From assembly GCF_937951745.1 (NCBI RefSeq), contig NZ_CALFBQ010000076.1, positions 1-40,000 of the forward strand: a stretch of DNA of 40,000 bases. The letters are read 5' to 3'. A program made the translations under genes and the position numbers. The stretch comes from an uncultured Chloroflexus sp. (lineage in GTDB: Bacteria; Chloroflexota; Chloroflexia; Chloroflexales; Chloroflexaceae). Position 1 is the stretch's first letter. Every line of letters begins with the position of its first letter. Under the pieces are notes generated by a model. It saw nothing but the letters and a program-made list of their open reading frames with translations, made no database searches and was not told where the DNA came from. Shown here piece after piece: positions 1-40,000 of the stretch.

Positions 1-477
1 CTGACAACACTCGATGAGGTGAGCGAGGTTGATCTGACGATTGACGGCGCAGATGAGGTTGATCCGCAGATGGTGCTGATCAAGGGCGGCGGCGGCGCAT
101 TGTTGCGCGAGAAGATGGTTGCCCAAGCCAGCCGGCGGGTAGCGATTATCGTTGATGAGAGCAAGCTTTCGCCGGTACTTGGCACGCGCTTCGCCTTACC
201 GGTAGAGGTGGTAGATTTTGGCCATCGGGCGACGGCGCGCTGGCTTGAAGCGCAAGGCGGCAGTGTGCGCCTCCGTCTGCGCACCGATGGCCAACCCTTC
301 CGTACCGACCAAGGCAACTTGATCCTCGATTGGGCATACGGCCCGATTGCCGACCCGGCTGCGCTAGCGGCGCGGCTGGCAGCGCGGGCCGGCATCGTCG
401 AGCACGGTCTGTTTGTTGGGCTGGCAACCGATCTCTTTGTCGCCGGTGCCTCAGGCGTGCGCCATCTCACGCGCTAA
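1..477 (+). CDS. rpiA: Ribose-5-phosphate isomerase A, 3' part
   Basis: This is the C-terminal 158 residues of RpiA, which interconverts ribose 5-phosphate and ribulose 5-phosphate in the pentose phosphate (or Calvin) pathway. The reading frame is open from base 1, so the start lies outside the window. The family signature DGADEVDP is followed closely by [13 protein letters not shown], which carries the active-site acid and the lysine/glycine loop. The C-terminal [15 protein letters not shown] is the usual RpiA ending. Its neighbour rpe acts on the same ribulose 5-phosphate pool, with a 255-base gap between them, so the two are functionally linked but perhaps separately transcribed. Identification is firm; only the 5' end is missing. 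Confidence 0.96.
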
Positions 478-732
478 GATGCGGTACAATAGCGCGGTAG
501 TTAGGTGACATACGATCACGGCTTCGCGTGCTTGACTGGATAGAAGATGGCTCCCCTTCAGAAGGGTGATCGCGCTCGCAGCGGAGATTGTTGCACCGCT
601 TTGCGGCGGCTCACAGTGGCATACGTCGGTCAAGAGCGCGAGAACTGCGTTGGTAGCGTACCGATCGCGTTGAAGAAGAGTATCGAGAGTAACGTACTGC
701 TTACAAAGCCGTTGGTCTTGTGAATAAGTTGG
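478..732. other. Intergenic region with a degenerate dispersed repeat
   Basis: No gene is seen here. At about 570-632 the minus strand reads like a worn half copy of the widespread GTCATTGCGAG...GAAGCAATC element. It keeps a CACTGTGAGCCGCCGCAAAG-like stretch and then CAACAATCTCCG. A fuller copy lies at 4509-4632. The part nearest rpe has no convincing promoter, although TTGAAG near 670 with a poor -10 is possible. Confidence 0.4.
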
Positions 733-1410
733 ATGTATCGTATGCGGCTGGCGCCTTCAATTCTCACGGCTGATTTTGCCCGCTTGGGTGAACAGATTGC
801 TGCTGCCTGCGACGCAGGTATTGACTGGATCCACCTTGATGTGATGGATGGTCGGTTTGTGCCGAATATCAGCTTTGGCCCCTTGGTGGTGCGGGCATTG
901 CGCCCGCTGGCCGATCGCTACGGGGCGATGCTCGATGCCCACCTTATGATTGTCGAGCCTGAACGTTATCTAGCCGATTTCGCCGCTGCCGGCACCGACC
1001 TGATCACCGTTCATGCCGAAGCTACGCCGCATCTGCACCGGGCTGTGCAGATGATCCACGATTTGGGCAAGAAGGCCGGTGTGGCCATCAATCCGGCTAC
1101 GCCGCTCAGTATGATCGAAGAGATGATCGATCAGGTTGAGTTGATCTTGCTGATGACGGTTAATCCCGGTTTTGGTGGTCAAGCCCTGATTCCCTCGGTG
1201 TTGGGTAAGGTGCGACGATTGGCCGCACTGGTAGGCGATCGGCCAGTCGAGATTATGGTTGATGGTGGGGTGCATCCAGCAACGATCGCTGCGTGCGCCG
1301 CTGCGGGTGCGACCGTGGCCGTGGTTGGTTCGGCAGTATTTGGCCCGCAGCCAATCCCAGACGCCATTGCCGCCTTGCGCGCTGCGCTGACCGAAGTGCC
1401 GGTGCGCTAA
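733..1410 (+). CDS. rpe: Ribulose-phosphate 3-epimerase
   Basis: Rpe is a cytosolic TIM-barrel metalloenzyme that interconverts ribulose 5-phosphate and xylulose 5-phosphate. The 225-residue product has the normal family length. It shows [14 protein letters not shown] at the N-terminus, the metal-site segment [29 protein letters not shown], and the phosphate-binding MVDGGVHP followed by VVGSAVFG near the end. The start is not certain: ATG at 733 is used here, but ATG at 742 (MRLAPSIL) fits the family equally well and neither has a strong ribosome binding site. It lies downstream of rpiA and 62 bases before a glucokinase gene, so the three form a sugar-phosphate group. Confidence 0.96.
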
Positions 1411-1472
1411 AGATCGCTGGCTGGTTGTGGTGGTGGTTCAGCTCTTTTCGATTTGTGATACGTAGGTGACGT

Positions 1473-2453
1473 ATGTATCTAGCCGGCGACATTGGCGGCA
1501 CCAAAACCATCCTTGCTTTGTTCGATCAGGCCGGCGGGCCGCATCATCCGCTCGTCGAGCAAACCTTTCCCAGTGCTCGCTATCCGAGCCTACAGGCAAT
1601 TATTGCCGAGTTTTTGGCCCAACATCCGGCGGCGATCGCCGGTGCTGCCTTCGGCGTAGCCGGCCCAGTAGTTGCTGGGCGCGCTAGCATTACCAATCTC
1701 ACGTGGACGATCGATGCCGCTGAGTTGAGCAGCGCACTAAGAGGCGCGCCGGTGCGCTTGCTCAACGACCTTGAGGCTATCGCGCAGGCAGTGCCGATCC
1801 TTGAGCCTGACGATTTAGCGACCCTCACGCCCGGCGCACCGGTAGCCGGTGGTGCGATCGGCGTGATCGCGCCGGGCACCGGCTTGGGTGAGGCGTTCTT
1901 GACGTGGGATGGTACACGCTACCGCCCGCATCCCTCTGAAGGTGGGCATGCAACCTTTGCGCCTCGCAATCAGGTGGAAAAAGACCTGCTCGATTATCTC
2001 CACCAACGCTTCAATCACGTCAGCTACGAGCGCGTCTGTTCAGGGATTGGCATTCCAAACTTGTACGCCTTCGTGCGTGACCGGCTCCTCCAGCGCGAGA
2101 CGCCGGCGGTTGCCGAACAATTGGCTGCGGCGGCTGATCCGACGCCGATTATTGTGCAGGCGGGGATGGCAACCGAGGGGATGTGTCTGGTGGCGCGCAC
2201 GGCGCTGGAGTTATTTGTGGATATTCTCGCCGCCGAAGCCGGTAATCTGGCCCTGAAGGTGTTGGCGACTGGCGGGGTGTATATCGGCGGCGGCTTGCCG
2301 CCACGGGTGCTCTCGTTGATCAAACGCGAACGCTTCTTGCAGATCTTCCGTGATAAGGGTCGCTTTAGTGACCTGCTGGCCCACGTGCCGCTGCATGTCA
2401 TCCTTGAACCAAAAGCCGGCTTGCTCGGCGCGGCAGCTGCGGCGATGACTTGA
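1473..2453 (+). CDS. glk: Glucokinase (bacterial Glk family)
   Basis: This is an ATP-dependent glucokinase of the ROK-distinct Glk family (PF02685), predicted to form glucose 6-phosphate in the cytosol. The N-terminus GDIGGTKT is the phosphate-binding loop. APGTGLGEA and SEGGHATFAPR form the sugar-binding region. GGVYIGGGLPPR and KAGLLGAAAAA are the C-terminal ATP-side motifs. The length of 326 residues is typical. The ATG at 1473 follows TAGGTGA at a suitable distance, so the start is well supported. A near-consensus promoter for the next gene begins inside its last codons. Glucose phosphorylation fits the pentose phosphate genes just upstream. Confidence 0.93.
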   Translation: MYLAGDIGGTKTILALFDQAGGPHHPLVEQTFPSARYPSLQAIIAEFLAQHPAAIAGAAFGVAGPVVAGRASITNLTWTIDAAELSSALRGAPVRLLNDLEAIAQAVPILEPDDLATLTPGAPVAGGAIGVIAPGTGLGEAFLTWDGTRYRPHPSEGGHATFAPRNQVEKDLLDYLHQRFNHVSYERVCSGIGIPNLYAFVRDRLLQRETPAVAEQLAAAADPTPIIVQAGMATEGMCLVARTALELFVDILAAEAGNLALKVLATGGVYIGGGLPPRVLSLIKRERFLQIFRDKGRFSDLLAHVPLHVILEPKAGLLGAAAAAMT

Positions 2454-2488
2454 CATGGAGGTTATTTTAGTGTATGAATAACACTAAA
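2450..2488 (+). promoter_or_regulatory. Promoter with overlapping palindromic operator for the Nudix regulator
   Basis: A perfect -35 TTGACA (2450-2455), overlapping the glk stop codon, is followed after 17 bases by TATGAA (2473-2478). A perfect 8-base inverted repeat, TTTAGTGT (2466-2473) and ACACTAAA (2481-2488) with a 7-base spacer, lies directly across the -10 element. That is the expected place for a repressor operator. Autoregulation by the downstream Nudix/winged-helix protein is inferred. Confidence 0.7.
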
Positions 2489-2513
2489 GTGCAACCGGAG
2501 GAAAGGCTCGATC

Positions 2514-3233
2514 ATGCAGGATGAACGTCCAGCTCTCTACGATGTCAGCAAATACCAATTACCGGCGGTAACGGTTGATGTTGTCATCTTCAGCTTGATC
2601 AATCGCACCTTGCATGTGTTATTGGTGCAACGCAAGCGCTGGCCATTCCAAGGGCGCTGGGCGATTCCGGGCGGATTCATCCGGCTTGATGAGTCGTTGG
2701 AAGAGGCGGCGCGGCGTGAGCTTGAAGAAGAGACCGGGGTGCGCGATGTGTACCTCGAACAACTGTACACCTTCGGTGATGTCCAACGCGATCCGCGCCA
2801 CCGTGTGATCAGTGTGGCCTACATTGCGCTGGTGCGCGCCGATGCCCAGACGATCCGCGCTAGCGATGAAAACAGCGACGTGCGCTGGTTTCCGGTCGAT
2901 CATGTGCCGGCGCCACTGGCCTTCGATCATGACCAGATTCTGGCCTATGCCCTCTCGCGCTTGCGCTCGAAGCTCGAATATACGACGCTGGCATTCCAAT
3001 TATTGCCCGAACTCTTCTCAATCCTTGAATTAAAGCATATTTACGAACAAATTCTGGGTGAGAAGCTCGATAAAGGCAACTTCTACCGCAAAATCAAAGA
3101 GGCCGGTATTCTCGAAGAGACTCCCTATATGCGCGAGGGACGCGGTCGCCCGACCCGCCTCTGGCGTTTCCGTCGTGATCGGCCCGGCGATAAGCAGTTT
3201 GTCTTCCGCTGGCGCGAAGATCGCCGCGAGTGA
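2514..3233 (+). CDS. Nudix-domain transcriptional regulator (NrtR/AraR-like)
   Basis: This 239-residue protein has an N-terminal Nudix domain (about residues 15-145) and a C-terminal winged helix (about 155-225). That is the architecture of NrtR-type regulators, which bind ADP-ribose or sugar ligands and repress NAD or sugar genes. The Nudix box is complete: a glycine, five residues, E, seven residues, then RELEEETGV. Hydrolase activity may therefore be retained, although many regulators of this family have lost it. The winged-helix part shows the family signature around ILGEKLDKGNFYRKI and the GRGRPTRLWRF ending. A GGAGGA ribosome site precedes ATG 2514. Its position after glk suggests a sugar-related regulon, but NAD control is the main alternative. 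Confidence 0.82.
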   Translation: MQDERPALYDVSKYQLPAVTVDVVIFSLINRTLHVLLVQRKRWPFQGRWAIPGGFIRLDESLEEAARRELEEETGVRDVYLEQLYTFGDVQRDPRHRVISVAYIALVRADAQTIRASDENSDVRWFPVDHVPAPLAFDHDQILAYALSRLRSKLEYTTLAFQLLPELFSILELKHIYEQILGEKLDKGNFYRKIKEAGILEETPYMREGRGRPTRLWRFRRDRPGDKQFVFRWREDRRE

Positions 3234-3316
3234 GACTGCCCGCTCTTTTCCCCCCTGTAACGCAAGGTGGTATGATTCAAATAGACAACTAGCAGCTCCG
3301 CGAAGCGAGGCGCGTT

Positions 3317-4474
3317 ATGCGTATGCTCGAAGTGTTGATTGTAGGCGGCGGGGTGATGGGCGCGGCGACAGCGTATGCGCTTGCCCGGCGCGGACGGCGG
3401 GTGCTGCTGCTCGAACAGTTTGCTATCGGGCATGCGCGCGGAAGTTCGCATGGGTTGTCGCGTTTGATCAGCTACGCCTATCCCCAACTACACTATACGC
3501 AACTGGCCATCGCCTCCCGGCAGGCATGGTCTGATCTCGAAGCTGATGCTGGCCAACGATTGCTCATCAAAACCGGTGCGCTTGAGCTAGGAGTAGCCGA
3601 TTTGCCGTCCCTCCAAGCGCGGGCCGCCAATCTCGCTGCTGCCGGAGTGACGTTTGCACAGTTATCAGCATCTGAACTGCGCACACACTTTCCCCAACTC
3701 TCGATCTCTGATCAGACTATAGGCTTGTACCAACCGGATGGCGGGGTGTTGCCGGCTTCGCGCTGTGTGGCGACATTTATAGAACAGGCGCGCCGTTATG
3801 GCGCTGCCATTGCTGTGGGGGTGCGGGTCGATCGTATTGCACCAGATGGGGCTGGTGTGCGGGTTGATGCTGCTGGCGCAACCTATCGCGCGCAGCGGGT
3901 TGTGATCGCCGCCGGCTCGTATACGCCGGTGCTGCTGCGCAGTCTTGGCGTGTCATTTCCATTGCTGGTCACCCGCGAGCAAGCTGCCTGTTTTCTGCCC
4001 CGCGACCGGGTGTTAAGCAAGGTAGGCTATCTGCCGGTGGTCATCGATCACGACAGTGGCACTGAACCACCACTCATCTGTTTCCCCGATCTCGGTGAAG
4101 GGGTGAAGGCCGGGCGCCACGGTGTTGGTCCGCTGGTGCATAACCCCTACGAACCGCCGCCACTCCCCGATCCGGCTGAGAACGAACGGATCGCGCGCCG
4201 GCTCGAACAGACGCTTCCCGGTTTTGCGACCCGGCTGATACGCGCCGAGACGTGTCGCTATACCCATACGCCTGATGGCGATTTCCTCATTGATCGCCAT
4301 CCTGAATATAGCCAAATTATTATTGCTGTTCCCTGCGCCGGCCATGGCTTTAAGTTTGCCCCATTAATCGGCGAGATCGTGGCCGATCTGGTTGGGCAAG
4401 GCTCAATGCAGTACGATCTTACCCCGTTTCGGTTCGATCGGCTACGCAAGCGGCATACGTTGGAATTGGCGTAA
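3317..4474 (+). CDS. Monomeric sarcosine oxidase / N-methyl amino acid oxidase-like flavoenzyme
   Basis: This is an FAD-dependent oxidase of the MSOX/MTOX family, which oxidises N-methyl or secondary amines with release of H2O2. The dinucleotide-binding loop VLIVGGGVMGAATAYALA is at residues 6-23, and the family motif RGSSHGLSRLI is at 41-51. The protein keeps VKAGRHG with Lys264, which matches the oxygen-activating lysine of MSOX. It also keeps ETCRYTHTPDGDF with Cys313, the expected covalent FAD attachment site, and GHGFKFAPLIGE near the end. The length of 385 residues is normal. ATG 3317 follows a GAGGCG-like site; TATGAT near 3273 may be the -10. The substrate cannot be told from the sequence. 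Confidence 0.88.
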   Translation: MRMLEVLIVGGGVMGAATAYALARRGRRVLLLEQFAIGHARGSSHGLSRLISYAYPQLHYTQLAIASRQAWSDLEADAGQRLLIKTGALELGVADLPSLQARAANLAAAGVTFAQLSASELRTHFPQLSISDQTIGLYQPDGGVLPASRCVATFIEQARRYGAAIAVGVRVDRIAPDGAGVRVDAAGATYRAQRVVIAAGSYTPVLLRSLGVSFPLLVTREQAACFLPRDRVLSKVGYLPVVIDHDSGTEPPLICFPDLGEGVKAGRHGVGPLVHNPYEPPPLPDPAENERIARRLEQTLPGFATRLIRAETCRYTHTPDGDFLIDRHPEYSQIIIAVPCAGHGFKFAPLIGEIVADLVGQGSMQYDLTPFRFDRLRKRHTLELA

Positions 4475-4508
4475 GTGGCCATCGGTCATTGTGAGAGCGT
4501 AACCCTGT

Positions 4509-4632
4509 TGTCATTGCGAGGGGCATAGCCTCCGAAGCAATCTCCCACTCAGGCGGGTAGCATGCCTCTAGGTATCTGTCCCGCGGTCGTGGGGATTGCT
4601 TCACCGCGCTTTGCCCGGCGTAATGTCACGGG
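4509..4632. repeat. MITE-like GTCATTGCGAG inverted-repeat element
   Basis: The left end reads GTCATTGCGAGG and runs to GAAGCAATCTCCC. The right end reads GGGGATTGCTTC and runs to GCGTAATGTCAC, roughly the reverse complement of the left. The pair forms an imperfect terminal inverted repeat of about 37 bases around a short core. This is the end sequence of a non-coding element dispersed in many bacterial genomes. No open frame inside looks real. Confidence 0.6.
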
Positions 4633-5115
4633 GGAATTGCCCTTAACCTAGCTCACCCCCTCGAGGGGCGGAAGGTGCTTGCCCTCCCCTCGCAGAGACG
4701 GGGATGGGGGTGGGGTCTCGAACAGCCCCAAAAACCCACCACTTTTTCGTGTGTGTCTCTTTGTGGCTATGCTTTGCCCCGGCCCTTCAGGTCTGGGCTG
4801 CGGGTACGCAGCCTGCTGCGCGGGTTGATGGCTCGCCCCCCGGTTCCCGTTCCTACCTTGCGGGAGGGGGCATTGTTTACCGCAGAGGGCGCTGAGAGCG
4901 CAGCGGGGAAAGGCGACGCGGTGAACCTAACCCCTGTTGCACGTGCGTCTTTGTGTGCTGTGCGGCGTCGCTGGGTGGGCGGCAACGAGATTGCTCGAGC
5001 GGAACGTAGCAGCGCCCCTCGCCCGCTCCAGCGGACGAGGGGACGGGGGTGAGGGGAAACCAACGCCTTCCACGGCCATCTACTGTATTCGTGTTTCTAA
5101 GTGCTGTCTGCCCAT
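4633..5115. other. GC-rich intergenic repeat cluster, no gene
   Basis: This non-coding stretch is made of low-complexity blocks, including GAGGGGACGGGGGTGAGGGG near 5035-5055, CGCAGAGGGCGCTGAGAGCG near 4880, and CTGCTGCGCGGGTTGATGGC near 4815. The last matches the reverse complement of a block near 32265-32285. Open frames here have no domain and the composition of repeat DNA, so none is called. Confidence 0.5.
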
Positions 5116-5496
5116 CTACGCTCGCCGGCACGATCCGTCGTCGCAGACAGGATTGCCCCCGAAGAGGTAGCGGTTGCGGGCAATAAAGTTGTAGATCGGC
5201 CCAGCCACTGTCAGCGCGCCGGGCAGACTCATCAGTTCGCCTAACCCGCGTAAGGCTGGCAGCCGCAACAAGAGTTCGCGAACCGCTTCAGCTCCGCGAT
5301 AGATTGTCCCGTCTGGCCCGACGACGTGCAGTTGCCCCATCGCTTCCTCGTGGCTAATCTGCGGAAACCGCTCGCGGGCAGCCGTACTGTTAGCGTCAAG
5401 CAATTCGATTTGGCGCTGCTCGTCGTACATCGCGACCCACTCAGCTTGTTGGCGGCACATCCGGCAGTTGCCATCGTAGAGCATGGTATAGGGCAT
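5116..5496 (-). CDS. DCC-family thiol-disulfide oxidoreductase-like protein (DUF393)
   Basis: This small soluble protein of 126 residues belongs to the DCC (YuxK) family, a predicted thioredoxin-like redox protein of unknown substrate. The diagnostic YDGNCRMC lies at the N-terminus (DGxCxxC active site). It is followed by the usual helix-strand pattern, with LLLRLPALRGLGELMSLPG and the conserved tail RNRYLFGG. A further cysteine pair, CDDGSC, ends the protein. Start choice: ATG at 5496 lies eight bases after AAAGGA, whereas the ATG at 5505 would overlap that site. It lies 18 bases downstream of a 33-residue membrane peptide gene, and the two are probably one transcript. Confidence 0.85.
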   Translation of the reverse strand: MPYTMLYDGNCRMCRQQAEWVAMYDEQRQIELLDANSTAARERFPQISHEEAMGQLHVVGPDGTIYRGAEAVRELLLRLPALRGLGELMSLPGALTVAGPIYNFIARNRYLFGGNPVCDDGSCRRA

Positions 5497-5514
5497 GTGG
5501 TACATCCTTTCTGC

Positions 5515-5616
5515 TTAATATGGCATCATGGCCGTCACCACCAGCGCCAGCACGAGGATGCCGATGATTACTGCGCTTAAGATGCGAAACCATTGTTGGT
5601 AGCGTTTGCGGCTCAT
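5515..5616 (-). CDS. 33-residue single-span membrane peptide
   Basis: The minus strand has ATG at 5616, preceded by a strong AGGGAGG ribosome site, and encodes 33 residues ending in TAA at 5515. The N-terminus MSRKRYQQWFR is basic. A hydrophobic stretch of about 19 residues (ILSAVIIGILVLALVVTAMM) follows, with a two-residue end. The predicted topology is N-terminus inside. No family is recognised. The size and layout resemble short Gram-positive membrane peptides of the Prli42/DUF4044 kind, but that is only a shape comparison. It lies directly upstream of the DCC protein and has a TATAAT box upstream. Confidence 0.65.
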   Translation of the reverse strand: MSRKRYQQWFRILSAVIIGILVLALVVTAMMPY

Positions 5617-5655
5617 CTTGATGCCTCCCTACATATGTTGCAAGGCTCTGCTTGT

Positions 5656-5661
5656 ATTATA
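5656..5661 (-). promoter_or_regulatory. Probable -10 box for the membrane peptide/DCC pair
   Basis: Read on the minus strand, the sequence is a perfect TATAAT, 39 bases before the peptide start. No good -35 hexamer is seen 16-18 bases upstream, so the call depends on the -10 alone. Confidence 0.4.
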
Positions 5662-5685
5662 TCAATTCGCTTCGATCTGATATAC

Positions 5686-5708
5686 GTGCGGCAGGAAAAC
5701 TGCTGCAC
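5686..5708 (-). terminator. Hairpin of the GTGCGGCAG family
   Basis: GTGCGGCAG, loop GAAAA, CTGCTGCAC: a nine-pair stem with one G-T pair. It lies 3' of the serine hydrolase gene that ends at 5764. Similar hairpins in the same orientation lie near 24346 and 34977. There is no U-tract, so it may be a repeat rather than a classic terminator. Confidence 0.45.
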
Positions 5709-5763
5709 TCCATACGATAGCAGACTGCATGACTGCCGCTAAGCGTGGGCAGAGGGTATCATG

Positions 5764-6816
5764 CTAGGGCCAGCCGGTGATGGTTTGCCAGACCGCTTGC
5801 GTAATTGCCGCTACCACTGCGTGATGCCGGTATGGCGGCGGGGTGCGGTGCGGGTAAGTACGGTTACACAGCACAATGATGGCAAGCCGTTCTTGAGGAA
5901 TCCCAACCATGATCGGGCCGGTAAACCCGCTGTGGCCGAATCCGGTCGTGATGGCTGGTCCCAGATATGGCCGTCGGAGCATCCAGCCCAATCCACTGAC
6001 CGGTTGCCCGGTGCGCTCGGTTTGTGGTGTCAGCGCGGCGTGTGTCGTTTCTGAGCGCAAGAGCTGCTGGCCTTCCCATGCCCCGTCGCGCAAGAAGAGT
6101 TGCACAAGGCGCAGCGTTTCGCTTGCAATGCCAAATAGGCCGGCATGGCCGGCGATGCCGCCCAGCGCATAGGCACTCTCGTCGTGGGTGACACCATGGA
6201 CGAGACCGCCGCGCCATGCCTCATCCCATTCGGTAGGGGCAATCCGTGGCTGCCATTCCACTGGCGGGCGGAAACGGGTCTCTTCTATGCCGAGCGGTGC
6301 GCAGACCAGCTCGCTGATCGCTTGGTCGAGCGGGCCGCCGTAAATCACTGCCACCAGCTCGCCGAGCAGAAAGGTGTTGAGGTTGGCGTATTCGGTCACG
6401 CTGCCGGGTGGGTGCTTAGGTGTCGCCGTATACACCGTTTGCCGGATCGTATGGGCGCCGGCGCGGGCCAGCGGTGCCATTTGCACAGCCAACCCGCTTT
6501 GATGGCTGAGCAAGTGGCGCACCGTGATGCCGCTAGCCTGTAGCGCCGGCAGCCAGTGCTGCACTGGCCGGTCGAGCGGCAGCATTCCGGCGTCATGTAA
6601 GCGCAGCGCCGCAGTTGCGGTAAAGACTTTAGTCAGCGAGGCGAGATCGTAGATGGTATCGAGCGTCACCGGTCTGGTGCCGGGATCATCGTACATAGTC
6701 GTGCCGTAAGCGGCGGCGTGGATCAGGCGATCATCCTGTGTGACCAAAACGACCGCGCCGGGGAAGATGCGTTCGTGAATAGCGGTGGTGATGATGGTGT
6801 CGATAGCTGGAATCAT
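5764..6816 (-). CDS. Serine beta-lactamase-fold hydrolase (class C/EstB/PBP4*-like)
   Basis: This 350-residue protein belongs to the beta-lactamase family PF00144, which includes esterases, D-amino peptidases and low-molecular-weight penicillin-binding relatives. The catalytic motif SLTK is at residues 60-63, YAN at 143-145, and the KTG-equivalent HSG at 295-297 within GFGHSGFTG. HLLSHQSGLA is also typical. No signal peptide is visible, so a cytosolic location is predicted. It begins 15 bases after the last VWA gene of the upstream block and is probably co-transcribed with it. An HSG box instead of KTG favours esterase or peptidase activity over antibiotic hydrolysis. The substrate is unknown. 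Confidence 0.86.
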   Translation of the reverse strand: MIPAIDTIITTAIHERIFPGAVVLVTQDDRLIHAAAYGTTMYDDPGTRPVTLDTIYDLASLTKVFTATAALRLHDAGMLPLDRPVQHWLPALQASGITVRHLLSHQSGLAVQMAPLARAGAHTIRQTVYTATPKHPPGSVTEYANLNTFLLGELVAVIYGGPLDQAISELVCAPLGIEETRFRPPVEWQPRIAPTEWDEAWRGGLVHGVTHDESAYALGGIAGHAGLFGIASETLRLVQLFLRDGAWEGQQLLRSETTHAALTPQTERTGQPVSGLGWMLRRPYLGPAITTGFGHSGFTGPIMVGIPQERLAIIVLCNRTYPHRTPPPYRHHAVVAAITQAVWQTITGWP

Positions 6817-6831
6817 AGCAAAGCTTACGTT

Positions 6832-9360
6832 TCATAACGCGAACCGATTCCGCCGCAGCGCAATTTCCGCTAGCCAGAGCGCCAAGGCTAGCCCCGCTAG
6901 CAGCGGCCAGAGATATGTAACGGTGGATGATATAGGCGGCACGGTTGTTGCTGTCAGCGTCGGTTCCAGACTCCCGCCAGTGATGGTGGCGATCTGTTGC
7001 AAGAGGGCTTCCCCCTGCGCTGGATCGGTAAGCGCATACTCAGCCGGGGGCGGTAATACGTAGCCGATGCTGCGCTGGAGAGTTTGCCCGCCGGCGAACA
7101 AGGCAACGGTGATCTGGTACGGCCCGGTTGTGGCCAAGGCCAGCTCACGCGCATACGTACCCGGCGCTATCTGTGCCAAACTGACACTCTGCTCGCTCCC
7201 GTCGGGGAGGGTGACGCGCGCGCTGGCCTGCGCCAAATCGATCGGCACTCCTCCTGCCGTCTGCGCTGCAACCACTAGCCGCGCCCCGGCAGCCGTCGGT
7301 TCAACCCGCACTTGCAACGGCCCGCTATCGGGCGTAGGCAGCGTATAGCGCACAATCTGGCTCCAGAACCGATCGTATTCGGGCCATCCCGGCCACTTCG
7401 TCGCCCACGGCGCAGCGGCGCTCGCCGTCCACGCCACGCTGCGACCCAAGCCGTATTGCCAGACCGCTAGCAATGGATCGTCCGCTGAGCTTTCGAGCAC
7501 GATAGTAGCTTCAGGGCGTGGTTGCAGCGCGATATAGCCATCAAGGATCGGCAGTGCGCGCGGATCAAGGTTGCGCACCAACGGATGCGGTTGCTTGAGC
7601 AGGGCCGATACCGGTTGTTCGACCGTGAGTTCAGCGCCAGCAATTTCGCTTTCTTGCAGCGTGATGCGCGGTAAGTCAGCGGCGTCAGCCACAAAATAAT
7701 AGCGTCCATTGCCCCATTGCGCCAATTGTTCGAGCAGCTCGGTGTCGGCATCTAGCCCAATCGCGATGGTGGAAAGGGTGATCTGCTCGGCGCGGGCAGT
7801 CTCGATCAATTGCTGATAGCGCGAGTAGTTATTAAAGTAACTGCGTCCGTCGGTTAACAAGACAGCGTGGCGCGCGCTGTGCGGCTCAGCGGCCAGCGCC
7901 GGCAGCCCAACTGCCAGTGACCGTTCGATGTTGGTGCCGCCTCCGAGCGGCATAGTCGCGATCTGCGTTTGTAAAGCGGCAACGTTAGCACCTTCACCCA
8001 CCGCTTGGAATGGCACCGTCCACAAGGTATCGGTATCGAACGCCAACACACCGATTCGGTCGCTCGGTTGCAGGGCGGTGAGGGCGAGGATAGCCGCTTC
8101 TTTGGCCATGTCAAATTTGCTCACGCCAAATGTGGCGCTCATACTGGCCGAGCGGTCGATGATCAGCAAGAGCGATACCGGTGTGCGTTGCGGGCGTGGC
8201 GGCGGCGTCATCACTAGCGGCAGCGCCTCGGCCAGTGGTGTCTCAGCGTAGCCGCCGAGGGTGAACGACTGCTTGCCGCCGAGCACCGTCAGCCCCTTGC
8301 CTTCGCTGCGCACAATTTCGCGCAGGGCAGCCATCTGCTCGAATGACAACTGGTTGGCTGGCACATCCACCAGCACAATGCCGTCATAGGCGGTAAGCTG
8401 GTCGAGATTGGCTGGTAACGACGCCGCCGGCAGGCGTTCCACGAGCATGCCGGACTGGCGCAGCGTTGCGGCGAGCATGGTGCCGCCATCGCGATAACCT
8501 TCAAGCAGGAGAATTGTTGGCGGCGGTATCACCAGTGCCGTCGCTGCCGCCGTGTTGTTGGCGTGAAATGTGTCATTGCCGACGGGGATCACTTCGGCGC
8601 GCAGGCGCAAGATTCCCGGTTCGCCGGCGGTATGGGTGATGGTGAACTGGTGCTGATCGGGTGGAATAAAGATCGGTTCTTCGCCGAGCAGTTGCTCATC
8701 GGCCCATACCCGCAGTCGGGCAGCCAGCGGTTCGGCGCTGTGCAGAGCGCGGTAGACGGTTGTGATAGTGAGGTCAAATACCTCGCCGCTACGGAGCAAG
8801 GCCGGCAGGTCGAGTCGGGTGATGGCAACTTCTGCAATAGTTGGCGGGGCGACGTAACGCACATCGATCTGGATGCCAGCCTGCGCAGCGCGATGCGCTT
8901 CGGCCAAAACATTGCCGCCGGTATGCTGGCCGTCACTAATCACAATCACTCTGCCGCCAGCGGGCAACAGTTGGCGGGCCATTCGTAACGCGGCGGCGAG
9001 GTCGCTGCCGGCGCTATCGGGCAACCGATCACCGCCAGCCACCACATTGGCACCAAACGCCAGCAGGCGCGTGGTCGGGCCGCTGGCATCGGCGATAGCT
9101 TGGGCCTCGGCGCGGATTGCTGCCTGCCCATCCGCAGTGAGACTAGCCGATTGATCGTACAGTACAAGGAGTGGGCCGGTTGCTGGCGCTCCCGGTTGTT
9201 GCCAGATCGGATCTGCCAGTGCGGTGATCAGGAAGGCGACAATGAGCATTCTCATCCCAACCACCGGCCACGGCAAGCGCTGGCCAGCTCGCCGCCAGAT
9301 TAGCACTAATGCCGGCAACGCCAACAACAGCCAGAATAGATGAGGAGATTGCCAGATCAT
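6832..9360 (-). CDS. Large membrane protein with two VWA-like domains and a glutamine-amidotransferase-like domain
   Basis: The 842-residue product starts at ATG 9360, which overlaps the preceding stop as ATGA and follows GGAGG. A longer frame exists upstream but would run into the previous gene. Two N-terminal membrane spans (about 5-20 and 30-50) lead into a first VWA-like domain with LLVLYDQSAS. A GATase1-like segment follows around GIVLVDVPANQLS and GGKQSFTLGGY. A second VWA domain has a MIDAS motif DRSASMS and later LLTDGRSYF. A C-terminal span (YLWPLLAGLALALWLAEIAL) ends in a basic tail. The architecture resembles the large Bat-operon VWA proteins of bacteria, thought to work with MoxR ATPases in envelope processes. 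The function is not established. Confidence 0.83.
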   Translation of the reverse strand: MIWQSPHLFWLLLALPALVLIWRRAGQRLPWPVVGMRMLIVAFLITALADPIWQQPGAPATGPLLVLYDQSASLTADGQAAIRAEAQAIADASGPTTRLLAFGANVVAGGDRLPDSAGSDLAAALRMARQLLPAGGRVIVISDGQHTGGNVLAEAHRAAQAGIQIDVRYVAPPTIAEVAITRLDLPALLRSGEVFDLTITTVYRALHSAEPLAARLRVWADEQLLGEEPIFIPPDQHQFTITHTAGEPGILRLRAEVIPVGNDTFHANNTAAATALVIPPPTILLLEGYRDGGTMLAATLRQSGMLVERLPAASLPANLDQLTAYDGIVLVDVPANQLSFEQMAALREIVRSEGKGLTVLGGKQSFTLGGYAETPLAEALPLVMTPPPRPQRTPVSLLLIIDRSASMSATFGVSKFDMAKEAAILALTALQPSDRIGVLAFDTDTLWTVPFQAVGEGANVAALQTQIATMPLGGGTNIERSLAVGLPALAAEPHSARHAVLLTDGRSYFNNYSRYQQLIETARAEQITLSTIAIGLDADTELLEQLAQWGNGRYYFVADAADLPRITLQESEIAGAELTVEQPVSALLKQPHPLVRNLDPRALPILDGYIALQPRPEATIVLESSADDPLLAVWQYGLGRSVAWTASAAAPWATKWPGWPEYDRFWSQIVRYTLPTPDSGPLQVRVEPTAAGARLVVAAQTAGGVPIDLAQASARVTLPDGSEQSVSLAQIAPGTYARELALATTGPYQITVALFAGGQTLQRSIGYVLPPPAEYALTDPAQGEALLQQIATITGGSLEPTLTATTVPPISSTVTYLWPLLAGLALALWLAEIALRRNRFAL

Positions 9361-11204
9361 CGCGCCTCCACTTGGGGCCGGCGTTGGATGTACAACCATT
9401 CGCCAATCAAGACGATGATCGCAGCAATGATCAGCCACGACCACAGCGGTTGCGGCGCCGCGGCGCGGGTTACCGGCGTTTGCACCGGCGCTGCGCCGAT
9501 GGCGGCGCTGGCAAAGCGCGGCGTTGGATCCGCTTCGCCGATGGCGCCGGCGTTCACTGGAAACTGCGTTTCGCGCAGGAGTTGGTCACCCGCCCACTCT
9601 TGCACGCGGTAGACTCCGACTTGCCTTGGCTCGATGGTGGCCGGAATGGCCGGCTGCACGGCGATCGTCGTTCTGTTTCCGTTGGGGTCAATCACAGTCA
9701 GTTGCGTTGCCCGAATATCGGCTTGGTAAACCAGCGGCGCGCCGAGGATCAACGCAACCGGCGCGGGCGGCGGGGTCAGATCGCGCACGGTGCGGGCGAC
9801 GAGCAGCGGAAAGGCTAACCGTGTGGTAAGCGCTTCGTTCGCTACATCGAAATTCCAGACCGCCACCTCGCTGTGCTCGAATCTTCCGCGCAGGATTAGC
9901 GGAATGCCATCGCTGAGCGCGAGCGGGGTCAGCCACGCTGGCGGTTCGATTGCGGCAATTCGACCCCACGCGATCCCGCCCAGATTGACATCGCGCAACA
10001 ATGCTTCACCGGCAGGGGTAAAGGTGAGCGTCGTTCCGGCGGGAGTTGGGCCGTTACTGGGGAGTAACTCACCAGCCGGAGGATTGATGATCAGCATGGC
10101 ACCCGCTAGCCAGCGTCGAGGTTGCGTGTTCACAAAGATCGTGAGATCGGCAGCGGCGTCGGGGACAAACGCCGCTGGATCGACGGTGGTCAGCCGCACT
10201 TCCGGCATCGCTTGCAAGGCCCGCGCCAGTGCTGGTGCGTCGTTAGCAACTAACACAACATTGATCGGGCGCTGGCCGCTGACATTCACCACCGCCGCAT
10301 CGTCGAGCGGCAAGCCGTCGTTGCCGTTCAATTCCAACCGGATCTGTTGCGCTGGGCCGGGTAATGTCCATGCCAATTCCAAAGCGGTGTCGGGACGCAT
10401 GTTCACCGCTTCATTGCGGCTGATCCGTTCATCAACCAGCAGCCGCACGGTGCCGCGGAACGGTTGATTGCCATGGTTCGCTAGCCGGGCGTAGACATGC
10501 ACTGCGCCGGCGTTGCCTGATCGCGCGGCGAGCGTGACGACGGCGCGGTTCGGTTGATCCGTGCCAAGCACTTCGATCTGGAGCGGCAGCCGTAAAACGG
10601 TGAGATCAGGCAGAGGTAAGGCGCCATCGGTCAACCAGACCACCCGTGCGCCGGGTTGGTCGAGCAGAAAAGTTTCGGCGATGGTCAGCGCACCGTTCAC
10701 ATCACTACCCGCACCTTCGACTGTCACCTGTTCGAGTGCCGCTAGCAGGCGTGCCGCATCGGCGCTGCTACCGCGGTCAATCAGGCGTGCCTGCGGCCCG
10801 GCGCTGATCAGCACGACCTGATCGGCGCCGCGCATCTGCCTAATGAAGGTAGCGGCCTGTTGGCGCGCGCGTTCGAGCCGGGCGTTGCCGCCTTCGCGCA
10901 GTGCCATACTGGTAGAGGTATCGATCAGGATCGCGGTCGCTCGCACTGAACCCAGCCACGGCAAGGGGAGTTGGGGTTGGGCTAACGCGAACCCGATAAG
11001 GAATGCTCCTAACAAATGCAGGAACAGTAGCAAGCTCCAGCGTAATCGCCGGCGGCGATGGGCGGTTGGCCGTGGCACGAGCTGTTGCCAGAGCAGGAGT
11101 GAAGGTACCACAGTACGTCGCCGGCGTGCTTGCCTCAGATGCAAGATGACAATTACCGGCAAGGTCAAGAGTGCAAGTAAACCAAGCGGAGCAAGCAAGG
11201 TCAT
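9357..11204 (-). CDS. BatA/VWA domain membrane protein
   Basis: The 615-residue protein begins with the BatA N-terminal domain (PF07584-like): LGLLALLTLPVIVILHLRQA, a basic loop, and a second span SLLLFLHLLGAFLIGFALAQ. A VWA domain follows with MIDAS motif DTSTSMA at about residue 95 and LTDGALP further on. A long beta-rich region fills the middle. The C-terminus has one span (LWSWLIIAAIIVLIGEWLYI) and a short basic end. Its stop overlaps the start of the next VWA gene by four bases, which implies translational coupling. Proteins of this type sit beside DUF58 and MoxR genes in many genomes, and the DUF58 gene is just upstream here. Confidence 0.85.
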   Translation of the reverse strand: MTLLAPLGLLALLTLPVIVILHLRQARRRRTVVPSLLLWQQLVPRPTAHRRRRLRWSLLLFLHLLGAFLIGFALAQPQLPLPWLGSVRATAILIDTSTSMALREGGNARLERARQQAATFIRQMRGADQVVLISAGPQARLIDRGSSADAARLLAALEQVTVEGAGSDVNGALTIAETFLLDQPGARVVWLTDGALPLPDLTVLRLPLQIEVLGTDQPNRAVVTLAARSGNAGAVHVYARLANHGNQPFRGTVRLLVDERISRNEAVNMRPDTALELAWTLPGPAQQIRLELNGNDGLPLDDAAVVNVSGQRPINVVLVANDAPALARALQAMPEVRLTTVDPAAFVPDAAADLTIFVNTQPRRWLAGAMLIINPPAGELLPSNGPTPAGTTLTFTPAGEALLRDVNLGGIAWGRIAAIEPPAWLTPLALSDGIPLILRGRFEHSEVAVWNFDVANEALTTRLAFPLLVARTVRDLTPPPAPVALILGAPLVYQADIRATQLTVIDPNGNRTTIAVQPAIPATIEPRQVGVYRVQEWAGDQLLRETQFPVNAGAIGEADPTPRFASAAIGAAPVQTPVTRAAAPQPLWSWLIIAAIIVLIGEWLYIQRRPQVEAR

Positions 11205-11296
11205 GGCATTCCCACGTCATAAACTCACAGTATGCTTCCTTCACGTCCTTGGTGCTCTTGGCACCTTTGCGTTTCCAGCCCTTCGCACCCTTACCA
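11205..11296. repeat. Short dispersed CGCAAAG-type repeat fragment
   Basis: The 92-base gap between the DUF58 and BatA genes contains CCTTGGTGCTCTTGGCACC, TTTGCGTTTCC and CCCTTCGCACCC. These are pieces of the same repeat type that occupies 39440-39590 and part of 38143-38305. It interrupts an otherwise tightly packed operon. Confidence 0.45.
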
Positions 11297-12226
11297 TTAC
11301 CCTAAAAACCGTCGCACACGCAAAAACGGGATGATCTGGCGTTCGAGCGGCCAATTCACCATCACTGGCGCATACGCCATCCCGCGCGCAGTGCAGCGCT
11401 GAGCAATCGCTGAACGCCATGCATGCGCCGCCGCACGATAGGCAGCCAGCGTCTCGTCATCAAGGTCGATCACCAACTGCTCACCCGTTTCACTATCAAC
11501 TAACTCGAGCGAGCCATACAGGGTTGGTTCCAACTCGGCTTGGCTCAGCAAATGCAACACCAGCACTTGCCAACGTGGAGCCGGTAAGTATTGAGCAATC
11601 GTTTCAATTGGCATCGGCGTCAGCAGGTCGGAAATCACGAGCACCAATCCGCCCTGTGGTCGCCGCTGCACGACTTGCTGCGTCGCTTGCGCCAGATCGG
11701 TCTGATGGCCCGGCGCCAGCGCGCGCAGGTGACGAAAAAGGCTGACGGCCAGTGCTTTGCCACGCACCGGCCCGAACACTGGCCCCGTTTGCCCGCTAGC
11801 CAACACCGTAACCTGATCGCCATGGGCTAACGCAAGATAACCAATCGCGCCAGCCAATTGGAGCGCCAATCGTAGTCGTGCTGGTTCACCGGTTGCCATA
11901 CTGCGCGAGGTGTCAACGATCATACTCACCGCCACCTCTTGCTCGATCTCACCTAGGCGCACCAGCAAGTGTTCTTGGCGCGCGTAGGCATGCCAGTCGA
12001 GATAGCGCGGATCATCGCCATGCACGTAAGGACGATGGTCATTAAAAATGATCGCCGGCATCTGCTGGCGGCTGGGGTGTTGGCCCACAGTTGGCGTGCC
12101 GCGTAGGGTGCGTTGCGCCTGCAGGCTGAGCCGTTCAAGCCGGCGCAAGAAGGCTTCATCAAACAGAGGCGGTTCAACGACAGCCGGTTTACGGCGAAAA
12201 ATAGTTGCGAACCACATCGCGTACAT
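11297..12226 (-). CDS. DUF58 family protein
   Basis: This cytosolic DUF58 protein of about 309 residues has a VWA-like fold and is usually partnered with MoxR-type AAA ATPases. The DUF58 signature is clear: DPRYLDWHAYARQEHLLVR, then EQEVAVSMIVDTSRSM as the degenerate MIDAS strand, and later GLVLVISDLLTP. The chosen ATG (12226) overlaps the previous gene by 38 bases. An ATG nine bases further in (12217) is equally possible, and neither has a good ribosome site, so coupling to the upstream gene is likely. A longer in-frame extension to 12472 is rejected because it only mirrors the Gly-rich end of that gene. A second DUF58 gene lies at 32293-33579. Confidence 0.85.
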   Translation of the reverse strand: MYAMWFATIFRRKPAVVEPPLFDEAFLRRLERLSLQAQRTLRGTPTVGQHPSRQQMPAIIFNDHRPYVHGDDPRYLDWHAYARQEHLLVRLGEIEQEVAVSMIVDTSRSMATGEPARLRLALQLAGAIGYLALAHGDQVTVLASGQTGPVFGPVRGKALAVSLFRHLRALAPGHQTDLAQATQQVVQRRPQGGLVLVISDLLTPMPIETIAQYLPAPRWQVLVLHLLSQAELEPTLYGSLELVDSETGEQLVIDLDDETLAAYRAAAHAWRSAIAQRCTARGMAYAPVMVNWPLERQIIPFLRVRRFLG

Positions 12227-13400
12227 CCGAAGGAATATGCAGCGGATCGTCGGCAGCTTGCACGGGGCCGCCGGCGCTGTTGCTGCTCGACCGGATCGAT
12301 AATCCACCCGGCTGGTCGCTGCCAGCTTGCCCCGTGTTTGCACCAGCAGCCGATATTTGACCGGTGCCGCTGCTTTCGAGCTCGAACGGCCTGCCATCGG
12401 CACCCAGCGGGCTAAACGTTTGCTCACGGCGTTGACTGCCGGGAGCGTTGCCGGCCCCGCCGCCGCCGCCATCGGCTACCGGCACGGCTGGTTGGCGCTC
12501 GAGCGCATCGGCCAGCGCCTCAACTCCGGTGGCGCCGGCCAGCGCATCGCCGAATTGCAGTGCGTCAGCCGTAGCTCGCATCTGATCGGCCAGATCGGGC
12601 CGCACTTGCGCAATGTCACGCGCCGCTTCCCGCAACGCTTGGGCTATGGCTTCTCGCGCTGCCGGCGAAATCTCGCCCATCTGATCGGCCAGTTCACGCA
12701 ATGCATCAGCCGCGCCGGCAATGTCACCCCGATCCAACGCCTCAGCCGCCGGGCGGGTAATGCTCTGATCACGCAACGCATCGGCGAGCGCCGACAATAC
12801 ACCCGGATCAGTCCCACCTAGAGCGGTTGGCTCCCCGGCGAGCGGTGGCGGCTCCGGCGCGGGTGCGTCGACCACTGGATCGGGCCGGTTTAAAGGAGGT
12901 AACGGCTCAGCGCTGCCAACCGGCGGGATCGGTCGCTCCACCAGTGCCAGCAATCCAGCCAAGACTAGCAGGAGCGCGCTTAACATCAACGCTTCCGGCC
13001 AGAGCGGCTGTCGTGTTCGATTGACATAATATTGAATGCGTTTGACACTCTCTTGGGCTTGCTGCGCTAGCTGGGCCGCGACCCCGCTTGGCTCGCCGTT
13101 CAATTCCAACGCGGTACTCAATTGCTCCTGCAACCGAAACCGGCGATCGAGCCGCCGGGCCGCGATTTGGGGTGTTAAGCGGAAGGCTAGCGTTTGCATA
13201 CCACCAAGAATGGCGCTGCCGGCAATGATCCACCCCAGCAGCGGGCGGGCTAATGGCGCGATCCCTAATATTGGCAAGATGGTGCCAATGCAGGCAATGA
13301 TGAAGCCAATGCTGACGGTGCGCACCAGTGTTTCGATCGCGTGCTGGCGCCAGCGTTGGGCGCTGAGTTGGCGGAGGTGTTGCGCGAGTTGGTGTTGCAT
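12189..13400 (-). CDS. Membrane protein with Ala-rich helical domain, first gene of the VWA cluster
   Basis: The protein is not assigned to a named family. With ATG 13400 it has 403 residues. The frame extends 18 bases further to a TTG, which is less likely. A hydrophobic pair covers about residues 27-70. The phrase RRFRLQEQLSTALEL, resembling DUF4175-like proteins, comes next. A third membrane span lies near 140-160. A proline-rich linker then leads to an Ala/Asp-rich, probably coiled region (LRELADQMGEISPAAREAIA) and a Gly/Ser-rich C-terminal part. The layout of a membrane anchor plus long exported or cytosolic helical arm fits a structural partner of the VWA proteins encoded downstream. 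No MoxR ATPase gene is present. Confidence 0.72.
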   Translation of the reverse strand: MQHQLAQHLRQLSAQRWRQHAIETLVRTVSIGFIIACIGTILPILGIAPLARPLLGWIIAGSAILGGMQTLAFRLTPQIAARRLDRRFRLQEQLSTALELNGEPSGVAAQLAQQAQESVKRIQYYVNRTRQPLWPEALMLSALLLVLAGLLALVERPIPPVGSAEPLPPLNRPDPVVDAPAPEPPPLAGEPTALGGTDPGVLSALADALRDQSITRPAAEALDRGDIAGAADALRELADQMGEISPAAREAIAQALREAARDIAQVRPDLADQMRATADALQFGDALAGATGVEALADALERQPAVPVADGGGGGAGNAPGSQRREQTFSPLGADGRPFELESSGTGQISAAGANTGQAGSDQPGGLSIRSSSNSAGGPVQAADDPLHIPSDVRDVVRNYFSP

Positions 13401-13534
13401 ACTAGCAGTGTACCACAATCAGATCGGGTACAATATGACACGCCGATGAGTTTTTGGGAGTAGCGATGAGGGAGGCGGGCCAATATCCCCTGTCTCTTTT
13501 TTCTATGGTGGGTGCATACATAAGGAGAAGGGAT

Positions 13535-14890
13535 ATGAATGATCTGCTCGCGCTGCTGGCTCGCCGGGTGGCCGAGGGGCGCCCGTTGCGGGTAGGCTTG
13601 ATCGGGGCCGGGAAGTTTGGCACAATGTTTTTGGCGCAGGCTCGCCGGGTGGCCGGTTTGCACGTGCTTGGCGTCGCCGATCTGGCGCCCGATCGGGCGC
13701 GGGCGGCGCTGGCGCGGGCCGGCTGGCCTGTCGAACAATATGCTGCGGGATCGCTAGCCGATGCGCTCAAGACCGGTGCTACGTATGTAGGTGACGATGC
13801 CGCAGCGTTAATTGCCGCCGATGGCCTTGATGTGATCGTCGAAGCAACCGGCGTGCCGGCGGCGGGGGTGGCGCACTGTCTGCTCGCGATCGAGCACCGT
13901 CGCCACATTGTGATGGTGAATGTCGAGGCTGATGCGCTGGTTGGCCCGTTGCTCGCTCGCCGCGCCGCCGAAGCTGGCGTTGTTTACTCGCTGGCTTATG
14001 GCGATCAGCCGGCCCTGATTGCCGAGCAGGTGGAGTGGGCGCGGGCTTGTGGCTTTGAGGTGATTTGCGCCGGTAAAGGCACGCGCTATCTGCCCCATTA
14101 CCACCAAAGCACGCCAGAAACTGTCTGGCAGTATTACGGTCTCAGCGCCGAGCAGGCTGCCGCTGGCGGAATGAACCCGCAGATGTTCAATTCCTTTCTC
14201 GACGGTACCAAGTCGGCGATCGAGATGGCGGCGGTGGCGAATGCATGCCATTTGCACCCGCAACCCCATGGCCTTACCTTCCCGCCGTGCGGGGTCGATG
14301 ATTTAGCTCACGTCTTGCGCCCGCAGACGGCTGGCGGTCAACTGGCCCACGCCGGCACCGTTGAGGTGGTCTCGTCGCTCGAACGCGATGGCCGCCCAGT
14401 CTTCCGCGATCTGCGCTGGGGAGTCTACGTGGTCTTTGCCGCGCCCGACGACTACGTGCGGCGTTGTTTTGCCGAATATGGTCTTGTCACCGATTCAAGC
14501 GGCGTCTACAGCGCGCTCTACCGTCCTTACCACTTGATCGGCCTTGAGTTGCCGATCTCGGTGTTGCGGGTGGGTTTGCGCCACGAGGCGACCGGTTGTC
14601 CGCAAGCGTTTCTGGGTGATGTGGTGGCGGTGGCTAAGCGTGATCTCGCCGAGGGTGAGGCGCTCGATGGCGAGGGTGGCTACACGGTGTACGGTAAGCT
14701 GATGCCGGCTGCCGATTCGGTGGCTGCCGGCGCGTTGCCGATCGGTCTTGCTCACGGCATCCGTACCCTGCGCCCGATTCCAGCCGGGGCTGTGGTGCGT
14801 TGGGATGATGTCGCCTACGAAACGAACCATTCCACCGTGCGCTTGCGCCGGTTGATGGAGCGCACAATGGCGCCGGGGGTGGCCCAATGA
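13535..14890 (+). CDS. Homoserine dehydrogenase-like oxidoreductase with C-terminal SAF domain (COG4091-like)
   Basis: The 451-residue protein has an N-terminal Rossmann domain with RVGLIGAGKFGTMFLAQARR. A middle catalytic part includes VIVEATGVPAAGVAHCLLAI and VICAGKGTRYLPHYHQSTP. A C-terminal SAF-type domain covers about 355-440 and contains HGIRTLRPIPAGAVVRWDDV. This matches the group annotated as predicted homoserine dehydrogenase COG4091, which acts in catabolism of sugar acids or branched polyols in several bacteria. The substrate here is unknown. The start at ATG 13535 follows AAGGAGAAGG at the right distance; the frame extends to 13454 without a good site. The stop overlaps the next dehydrogenase by four bases. 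Confidence 0.82.
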   Translation: MNDLLALLARRVAEGRPLRVGLIGAGKFGTMFLAQARRVAGLHVLGVADLAPDRARAALARAGWPVEQYAAGSLADALKTGATYVGDDAAALIAADGLDVIVEATGVPAAGVAHCLLAIEHRRHIVMVNVEADALVGPLLARRAAEAGVVYSLAYGDQPALIAEQVEWARACGFEVICAGKGTRYLPHYHQSTPETVWQYYGLSAEQAAAGGMNPQMFNSFLDGTKSAIEMAAVANACHLHPQPHGLTFPPCGVDDLAHVLRPQTAGGQLAHAGTVEVVSSLERDGRPVFRDLRWGVYVVFAAPDDYVRRCFAEYGLVTDSSGVYSALYRPYHLIGLELPISVLRVGLRHEATGCPQAFLGDVVAVAKRDLAEGEALDGEGGYTVYGKLMPAADSVAAGALPIGLAHGIRTLRPIPAGAVVRWDDVAYETNHSTVRLRRLMERTMAPGVAQ

Positions 14891-15738
14891 CGGTGGCGTT
14901 GCTTGGTCTTGGCTTGATGGGCCGGCCGATGGCCCGCACCTTGTTGGCTGCCGGTTGGTCGTTGGTGGGTTGGAATCGCTCGCCGCTCGATCCCGAACTT
15001 ACCGCCGGGATTCCGCTGGCGACCACGCTCGCGGAAGCGGCGCACGCGGATGTGCTGATTCTGATGCTGAGCGACTCGGCGGCAGTTGATGATCTGCTCT
15101 CACGGCTTGATCCGCTGTTACAACCCGGCCAATTGGTGATCGATATGGGTAGTTCCGACCCGCTGCGTTCACAGGCACACGCGACGACACTGGCCGCGCG
15201 CGGGATTGGGTGGGTTGATGCGCCGGTGTCGGGTGGCCCAGAAGGGGCGGCAGCAGGTACGCTGGCGATTATGGTGGGAGGCGCGGATGCTGATGTGGGG
15301 CGGGCGTGGCCAATACTCAGCGCATTGGGCCGACCGACTCACGTTGGCCCGGCTGGGGCTGGCCATACTGCTAAAGTCATCAACCAACTGATTGTCGGTT
15401 TGACCATACAGGCTGTCGCCGAAGCAACCGTCTTAGCCGAGGCGTATGGCCTTGATCCGGCACTGCTCCGCGCCGCGCTGGCCGGTGGCTTTGCCGACTC
15501 GAAAGTGTTGCAGATCCACGGCGCGCGCATGGCAGCGCGACGCTACATCCCCGGTGGCAAAGTAACGACGCAGCTCAAGGATTTGCGCATGGCGGCGGCG
15601 ATGGCGGCAGCAGCAGGGATCGAGCTGCCTCACTTGCGCGATACCATCACCCGCTACGAGACGTTGGTTGCGCGTGGGCACGGCGATCTTGACCATTCGG
15701 CATTACATATGTTGTTAGCGCAAAAGGTGACCTCGTAG
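14887..15738 (+). CDS. 3-hydroxyisobutyrate dehydrogenase-family beta-hydroxyacid dehydrogenase
   Basis: This 283-residue NAD(P)-dependent dehydrogenase oxidises beta-hydroxy acids. It has VALLGLGLMGRPMARTLL at the N-terminus, the substrate loop DAPVSGGPEGAAAGTLAIMV, and the catalytic lysine 163 in GAGHTAKVINQLIV. Arginine 31, just after the second strand (GWNRS), suggests NADP as cofactor. It overlaps the preceding SAF-domain oxidoreductase through ATGA and so is translated with it. The pair probably forms a short catabolic route for a hydroxy acid such as a tetronate or 2-methyl-3-hydroxy acid. That is inference from the families only. Confidence 0.88.
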   Translation: MTVALLGLGLMGRPMARTLLAAGWSLVGWNRSPLDPELTAGIPLATTLAEAAHADVLILMLSDSAAVDDLLSRLDPLLQPGQLVIDMGSSDPLRSQAHATTLAARGIGWVDAPVSGGPEGAAAGTLAIMVGGADADVGRAWPILSALGRPTHVGPAGAGHTAKVINQLIVGLTIQAVAEATVLAEAYGLDPALLRAALAGGFADSKVLQIHGARMAARRYIPGGKVTTQLKDLRMAAAMAAAAGIELPHLRDTITRYETLVARGHGDLDHSALHMLLAQKVTS

Positions 15739-15750
15739 GGACATTGCGCC
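15739..15750 (+). repeat. GGACATTGCGCC direct repeat, copy 1
   Basis: This 12-base sequence recurs exactly at 16924-16935, and its first 11 bases recur at 16894-16904. The copies bracket the decayed surface-protein gene. Confidence 0.5.
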
Positions 15751-15829
15751 TTCATAGCCTTACACCGCTACGGTGTTGCCGGCAGACGCGGTACGTGGCG
15801 CGCGGCATGCCGGGGTGATGGACAACCAT

Positions 15830-15858
15830 CGGGCCGGGAGCAGCACGCTCCCGGCCCG
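15830..15858. terminator. Perfect 12-bp hairpin between convergent genes
   Basis: CGGGCCGGGAGC, loop AGCAC, GCTCCCGGCCCG. It lies 91 bases after the dehydrogenase stop and just beyond the end of the pseudogene on the other strand, so it could serve both. No U-tract follows on either strand. Confidence 0.6.
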
Positions 15859-15882
15859 TGAATTCGCCGTTCCGACCGGTGT

Positions 15883-16604
15883 TTACCGCTGTACCAGCGG
15901 CACGTAAATCCGCGCAGGGATAAGGTAGCTCTCGCCCGTCGTGAAGGGGAGGTTGTTCACACTCAACCCGGCTAAGTCAGCAATCGTAGCGCTAGCCGGT
16001 ATGTCGAGGCGCAGCGTGCCAGCACCAACGGCGACAATGACTGTGTACGTCGCGCCGCTGCCATTCGTAATGCTCGCACCGCTGAGCGTGCCAGTGGCGG
16101 TCAGGGCGAAGTCAGCGGTGTCCACCTCCGCTACCGGTTCATCGAAGGTGACTTGGAACTGCACGCTGGTATTGTTGATGGAATTTGGCTTGATGCGGGT
16201 GATGGCTTGTACCGATGGTAGTACGAGGTAAGCGATCACGTAATCGGCTTGAGGAATACCGGCGGCGTCGAAGAAGTCGCCGCCACGTACAGGTTGCTAC
16301 CGCTCACCACGAGGGCGGAGACCCAGCGGTTCAGCGTGTTGGGATTAGCGCTGAGGTTCGTCCGTTGCGCAGCGCCGCTGGCAAGGGACTGGAAAACGGC
16401 TCCTCGCTGCGGGTCGAGGGCGACCTACCAGCCGCTCACGTCAAGCGTGCCGCTGGAGGCACTGTCAATTCGCAGGGTGCCGTCGGGGTTAAGCAGGCGT
16501 TCCGCGGGGATAGCGGAGAGCGACGCATAAATAGCGGCGCGCATGCCACTGAGGAAGAGACTGAGCGTAACGATAACGGCGATGATTGCAGTTCGGATGC
16601 GCAT
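15883..16604 (-). pseudogene. Decayed secreted surface-protein gene with internal stop and frameshift
   Basis: Reading the minus strand from ATG 16604 (after AAAGGA) gives a signal peptide (MRIRTAIIAVIVTLSLFLSG) and then AIPAERLLNPDGTLRIDSAS. The frame reaches an in-frame TAG directly after LDVSGW. The frame continues past the stop as VALDPQRGAVFQSLASGAA and VSALVVSGSNLYVA, typical of Chloroflexota beta-propeller-like surface repeats. It is then lost at about 16275 by what looks like a one-base deletion, and resumes as GDFFDAAGIPQADYVIAYLV. The last 118 residues are an SbsA/Ig-like domain (VQFQVTFDEPV, DFALTATGTLSGASI) and the secreted-protein ending IYVPLVQR. Two independent lesions argue for a true pseudogene. 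The short middle suggests that repeats were also deleted. Confidence 0.75.
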
Positions 16605-16944
16605 AAGTCAGCTTCCTTTCACAAAACGATACAGTGGTTCCTGAAGATACGATTGTCGTTGCATTGCCTAACCTGCATGCGTGGCTCTGTCGCTTGGTGC
16701 GCTTTCGAACAAAACGGCCTCCTTCGCTATTATAAAGACGACGTATTGACTCGAACGAACGATACTATTGGAACGTATCGTGATGTCAATGGCGTGAGCT
16801 GATTGCGGTGCATGCTGAGCTACCCGTCTGTTGCCATAAGTACAGCGGGCGTTAAACCGTGGGGGGCATTCGGATTGCGATTCTGTGAGGGAGGGACATT
16901 GCGCTACAATGTTCTTACTTTCAGGACATTGCGCCGCACTATTC
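16605..16944. other. Intergenic region with repeats, no gene
   Basis: This 340-base gap lies between the start of the pseudogene and the end of the response regulator gene. It contains two copies of GGACATTGCGC (16894 and 16924). Short open frames here have no recognisable content, and one is partly the antisense of the regulator. Confidence 0.4.
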
Positions 16945-17649
16945 CTACGGCGATGACGGCGACGATACCGTACCGGAGGCGTCGTTGAACCGGTAGCCGA
17001 CGTGCGGTTCTGTGATGATGTAACGCGGGTGGGCGGGATCGGGTTCGAGTTTGACTCGCAGCCGCCGGATGACACCTTTGACGTAATCGGTCGCGTCGGC
17101 ATACTGCGGACCCCATACCCGCTGCACGATTTGGCGCGCCGTGACCACGCCGTTGCGGTGCGCCACCAGTTCGGCCAGCACGGCGTACTCGATCGGGGTT
17201 AAGCTCACTGGTTGACCTTGCCGCAAGACGATCCGCCGGGTGGTGTCGATCACCAAATCGGCGCATTGGATCAGCGGCTGTGGGGCACGGCTTCGCCGCA
17301 ACACGGCCCGAATCCGGGCCAGCAATTCGCTCAGCCTGAAGGGTTTGACCAGATAATCATCGGCCCCATTGTCGAGCGCGGTGACAATATCAGCTTCCGC
17401 GCCTTTGACGCTCACGACGATGATCGGTGTTGCGCTTTGCTGGCGAATCTGCTGGCAAACGCCAATACCGCCCAGTTTCGGCATCACCAGATCAAGCAGC
17501 ACCAAATGCGGCCCCACCTGCCGGAACGCTGCCAGCGCCGTTTCGCCGTCATGGGCAGCGGACACCTCGTAACCTTGCGCCCGCAGCGCCGGCGTGATCG
17601 CGGCGACAATCCCCGGATCGTCATCGACAATTAGAATGCGCTGTTTCAT
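16945..17649 (-). CDS. OmpR/KdpE-like response regulator
   Basis: The 234-residue two-component regulator has a receiver domain (about 1-120) and a winged-helix DNA-binding domain (about 135-225). The receiver shows ILIVDDDPG with the acidic pocket, phosphoacceptor Asp53 in LVLLDLVMP, Ser80 in place of the usual switch Thr/Ser, and Lys102 in DDYLVKPF. The output domain has LTPIEYAVLAELVAHRNGVV and DYVKGVIRRLRVKLEPDP, closest in style to KdpE. Its ATG overlaps the stop of the histidine kinase gene (ATGA), so the two are a matched pair. No Kdp potassium transport gene is nearby. The adjacent divergent amidohydrolase operon is the likeliest target. Confidence 0.9.
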   Translation of the reverse strand: MKQRILIVDDDPGIVAAITPALRAQGYEVSAAHDGETALAAFRQVGPHLVLLDLVMPKLGGIGVCQQIRQQSATPIIVVSVKGAEADIVTALDNGADDYLVKPFRLSELLARIRAVLRRSRAPQPLIQCADLVIDTTRRIVLRQGQPVSLTPIEYAVLAELVAHRNGVVTARQIVQRVWGPQYADATDYVKGVIRRLRVKLEPDPAHPRYIITEPHVGYRFNDASGTVSSPSSP

Positions 17650-20066
17650 GCTGACTTGTCATCACCCAGCCACACTGGCGGTTCGTCGCTCACCAGTGGT
17701 AACACGATCCGAAACACGTTCCCACCCCCCGGACGATCATCAACCCAGATCTTGCCGCCGTGGGCGGTGACAATACCGTGACAGATGGCTAGCCCCAGCC
17801 CGCTACCGCTGCGATGACTGCGCCGGTCGCGTTCGAGCCGGTAGAACCGTTCAAAGATGCGCTGCCGTTCGGCGGGCGGAATCCCCGGTCCGCGATCGCC
17901 GACGCTGATCACCAACTGGGTGCTGGTGCAGAAGGCTTCCACTGTGACCGGCCCCGTTGGTGGGCCATATTTGTGCGCATTTTCGATCAGATTCCACAAC
18001 ACCTGCGCCAGCAAGATCGGATCAATGTAGAGTAGCGGCAAGGTTGGCGAGATGAAGGTTTCGATGCGGCATCCTGGATCGTGCTGGCCAAAACTCGTTA
18101 CTACATCCTTCACCAGCATTGCCAGCTCAACCCACTCGCGGTCGATCGGCAAGGTTCCGGCTTCGATACGCGATAGATCGAGCAGTTGATCGACAAACCG
18201 GCTGAGGCGGGTGGTTTCGCGGGCGATATTGCACAGCAAGGCCCGATTTTCAGTCACCGAAACGGCATGCTGTCGGTCGAGGAGATCCTCAACTGAGGCG
18301 CGGATGGCGGTTAGCGGCGAGCGTAGATCGTGCGAGACGCTGGCTAGAAAGGCGCTCTTAAGCTGATTGGCTTGCCGTAATGCCTCGTTCTCGCTCGCTA
18401 TTTGCCGCAGGCGCGCATTGCTCAGCGCCAACCCCAATTGCTGCGCAATGGTGAGCAACAAACTCAAATCTTCGCCGCTGATATGGCGGTGAGCGTGGCT
18501 ACCGATCACGAGTACGCCAGCGCCAGTGGCATTCACCATTAGCGGCAGCACCACCAGATCGCAAAAATCGGCTAACGGCCACGGCAGTGGTTCAGTCGCG
18601 GCATGGCGCCGGCAGAGCCACGCTGGTTGGCCGGTGGCAAAGACGGTCTCGATCAGGGCTGCTATCTGCGCTTGATCGATGGCGCTCTGCAGTGTGCCGG
18701 CAATGGTGAGGCGCTGATCTTCTTTCAGTGCGATCAACCCAGCGTCGAGCCGGGTGATGGCGAGGATGCGTTGCACGACTATATCAAGCTGGCGCACCGG
18801 ATCGAGCAAGGTGCTGAGAAAAAAGACCAGTGAGTTAATGACCTCGGTTTGGGCGGCATAGGCCTGCAAGTCGTTGTACAGCCGGGCGTAGCGCAGCATC
18901 GCCGCGCCATGAGTCGCCAATATCGCGCCGCATTGTTGCTCAGTCGCCATCCATAATTGGGCCGGGCGCGTCACCAGTATGACACCGCCAATATCAGGAA
19001 GCGGAAATCCGGCTAGTTTTGGCAACAGGTGCGGCATGTAAACAAATGGTTCAGGGATGGATCGCCATGCCAGTGCAACCGGATCGCGCACCACCGCTTG
19101 TAAGATCGCCAGCGCCTGCTCCCCTGATTCTCCCGGCGCAGTCCAGAAATAGGCGTGCGAGCGATCAATCGATGCGCCTTCAACTAGAGCCACCCCAGTG
19201 GCATCTAGCAGGCGGCCCATCTGTTCGATGATGACCGCTGGAGTGTACTGTGGATCAAAGGCGTTGCTGATAGCGCGCATTGCTGTGGCGAGCTGGGCGG
19301 TGCGATCGGGCCGGGAAGTCGCCGTCTGCGCTGGAATCTCGCTCGCTATGGGCGGCGTCCAACCGGAGAAGGTGCGCGGGCGAACCGGTTGTCTGGCCCA
19401 TTCCAAGCGGTAGCGGCGCTGCACTTCGGCAGCAGCAGCCGCAAGGACGCCGGTGAGGAACGGGCGTGCTAACCGGTAGTCGCCAGTGATGTCGAGCACG
19501 CCGATCAGCTGTCCATCATCAGGATGAATAACCGGCGCGGCGGTACAAGTGACATCTTGCCAGCCGCTACAGTAGTGCTCGGCCCCCACCAATTGCACCA
19601 CGCGCCCGGTTGTCAGCGCGACCCCGATCGCATTGGTGCCGGCCACCGCTTCGCTCCAATTGCTGCCGGGCAGTAACCCTTTGCGCGCTAGCCGCCGGCG
19701 GCAGTGCGGATCACCGTCCACGTCCAGCAGCGTGCCTTCAGCGTCGCTGAGCGCAATCACATACCCGGCATCGCCGAGTGTAGCCCGCAGACGGGCAAGG
19801 ATTGGGCTCGCCGCGCGTAACAAGGTTGTGTGCCGTTCACGGAGCTCGGCCAATTGCCGATCGCTGGTTGTGGCAAAACGGGCAAGCTGCACCTCGGCAT
19901 TGACCGCCAGCGTCCGGCAGCGTTGCCATGAATCGCGGATCACCGCGCGCATTGGCGAGAGGTCAACCTCGCCGCTGGCGATGAATTGCTCGCGTAACGT
20001 AGCTATCCGCCAAACTAGCGTCTCAAGGTCTCCCGGAGCGGCAATGTGCAGCGGTGCTTCGCTCAT
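17646..20066 (-). CDS. Sensor histidine kinase with AcoR-type N-terminal sensor and GAF domains
   Basis: The 806-residue kinase starts at ATG 20066 after AGGGAGG. Residues 1-215 resemble the sensory part of AcoR-type sigma-54 activators: IRDSWQRC, then GSNWSEAVAGTNAIGVAL, EHYCSGWQDVTCTAAPV and LIGVLDITGDY. That module normally sits on an AAA+ activator, not on a kinase. Two more GAF-like regions follow (about 255-385 and 415-555). The HisKA box is FLASVSHDLRSPLTAIRAS, the N box LWNLIENAHKYGP, and the G boxes DRGPGIPP and GSGLGLAICHGIV, with KdpD-like style. There are no membrane spans, so it senses a cytosolic signal. AcoR relatives respond to acetoin, acetone or similar small ketones and alcohols, which fits the neighbouring alcohol dehydrogenase operon. 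Confidence 0.87.
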   Translation of the reverse strand: MSEAPLHIAAPGDLETLVWRIATLREQFIASGEVDLSPMRAVIRDSWQRCRTLAVNAEVQLARFATTSDRQLAELRERHTTLLRAASPILARLRATLGDAGYVIALSDAEGTLLDVDGDPHCRRRLARKGLLPGSNWSEAVAGTNAIGVALTTGRVVQLVGAEHYCSGWQDVTCTAAPVIHPDDGQLIGVLDITGDYRLARPFLTGVLAAAAAEVQRRYRLEWARQPVRPRTFSGWTPPIASEIPAQTATSRPDRTAQLATAMRAISNAFDPQYTPAVIIEQMGRLLDATGVALVEGASIDRSHAYFWTAPGESGEQALAILQAVVRDPVALAWRSIPEPFVYMPHLLPKLAGFPLPDIGGVILVTRPAQLWMATEQQCGAILATHGAAMLRYARLYNDLQAYAAQTEVINSLVFFLSTLLDPVRQLDIVVQRILAITRLDAGLIALKEDQRLTIAGTLQSAIDQAQIAALIETVFATGQPAWLCRRHAATEPLPWPLADFCDLVVLPLMVNATGAGVLVIGSHAHRHISGEDLSLLLTIAQQLGLALSNARLRQIASENEALRQANQLKSAFLASVSHDLRSPLTAIRASVEDLLDRQHAVSVTENRALLCNIARETTRLSRFVDQLLDLSRIEAGTLPIDREWVELAMLVKDVVTSFGQHDPGCRIETFISPTLPLLYIDPILLAQVLWNLIENAHKYGPPTGPVTVEAFCTSTQLVISVGDRGPGIPPAERQRIFERFYRLERDRRSHRSGSGLGLAICHGIVTAHGGKIWVDDRPGGGNVFRIVLPLVSDEPPVWLGDDKSA

Positions 20067-20114
20067 AACGCCTCCCTGCGCGAGCAAGCTTTGGAATTGG
20101 GTGTGGATACTCTG

Positions 20115-20143
20115 GTTATACCATGCCTCCCCGCACTCGTCTA
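20115..20143 (-). promoter_or_regulatory. Candidate promoter of the kinase-regulator pair
   Basis: On the minus strand TAGACG, 17 bases, TATAAC: four and five matches to the -35 and -10 consensus. It lies 49 bases before the kinase ATG in the region shared with the divergent amidohydrolase operon. Confidence 0.4.
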
Positions 20144-20280
20144 CTCATGCCGCCGGTTTTTTCACTGCTTTTTCACCGCGCCCCCTCCCTTTTCCTGTTA
20201 CGATGCTCTCAACCCCACATGCAGCTAATCGACCGTCACAATGGTGGTGACCGGCATGTCATCGGAGACAGGAGGAGTGT

Positions 20281-21327
20281 ATGTACCGCACTGCTGATGG
20301 CCGCGAGATCTTCGTCATCGATGCCCATACCCATCTGTGGGATGCTAGCCCAGAGAATCAGCGCGGCAAGTTGGGCAAGGGTTGGATTGATTGCTTCTAT
20401 GCTTACCACAAGAATCTCTCGCCGCCCGATAAGGTGTGGACGCTCGAACACTACGAGCGCTATTCGGTCGAAGATATGGCCCGCGACCTCTTTGTCGAGG
20501 GCTATGTCGATATGTGCATCTTGCAGTCAACCAACCTGTTCGAGTTTTACCACACCGGTTTCAACCCAATCGAGCGCAACGCCCAGCTCAAAGAGGCCTT
20601 CCCGGAGCGCGTGATTCTCAACGGTTCGTTTGACCCGCGTCATGGCGAAGACGGCCCGCTCGGCCTGAATGCGTTGCGCCAAGCTAAGCAACAGTACGGT
20701 ATTCAAGGCGTCAAGCTGTATACTGCCGAGTGGCACAACGGCTCGCGGGGGTGGAAGTTGAATACCCCAGAAGCCTATCGCTTCTTTGAAGAGTGCGAAA
20801 AGCTCGGGATCACGAACATTCACATTCACAAAGGTCCGACCATCTGGCCGCTCGATCGCGACTCGTTCGATGTGGCCGACGTTGACTATGTAGCCACTGA
20901 TTTTCCCGGTCTTACCTTTATCGTCGAGCATTGTGGCCTGCCGCGCCTCGAAGACTTCTGCTGGATTGCGACCCAAGAGACGAATGTCTGGGGCGGCCTC
21001 GCTGTGGCTATGCCCTTCATCCATTCCCGCCCGCGCTACTTCGCCGAAGTGATGGCGAACCTGCTTTACTGGCTCGGCCCCGACAAGTTGACCTTTGCTA
21101 GCGACTATGCGCTGTGGACACCGGGTTGGCTGGTTGAGAAGTTTATGGCCTTTGAGCTGCCCGAAGACCTTGAGGCTGAGTTTGGCGTCAAGCTGACGAT
21201 GGAAGCTAAAGAGAAGATTCTTGGCCTGAATGCAGCCCGGCTCTACGGGATCGACTCGGAAGCGAAGAAGGAGCAATTGCGGAATATGCCGGTTGTGCTC
21301 GACGGTGCCGCGCCGGCCACCGTCTGA
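20281..21327 (+). CDS. Amidohydrolase-2 family protein of monooxygenase-cluster type
   Basis: The 348-residue metal-dependent hydrolase or decarboxylase-like TIM barrel (PF04909) has the metal motif VIDAHTHLWDASP at residues 12-24. It also has NIHIHKGPTIWP, FIVEHCGLPRLEDFCW and the late acid in FASDYALWTPGW. ATG 20281 follows AGGAGG. Proteins of this subgroup are encoded beside propane, phenol and acetone diiron monooxygenases (prm/mim clusters) of Actinobacteria, together with a DUF59 protein and an alcohol dehydrogenase, and exactly those two follow here. Their exact role is not settled. Help in assembling the diiron hydroxylase is one proposal, and an enzymatic step is another. Confidence 0.83.
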   Translation: MYRTADGREIFVIDAHTHLWDASPENQRGKLGKGWIDCFYAYHKNLSPPDKVWTLEHYERYSVEDMARDLFVEGYVDMCILQSTNLFEFYHTGFNPIERNAQLKEAFPERVILNGSFDPRHGEDGPLGLNALRQAKQQYGIQGVKLYTAEWHNGSRGWKLNTPEAYRFFEECEKLGITNIHIHKGPTIWPLDRDSFDVADVDYVATDFPGLTFIVEHCGLPRLEDFCWIATQETNVWGGLAVAMPFIHSRPRYFAEVMANLLYWLGPDKLTFASDYALWTPGWLVEKFMAFELPEDLEAEFGVKLTMEAKEKILGLNAARLYGIDSEAKKEQLRNMPVVLDGAAPATV

Positions 21328-21339
21328 AAGGAACTGCCG

Positions 21340-22113
21340 ATGCCCACGCTTGCCGAGATCAATCGCGCGCTGGCCGAGGTCTACGATCCCGAACTCGACA
21401 CGCCGATCACTGAGTTGGGTTTCGTCAACGAGGTGCAGATCGCTGATGGGCACGTTACCGTTACTTACACTGTCCCCACCTTTTGGTGCGCGCCTAACTT
21501 CGTCTTTATGATGTCGCAAGACATTCGCGATGAAGTCGGGCGGGTGCCGGGAGTCATACAGGTAACGGTGCTCGTCCGCAACAACTGCCTCGAAGACGAG
21601 ATCAACCGTGGCGTTAATGCCGGGCGCAGCTTTGCCGAGACCTTCCCCGCCGATGTGGATCAGAACGCTGATCTGGAGGTATTGCGCCACACCTTCAACG
21701 TCAAAGGCTTTCTGGCCCGGCAGGATGTATTAATCCGCCGGATGCGACAGGCTGGACTTGCCGATAACGCGATTCTGACATTACGCCTCGGTGACGTTAA
21801 GGTGCAGGGGGAAGACCTGATCCTCTCGCCACCGCCACACCGAGTGCCACTGGCAGCAGCCGATCTTCTTCGCTATCTGCACAAGCGTCGGCGTTTACAG
21901 CTCTCAGTTGCAGCGGAAGCGCTACTCTTCACTACGGTTGCAGGCCAATCAATCGCTGAAACTGAATTGGCTACGTATTTACGCTACTCGCGCTCGGCCC
22001 GGCTGAATATCGCGTTCAACACAAGCCTATGCGAAGGCTTGCTGCGCACTCAGTTCTTCCCCGAACGGCAACACGACCATTCTAGCGTCGGCGATCGCTT
22101 GATGATTGGATAG
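21340..22113 (+). CDS. DUF59 (MIP18/PaaD-like) metal-cluster assembly protein with C-terminal extension
   Basis: The 257-residue protein opens with a DUF59 domain (residues 1-85): AEVYDPELDTPITELGFV and the conserved cysteine 50 in PTFWCAPNF. This domain is found in Fe-S or metal-centre maturation factors (SufT, PaaD, MIP18). Residues 90-257 form an extension without a recognised domain; it is helical, with HTFNVKGFLARQDVLIRRM. The gene starts 12 bases after the amidohydrolase and follows AAAGGA, so the two are one operon. The same order occurs in actinobacterial propane monooxygenase clusters. A role in diiron or Fe-S centre assembly is inferred. Confidence 0.82.
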   Translation: MPTLAEINRALAEVYDPELDTPITELGFVNEVQIADGHVTVTYTVPTFWCAPNFVFMMSQDIRDEVGRVPGVIQVTVLVRNNCLEDEINRGVNAGRSFAETFPADVDQNADLEVLRHTFNVKGFLARQDVLIRRMRQAGLADNAILTLRLGDVKVQGEDLILSPPPHRVPLAAADLLRYLHKRRRLQLSVAAEALLFTTVAGQSIAETELATYLRYSRSARLNIAFNTSLCEGLLRTQFFPERQHDHSSVGDRLMIG

Positions 22114-22126
22114 AGAGGATAAACCT

Positions 22127-23170
22127 ATGCGCGCTGCTCGTCTGCACGAGTACGATGAACATCTCAACGTCCAGCTCCAACTCGAGGATGTGCCGCTGCC
22201 CAAGATTACCAAACCCGGCGAAGTGATTGTGCGGATTGGCGCGGCAGGGTTGTGCCGCACTGATCTGCACATTATTGAAGGAGTATGGAAGGATATTCAA
22301 GACCCGCAACGCACCTTGCTGCCCTACATCCTTGGGCACGAGAATGCAGGTTGGGTGGAAGAGGTTGGCCCCGGCGTAACCTCGGTCAAAGTCGGCGATC
22401 CGGTAATCTGCCACCCGTTACGTTCGTGCGGGGTTTGTCTCGGCTGCCGGCGCGGCGAGGACATGTACTGCGAGCACGGCAGCTTCCCCGGCCTCAACTG
22501 TGATGGCGGCTTTGCCGAGTATCTGTTGACTAACGAACGGGCACTGATCAAGCTCAACCCCAACGTGGCGCCGGTCGATGTCGCGCCGCTGGCCGATGCC
22601 GGCATTACCGCTTACCGGGTCGCCAAGAAAGCGGCCCGCAAGCTGACCCCCGGCCAGTATTGCGTCATTCTTGGCGTCGGCGGCCTTGGCCATATCGCGC
22701 TGCAATCGGTGCGCGAGCTATGCGGAGCGCGGATCATCGCGGTTGACCGTTCGGAAGCGGCGCGCAAGCTAGCGCGCGATCTCGGCGCGCACTATGTGCT
22801 CGATGGCGGCGACACGATTGTGCAAGAGGTGAAGGAACTGACGCATGGCGGCGCACATGCCGTGATCGACTTCGTAGGTGAATTGGGCGCCGAGCAGGTC
22901 TCGTGGCAGATGCTGCGCCAAGGCGGCACCCATTATGTGGTCGGCTACGGTGGCGCCGTGCATGTGCCCACCGTTCACATGATCATCACCGAAATCGCAA
23001 TCGAGGGCAGCCTCGTCGGCAACTACGTCGAGCTAGTTGAATTGATGGAGCTGAATGCCGAGGGGCGGGTCAAGCTGCATGGCCAGCAATACCGGTTGGA
23101 TCAGATCAATCAAGCGATCAACGACTTCAAGAATCGGCAGATTGCTGGGCGGGCGGTGATTGTGCCGTAA
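22127..23170 (+). CDS. Zinc-dependent, NAD-type alcohol dehydrogenase
   Basis: This medium-chain dehydrogenase of 347 residues has catalytic zinc ligands Cys43 (AGLCRTDLH) and His71-Glu72 (GHENAG). The structural zinc site is at Cys101, 104, 107 and 115 (CGVCLGCRRGEDMYC). The coenzyme loop is GVGGLGHIALQ, with an acidic residue after the next strand (IAVDRSEAARK), which favours NAD. ATG 22127 follows GAGAGGAT, 13 bases after the DUF59 stop. An earlier in-frame codon at 22106 would overlap that gene. It is the last gene of the trio and is followed by two strong hairpins. Oxidation of a short secondary or primary alcohol is likely, as in prm-linked Adh. Confidence 0.92.
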   Translation: MRAARLHEYDEHLNVQLQLEDVPLPKITKPGEVIVRIGAAGLCRTDLHIIEGVWKDIQDPQRTLLPYILGHENAGWVEEVGPGVTSVKVGDPVICHPLRSCGVCLGCRRGEDMYCEHGSFPGLNCDGGFAEYLLTNERALIKLNPNVAPVDVAPLADAGITAYRVAKKAARKLTPGQYCVILGVGGLGHIALQSVRELCGARIIAVDRSEAARKLARDLGAHYVLDGGDTIVQEVKELTHGGAHAVIDFVGELGAEQVSWQMLRQGGTHYVVGYGGAVHVPTVHMIITEIAIEGSLVGNYVELVELMELNAEGRVKLHGQQYRLDQINQAINDFKNRQIAGRAVIVP

Positions 23171-23182
23171 GCGTGATAAATA

Positions 23183-23254
23183 GAGGCATGCGGTAGCATC
23201 GCCGCCGCATGCCTCGCTCCGTAAAGTACGGGCAGATTTCAAACCTGCCCGTAC
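23183..23254. terminator. Two tandem perfect hairpins between convergent genes
   Basis: Hairpin one is GAGGCATGCGG (23183-23193) with CCGCATGCCTC (23205-23215). Hairpin two is GTACGGGCAG (23226-23235) with CTGCCCGTAC (23245-23254). They lie between the adh stop and the end of the minus-strand surface-protein gene, so bidirectional termination is likely. No U-tract is seen. Confidence 0.65.
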
Positions 23255-23273
23255 ACATTGTCCGACATCATCA

Positions 23274-24104
23274 TTACTTTTCAGCGGCGCTTTGCTTTGT
23301 GAACAACTCGCGTAGCAACTCCTCATCGGTCGGTTGCACCGGCGTACTGAGCAACTTGGCAAGGAATTGTTCATCTGTCGGCGCAAGAGCTGCTGGCCGC
23401 CGGCTTGGCCAGAACTGAAGCCCAAGCCCGCCCGCTAGCAAGAGAAACCCAACCACAAACCAGAACTGGGCATTGAATGGGATTGTCGTCGCTGTGCGCG
23501 GCAAGTGGGCGGGTTGCTGGCTGGTGGCGGCAGTGGGCGTATCTGCGATACCGGTGTACGGCAGCTTGGGCGGAATCACTGCCGGCAGTTCAGGCATCAC
23601 CGCTACCGGCGCTGCGGTCGGCACTTCGGTTGGCGCTTCGATGGTGAAGGCTGGTGCTGCTGGTTCAGCTAGGCTAGGACTGGTAAAGAAGAGGTGAGCC
23701 ACGACCGTATCGCCGGGGCCGACTGCAATTGTCAACGGTGCCTGCGCTGGCGATCCTTGCTCGTCGGTTAGGTGCAGTGCAAGGGTATAGAAGCCAGACT
23801 CAACCCAACGATCGTAATTGCCATTCTGATCACTGTACACGACCGCATCACCGATCTTGACCGCAATCTGCGCCGCTGGCGCATGGGTGCGTAGATCGAT
23901 AATCGTGCCGGTAACGCGCCCCATTGGCATTGGGGTTGGTGAGCTTGCGGGCAACACGGTCACCGGTGGAATCGTTGGGCGCGGCGACGGTTGCAGCGCT
24001 GGCGCGGCGGTTGATGGTTTCGGCAGCGGCAAGAGAGCAAACCCAATAACCATCGCAAGCACACCGCAAATCATCATACTATAGCTCAGCATTCGACGTT
24101 GCAT
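23274..24104 (-). CDS. Membrane-anchored surface protein with carboxypeptidase-regulatory-like domain
   Basis: The 276-residue protein starts at ATG 24104 after AAGGAG; the frame continues upstream only through TTG codons. An N-terminal span (about 5-26) is followed by a Pro/Ser/Thr-rich linker. A beta-sandwich domain resembling CarboxypepD_reg follows (GRVTGTIIDLRTHAPAAQIA to SGFYTLALHL, about 62-125), then a second Pro/Ala-rich linker. LPYTG (181-185) and LPRTA (201-205) precede a second span (FWFVVGFLLLAGGLGLQFW) and SRR, which looks like a sortase signal. However, a 40-residue tail continues with two copies of a PTDE..L..LL motif, so ordinary sortase processing is doubtful. The function is unknown; surface display beside the giant SdrD-B protein is likely. 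Confidence 0.7.
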   Translation of the reverse strand: MQRRMLSYSMMICGVLAMVIGFALLPLPKPSTAAPALQPSPRPTIPPVTVLPASSPTPMPMGRVTGTIIDLRTHAPAAQIAVKIGDAVVYSDQNGNYDRWVESGFYTLALHLTDEQGSPAQAPLTIAVGPGDTVVAHLFFTSPSLAEPAAPAFTIEAPTEVPTAAPVAVMPELPAVIPPKLPYTGIADTPTAATSQQPAHLPRTATTIPFNAQFWFVVGFLLLAGGLGLQFWPSRRPAALAPTDEQFLAKLLSTPVQPTDEELLRELFTKQSAAEK

Positions 24105-24448
24105 ACGCAGCTCCTTGCGTGTTTTGCGCAATTTTTCCTCCAGCAAACGTACTCAACCATCGCCGTGATCATCATAGCAAAAATATATCCGCTTTACACG
24201 ATCATAGCATGTTGCGATACGCAAATTATCAATCGTGCGAGTGGCACCTTGGTTTTGTCGCTCTCATCACGTGCAACGCAACGTGCGCTTGAGCGCGATC
24301 AAACCAAGTATGCTACGGTGTAAAACCTGCCGCCCTTGTCTTGGCGTGCGGCATACCATTCCGCACTCCATCCGAGATGATAATGGCGAAGGTGACACCA
24401 GCACGGTTAAGCATTGTTCCATGCCGGTGTCACTTAGCCGATCGCCCA
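24105..24448. other. Structured intergenic region between two surface-protein genes
   Basis: No gene is called here. A long-range inverted repeat pairs CTTGGTTT (24248-24255) with AAACCAAG (24301-24308), with shorter inverted pieces between (CACGT and ACGTG). A GTGCGG/CCGCAC hairpin lies at 24346-24366. TATGAT-like boxes upstream of the 276-residue gene could be its -10 element, but no -35 is clear. Confidence 0.4.
24392..24433 (-). terminator. Interrupted hairpin 3' of the giant surface-protein gene
   Basis: GTGACACC (24392-24399) pairs with GGTGTCAC (24426-24433), with three more pairs inside after a mismatch. It sits 16 bases beyond the stop at 24449 on the minus strand. There is no U-tract. 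Confidence 0.5.
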
Positions 24449-27400
24449 TCAATCACCGATCAAGACCGTGACTTGAGCCCGGTTGTTGGTCTCATTCACC
24501 TCTTCCACTGCGCCGAAGGGGCTGCGTTCACCGCCATCAGGGCTCCGGTTCCAGCTATCCACGTAGGCGTAGATTGTATTGAGACCGCGTGGCAGTCGTC
24601 CATTCCATGTCGGTGAACTTGCTGCAGGATCGTAACCAAAGGGATTGGTTGAACTACGCGGGAAACTGATGAATGTCACACTCTCACCGGGTTGCAGGGT
24701 GCCGTCAAAGTACCATGCCAACCCTTGCCGTGACAGCTCATTCCACGGCTCATTTACTTCTGGTGGGCGTGATGGGTTAACGTACAGATCGACCCAGAAG
24801 TTGCTCGCCGGTTCCCGGCCAATGTTGGTCACCGTCACCCGATAGGTTACCGGTGTGTCGGCATTCGGGTTCGTGGGTGTGGCTTGGATGCTGGCGATAA
24901 GGTCTGGTGGAATTTGGACGATGGTCATTGGCAGATAGACCAGCACCCGCCGGTAGTACCCCATATCAATGACCACTTGCTGATCAGCAGCGAGAGTGAA
25001 CGTCGCGATTGGGCCATCGCTATCGGTAGCGTCATCGCCAACATTCGGTTGTGCCGGCAGATGGCCAAGCAGGTTTCTGAAGACAACCGTTACTTCGCTT
25101 GGTGGCAAGCCGGTAACACTGTACGAACCGTCGCCTACAGTCTGGAGTTGGATCGTTTGTGGCTGAGCCGGCAGTAATGTCGGCGTGTACGTCACCGTGA
25201 CTTGAACGCCTGCTAACCGTTCGGTTTCATTTGGATCGCGCTGATTGTTCTCGTTGGTGTCAAACCAAACGATCCCGCTCACACCGCCGGTGCCGCGCAG
25301 ACCAGCATCAATCCCGGCCAAAGCTTGGCCGCTAAGAATGGTGAAATTGGTTGTCGTACCATCACTACGGAAATCGTTGTCATCATCGACGTTGATCGAA
25401 CCACTGCCGTTGTTCGTTGTCGTATAACCACTTGGCAAGGTGATCCGAAGCGAATACGTGCCCGGCGTTACCTCGTTAAATGCGTAGCTGCCGTTTGCCA
25501 ACGTCTGAGTTGTGGTGATGGTATTCCCGCTGCTATCACGCAAGGCGATGGTCAGTCCCGGTATACCCGGTTCACCCGCATCACGCAGACCGTTGCCGTT
25601 GACATCGAACCAGACCGTATCACCAATCGCGGTGGTGCGGTAGAGGCCGAAGTCGATCGTCGTGTCGGTGGCATTCAGCGTGAAGCTTTCACCAACGGCG
25701 TTGCTATCCGTGGCCGGGTTGCCACCCTGATTGGCGAGTGTAAGCAGATACCCAAACCGACTGACCGACTGGATCGTTACTGTGCTGCCCGGCGGGATGT
25801 TGTCGATAGAATAGTTGGCGCTCAAGCCACTGGCTGCCGTTGAGACAGTGCTATAGGTGAATGATGGATTGGTAGAGTTGATAACTCCACCATTGGTCTG
25901 CACCGTCACGGTGACCGTCACCCCATCGAGTGCTTGTTCGCCACTGTCCTGAATACCATTGGCGTTGGTATCTTCCCACACGAGATCGCCAATCGACAAC
26001 GCACCGCGCAGGCCGGCGTCGATATAGGTAATGTTGGAACCCGAAGCCACTGTGAAGCTAGTTGTGCAGCCACTGGTCTGATCGGCATCACTGTTGTTAT
26101 CGTCAGTCAACGTTGATCCGCGCGTTGTAAACGTGAAGCCGGTTGGTGCCGTGACACAGAGCTGATACGTCGCGTTGGTCAGGCCGGTCGGTTCGATAGT
26201 GGTGATCGAGAATGCGCCGTTAGCATCGGTTGTGACCGGCGTGCTCGGCCCGCTGCTGCTACCAACCAGCCGCACGCTGATATTCTCCATCCCCGGTTCG
26301 CCGCTGTCGAACAGACCGTTGCGGTTGGTGTCGAACCAGACAGTACCGCTGATCTGGGCCGGACGGTAATATCCGAACGGTACCGGGTCAGATGTTGTAC
26401 CGCTCAGTACTACCCCTGTGCTCGCCGTGCCGGTATTGCCCGGTGAACGAATATATCCACTTGGATCAGTCGGGACCGTGAAGGTGTATGTCCCGGGAGG
26501 GCCACTGAATGTGACGATGCCGCTCAGATCGGTGACTTGACTGCTGGTAATCGGCCCACTGACATTGACGGTCACTGCGCGTAAACCGGCTTCACCGCTT
26601 TCAAAACTATTATTGATGGTCACCGTCTCGTCAAAGACGCGCGCGCGCACAGTAACGTTCTGATAGTAGCCTTGATCGCGGCTAGCGGTTGCCCCGATAC
26701 TAAGCGGTTGATTCGTTAGCTCAGCGACGCTGTCGCTGTCAGTTGCGTCACTACCTTGATCGTCCAGCGTCACCTGATACGGTGGCGTGGCGGGGGGCGG
26801 TGTAAAAGTCAGCGTAAAGCTAGCTTCACTTGCCGATGTGCCGCCGGGGAGGCCGGTAAAGCTGTACTCGCCATTGCTATCGGTAGTCGCCGTGCGGGTG
26901 ATGGTCGTGGTAAGATTGGCAAGGGTGATGGTCGCGCTCAGATTAACCGTCACGTTAGCCAATCTTGGCTCGCTAGCGGCGCGCTGGCCGTCGTAGTTGC
27001 TGTCGATGAAGGCAATACCATTTACCGTGCTGTTACCAATCAACGCCGCTCGCCGAGTCGTCGTCTGACCGTCAATGACGGTAAAGAGATCGGTGCGTCC
27101 GTTATTGCTGACAATCGTTGCCACACTGTTATCGCCGGTATTGGCAGCGACGAAGCTGAAGTTGGTCGGTGCCGGATTAACGAACTCTAGTCGGTAACTG
27201 CCACCCTCGATATTAGCGATCGTGAAGTTACCGCTACTATCAGTGGTTGCACTGCCAACAACAGTATTCGACGTATTCAGCAGGCGTACCGTCACTCCGC
27301 TCACTCCCGGCTCGCCGGCGGCGAGATTATCAGCCGGCCCATTTGTGCCATCGAAGAAGACCTGCCCGCTGACCCGGCCAAAGGTGTAGAAGCCGAAGAC

Positions 27401-30400
27401 GTTGGTCGTGCCGGGAGGACTGGGTTCGGTCAGCGAGCTGCCGCCGCTTGTCAATGGCGATCCCGCAACCGTCACTGCTGCGGTTGAGCCTGATGATGGC
27501 AACAAACCGCTCAGCGCCGCCGAGCTTTCATCAACATTGAGCCGATAATCGCCGGGACGAACGGTAAAGGTCACAAGGCCGCCGGTGGTCGTTGTCTCGG
27601 TCAGCACGCGGGTGCTGTCGGGCCGTTCGAGCCAGACGCGCACGTCGGTGATGCCCGTCTCGCCGGTATCCCATTGATTATTACGCCCGGCTGACGGTTC
27701 ACGGAAGACACGCGCGCGAATGGTGACATTGCGGAAATAGCCTTGATCGAAGTCAAGCGTACCGCCGGAAGCCGGCCCAGTTTCGGTGACAGTGGGGCCA
27801 TCGCTATCGATGGTATCATCACTACCCACATTCGGATCGCTAGGAATATAGCTGCTAGATGGTGGGGCAAACGTAATGGTATAGGTGATTGTCCCAGCGC
27901 TGCCGCCCGGCAAACCGGTGAACTGATAGTTTGGCGGCGCTGTCGCGAGTGTTGCCGGATACGTCGCTACAAGGTTCGGCAGGTTAGCCGTGACCGTCAA
28001 CGTCACCGTTGCACCGGCCAGATCGGTATCGCCGGCATCTTGCAGATTGTCAGCGTTGTTGTCCTCAAAAATCCGCCCCGTAACTGTTGTTTGACCACGG
28101 AAACCAGCATCAATATTGGTGAATGTGCCGTCATACCGTACGGTGATGATATTGGTGCTGCTATCGGCAACGTTTCCCGCCGTTGTTACATCGCTGTCAC
28201 CGCCGGTAATGAAGGCATAATTGGCCATATCGGGATTCGTGAAGCGAACGGTGTAGGTACCGGGGAGGATGTTGGTGAAACTGTATGCGCCAAGAGATGT
28301 AGTTGTGGTAGTAGCAATTACACTGCTTGATGAATCAATCAGCTCGACCGTCACATTCCGCATACGCGGCTCGCCACTGTTGGCTAACCCATCGTCGTTT
28401 GCATCAAAAAAGGTCACGCCGCTGATCCGGCCCGGCCGATAGTAGCCGAAATAAGCATCACGTGTATCGCCGCTAACCAGACCGGTGAAGGTCAGGCTAC
28501 CGGTATTGCCGGTTGAGGCGAGATAACCGGAAGGCGTTGTCACCGTCACGGTATATGAACCGGGGCGCAAGTTGAAGATTGCTTCACCGTCCAGATTCGT
28601 TGTGAGTGTAGCTGTCTCGGTTCCAGTCACATTGATGGTCACGCCACTAATGCCGAGTTCGCCAGAATCGAGCGAATTGTTAATCGTCACTGTCTCGCCA
28701 AAAACGCGCACAACAATTCGCACTGGTCGGTAGAAACCAGCATCAACACCATTGTTATTGGTGCCTTGCGCCGGCGTAAAGGTTTCAGTGCGCCAAATAT
28801 CGCTGGTGCCTATCCGCGAATCAAGATCGCTGTAATCGGTATAGGTTACCTCGGTAGGATCAACCGGCGTGCCAGTTGGGCGCAAGCTGCCGACAAAGCC
28901 AATATACCCAATGCCGGCGGTTGAGATATCGAAGGTGACATAGATCGGTTCGGCGGGTAAGCCGGGAATCGAATACACACCGCTACTATCGCTTACTCCT
29001 GTCCCGAGCAGCACGTTATCGCTCGCGCGGTAGGCGCTCACGGTCACGCCGGGGATAGCCGGTTCGCCGCTATCAAAAATACCGTTTCCGTTGCGATCCT
29101 CAAACACCCGATTGCCAATGCGAGCGCGGGTCATACCAAAATCAACATCCGTATTATCGGGCGTTCCCGCGCTGAGCGTAATCGGGCCGCGATAGACGTA
29201 GCGATTGCCATTGCCGTTGGTGGCTTCCATGCCAGTTGATGTTCCCAACCCGACCAGCGCGCCACCGGGCAGGAAATTGGCTTCATCAAGCACGATCCGG
29301 TACGTCGTAGGCGTTGTGCTTAGCGGCAGATCGTCGAACAGATAGTAGCCGGGTTGACCGGTCGTGGGATTATTGGTCGTAACGGTGAAAATTTCGTTGC
29401 CGTCGCGGATGCCATTGTTGGCCGTGCCGCCGCCACGCCCGTCGTCAACAAAGACGATCACGCCGTTGACGCCAATTTCGCCGGAGTCTTGCACCGTATC
29501 GCCATTATCATCCAGCCAGACGTAATCACCGATCAAGCCTTTGTAAAAGCCGAATAGTTGATTATTGCGGGTGTTGCTGGTGGTACTGAGAAGGAATATG
29601 GGGCCGGTCACATCACCTGTGGGTACGCCATCGGGTGACCCAACATCGCCACCGGTAGCATCGGGCGAATTGGCGGCGCCGAAGAGAACAGCTCCGCTCG
29701 CAAATTGGCTGGATGGAATAACCACTCGGTAGTTCGCGCCGAGCGGCACGCTGGTGAAGACGAAAAATCCGCCGTCAGCCGGCTCGCTCGAACCAATGCG
29801 CTGACGGGTGGTGACGGTCGCAACGGTTGTGCTAGTGTCGGTATTGACCAGTTGCACCTCCACGCCGTTCAGGCGCGGCTCGCCAACCTCCCACAAGCCG
29901 TTGCGATTGGTATCGCGCCACACGAAGCCGCTCACAGCGCCTCGGGCAAAACCAATATCTACGTTGTCAATATTGACGCCACGACCGGTATTGGGCAGCG
30001 AAGCCTCGGCATTGCCGCTCACGAGTACCGCATCAGAATCGCGAATGCTGGGGTTAGGCGCGCCATCGTTGACAAACGCTTGGGTCAAGATGTAGCCGCT
30101 AGGGAAATTAGTGGCCAGAATCCGTACCCGGTAGCCGGCGCCGGTTGGAGCCACGTTAAAGATCGCGCGACCTTGGCTGTCGGTATTGACCGGCCCGGCT
30201 ACGGTGTTGCCAAGGCTATCAATCAGATACGTAGGCAAATTGGTCAGCGGCGGCTCGCCGGCATCTTGAATACCGTCAGCATCAAGATCATCCCACACCC
30301 GCGCCGCAATACTGCGGGTACCAACTGGCGCACCGGTATCGATCACGCCATCGAGGTTACGAAGTCCAACTCGCTGCGTCACCGCACTGCCAGAAATGGT

Positions 30401-30787
30401 TACAAACGAGAGCAACCCAGCATTGCCCGTTCCCGGTACCGAAACCACCCGCGCGCCGAGATTGCTGACCTCGATCCGGTAATCGCCGTCAGGCAAAGCG
30501 GGAAACACCACCTCTCCGTCACTATTGGTCGTATTGAGACCAACGAGGACGCTATCGGCAGTGTAAACCGAGACCAACACGCCGGCGACGCCATTGCCCG
30601 GTCCGTCATTATCGAGACCGTCGCGGTTGGTGTCGAGGTAGACGCGCACAGTCAGTGTTCCGGCGGCAAAGGCTGTGAGCGTCGCGCCGAACAGTGCGCT
30701 GAAGATAAGGAGAGCGATCAGAATGAGGGGAAAGAGGTGTTTTCTGCTGTGGCCGATTCGCTGTGTGCCAGAGGCGTAGTGAGCCAT
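24449..30787 (-). CDS. Giant secreted protein with about 16 SdrD-B-like modules and a C-terminal CARDB domain
   Basis: The predicted 2112-residue product begins at ATG 30787 with a signal peptide. A basic N-terminus is followed by LFPLILIALLIFSALFGATL, with cleavage expected after AFA near residue 41. About 16 beta-sandwich modules of 95-140 residues follow, each opening with a calcium-loop-like phrase such as VWFDTNRNGLFDSGEPG or VWEDTNANGIQDSGEQ. These are typical SdrD-B or Cna-B-like domains. The last 165 residues contain a CARDB-like adhesion domain (PDLIASIQATPTNPNADTPV to NETNNRAQVTVLI). No sortase signal or C-terminal span is present, so cell attachment is by other means. Modules 6-14 repeat as triplets. 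A role in adhesion, sheath or filament surface is inferred. A good promoter precedes it. Confidence 0.9.
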   Translation of the reverse strand: MAHYASGTQRIGHSRKHLFPLILIALLIFSALFGATLTAFAAGTLTVRVYLDTNRDGLDNDGPGNGVAGVLVSVYTADSVLVGLNTTNSDGEVVFPALPDGDYRIEVSNLGARVVSVPGTGNAGLLSFVTISGSAVTQRVGLRNLDGVIDTGAPVGTRSIAARVWDDLDADGIQDAGEPPLTNLPTYLIDSLGNTVAGPVNTDSQGRAIFNVAPTGAGYRVRILATNFPSGYILTQAFVNDGAPNPSIRDSDAVLVSGNAEASLPNTGRGVNIDNVDIGFARGAVSGFVWRDTNRNGLWEVGEPRLNGVEVQLVNTDTSTTVATVTTRQRIGSSEPADGGFFVFTSVPLGANYRVVIPSSQFASGAVLFGAANSPDATGGDVGSPDGVPTGDVTGPIFLLSTTSNTRNNQLFGFYKGLIGDYVWLDDNGDTVQDSGEIGVNGVIVFVDDGRGGGTANNGIRDGNEIFTVTTNNPTTGQPGYYLFDDLPLSTTPTTYRIVLDEANFLPGGALVGLGTSTGMEATNGNGNRYVYRGPITLSAGTPDNTDVDFGMTRARIGNRVFEDRNGNGIFDSGEPAIPGVTVSAYRASDNVLLGTGVSDSSGVYSIPGLPAEPIYVTFDISTAGIGYIGFVGSLRPTGTPVDPTEVTYTDYSDLDSRIGTSDIWRTETFTPAQGTNNNGVDAGFYRPVRIVVRVFGETVTINNSLDSGELGISGVTINVTGTETATLTTNLDGEAIFNLRPGSYTVTVTTPSGYLASTGNTGSLTFTGLVSGDTRDAYFGYYRPGRISGVTFFDANDDGLANSGEPRMRNVTVELIDSSSSVIATTTTTSLGAYSFTNILPGTYTVRFTNPDMANYAFITGGDSDVTTAGNVADSSTNIITVRYDGTFTNIDAGFRGQTTVTGRIFEDNNADNLQDAGDTDLAGATVTLTVTANLPNLVATYPATLATAPPNYQFTGLPGGSAGTITYTITFAPPSSSYIPSDPNVGSDDTIDSDGPTVTETGPASGGTLDFDQGYFRNVTIRARVFREPSAGRNNQWDTGETGITDVRVWLERPDSTRVLTETTTTGGLVTFTVRPGDYRLNVDESSAALSGLLPSSGSTAAVTVAGSPLTSGGSSLTEPSPPGTTNVFGFYTFGRVSGQVFFDGTNGPADNLAAGEPGVSGVTVRLLNTSNTVVGSATTDSSGNFTIANIEGGSYRLEFVNPAPTNFSFVAANTGDNSVATIVSNNGRTDLFTVIDGQTTTRRAALIGNSTVNGIAFIDSNYDGQRAASEPRLANVTVNLSATITLANLTTTITRTATTDSNGEYSFTGLPGGTSASEASFTLTFTPPPATPPYQVTLDDQGSDATDSDSVAELTNQPLSIGATASRDQGYYQNVTVRARVFDETVTINNSFESGEAGLRAVTVNVSGPITSSQVTDLSGIVTFSGPPGTYTFTVPTDPSGYIRSPGNTGTASTGVVLSGTTSDPVPFGYYRPAQISGTVWFDTNRNGLFDSGEPGMENISVRLVGSSSGPSTPVTTDANGAFSITTIEPTGLTNATYQLCVTAPTGFTFTTRGSTLTDDNNSDADQTSGCTTSFTVASGSNITYIDAGLRGALSIGDLVWEDTNANGIQDSGEQALDGVTVTVTVQTNGGVINSTNPSFTYSTVSTAASGLSANYSIDNIPPGSTVTIQSVSRFGYLLTLANQGGNPATDSNAVGESFTLNATDTTIDFGLYRTTAIGDTVWFDVNGNGLRDAGEPGIPGLTIALRDSSGNTITTTQTLANGSYAFNEVTPGTYSLRITLPSGYTTTNNGSGSINVDDDNDFRSDGTTTNFTILSGQALAGIDAGLRGTGGVSGIVWFDTNENNQRDPNETERLAGVQVTVTYTPTLLPAQPQTIQLQTVGDGSYSVTGLPPSEVTVVFRNLLGHLPAQPNVGDDATDSDGPIATFTLAADQQVVIDMGYYRRVLVYLPMTIVQIPPDLIASIQATPTNPNADTPVTYRVTVTNIGREPASNFWVDLYVNPSRPPEVNEPWNELSRQGLAWYFDGTLQPGESVTFISFPRSSTNPFGYDPAASSPTWNGRLPRGLNTIYAYVDSWNRSPDGGERSPFGAVEEVNETNNRAQVTVLIGD

Positions 30788-30846
30788 ACGATGCTCTCTT
30801 GTCAAAACTATTGCAAATCCTTTACGATACGTAGTATGACAATCGT

Positions 30847-30875
30847 ATTATACCTTTTTCAGATAAGTTCAGCAA
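30847..30875 (-). promoter_or_regulatory. Sigma-70-type promoter of the giant surface protein
   Basis: On the minus strand TTGCTG (30870-30875), exactly 17 bases, then a perfect TATAAT (30847-30852), 59 bases before the ATG at 30787. This is one of the clearest promoters in the window. Confidence 0.7.
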
Positions 30876-30925
30876 TAGGCAATTGATCCCGCTATCACTT
30901 AGTACTGCTTTACTTTAAATGTTGA

Positions 30926-31984
30926 TTATTCTTGCCCGACTAACGAGCGTTGCAGCGCAATCATTCTATCGGTGTATGCTCGCGCAATAGCGGCAATCTC
31001 CGCCGGCAAGAACTGCTGAAGAACGGCGTCATAGATCTCAAATCGGTGCAGCATGTGTTCAGGCAACACGCCGTCGTGCGGCTGGCGTTCGTTGCCCCAC
31101 AAGATTTGCTCATCGAGTAATTCGGGCCTTCCGGCGGCGAGAGCTGCTTCGAGCATGCGCGTAACAAACTCATACCCGGCGCGAATTACCTCTGGTGCGC
31201 GTTCGCCCAAGGTGAGGGTGTCGGCGGGGTTTTGGAGCGCCAATTCGGTCGCGCGTTCGATGATCTGGTGGCGGCGGGCGCGGAGAGCGGGTATTGCTTC
31301 GGCACCGCGGCTGAGGTGAGGCGAGCGAGCTGGTGGCGGAAAAGCGTTATTTGCTGCCACGACGGCAGCGGCGGCATTTGGCGCGCTGAGTTGAATGTTT
31401 AAGGCTTGGTACAGGCCGGGTTGGCGGGTAAACGGCAATCCTCCCACCATTAAGGGAATGCCGTCGAGATCGGCGGCTGCCAGCGAGCGCACCAGATTGG
31501 TGAGATGGGGCACATTGAAGATCATCGCGGTGGAGATGCCAACCAGATCGGGTTGAGCGGTCTTAATGGCATCGATCAAAGCCGGAATGGGCACCGCTGC
31601 GCCAAGGTAGATGACCTCCCACCCTTCGGCTTCAAAAAAGTCGGCGACCATGCGCACGCCAACCCGATGCCACTCTTCCGGCGCACAACCGAGCACGATC
31701 CGCCGGTTGCGGCGCGTTTTGGGCTGGAAGTAGGGATGCAATTCACCCATCTGTCGCTCGATGATAGCGGTGGCCAGATGCTCTTGGGCAACGCCAATGC
31801 GGTTTGCTTGCCACAGTCGCCCGATTTCGTAAGCAGTCGGCTGGAAGATATCGAGATAGATGCGTGGCGCATGAATGCCTTGCGCTAGCGCCTGCTCAAC
31901 GACGCGATCAGCCGCTCGCCCGCTGCCTTGCAGCATTGCTTCAAGGTATCGATGCTGCAAATCGGAGGGGATCGGAGGAGTCAT
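30926..31984 (-). CDS. CarH/AerR-like cobalamin-binding sensor without DNA-binding domain
   Basis: The 352-residue protein starts at ATG 31984 after AGGAC. Residues 5-85 form the helical B12-binding cap. It carries Trp58 and Glu68-His69 (W, nine residues, EH), the arrangement that shields adenosylcobalamin in the photoreceptor CarH. Residues 95-220 form the Rossmann B12 domain. It has the E-x-H-x-x-G motif EWHRVG, whose His106 would ligate cobalt, then VIYLGAAVP and GISTAMIFNVPH. The last 120 residues are a helical domain I do not recognise (ARRHQIIERATELAL to IARAYTDRMIALQ). The MerR domain of CarH is absent, so it should act through a partner protein, as AerR/PpaA does. Light sensing is inferred. 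Confidence 0.82.
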   Translation of the reverse strand: MTPPIPSDLQHRYLEAMLQGSGRAADRVVEQALAQGIHAPRIYLDIFQPTAYEIGRLWQANRIGVAQEHLATAIIERQMGELHPYFQPKTRRNRRIVLGCAPEEWHRVGVRMVADFFEAEGWEVIYLGAAVPIPALIDAIKTAQPDLVGISTAMIFNVPHLTNLVRSLAAADLDGIPLMVGGLPFTRQPGLYQALNIQLSAPNAAAAVVAANNAFPPPARSPHLSRGAEAIPALRARRHQIIERATELALQNPADTLTLGERAPEVIRAGYEFVTRMLEAALAAGRPELLDEQILWGNERQPHDGVLPEHMLHRFEIYDAVLQQFLPAEIAAIARAYTDRMIALQRSLVGQE

Positions 31985-32042
31985 TACAGTTGTCCTCTGC
32001 GCCATAAGAGCGGCAAAACCTGTAGCAGCGAACTTCTGTTGT

Positions 32043-32071
32043 AGTGTAAAGCGAAATGTGCGCGATAACAA
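32043..32071 (-). promoter_or_regulatory. Candidate promoter of the B12 sensor gene
   Basis: On the minus strand TTGTTA (32066-32071), 17 bases, TACACT (32043-32048). It lies 58 bases before ATG 31984. Confidence 0.5.
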
Positions 32072-32292
32072 GAGAAGAAATGATTACTGTGAGGCAAGGT
32101 TGATGAAGGGGGATTGTGCCAATGAGCGGGTTTGGCGGACAGAATACTTGAGCGCAGACGCGGTGTATGGCCTTGGGGTGCGCCTTGTTGTCCCCACCCC
32201 TAATTCCTCCCCCAGCGAGGGCGGGGGCGCGACTCTTTACCCCCGGAGGGGCCGGGGGAGCGAGGGGCCATCAGCCCGCTGCGCGGGCTTCT
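32072..32292. other. GC-rich repeat cluster between DUF58 and B12 sensor genes
   Basis: Runs such as CCCCCAGCGAGGGCGGGGGC and CCCCCGGAGGGGCCGGGGGA near 32210-32265 belong to the same low-complexity repeat type as 4633-5115. The hairpin AGCCCGC, TGC, GCGGGCT (32273-32289) lies three bases beyond the DUF58 stop and may act as its terminator. Confidence 0.5.
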
Positions 32293-33579
32293 TTATGCCG
32301 CCAGCACCAGCGGCTGGTGCAAGGCATCGGCGAGCGCATCACCACGCTGTAGCCGATATACGTCGATCTTCAGGCTAGCGAGATGGTTAAGCAGTGGTTC
32401 TGGATCGTGCCAGCCACCGTAGCTGAGCGGGTCAATGAACATTACGGCGGCCCGGATGCCCCGGTAGAGATAGTGTTGCAGCGCTGTCACCCAGCGCGGG
32501 TCAAGATCAGCCGTGATGATGATCAGCGTGGTGTCGCGGCTAAATCGTTGCCCCTCGGCCACCAGCAGCTCGGCGAGCGAGTGTTGACCGTTGGCATGTA
32601 CGACCGCCAACAGCTCAAGCATCTTCCACAATTGGCGCTCTTCGCGTTCGGCAGGGATAACTTCGAGCTGTTCGCTCCACGTTAACAGGCCAACGATCCG
32701 GTTTTGGGCCAGTAGGGTGCGGGCCAGCGAGGCAGTAACGTTAACCGCGTGCTCTTCGGTTGACTCAGGGGGCTGCCGATAGCGAAGCGATGGTTGGCGT
32801 TGCCGCGCTCGTGTAGACAGTCGCTCATCAGTCGTTGCTGGTTCACGAGGGAGGGAGACCACCGTTCGTTCGTTGAGATCGAGTACGAGATAAATATCGG
32901 CAGCCGGGTCAAGCTCGAACTCTTTCACCATCAACCGTCCATGGCGGGCTGTGCTCCGCCAGTGTATACGATTGAGACTATCGCCGGGCTGGTAATCGCG
33001 AATCGTGGCTACATGGGGAGTAACACTGTGAGCGCGAATCAGACACGTTGAGCCGCCCGACAATTCTGCACCGGGGAGGCGAAACGTGGCAATCTCTTCG
33101 GTCGGCGGATACACAATGATCTCGCCACTACCGGGAATCAAGCGAGAAAAGCGAAACAGGCCAAACGGATCACTGCTGATGATGCGCGTTGGCCCTAACC
33201 GAAAACGACCGCGATGGGTACAGCGTGTGCGAGTTGTCCAGCGAGTTGCCTCGTAGCTACCCAAATAGGCGACAAATCCAGCTTCATGGTTTGGCAGGTC
33301 TGACTCATCTTGCAGCTCGATCCATAATTTTGGGAGCCACCAGCGATTGTGAACAACGATCCGTTCCCGGGTGTACTCACCGACGTGTGCGCGCAGGCTG
33401 GTATGTTCGCGGTCAATCTGTAGACCATACAAATTGAGCCACGTCCATACCAATGCCACCAACGGCAGCCCGGCAAGAATGTAGCTCAGGTGGAAAAAGA
33501 GACGCTGACCGGTGGTTTGGGCGGCGATGAAGCTGACGCCGGCGAGCAGCAAGACGAGCAGCGGGCGGGTAAGGTTCAT
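32293..33579 (-). CDS. DUF58 membrane protein
   Basis: The 428-residue DUF58 protein is anchored by two N-terminal spans (PLLVLLLAGVSFIAA and LSYILAGLPLVALVWTWL). The family core is evident: RCTHRGRFRLGPTRIISSDP, DPFGLFRF, then IRDYQPGDSLNRIHWRSTAR followed by LMVKEFE and a VWA-like strand IYLVLDLNER. Membrane-attached DUF58 proteins are linked to MoxR ATPases and transglutaminase-like proteins in other bacteria, but none is here. ATG 33579 is preferred. A second ATG at 33630 overlaps the hisS end and adds a basic, non-membrane leader. It lies 37 bases after hisS on the same strand. Confidence 0.86.
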   Translation of the reverse strand: MNLTRPLLVLLLAGVSFIAAQTTGQRLFFHLSYILAGLPLVALVWTWLNLYGLQIDREHTSLRAHVGEYTRERIVVHNRWWLPKLWIELQDESDLPNHEAGFVAYLGSYEATRWTTRTRCTHRGRFRLGPTRIISSDPFGLFRFSRLIPGSGEIIVYPPTEEIATFRLPGAELSGGSTCLIRAHSVTPHVATIRDYQPGDSLNRIHWRSTARHGRLMVKEFELDPAADIYLVLDLNERTVVSLPREPATTDERLSTRARQRQPSLRYRQPPESTEEHAVNVTASLARTLLAQNRIVGLLTWSEQLEVIPAEREERQLWKMLELLAVVHANGQHSLAELLVAEGQRFSRDTTLIIITADLDPRWVTALQHYLYRGIRAAVMFIDPLSYGGWHDPEPLLNHLASLKIDVYRLQRGDALADALHQPLVLAA

Positions 33580-33616
33580 ATCACCCCTGTAGCGGCGACG
33601 TTGCAGTGGACTGTCG

Positions 33617-34933
33617 CTATTTGCCTTCATTCAACACTTCGGCGAGCAGACCAACAACAGCGGTACGTGGCAACGAACGCTGTTCACCGCGTTGCAAATC
33701 CTTGATCACAACCTCACTGCGGGCCACTTCGTCGGGGCCGAGCACCAATGCAAAGCGCACGCCGCGCCGGTCGGCTTCTTTGAATTGCTTACCGAGATTA
33801 CCCAGTTCAAGAGCGATCAAGGTGTTGATCCCGGCGGCGCGCAATTCGGCGGCCAACGCCAGACTTTCGGCGACCTGTTCGGGGCCGAAGAGGGTGACAA
33901 AGGCGACGGCGGTGGTGCGCGGACGTGGGCCGAGGTTGAGTTCGAGCATCACATCGTGCAAGCGGTCGATGCCGAAAGCGAGGCCAACCGTCGGAATGTT
34001 GCGTCCGGCGAAGAGGCCGATCAGGTTGTCGTAGCGCCCGCCGCCGAGTAGCGAACCCTCTGGCCAATGGGGGGTGATCGCCTCGAAGACGACGCCGGTG
34101 TAGTACGACAGGCCACGGGCCAAGCGCGGCGCAACCCGGTACTGCTCGGCAGGCACTCCCATTGCAGTGAGACCGGCGATCACAGCGCGCAGATTTGCGA
34201 TTGCGGTCTGCGCGCGTTCATCACCAGCAAGGGCTTGTTCCAACGCTGCCAGTACCTCTGCGGGTGCGCCTTCAATCTGCACCAGTTCAAGAATGTGGTT
34301 TGCCGCGGCTTCAGCCACCCCCGATTTGAGCAACTCGGTGCGTACCCCATCGGCCCCGATCTTGTCGAACTTATCGATGGCGCGGTAGACACCGCTGGCG
34401 GCTTCTTCCGACAAGCCGCTGACGCGAGCAATACCACCGATGATCTGGCGATGGTTGAGCAGGGTGATAAAGCCGGGGAAGCCGAGGGCAGCTAGTGCCT
34501 CACATAGGATCGCGATAATCTCGGCATCGGCCAGCGGCGAGGCGCTGCCGACAATATCGAGATCGAATTGGTAGAACTCACGGTAGCGGCCACGGGCGGG
34601 CCGTTCGCCGCGGTAGCTCGGCCCGTAGGCGTAGCGCCGCCACGGCAGGGCCAGTTGGCTGGCATACTGGGCCGTGACGCGGGCTAACGGTACGGTTTGG
34701 TCATAACGCAACGCTAACCGGCGCCCGCCGTGATCTTCAAAACGGTAGATCAGCTTCTCATCATCACCCAGCTTGCCTTCTAAGGTCTCGGCGTACTCGA
34801 TCACCGGCGTTTGCAGCGGCTCGAAGCCGTGTGCTTCGCTGATCCGCGTCAGCGTGTTGACAATATACTGCCGTAGCATCATATCAGCCGGCAGATGGTC
34901 GCGCATTCCTTTGACATTTTGAATAGCGGGCAT
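33617..34933 (-). CDS. hisS: Histidyl-tRNA synthetase
   Basis: This class II synthetase charges tRNA-His. With ATG 34933 the product has 438 residues, the usual length. It opens MPAIQNVKGMRDHLP. Motif 2 lies around LALRYDQTVPLAR and YGPSYRGERPARGRYREFYQ. The histidine-binding segment is GLSYYTGVVFE, and motif 3 is TVGLAFGIDRL. The C-terminal anticodon-binding domain covers about residues 340-438. Upstream in-frame codons to 34999 lie in a hairpin and are rejected. It sits between rlmN, another translation-related gene, and a DUF58 gene. The TAG stop is 37 bases before the next start. Confidence 0.97.
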   Translation of the reverse strand: MPAIQNVKGMRDHLPADMMLRQYIVNTLTRISEAHGFEPLQTPVIEYAETLEGKLGDDEKLIYRFEDHGGRRLALRYDQTVPLARVTAQYASQLALPWRRYAYGPSYRGERPARGRYREFYQFDLDIVGSASPLADAEIIAILCEALAALGFPGFITLLNHRQIIGGIARVSGLSEEAASGVYRAIDKFDKIGADGVRTELLKSGVAEAAANHILELVQIEGAPAEVLAALEQALAGDERAQTAIANLRAVIAGLTAMGVPAEQYRVAPRLARGLSYYTGVVFEAITPHWPEGSLLGGGRYDNLIGLFAGRNIPTVGLAFGIDRLHDVMLELNLGPRPRTTAVAFVTLFGPEQVAESLALAAELRAAGINTLIALELGNLGKQFKEADRRGVRFALVLGPDEVARSEVVIKDLQRGEQRSLPRTAVVGLLAEVLNEGK

Positions 34934-34976
34934 AGGTGTTCTCAATTGCGCTGTCGAAAACGTTATTCTTTGAAGG

Positions 34977-34999
34977 GTGCGGCAGTTCCACTGCCGCAC
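34977..34999 (-). terminator. Perfect 9-bp hairpin of the GTGCGGCAG family, downstream of rlmN
   Basis: GTGCGGCAG, loop TTCCA, CTGCCGCAC, followed by TCCAT. It lies between the rlmN stop (35010) and the hisS start (34933). It is the best-preserved of three related hairpins in the window. Confidence 0.6.
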
Positions 35000-35009
35000 T
35001 CCATCGGCG

Positions 35010-36107
35010 TCAGCTTGGCTGTACTACTACCCCTTGTTGCCCGGCCAACTGGCCGCAGGCAGCGGCAATCTCAACCCCACGTTCAACGCGCACAGTGCAT
35101 GGAATCCTGTAGTCGGTCAAAATCTGCTGGAAGGCAGTGACCCGTTGCCATTCAGAGCGGCTGAGCGGTGTGCCGGGCACTGGGTTCCATGGAATGAGAT
35201 TGACATGGAATAACATTGGGCCGCGCGGCGCTTCACGCCGAAGGAGGCGGGCAAGGGCGATGGCTTGATGTGGATGATCGTTCTTGCCTTGCAAGAGGAC
35301 ATATTCAAACGACACCCGCCGCCGTGTCTGCTCAACATACCTGCGTGTGGCGGCCATTAGCTCGGCAATCGGGTAACGACGATTTACCGGCATCAACTCA
35401 CTGCGCAGGGTATCGTCGGGTGCGTGGAGCGAGATAGCGAGGTTGATCGGCAGCTTCTCGGCAGCCAGCCGTTCAATGCCTTTGACCAACCCAACGGTTG
35501 AGACGGTCATACTGCGCGCGCCGAGATGAAAGCCTTGCGGATCGTGCAGTCGCTCAACCGCCTGCCACCAGCGGTCGTAATTGGCGAACGGTTCGCCCAT
35601 CCCCATAAAAACTAGATTACTCACCCGGCCAGCCGGGCCAGCGGCACCCATCGCGCGCAGCTCTTGAGAAGCCCAGATCGCTTGGGCAACGATCTCACCG
35701 CTGCTCAGGTTGCGCAGCAAACCAAGCTGACCGGTGGCGCAGAAGACGCAACCCATGCCGCAACCGGCTTGAGTCGAGACACACACCGTCGAGCGGTCGG
35801 GGTAGACCATCAGCACCGTTTCGACCACGGCGCCATCGGGCAAACGGAACAGCGCCTTACGGGTCAGACCCTCGTCGCCAATCTGCACCCGTTCGAGGCG
35901 CAACGTCGAGAGCGGCATTTCAGCCAGCCGCGCGCGCAGCGCTGCCGGTAGGTCGGTCATTTGTTCGGTGCTGGCAGTGAGATTAACGTAGAGCTGGCGG
36001 TATAGTTGGCGAGCACGAAAAGCCGGCTCGCCCCATCCGCGTAGCAACTCAGTAAGTTCAAGCAGGTTGTAGTCATACAAGCAGCGTTGTTCCATAGCAC
36101 GTAGCAT
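35010..36107 (-). CDS. rlmN: Dual-specificity 23S rRNA/tRNA adenine-C2 methyltransferase
   Basis: RlmN is a radical SAM enzyme that methylates C2 of A2503 in 23S rRNA and A37 of some tRNAs. The 365-residue protein has the iron-sulfur cluster cysteines 116, 120 and 123 in [27 protein letters not shown], and the C-terminal [11 protein letters not shown]. That last phrase holds the methyl-carrying cysteine. An ATG at 36095 (MEQRCLYDY) is an alternative start to 36107. It is the first gene of a minus-strand run with hisS and a DUF58 gene, and is divergent from the HTH-cas genes. A hairpin follows it. Confidence 0.96.
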
Positions 36108-36202
36108 TGTACCACGTTGCGCGTAAGAAGATAACGCTCACCAGCAGAAATGGAGGGGCCGCATCCTCCTAGGCAAAAAAGTCCAAAATTGGTTTTCTAT
36201 GC

Positions 36203-36529
<327 letters not shown>

Positions 36530-36547
36530 TGAATATGGGCGGAGTTG

Positions 36548-36586
36548 TTGCCATTTTTGGCAAGGTGGGATGGTATAACTTATACA
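36548..36586 (+). promoter_or_regulatory. Candidate cas promoter with overlapping palindrome
   Basis: TTGGCA (36557-36562), 18 bases, TATACA (36581-36586). The perfect palindrome TTGCCA-TTTT-TGGCAA (36548-36563) overlaps the -35 element. The cas8 ATG is at 36646. Confidence 0.5.
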
Positions 36587-36645
36587 GAGGTTACGGGCGC
36601 TGAAGTGAAACCTGTGGACGTGTACGTTACGGATGAGGAGAAACG

Positions 36646-38142
36646 ATGTCAGTCCAGATCACGTATACCGGACACCCGTTTGTCGATGTTGGTTTTGCGA
36701 CGATAGCCGCGTTCACCGGTAGACGGCGGTTTGCCGATCTCGATGAGAGCGATTTGCAGCAGATTGCCGACTATATTGAGGCAAACTACGTGCGGCAACC
36801 GTTGCGTCGCTTTTTGACGATGGCATTTACCAGCAATGCGTGGTTTGCCCAGTCGGCATTCGATCCTAATCGGTTTGATCAGCCTGACAAAAAAGCAGAG
36901 GCGCAGCAAAAACGGAAGTATTGGGCTGATCGGCACTTGCGTCAGTGGATGCAAAGCGCAAGCGTGATGGAAACCTGCCTCTTCACTGGTTTACCGGCTG
37001 CAGCGCAAGCGTTATCGGGCAAGCTACAGCCGGGTCGGGTTGGGCGGGCGCAGGTACCGTTGTTGCAAGGCGATGATTCGATTAACTTCTTTATCAATGG
37101 TGATCCCGGCTTACCGATGGTCCCAGAAGCAATTCTAGCCGTGCAGGCAATGCCGTTGGGGTGCGCTAAGGTTGGTGGTGGCTTGTTGGCTGTGCATAGT
37201 GACGATGAGCAGTTGACGATCAATTTCGCCAAGCGCTTCTTGGAGCGCAATCTGAAAGATATCGCTAAGGCACAGGCAGCCAACGAGGAGAAGTTGCCCG
37301 GTTCGCCACGCAGCCTAAAGACGTTGTTGATCGAGACGTTGGCCGAGATTATCCGTCGCCAAATGCAGGAAGAAGTGCGGCGCGAACGGCGGCCAACGGT
37401 GACGGCCTACTCTTTCAACAATGGCCAGTCGCCATCGCTCGAAATCTACCACTTGCCATTGCAGATTACCAGCTTCTTGCTAGCGGTTCACACGCCGGCC
37501 TACCGCGCGATCTGGAACGAGTTGGTAGACCGGAGCTGGCAGCGTCCGGCGACGTCGGGCAAGCGCGGCAAAGCCGCCGGATCCAGCGAGCCGCGTATCA
37601 ACTATCTGTACGAAGACCTCTTCACCCTGCCGGCGCAGGCCGCGCGCTTTGTGCGCATCTACTTTCTGCGTATCCCCGAACTGCGCCAGTCCGACGACGA
37701 TCCGCGCCGCGATTACTCGCCGCGCCGCGAAGCTGATCTTGTTTCATGGCCGCTGGTTGAACTCTTTGTTCAGGAGGTATTACTTATGACCGATGATCGG
37801 GTGGCGAAGTTGAAGGAATTGGGCGATAAGTTGGCGGATTATACTCGCAATCAGGGTGGCAAACGCTTTTTCCGCCAATTCTTTACCGTGCAGCGGAGTG
37901 ATCACTTTTTGACGCTGCTGAACAAGACGAATATCGACTACACCCGTTATAGGCGCGGGGCCGAGACGCTGTTCGATCTGGATAGTTTTCTGGCGCTGTT
38001 TATGGAAGGTGAGGAGGTGTTACGCAACGATTGGCGGCTCATGCGTGATTTGGTGTTGATCCGTATGATCGAGCAGTTGCGCGATTGGATCGCCGATAAC
38101 GCCGATGCCATTCCGAGCGAAGAGGAAGTGGCTGAGGGGTAA
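36646..38142 (+). CDS. cas8b: Type I-B CRISPR large subunit, Cas8b1/Cst1-like
   Basis: The 498-residue protein is placed as the Cascade large subunit because it directly precedes cas7 and cas5, and because its layout matches Cst1-type Cas8. It has an N-terminal YTGHPFVDVGFATIAAFTG, then ETCLFTGLPAAAQAL, QVPLLQGDDSINFF, VQAMPLGCAKVGGGLLAVHS, and a helical C-terminal half (KRFFRQFFTVQRSDHFLTLL). In the family, the large subunit helps recognise the PAM and recruit Cas3. Cst1 proteins carry paired CXXC motifs, and this one has only Cys111 and Cys173, so the zinc site is lost. The start at 36646 follows GAGGAG. Assignment to I-B rather than a related I-A/Myxan type is tentative. Confidence 0.78.
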   Translation: MSVQITYTGHPFVDVGFATIAAFTGRRRFADLDESDLQQIADYIEANYVRQPLRRFLTMAFTSNAWFAQSAFDPNRFDQPDKKAEAQQKRKYWADRHLRQWMQSASVMETCLFTGLPAAAQALSGKLQPGRVGRAQVPLLQGDDSINFFINGDPGLPMVPEAILAVQAMPLGCAKVGGGLLAVHSDDEQLTINFAKRFLERNLKDIAKAQAANEEKLPGSPRSLKTLLIETLAEIIRRQMQEEVRRERRPTVTAYSFNNGQSPSLEIYHLPLQITSFLLAVHTPAYRAIWNELVDRSWQRPATSGKRGKAAGSSEPRINYLYEDLFTLPAQAARFVRIYFLRIPELRQSDDDPRRDYSPRREADLVSWPLVELFVQEVLLMTDDRVAKLKELGDKLADYTRNQGGKRFFRQFFTVQRSDHFLTLLNKTNIDYTRYRRGAETLFDLDSFLALFMEGEEVLRNDWRLMRDLVLIRMIEQLRDWIADNADAIPSEEEVAEG

Positions 38143-38305
38143 AGGCGCAGAGGAGGCAAAAGCGCGGAGGCTTCAATCGCAACGATCGCCAAGCACGCAA
38201 AGGTTTTTGATAGGGGTTGTGGCCCCCACCCTAACCCTCCTCTAGAGGGGCACAACCGGCAGGGGATGTTCGAGCACACACTGATAGCAATAAGGAGGAC
38301 ACCCA
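38143..38305. repeat. Repeat-containing gap between cas8 and cas7
   Basis: The 163 bases contain AGGCGCAGAGGAGGC, AAGCACGCAAAGG and CCCCCACCCTAACCCTCCTC, pieces of the same dispersed repeats seen elsewhere in the window. cas7 keeps its own strong AAGGAGGAC ribosome site. Confidence 0.5.
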
Positions 38306-39403
38306 ATGGCGTTCGTAACCGGTCTCTTCTTGATTGATGCGCCAGCGTCGGCGCTCAACAATCTGGGCGCGATCCCCGGCGAGCGTGAGGATAACACTGT
38401 CGGGGTAAAGATGATCTCGACCAAAGCCGGTAACTTCCCGTATGTTTCGGCGCAGGCGTTTCGCTACTGGCTGCGCACAACGCTTGAAGAGCGGGTGCCG
38501 GAATGGAAAGCGTCGCCGATCTTCCGCGAAGAGAAGATCGCCTACACCGCTGCGAACCCAATCCGGTATTGGGATGACGACCTATTCGGATATATGCGCG
38601 CGCCGGGCAAGTCGGATACGGCTAAAAAGAGCCGTGAGCAAATGACAATGCTGGAAGATGCGACGCCGGTGACGGACACGATCACGCGGGCGTCGCCGTT
38701 GCGGGTGAGCACGCTGGTCTCGATTGCACCGGTCAACCCGACCAACGATTTTGGCGTGATGTCGCGCCACGAAGGCAACCCGGTGCCACACGAGCATCAG
38801 TTCTACCGCGCGACGCTTAAGGGCCTCTTCTCGCTCGATTTGTGGTCGTGCGGCACCTTCTCGTACCGCAACCGCACCGGGTTCCGCAACCTTGACGATA
38901 AGCAAGTGAAGCTTGCAACCGATTACCCCGGTGTCGAGCATTTGGCGGCGGAAAAGTCGTACCGCTTGCCCAAAGCGGAGCGGTTAGCGCGGGTCAAAGC
39001 ACTCTTCACTGGGATGGCGCAGCTCGAAGGCGGAGCAAAACAGACGCTGCACTATACCGATGTCAGTCCGGCGTTAGCAATCTTTGCCGTGACCAAAGGC
39101 GGGAATCACATCTTCCACCATACGGTGGGGGCCAATCGCGCTGGCCAACCTGAGATCAAGATCGACGCGCTGCGCGAGGCATTGCGCGTGTTCGCCGATG
39201 GCATCCTGTCGCCAGTGTATGTCGGCTGGGTGAAGGGTTATCTCGACGAGGCGCGCACTGCGTTTGAGCAGTTTGTGGCCGAACATAATGCCAGTGTTGC
39301 CGAGCAGGAGCAGGATGTGCTGCGTATCAAGCTAAGCCACCCGCGGGAGGCGTTTTTGAACTTTGTCGCAGCCTGCGATCGGCATCCAGATTGGTTAGAT
39401 TGA
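38306..39403 (+). CDS. cas7: Cas7 backbone subunit, Cst2/DevR family
   Basis: The 365-residue protein belongs to the DevR/Cst2 family of Cas7 proteins, which form the crRNA-binding backbone of type I-B Cascade. The N-terminal FLIDAPASALNNLGAIPGE, then EDNTVGVKMISTKAGNFPYV and SAQAFRYWLRTTL, are the family hallmark. Further matches are PVNPTNDFGVMSRHEGNP, PHEHQFYRATLKGLFSLDL, and GGNHIFHHTVGANR near the end. The ribosome site AAGGAGGAC before ATG 38306 is among the strongest in the window, consistent with the high copy number of Cas7 in the complex. It lies between cas8 and cas5, with repeat-bearing gaps on both sides. Confidence 0.92.
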   Translation: MAFVTGLFLIDAPASALNNLGAIPGEREDNTVGVKMISTKAGNFPYVSAQAFRYWLRTTLEERVPEWKASPIFREEKIAYTAANPIRYWDDDLFGYMRAPGKSDTAKKSREQMTMLEDATPVTDTITRASPLRVSTLVSIAPVNPTNDFGVMSRHEGNPVPHEHQFYRATLKGLFSLDLWSCGTFSYRNRTGFRNLDDKQVKLATDYPGVEHLAAEKSYRLPKAERLARVKALFTGMAQLEGGAKQTLHYTDVSPALAIFAVTKGGNHIFHHTVGANRAGQPEIKIDALREALRVFADGILSPVYVGWVKGYLDEARTAFEQFVAEHNASVAEQEQDVLRIKLSHPREAFLNFVAACDRHPDWLD

Positions 39404-39596
39404 TAAGGCGCCGTAACGCCGGACGGCTATCCGGCTCCGCGAAGGACGCAAAGATTTTGAAACGCGAGGGCGCGAAGAGCACGAAGCACGCAAAGGGATG
39501 CGCGTCGGTGTCTCACCGTGTTCACACCCCGTCTCAGAAAACCTTTGCGCCCTTTGCATACGCTGCGCCTTTGCGTTCAAACAATGGGAGCAAGTA
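39404..39596. repeat. Inverted CGCAAAG-type repeats between cas7 and cas5
   Basis: A small hairpin, GCCGGA (39418-39423) and TCCGGC (39430-39435), follows the cas7 stop. Then GACGCAAAGATTTTGAAACG and AAGCACGCAAAGG face the inverted pieces CCTTTGCGCCCTTTGC and GCGCCTTTGCGTTC (to about 39580). No gene is seen. The gap could fold and partly uncouple cas5 from cas7. Confidence 0.55.
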
Positions 39597-40000
39597 ATGC
39601 AAGCGCTTAAGATTGTGCTGGAAGGGATGACAACATCCTTCCGCTACCCGCACTTTATGCTCGGCGTGCAACCGAGCTTCCCGCTGCCGCCGCCGGCTAC
39701 GGTCTACGGCCATGTGTGCAGCGCACTTGGCGAGTGGGTTGATCCGGAGGGGTTGGTGTTCGCGTACCATTTCACCGTCGCCGGCGAGGGCCATGATCTC
39801 GAACACACTCACGTGCTGTCGGCTGCGTCGGGCAAGCTGCCGGGAGGCGAACGCAAGGTGTTGGAGGGGAACGTCAACCCGTTCAAACGCCACATCTTGC
39901 TCTTTCCACGGTTAACGCTCTACCTCAATCGGCCCGACTGGATCGACGCCTTTCGCTATCCGCGCTATCCGGTCGTGTTAGGCCGTTCGCAAGATTTAGC
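39597..40000 (+). CDS. cas5: Cas5 (Cas5t/h-like), 5' part
   Basis: The first 134 codons of a Cas5 protein run off the window end; ATG 39597 is preceded by GGGAG. Cas5 caps the 5' handle of crRNA in Cascade. The sequence opens MQALKIVLEGMTTSFRYPHF, then has PSFPLPPPATVYGHVCSALG, the conserved family start with the PPxTxxGxL-like turn. It then continues through HILLFPRLTLYL and FRYPRYPVVLGRSQD. The order cas8-cas7-cas5 is standard for type I-B. cas3, cas4, cas1 and cas2 would be expected to the right. No cas6 is present to the left. Confidence 0.9.
   Translation, partial: MQALKIVLEGMTTSFRYPHFMLGVQPSFPLPPPATVYGHVCSALGEWVDPEGLVFAYHFTVAGEGHDLEHTHVLSAASGKLPGGERKVLEGNVNPFKRHILLFPRLTLYLNRPDWIDAFRYPRYPVVLGRSQDL

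Follow-up and report, generated by a model that had tools for sequence, protein, structure and literature searches.

An AcoR-type sensor on a histidine kinase divergent from an amidohydrolase, DUF59 and alcohol dehydrogenase operon in Chloroflexus

Introduction

Furuya et al. are said to have described, in 2011, the control of mimABCD by MimR, a regulator of the AcoR type. The locus analyzed here resembles this system in its AcoR-type sensor, in amidohydrolase (AMH), DUF59 and alcohol dehydrogenase (ADH) genes of the kind found near mim-type clusters, and in a possible link to acetone. It differs from it in that the sensor is carried by a histidine kinase paired with an OmpR-type regulator, a direct repeat and a sigma-70-type -10 element, and in that searches of the genus yielded no monooxygenase and the genes have no adjoining GroEL.

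Two further systems are comparable. According to excerpts of two reports, the diiron monooxygenase clusters smoABCD (group 6 SDIMO) of Mycolicibacterium and Rhodococcus are accompanied by a hisK/LuxR-type pair of kinase and response regulator, and the kinase in Mycolicibacterium chubuense contains a GAF domain; they differ by the LuxR type of the regulator, an NDMA-dependent ADH and an aldehyde dehydrogenase (PMC8784404, PMC11057499). The words amidohydrolase and DUF59 are absent from the main text of PMC11057499. The Mim cluster of Actinomycetospora chiangmaiensis, as described in excerpts of PMC7176365, includes Adh1, proposed to convert acetol to methylglyoxal, and an amidohydrolase-like protein, and is strongly induced on acetone and 2-hydroxyisobutyrate; unlike the present locus it has MimABCD and MimG. 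In PMC9213486 the legend of a figure labels genes of monooxygenase clusters as 'amidohydrolase' and 'iron-sulfur cluster assembly protein'; an AMH/DUF59-type pair in such clusters is therefore already in print. Among the papers listed by literature searches, judged by title and abstract opening, none described this trio together with a kinase-borne AcoR sensor, or the operon in Chloroflexus.

Results

A two-component system divergent from three enzyme genes

The window is a stretch of 40,000 nucleotides from an uncultured Chloroflexus sp.; other genomes and loci are given by our G and L handles. Pfam recovered all five genes named in a first-pass annotation of this DNA, namely a kinase and a regulator and, divergent from them, an amidohydrolase, a DUF59 protein and a zinc ADH. 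The regulator (16945..17649, minus strand) is of the OmpR/PhoB type with Response_reg and Trans_reg_C domains, and falls outside the interval 17646-23170 given there. The overlap between its gene and that of the sensor histidine kinase (17646..20066, minus strand) is 4 bases. The longest kinase ORF (17646-20087, minus strand) begins at TTG 20087, but alignment and sequence make the ATG at 20066 (MSEAP..., with an RBS-like GGAGG ahead) the more likely start. Pfam places GAF domains at residues 89-202 and 434-555 of the kinase, besides HisKA and HATPase_c, so that a HisKA/HATPase kinase adjoins a receiver/winged-helix regulator in the architecture of a two-component system. The earlier label 'KdpE-like' is generic: the NCBIfam cut-offs for KdpDE are not reached (KdpE 187 of 325 bits, KdpD 169 of 1123), and MtrA scores 209 bits with a cut-off of 300. 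In an alignment of 10 regulators the region DATDYVKGVIRRLRVK is nearly invariant across the 9 that are full-length; that of G251 is cut off ahead of DATDYVKGVIRRLRVK by a contig end. The kinase gene is frame-split in G052.

The three enzyme genes lie on the plus strand. The first (20281..21327) encodes an Amidohydro_2 protein for which the PF04909 match, the alignment, the structural model and a fold search agree on an ACMSD-like TIM barrel, placing it in the ACMSD-type family. The fold matches listed share 11-18% identity at query TM-scores of about 0.46-0.59, and its profile found no match by sequence among solved structures. The second gene (21340..22113) encodes a long DUF59 protein of 257 aa, in which alignments, Pfam, model and fold search distinguish an N-terminal FeS_assembly_P domain (PF01883) from a C-terminal extension of ~150 residues; the extension is mostly helical in the model, has no solved relative by sequence and gave weak fold matches. 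The protein has the DPE and PTxxC motifs, which we take to be marks of the DUF59/CIAO2-SufT family, and C50 and C231 are invariant in the alignment. The third gene (22124..23170) was identified by Pfam, by its closest solved sequence (1h2b, E 6e-101) and by the ADH tree as a zinc-dependent ADH; ATG 22124 is a more likely start than TTG 22106, where the longest ORF begins.

The kinase carries an AcoR-type sensor

The proposed AcoR likeness of the kinase N-terminus (residues ~1-215) was borne out by a plasmid tblastn search, a phylum search and a sensor tree (sensor region 19443..20066, minus strand). In the tblastn search residues 1-215 matched 505 plasmid records. Among the 40 of these 505 matches that were listed, 24 were annotated: 17 as sigma-54-dependent or -interacting regulators, 4 as 'GAF domain-containing', 3 as helix-turn-helix proteins and none as kinases. 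Alignment and tree show an SWxRC motif retained near the kinase N-terminus; such a motif followed by an AcoR-like GAF is presumably what marks an AcoR-type sensor, and the kinase has both. The AAA+ sigma-54 interaction domain and Fis-type HTH of the AcoR family are absent by Pfam, with HisKA and HATPase_c in their place. An exact string check found GAFTGA in 51 of 64 AcoR-type proteins near the trio.

In the sensor tree, built from 70 of 111 rows (without G301, G330, G349 and G350), the 8 kinase sensors form one clade (SH-aLRT 96) outside the proteobacterial mim-linked AcoRs. They join mim-linked Rhodococcus regulators and some Chloroflexota AcoRs with a support of 92, unstarred and on long branches, a placement that does not establish a ligand shared with the mim regulators. 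Chloroflexota sensors outside the kinases made up 25 rows, one gene being represented twice; 8 of these rows had no AAA+ reference match, and AcoR-type sensors may therefore sit on further partners.

GAF domains bind many different ligands. Given this versatility, and a position relative to the mim regulators that the tree does not settle, the GAF domains of the kinase might read an unrelated cue such as redox state, light or oxygen, the adjacency to the trio being merely positional. We regard this as rather unlikely, since 11 of the 12 kinase-bearing genomes have the kinase next to genes of the trio or of a monooxygenase (in the other, G349, the contig ends), since neither the kinase nor the long DUF59 was found in G230 of the same genus, and since the repeat described below is specific to the kinase locus.

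A conserved direct repeat precedes the trio

PhoB/OmpR-type operators consist of two direct repeats with an 11-bp period upstream of the -10. The same layout stands ahead of the trio, with TTTTTCACC as the sequence repeated in the putative operator. Motif scans identified the direct repeat TTTTTCACT-GC-TTTTTCACC with an 11-bp period (20158..20177, plus strand), a putative response-regulator operator. Downstream, alignment and sequence place a -10-like TACGAT (20199..20204, plus strand) inside the conserved TGTTACGATG. On the minus strand a conserved TATAAC (20115..20120), picked from the alignment by eye, may be the -10 of the kinase/regulator promoter.

Six loci of the genus, together with L140 and G061, served to define the motif TTTTTCACC-NN-TTTTTCACC; G251, G301, G349 and G330 were examined afterwards. 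It occurs in the divergent intergenic region of all 12 kinase genomes: without mismatch in G052, G110, G126, G198, G267, G301, G349 and G350, with 1 mismatch in G000, G061 and G251, and with 3 in G330. It points toward the trio except in G251, where it points toward the monooxygenase operon. With up to 3 mismatches allowed, its expectation in the window is 0.01. A whole-genome scan covered another set of 12, which included G230, G238 and G142 and left out G330, G349 and G350; all 11 matches with at most 1 mismatch lay at the kinase locus; 4 extra matches had 2 mismatches, and a reversed-pattern control also gave 4. At up to 3 mismatches the 1.49 Mb of wider-survey loci held 2 matches. We conclude that the repeat is probably the operator of the response regulator.

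Alternatively, a different regulator of the OmpR or SARP family could bind it, or it could serve only the autoregulation of kinase and regulator. SARPs use 11-bp-period repeats too, according to excerpts of PMC5930380 and PMC10972967, and the repeat lies between two divergent genes. This explanation is nevertheless unlikely: a -10-like element follows the repeat on the trio side in the 7 loci measured and the 4 viewed later, a search of 357 kb from 23 Chloroflexota trio stretches without the kinase found no repeat with up to 3 mismatches, and G330 has another copy that lies 0.54 kb ahead of a separate SARP gene and points at that gene.

The kinase-type promoter differs from sigma-54-like promoters

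With GG and GC fixed, over 500 bp upstream of unrefined ORF starts and without a shuffle control, a scan found a -24/-12-like site with at most 1 of 10 mismatches in 51 of 72 monooxygenase-led loci (G251 included) and in 1 of 52 AMH loci, a Peribacillus locus with an AcoR regulator; because other genes can precede AMH in an operon, the figure for the 52 loci is the weaker side of this contrast. Eight kinase-type loci had at least 2 mismatches or no candidate. A sigma-54-like promoter and a nearby AcoR activator are present at most of the monooxygenase operons surveyed; kinase-type loci carry the repeat and a TACGAT-like -10 instead.

None of 8 genus genomes matched the sigma-54 core-binding domain, and its DNA-binding domain gave only stop-containing matches, in 2 of 8. 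No intact sigma-54 gene (rpoN) was found in the genus, which on these profile matches seems to have lost it. Loss of sigma-54 as the cause of the swapped output was rejected because G061, G330 and G251 carry sigma-54 genes together with the kinase.

The trio is found with and without a monooxygenase

The first-pass annotation had tied the trio to prm/mim clusters of Actinobacteria. Kinship with mim-type clusters was confirmed, but the complete clusters found here are mostly proteobacterial. Among the best 80 of at least 542 loci, 63 bore a monooxygenase; DUF59 lay near AMH in 62 of the 63 and an AcoR-type regulator was present in 51, which is why we group the trio with mim-type clusters, and 61 had a dedicated GroEL. 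These 80 are the best-scoring of at least 542 confirmed matches, and their proportions are not those of nature. They were annotated by phmmer against our own reference set, in which genes without a reference are invisible; truncated contigs counted as found, so that L142 (3 kb, with GroEL) and L209 stand as monooxygenase-free, and L153 was scored as monooxygenase-bearing on MmoB alone.

The locus has the accessory AMH, DUF59 and ADH genes of a mim/prm cluster; hydroxylase alpha and beta subunits were not found in its own genome by PF02332 profile search or alpha-subunit query, and a GroEL reference had no match in the window. Calling the three genes an accessory trio proved too narrow: in a Chloroflexota gene-order survey, covering DUF59 matches of E 1e-18 or stronger, 27 of 29 stretches held all three genes and 0 of 29 a monooxygenase gene. 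Trios or AMH-DUF59 pairs without a visible nearby monooxygenase also occur in other Chloroflexota families, Thermomicrobium, Bacillota, Poribacteria, Acidiphilium and haloarchaea.

Two of these genomes do have monooxygenase genes: in G061 just beyond the stretch, and in G231 on other contigs.

The trio might be all that remains after the loss of a mim-type monooxygenase operon, and might itself no longer have a function. G061 and G330, of the same family, indeed combine a monooxygenase-GroEL operon with the same kinase, regulator and trio, and the window's ADH falls into a set (support 98) of 23 rows, 13 of which, one of them G061, are monooxygenase-labelled. (The ADH and DUF59 trees had 67 and 76 rows and a faster model. 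The AMH tree used a random 30 of 70 MO-positive L1xx/L2xx rows, with L051 (G061) labelled monooxygenase by hand, and was made without L139 and L062 and without L044, L063 and L110, which have no full AMH.) We find decay improbable all the same, because all three ORFs are open in the 7 genus genomes found with the trio, AMH identity is 93-94% in L139 and L140, the repeat is kept in the alignment amid diverged intergenic DNA, and trios or pairs without a visible nearby monooxygenase exist in the other lineages named above. That the trio instead serves a hydroxylase elsewhere in the genome, as had also been proposed, is very improbable: although a little may be missing from an assembly of 94 contigs with an estimated completeness of 99.39%, PF02332 had no match here or in 7 other genus genomes (0/8) and the alpha-subunit query none here or in 6 of these 7 (0/7 searched), including the single-contig, trio-bearing G110 and G126, while PF02332 was positive in G061, G231 and G251 and in 0 of 14 named control genomes, and the query reaches matches of 27% identity.

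Discussion

We consider it fairly likely that the locus is a self-standing AMH-DUF59-ADH operon under a dedicated two-component system with an AcoR-type sensor and an 11-bp-period repeat. The sequence itself shows the gene content, the sensor kinship and the conserved repeat, and yielded neither a hydroxylase nor an intact sigma-54 gene; the ligand, phosphorylation, binding and enzyme reactions are what we infer beyond it. The small-molecule sensor of the kinase would bind a ligand, perhaps a ketone, hydroxyketone or alcohol, and the ligand-bound kinase would phosphorylate the adjacent OmpR-type regulator, which would bind TTTTTCACC-NN-TTTTTCACC upstream of the sigma-70-type -10 and turn on the trio. 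With the trio only, as in Chloroflexus, ADH would probably oxidize a C3-type alcohol or hydroxyketone and AMH process a further intermediate; DUF59 would provide metal, AMH being the most likely recipient. In the complete clusters surveyed, which are mostly proteobacterial, the same enzymes occur together with a diiron monooxygenase; an AcoR-type activator is usually present as well, and a sigma-54-like promoter often. The Chloroflexus locus has the same kind of sensor with a different output machinery.

More tentatively, one sensory module may have stayed with one metabolic regulon through changes of its output, which would be a sigma-54 AAA+ activator in Proteobacteria, a GAFTGA-less AcoR-like activator in Rhodococcus and the kinase, regulator and repeat in Chloroflexota. 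The trio would then be a monooxygenase-independent module of both bacteria and archaea, with DUF59 maturing AMH and not the monooxygenase. The locus would be a natural example of rewired regulation whose operator can be read, in which the sensor is kept and the output differs in a genus seemingly without sigma-54. As AMH and DUF59 occur here without a monooxygenase, the role of this widely annotated pair in monooxygenase clusters becomes a testable question. If the ligand is of the kind proposed, kinase and repeat could make a small sigma-54-independent ketone or alcohol biosensor.

The same AcoR-sensor kinase/regulator pair adjoins a full monooxygenase operon in G251 and is present in G061 and G330, which have one. 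In G251, from another class, kinase and regulator are divergent from MOa-reductase-MOb-MmoB-AMH and the repeat points at MOa; this genome is fragmented (1020 contigs, 87% complete, 6% contamination, locus contig 8.7 kb). The regulator probably acts directly on the monooxygenase in G251 and via a SARP activator in G061 and G330. In the latter two the monooxygenase is near a SARP regulator and has a SARP-like repeat in its promoter, which suggests a regulatory cascade. A strong predicted hairpin (z -3.2) between ADH and SARP in G061 leaves co-transcription of SARP and trio unproven. The TTTTTCACC repeat was sought at the G061 monooxygenase promoter and was absent at up to 5 mismatches. Read by eye off an alignment of two sequences and scanned post hoc, CAAACG-N5-CAAACG-N9-TATACT was found, among 257 loci (2.99 Mb, overlapping), in the monooxygenase promoters of G061 and G330 only.

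An AcoR-like sensor on a histidine kinase

The genome holding the window (4.25 Mb, 94 contigs) carries a unit of five genes. A response regulator (16945-17649) and a kinase (17646-20066 or 20087, two possible starts) lie on the (-) strand. Divergent from them on the (+) strand are an Amidohydro_2 protein (AMH, 20281-21327), a long DUF59 protein (21340-22113) and a zinc alcohol dehydrogenase (ADH, 22106 or 22124-23170, two possible starts). Among named records the closest AMHs, at 94% and 93%, came from an uncultured Chloroflexus bin and from one carrying the label Roseiflexus, and the window's genus is accordingly taken as Chloroflexus. A two-component system governing a catabolic operon is of a known kind; new here, as read from the sequence, would be the AcoR sensor on a kinase, a readable predicted operator and a mim-type trio standing alone.

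The first-pass annotation had described kinase residues 1-215 as AcoR-like, and tblastn bore this out. The segment matched 505 plasmid records; among the 40 matches listed, 24 were annotated, 17 as sigma-54-type regulators, 4 as GAF and 3 as helix-turn-helix proteins, and none of these 24 as a kinase. The sensor was matched in 32 of 301 Chloroflexota genomes, with at least 50% identity in eight: six of the window's genus, G061 (same family) and G251 (another class). At E 1e-25 it was found in 11 of 158 genomes of the window's class, adding G301, G330, G349 and G350; one of 47 genomes of G251's class carried it. Kinase-bearing genomes thus total 12, G251 counted. The eight kinase sensors placed in the sensor tree formed a single clade (support 96), making one origin likely. 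This clade joined a group containing the mim-linked Rhodococcus regulators, by an unstarred (92), long-branched join.

In one genome (G052; L050 6053-8486) the kinase gene is frame-split inside the sensor, by sequencing error or decay. The module also occurs in another family of the order, in G350 (L249) and the Roseiflexus-labelled L140 (AMH 93% identical), and its kinase end lies on a 3.2-kb contig in G349 (L250), likewise of that family; either transfer or misbinning may explain this. Beyond the trio, window 24449-30805 encodes a 2118-aa protein with 15 SdrD-B-like stretches, relatives of which adjoin the trio at L046-L049. At 13454-15738 a DRL_cat/SAF oxidoreductase is followed by a 3-hydroxyisobutyrate-dehydrogenase-like gene; at L047, L049 and L251 these genes likewise lie close to the regulator.

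The trio occurs with and without a monooxygenase

We surveyed the best 80 of 542 loci, scoring monooxygenase genes within the fetched stretch. They were present at 63 loci, together with DUF59 (62), GroEL (61) and an AcoR-type regulator (51). Among the 17 monooxygenase-free loci, two of them on truncated contigs, 16 had DUF59 and 12 ADH. All three trio genes were present in 27 of 29 Chloroflexota long-DUF59 stretches (28 genomes), both misses being at contig ends. Pairs or trios with no monooxygenase annotated or detected nearby were also found in Thermomicrobium, where a distant alpha-subunit homologue (29%) lies far away on the plasmid, and in Peribacillus, two haloarchaea, a Rhizobium, Acidiphilium and Poribacteria.

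Identity to the window's protein was 48-71% across 15 aligned AMHs, against only 28-64% for DUF59. The monooxygenase label fell in blocks on the AMH, ADH and DUF59 trees (6, 5 and 8 changes, against averages after shuffling of about 26, 20 and 22). Of the 23 rows in the supported set that holds the window's ADH, 13 were labelled monooxygenase; the branch with its AMH, rich in Chloroflexota, had one so labelled among 32 rows. Survey counts and tree placements together indicate that the trio is a homologue of the mim set and more than a monooxygenase accessory. The earlier label 'monooxygenase-accessory trio' thus covers too little, since none of the 29 Chloroflexota long-DUF59 stretches (each up to 20 kb) held a monooxygenase gene.

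That the trio serves a monooxygenase encoded elsewhere, as had also been proposed, found no support within the genus: the hydroxylase alpha-subunit query found nothing in seven genomes and the hydroxylase profile PF02332 nothing in eight, own-genome search alone not being relied on. The same profile search matched G061, G231 and G251 and none of its 14 control genomes. Across 30 Chloroflexota genomes the alpha query gave clear matches outside the stretch in G061 and G231 and weak ones (22-30%) in G148 and G084.

A candidate operator between the divergent genes

When the regions between the divergent genes were aligned for six loci of the genus together with L140 and G061, a single block stood out as strongly conserved: the direct repeat TTTTTCACC-NN-TTTTTCACC (window 20158-20177, (+)) and, after it, TGTTACGATG or a sequence close to it. 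This repeat was present in 12 of 12 genomes found with the kinase, with no mismatch in G301 and G349/G350 and three in G330, and in none of 23 kinase-free trio stretches (357 kb). At up to three mismatches, 0.01 occurrences are expected in the window. A scan of 12 whole genomes, a partly different set (G230, G238 and G142 replacing G330, G349 and G350), at up to two mismatches gave 11 matches with 0-1 mismatch, every one at the kinase locus, and four off-locus matches, each with two; a backwards control pattern gave four in all. In G251, which like G301, G349 and G330 was inspected after the motif had been defined, the repeat is directed not at AMH but at the gene for the monooxygenase alpha subunit. 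The repeat lies about 21 bp from a -10-like hexamer (TACGAT, 20199-20204, (+)) in the window, 33 bp in G061 and 42 bp in G251, spacings that would be about one and two helical turns longer than the window's.

At L047 (about 7654-8406) an insert of about 730 bp separates two copies of the repeat, and the copies at L046 are likewise 733 bp apart. The L047 insert, the sole one inspected, resembles by eye what we take to be a MazEF-type toxin-antitoxin pair.

A possible regulatory cascade in relatives with a monooxygenase

G061 carries, on the contig of the trio and kinase, an operon MOa-reductase-MOb-MmoB-GroEL and, after about 3.4 kb, a SARP-type regulator gene (BTAD, AAA_16 and TPR domains) directly downstream of ADH in the trio's direction. 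A hairpin is predicted between ADH and SARP, so that their co-transcription is only possible. In G330, also of this family, trio and kinase share one contig, and the monooxygenase-GroEL operon and a SARP gene (78% identical to that of G061) lie on another. A second repeat copy with two mismatches is directed at this SARP gene from 0.54 kb upstream; on its other side a different gene starts 28 bp away. The chance of such a copy in a given 20 kb is about 0.001 (from the four off-site matches with two mismatches in about 61 Mb). In G061 and G330 alike, the monooxygenase promoter has a CAAACG repeat of 11-bp period shortly before TATACT; across 257 loci this arrangement was found nowhere else. SARPs are described, in the parts of the literature consulted, as binding heptamer repeats of 11-bp period (PMC5930380, PMC10972967). 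Read post hoc, the repeat copy, the CAAACG repeat and the known SARP sites suggest a cascade in which the regulator would act on the SARP gene and the SARP on the monooxygenase.

G061 and G330 have alpha subunits with 97% identity to each other. Among those compared, the nearest alphas were proteobacterial for G061 (78%) and actinobacterial for G251 (74-76%), and their monooxygenases hence seem to have been gained separately.

Promoter class and sigma-54

A -24/-12-like site (at most one of 10 mismatches) lies upstream of 51 of 72 monooxygenase alpha genes, G251 included, and of none of eight kinase-type loci. Among AMH genes in monooxygenase-free loci it preceded one of 52, in Peribacillus, also with an AcoR-type regulator; this contrast is rough because AMH is not always the first gene of its operon. 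Across eight genomes of the genus, the sigma-54 core-binding domain was not found and the DNA-binding domain gave only stop-containing matches (G000:C57:58287-58703 and G198:C40:59323-59556), so rpoN appears decayed. We considered and rejected sigma-54 loss as the cause of the output swap, because G061, G330 and G251 retain sigma-54. The genus, in which no intact sigma-54 was found, retains a full-length AcoR-like protein with a Sigma54_activat domain and no GAFTGA string (L111 7187-9064, G000:C42; similar in L113 and L114).

Enzyme functions

The predicted AMH structure is an ACMSD-like TIM barrel; solved folds among the matches listed were decarboxylases, the LigJ hydratase and similar enzymes (11-18% identity, TM-scores near 0.5). 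The DUF59 N-terminal domain is CIAO2/SufT-like, and two cysteines are invariant in the alignments; a fold search with the C-terminal part gave weak matches only, with E-values of 0.2 or above, Cre/Xer recombinases accounting for several of them. Because AMH and DUF59 remain paired without a monooxygenase, DUF59 might serve AMH rather than the hydroxylase. The nearest solved sequence to ADH was 1h2b. In Actinomycetospora, according to the portion of the study consulted, acetone induces a Mim cluster that includes Adh1 and a protein resembling amidohydrolases, and the authors proposed that Adh1 converts acetol to methylglyoxal (PMC7176365).

Monooxygenase-free AMH-DUF59 pairs are followed by a DJ-1/PfpI gene in Peribacillus (L034 10871-11443) and by gloA in Rhizobium N324 (L036 10820-11230), neighbours that hint at methylglyoxal. 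On two haloarchaeal plasmids (L035 and L134) AMH-DUF59 is divergent from ADH, with a gene annotated as a bacterio-opsin activator domain protein nearby.
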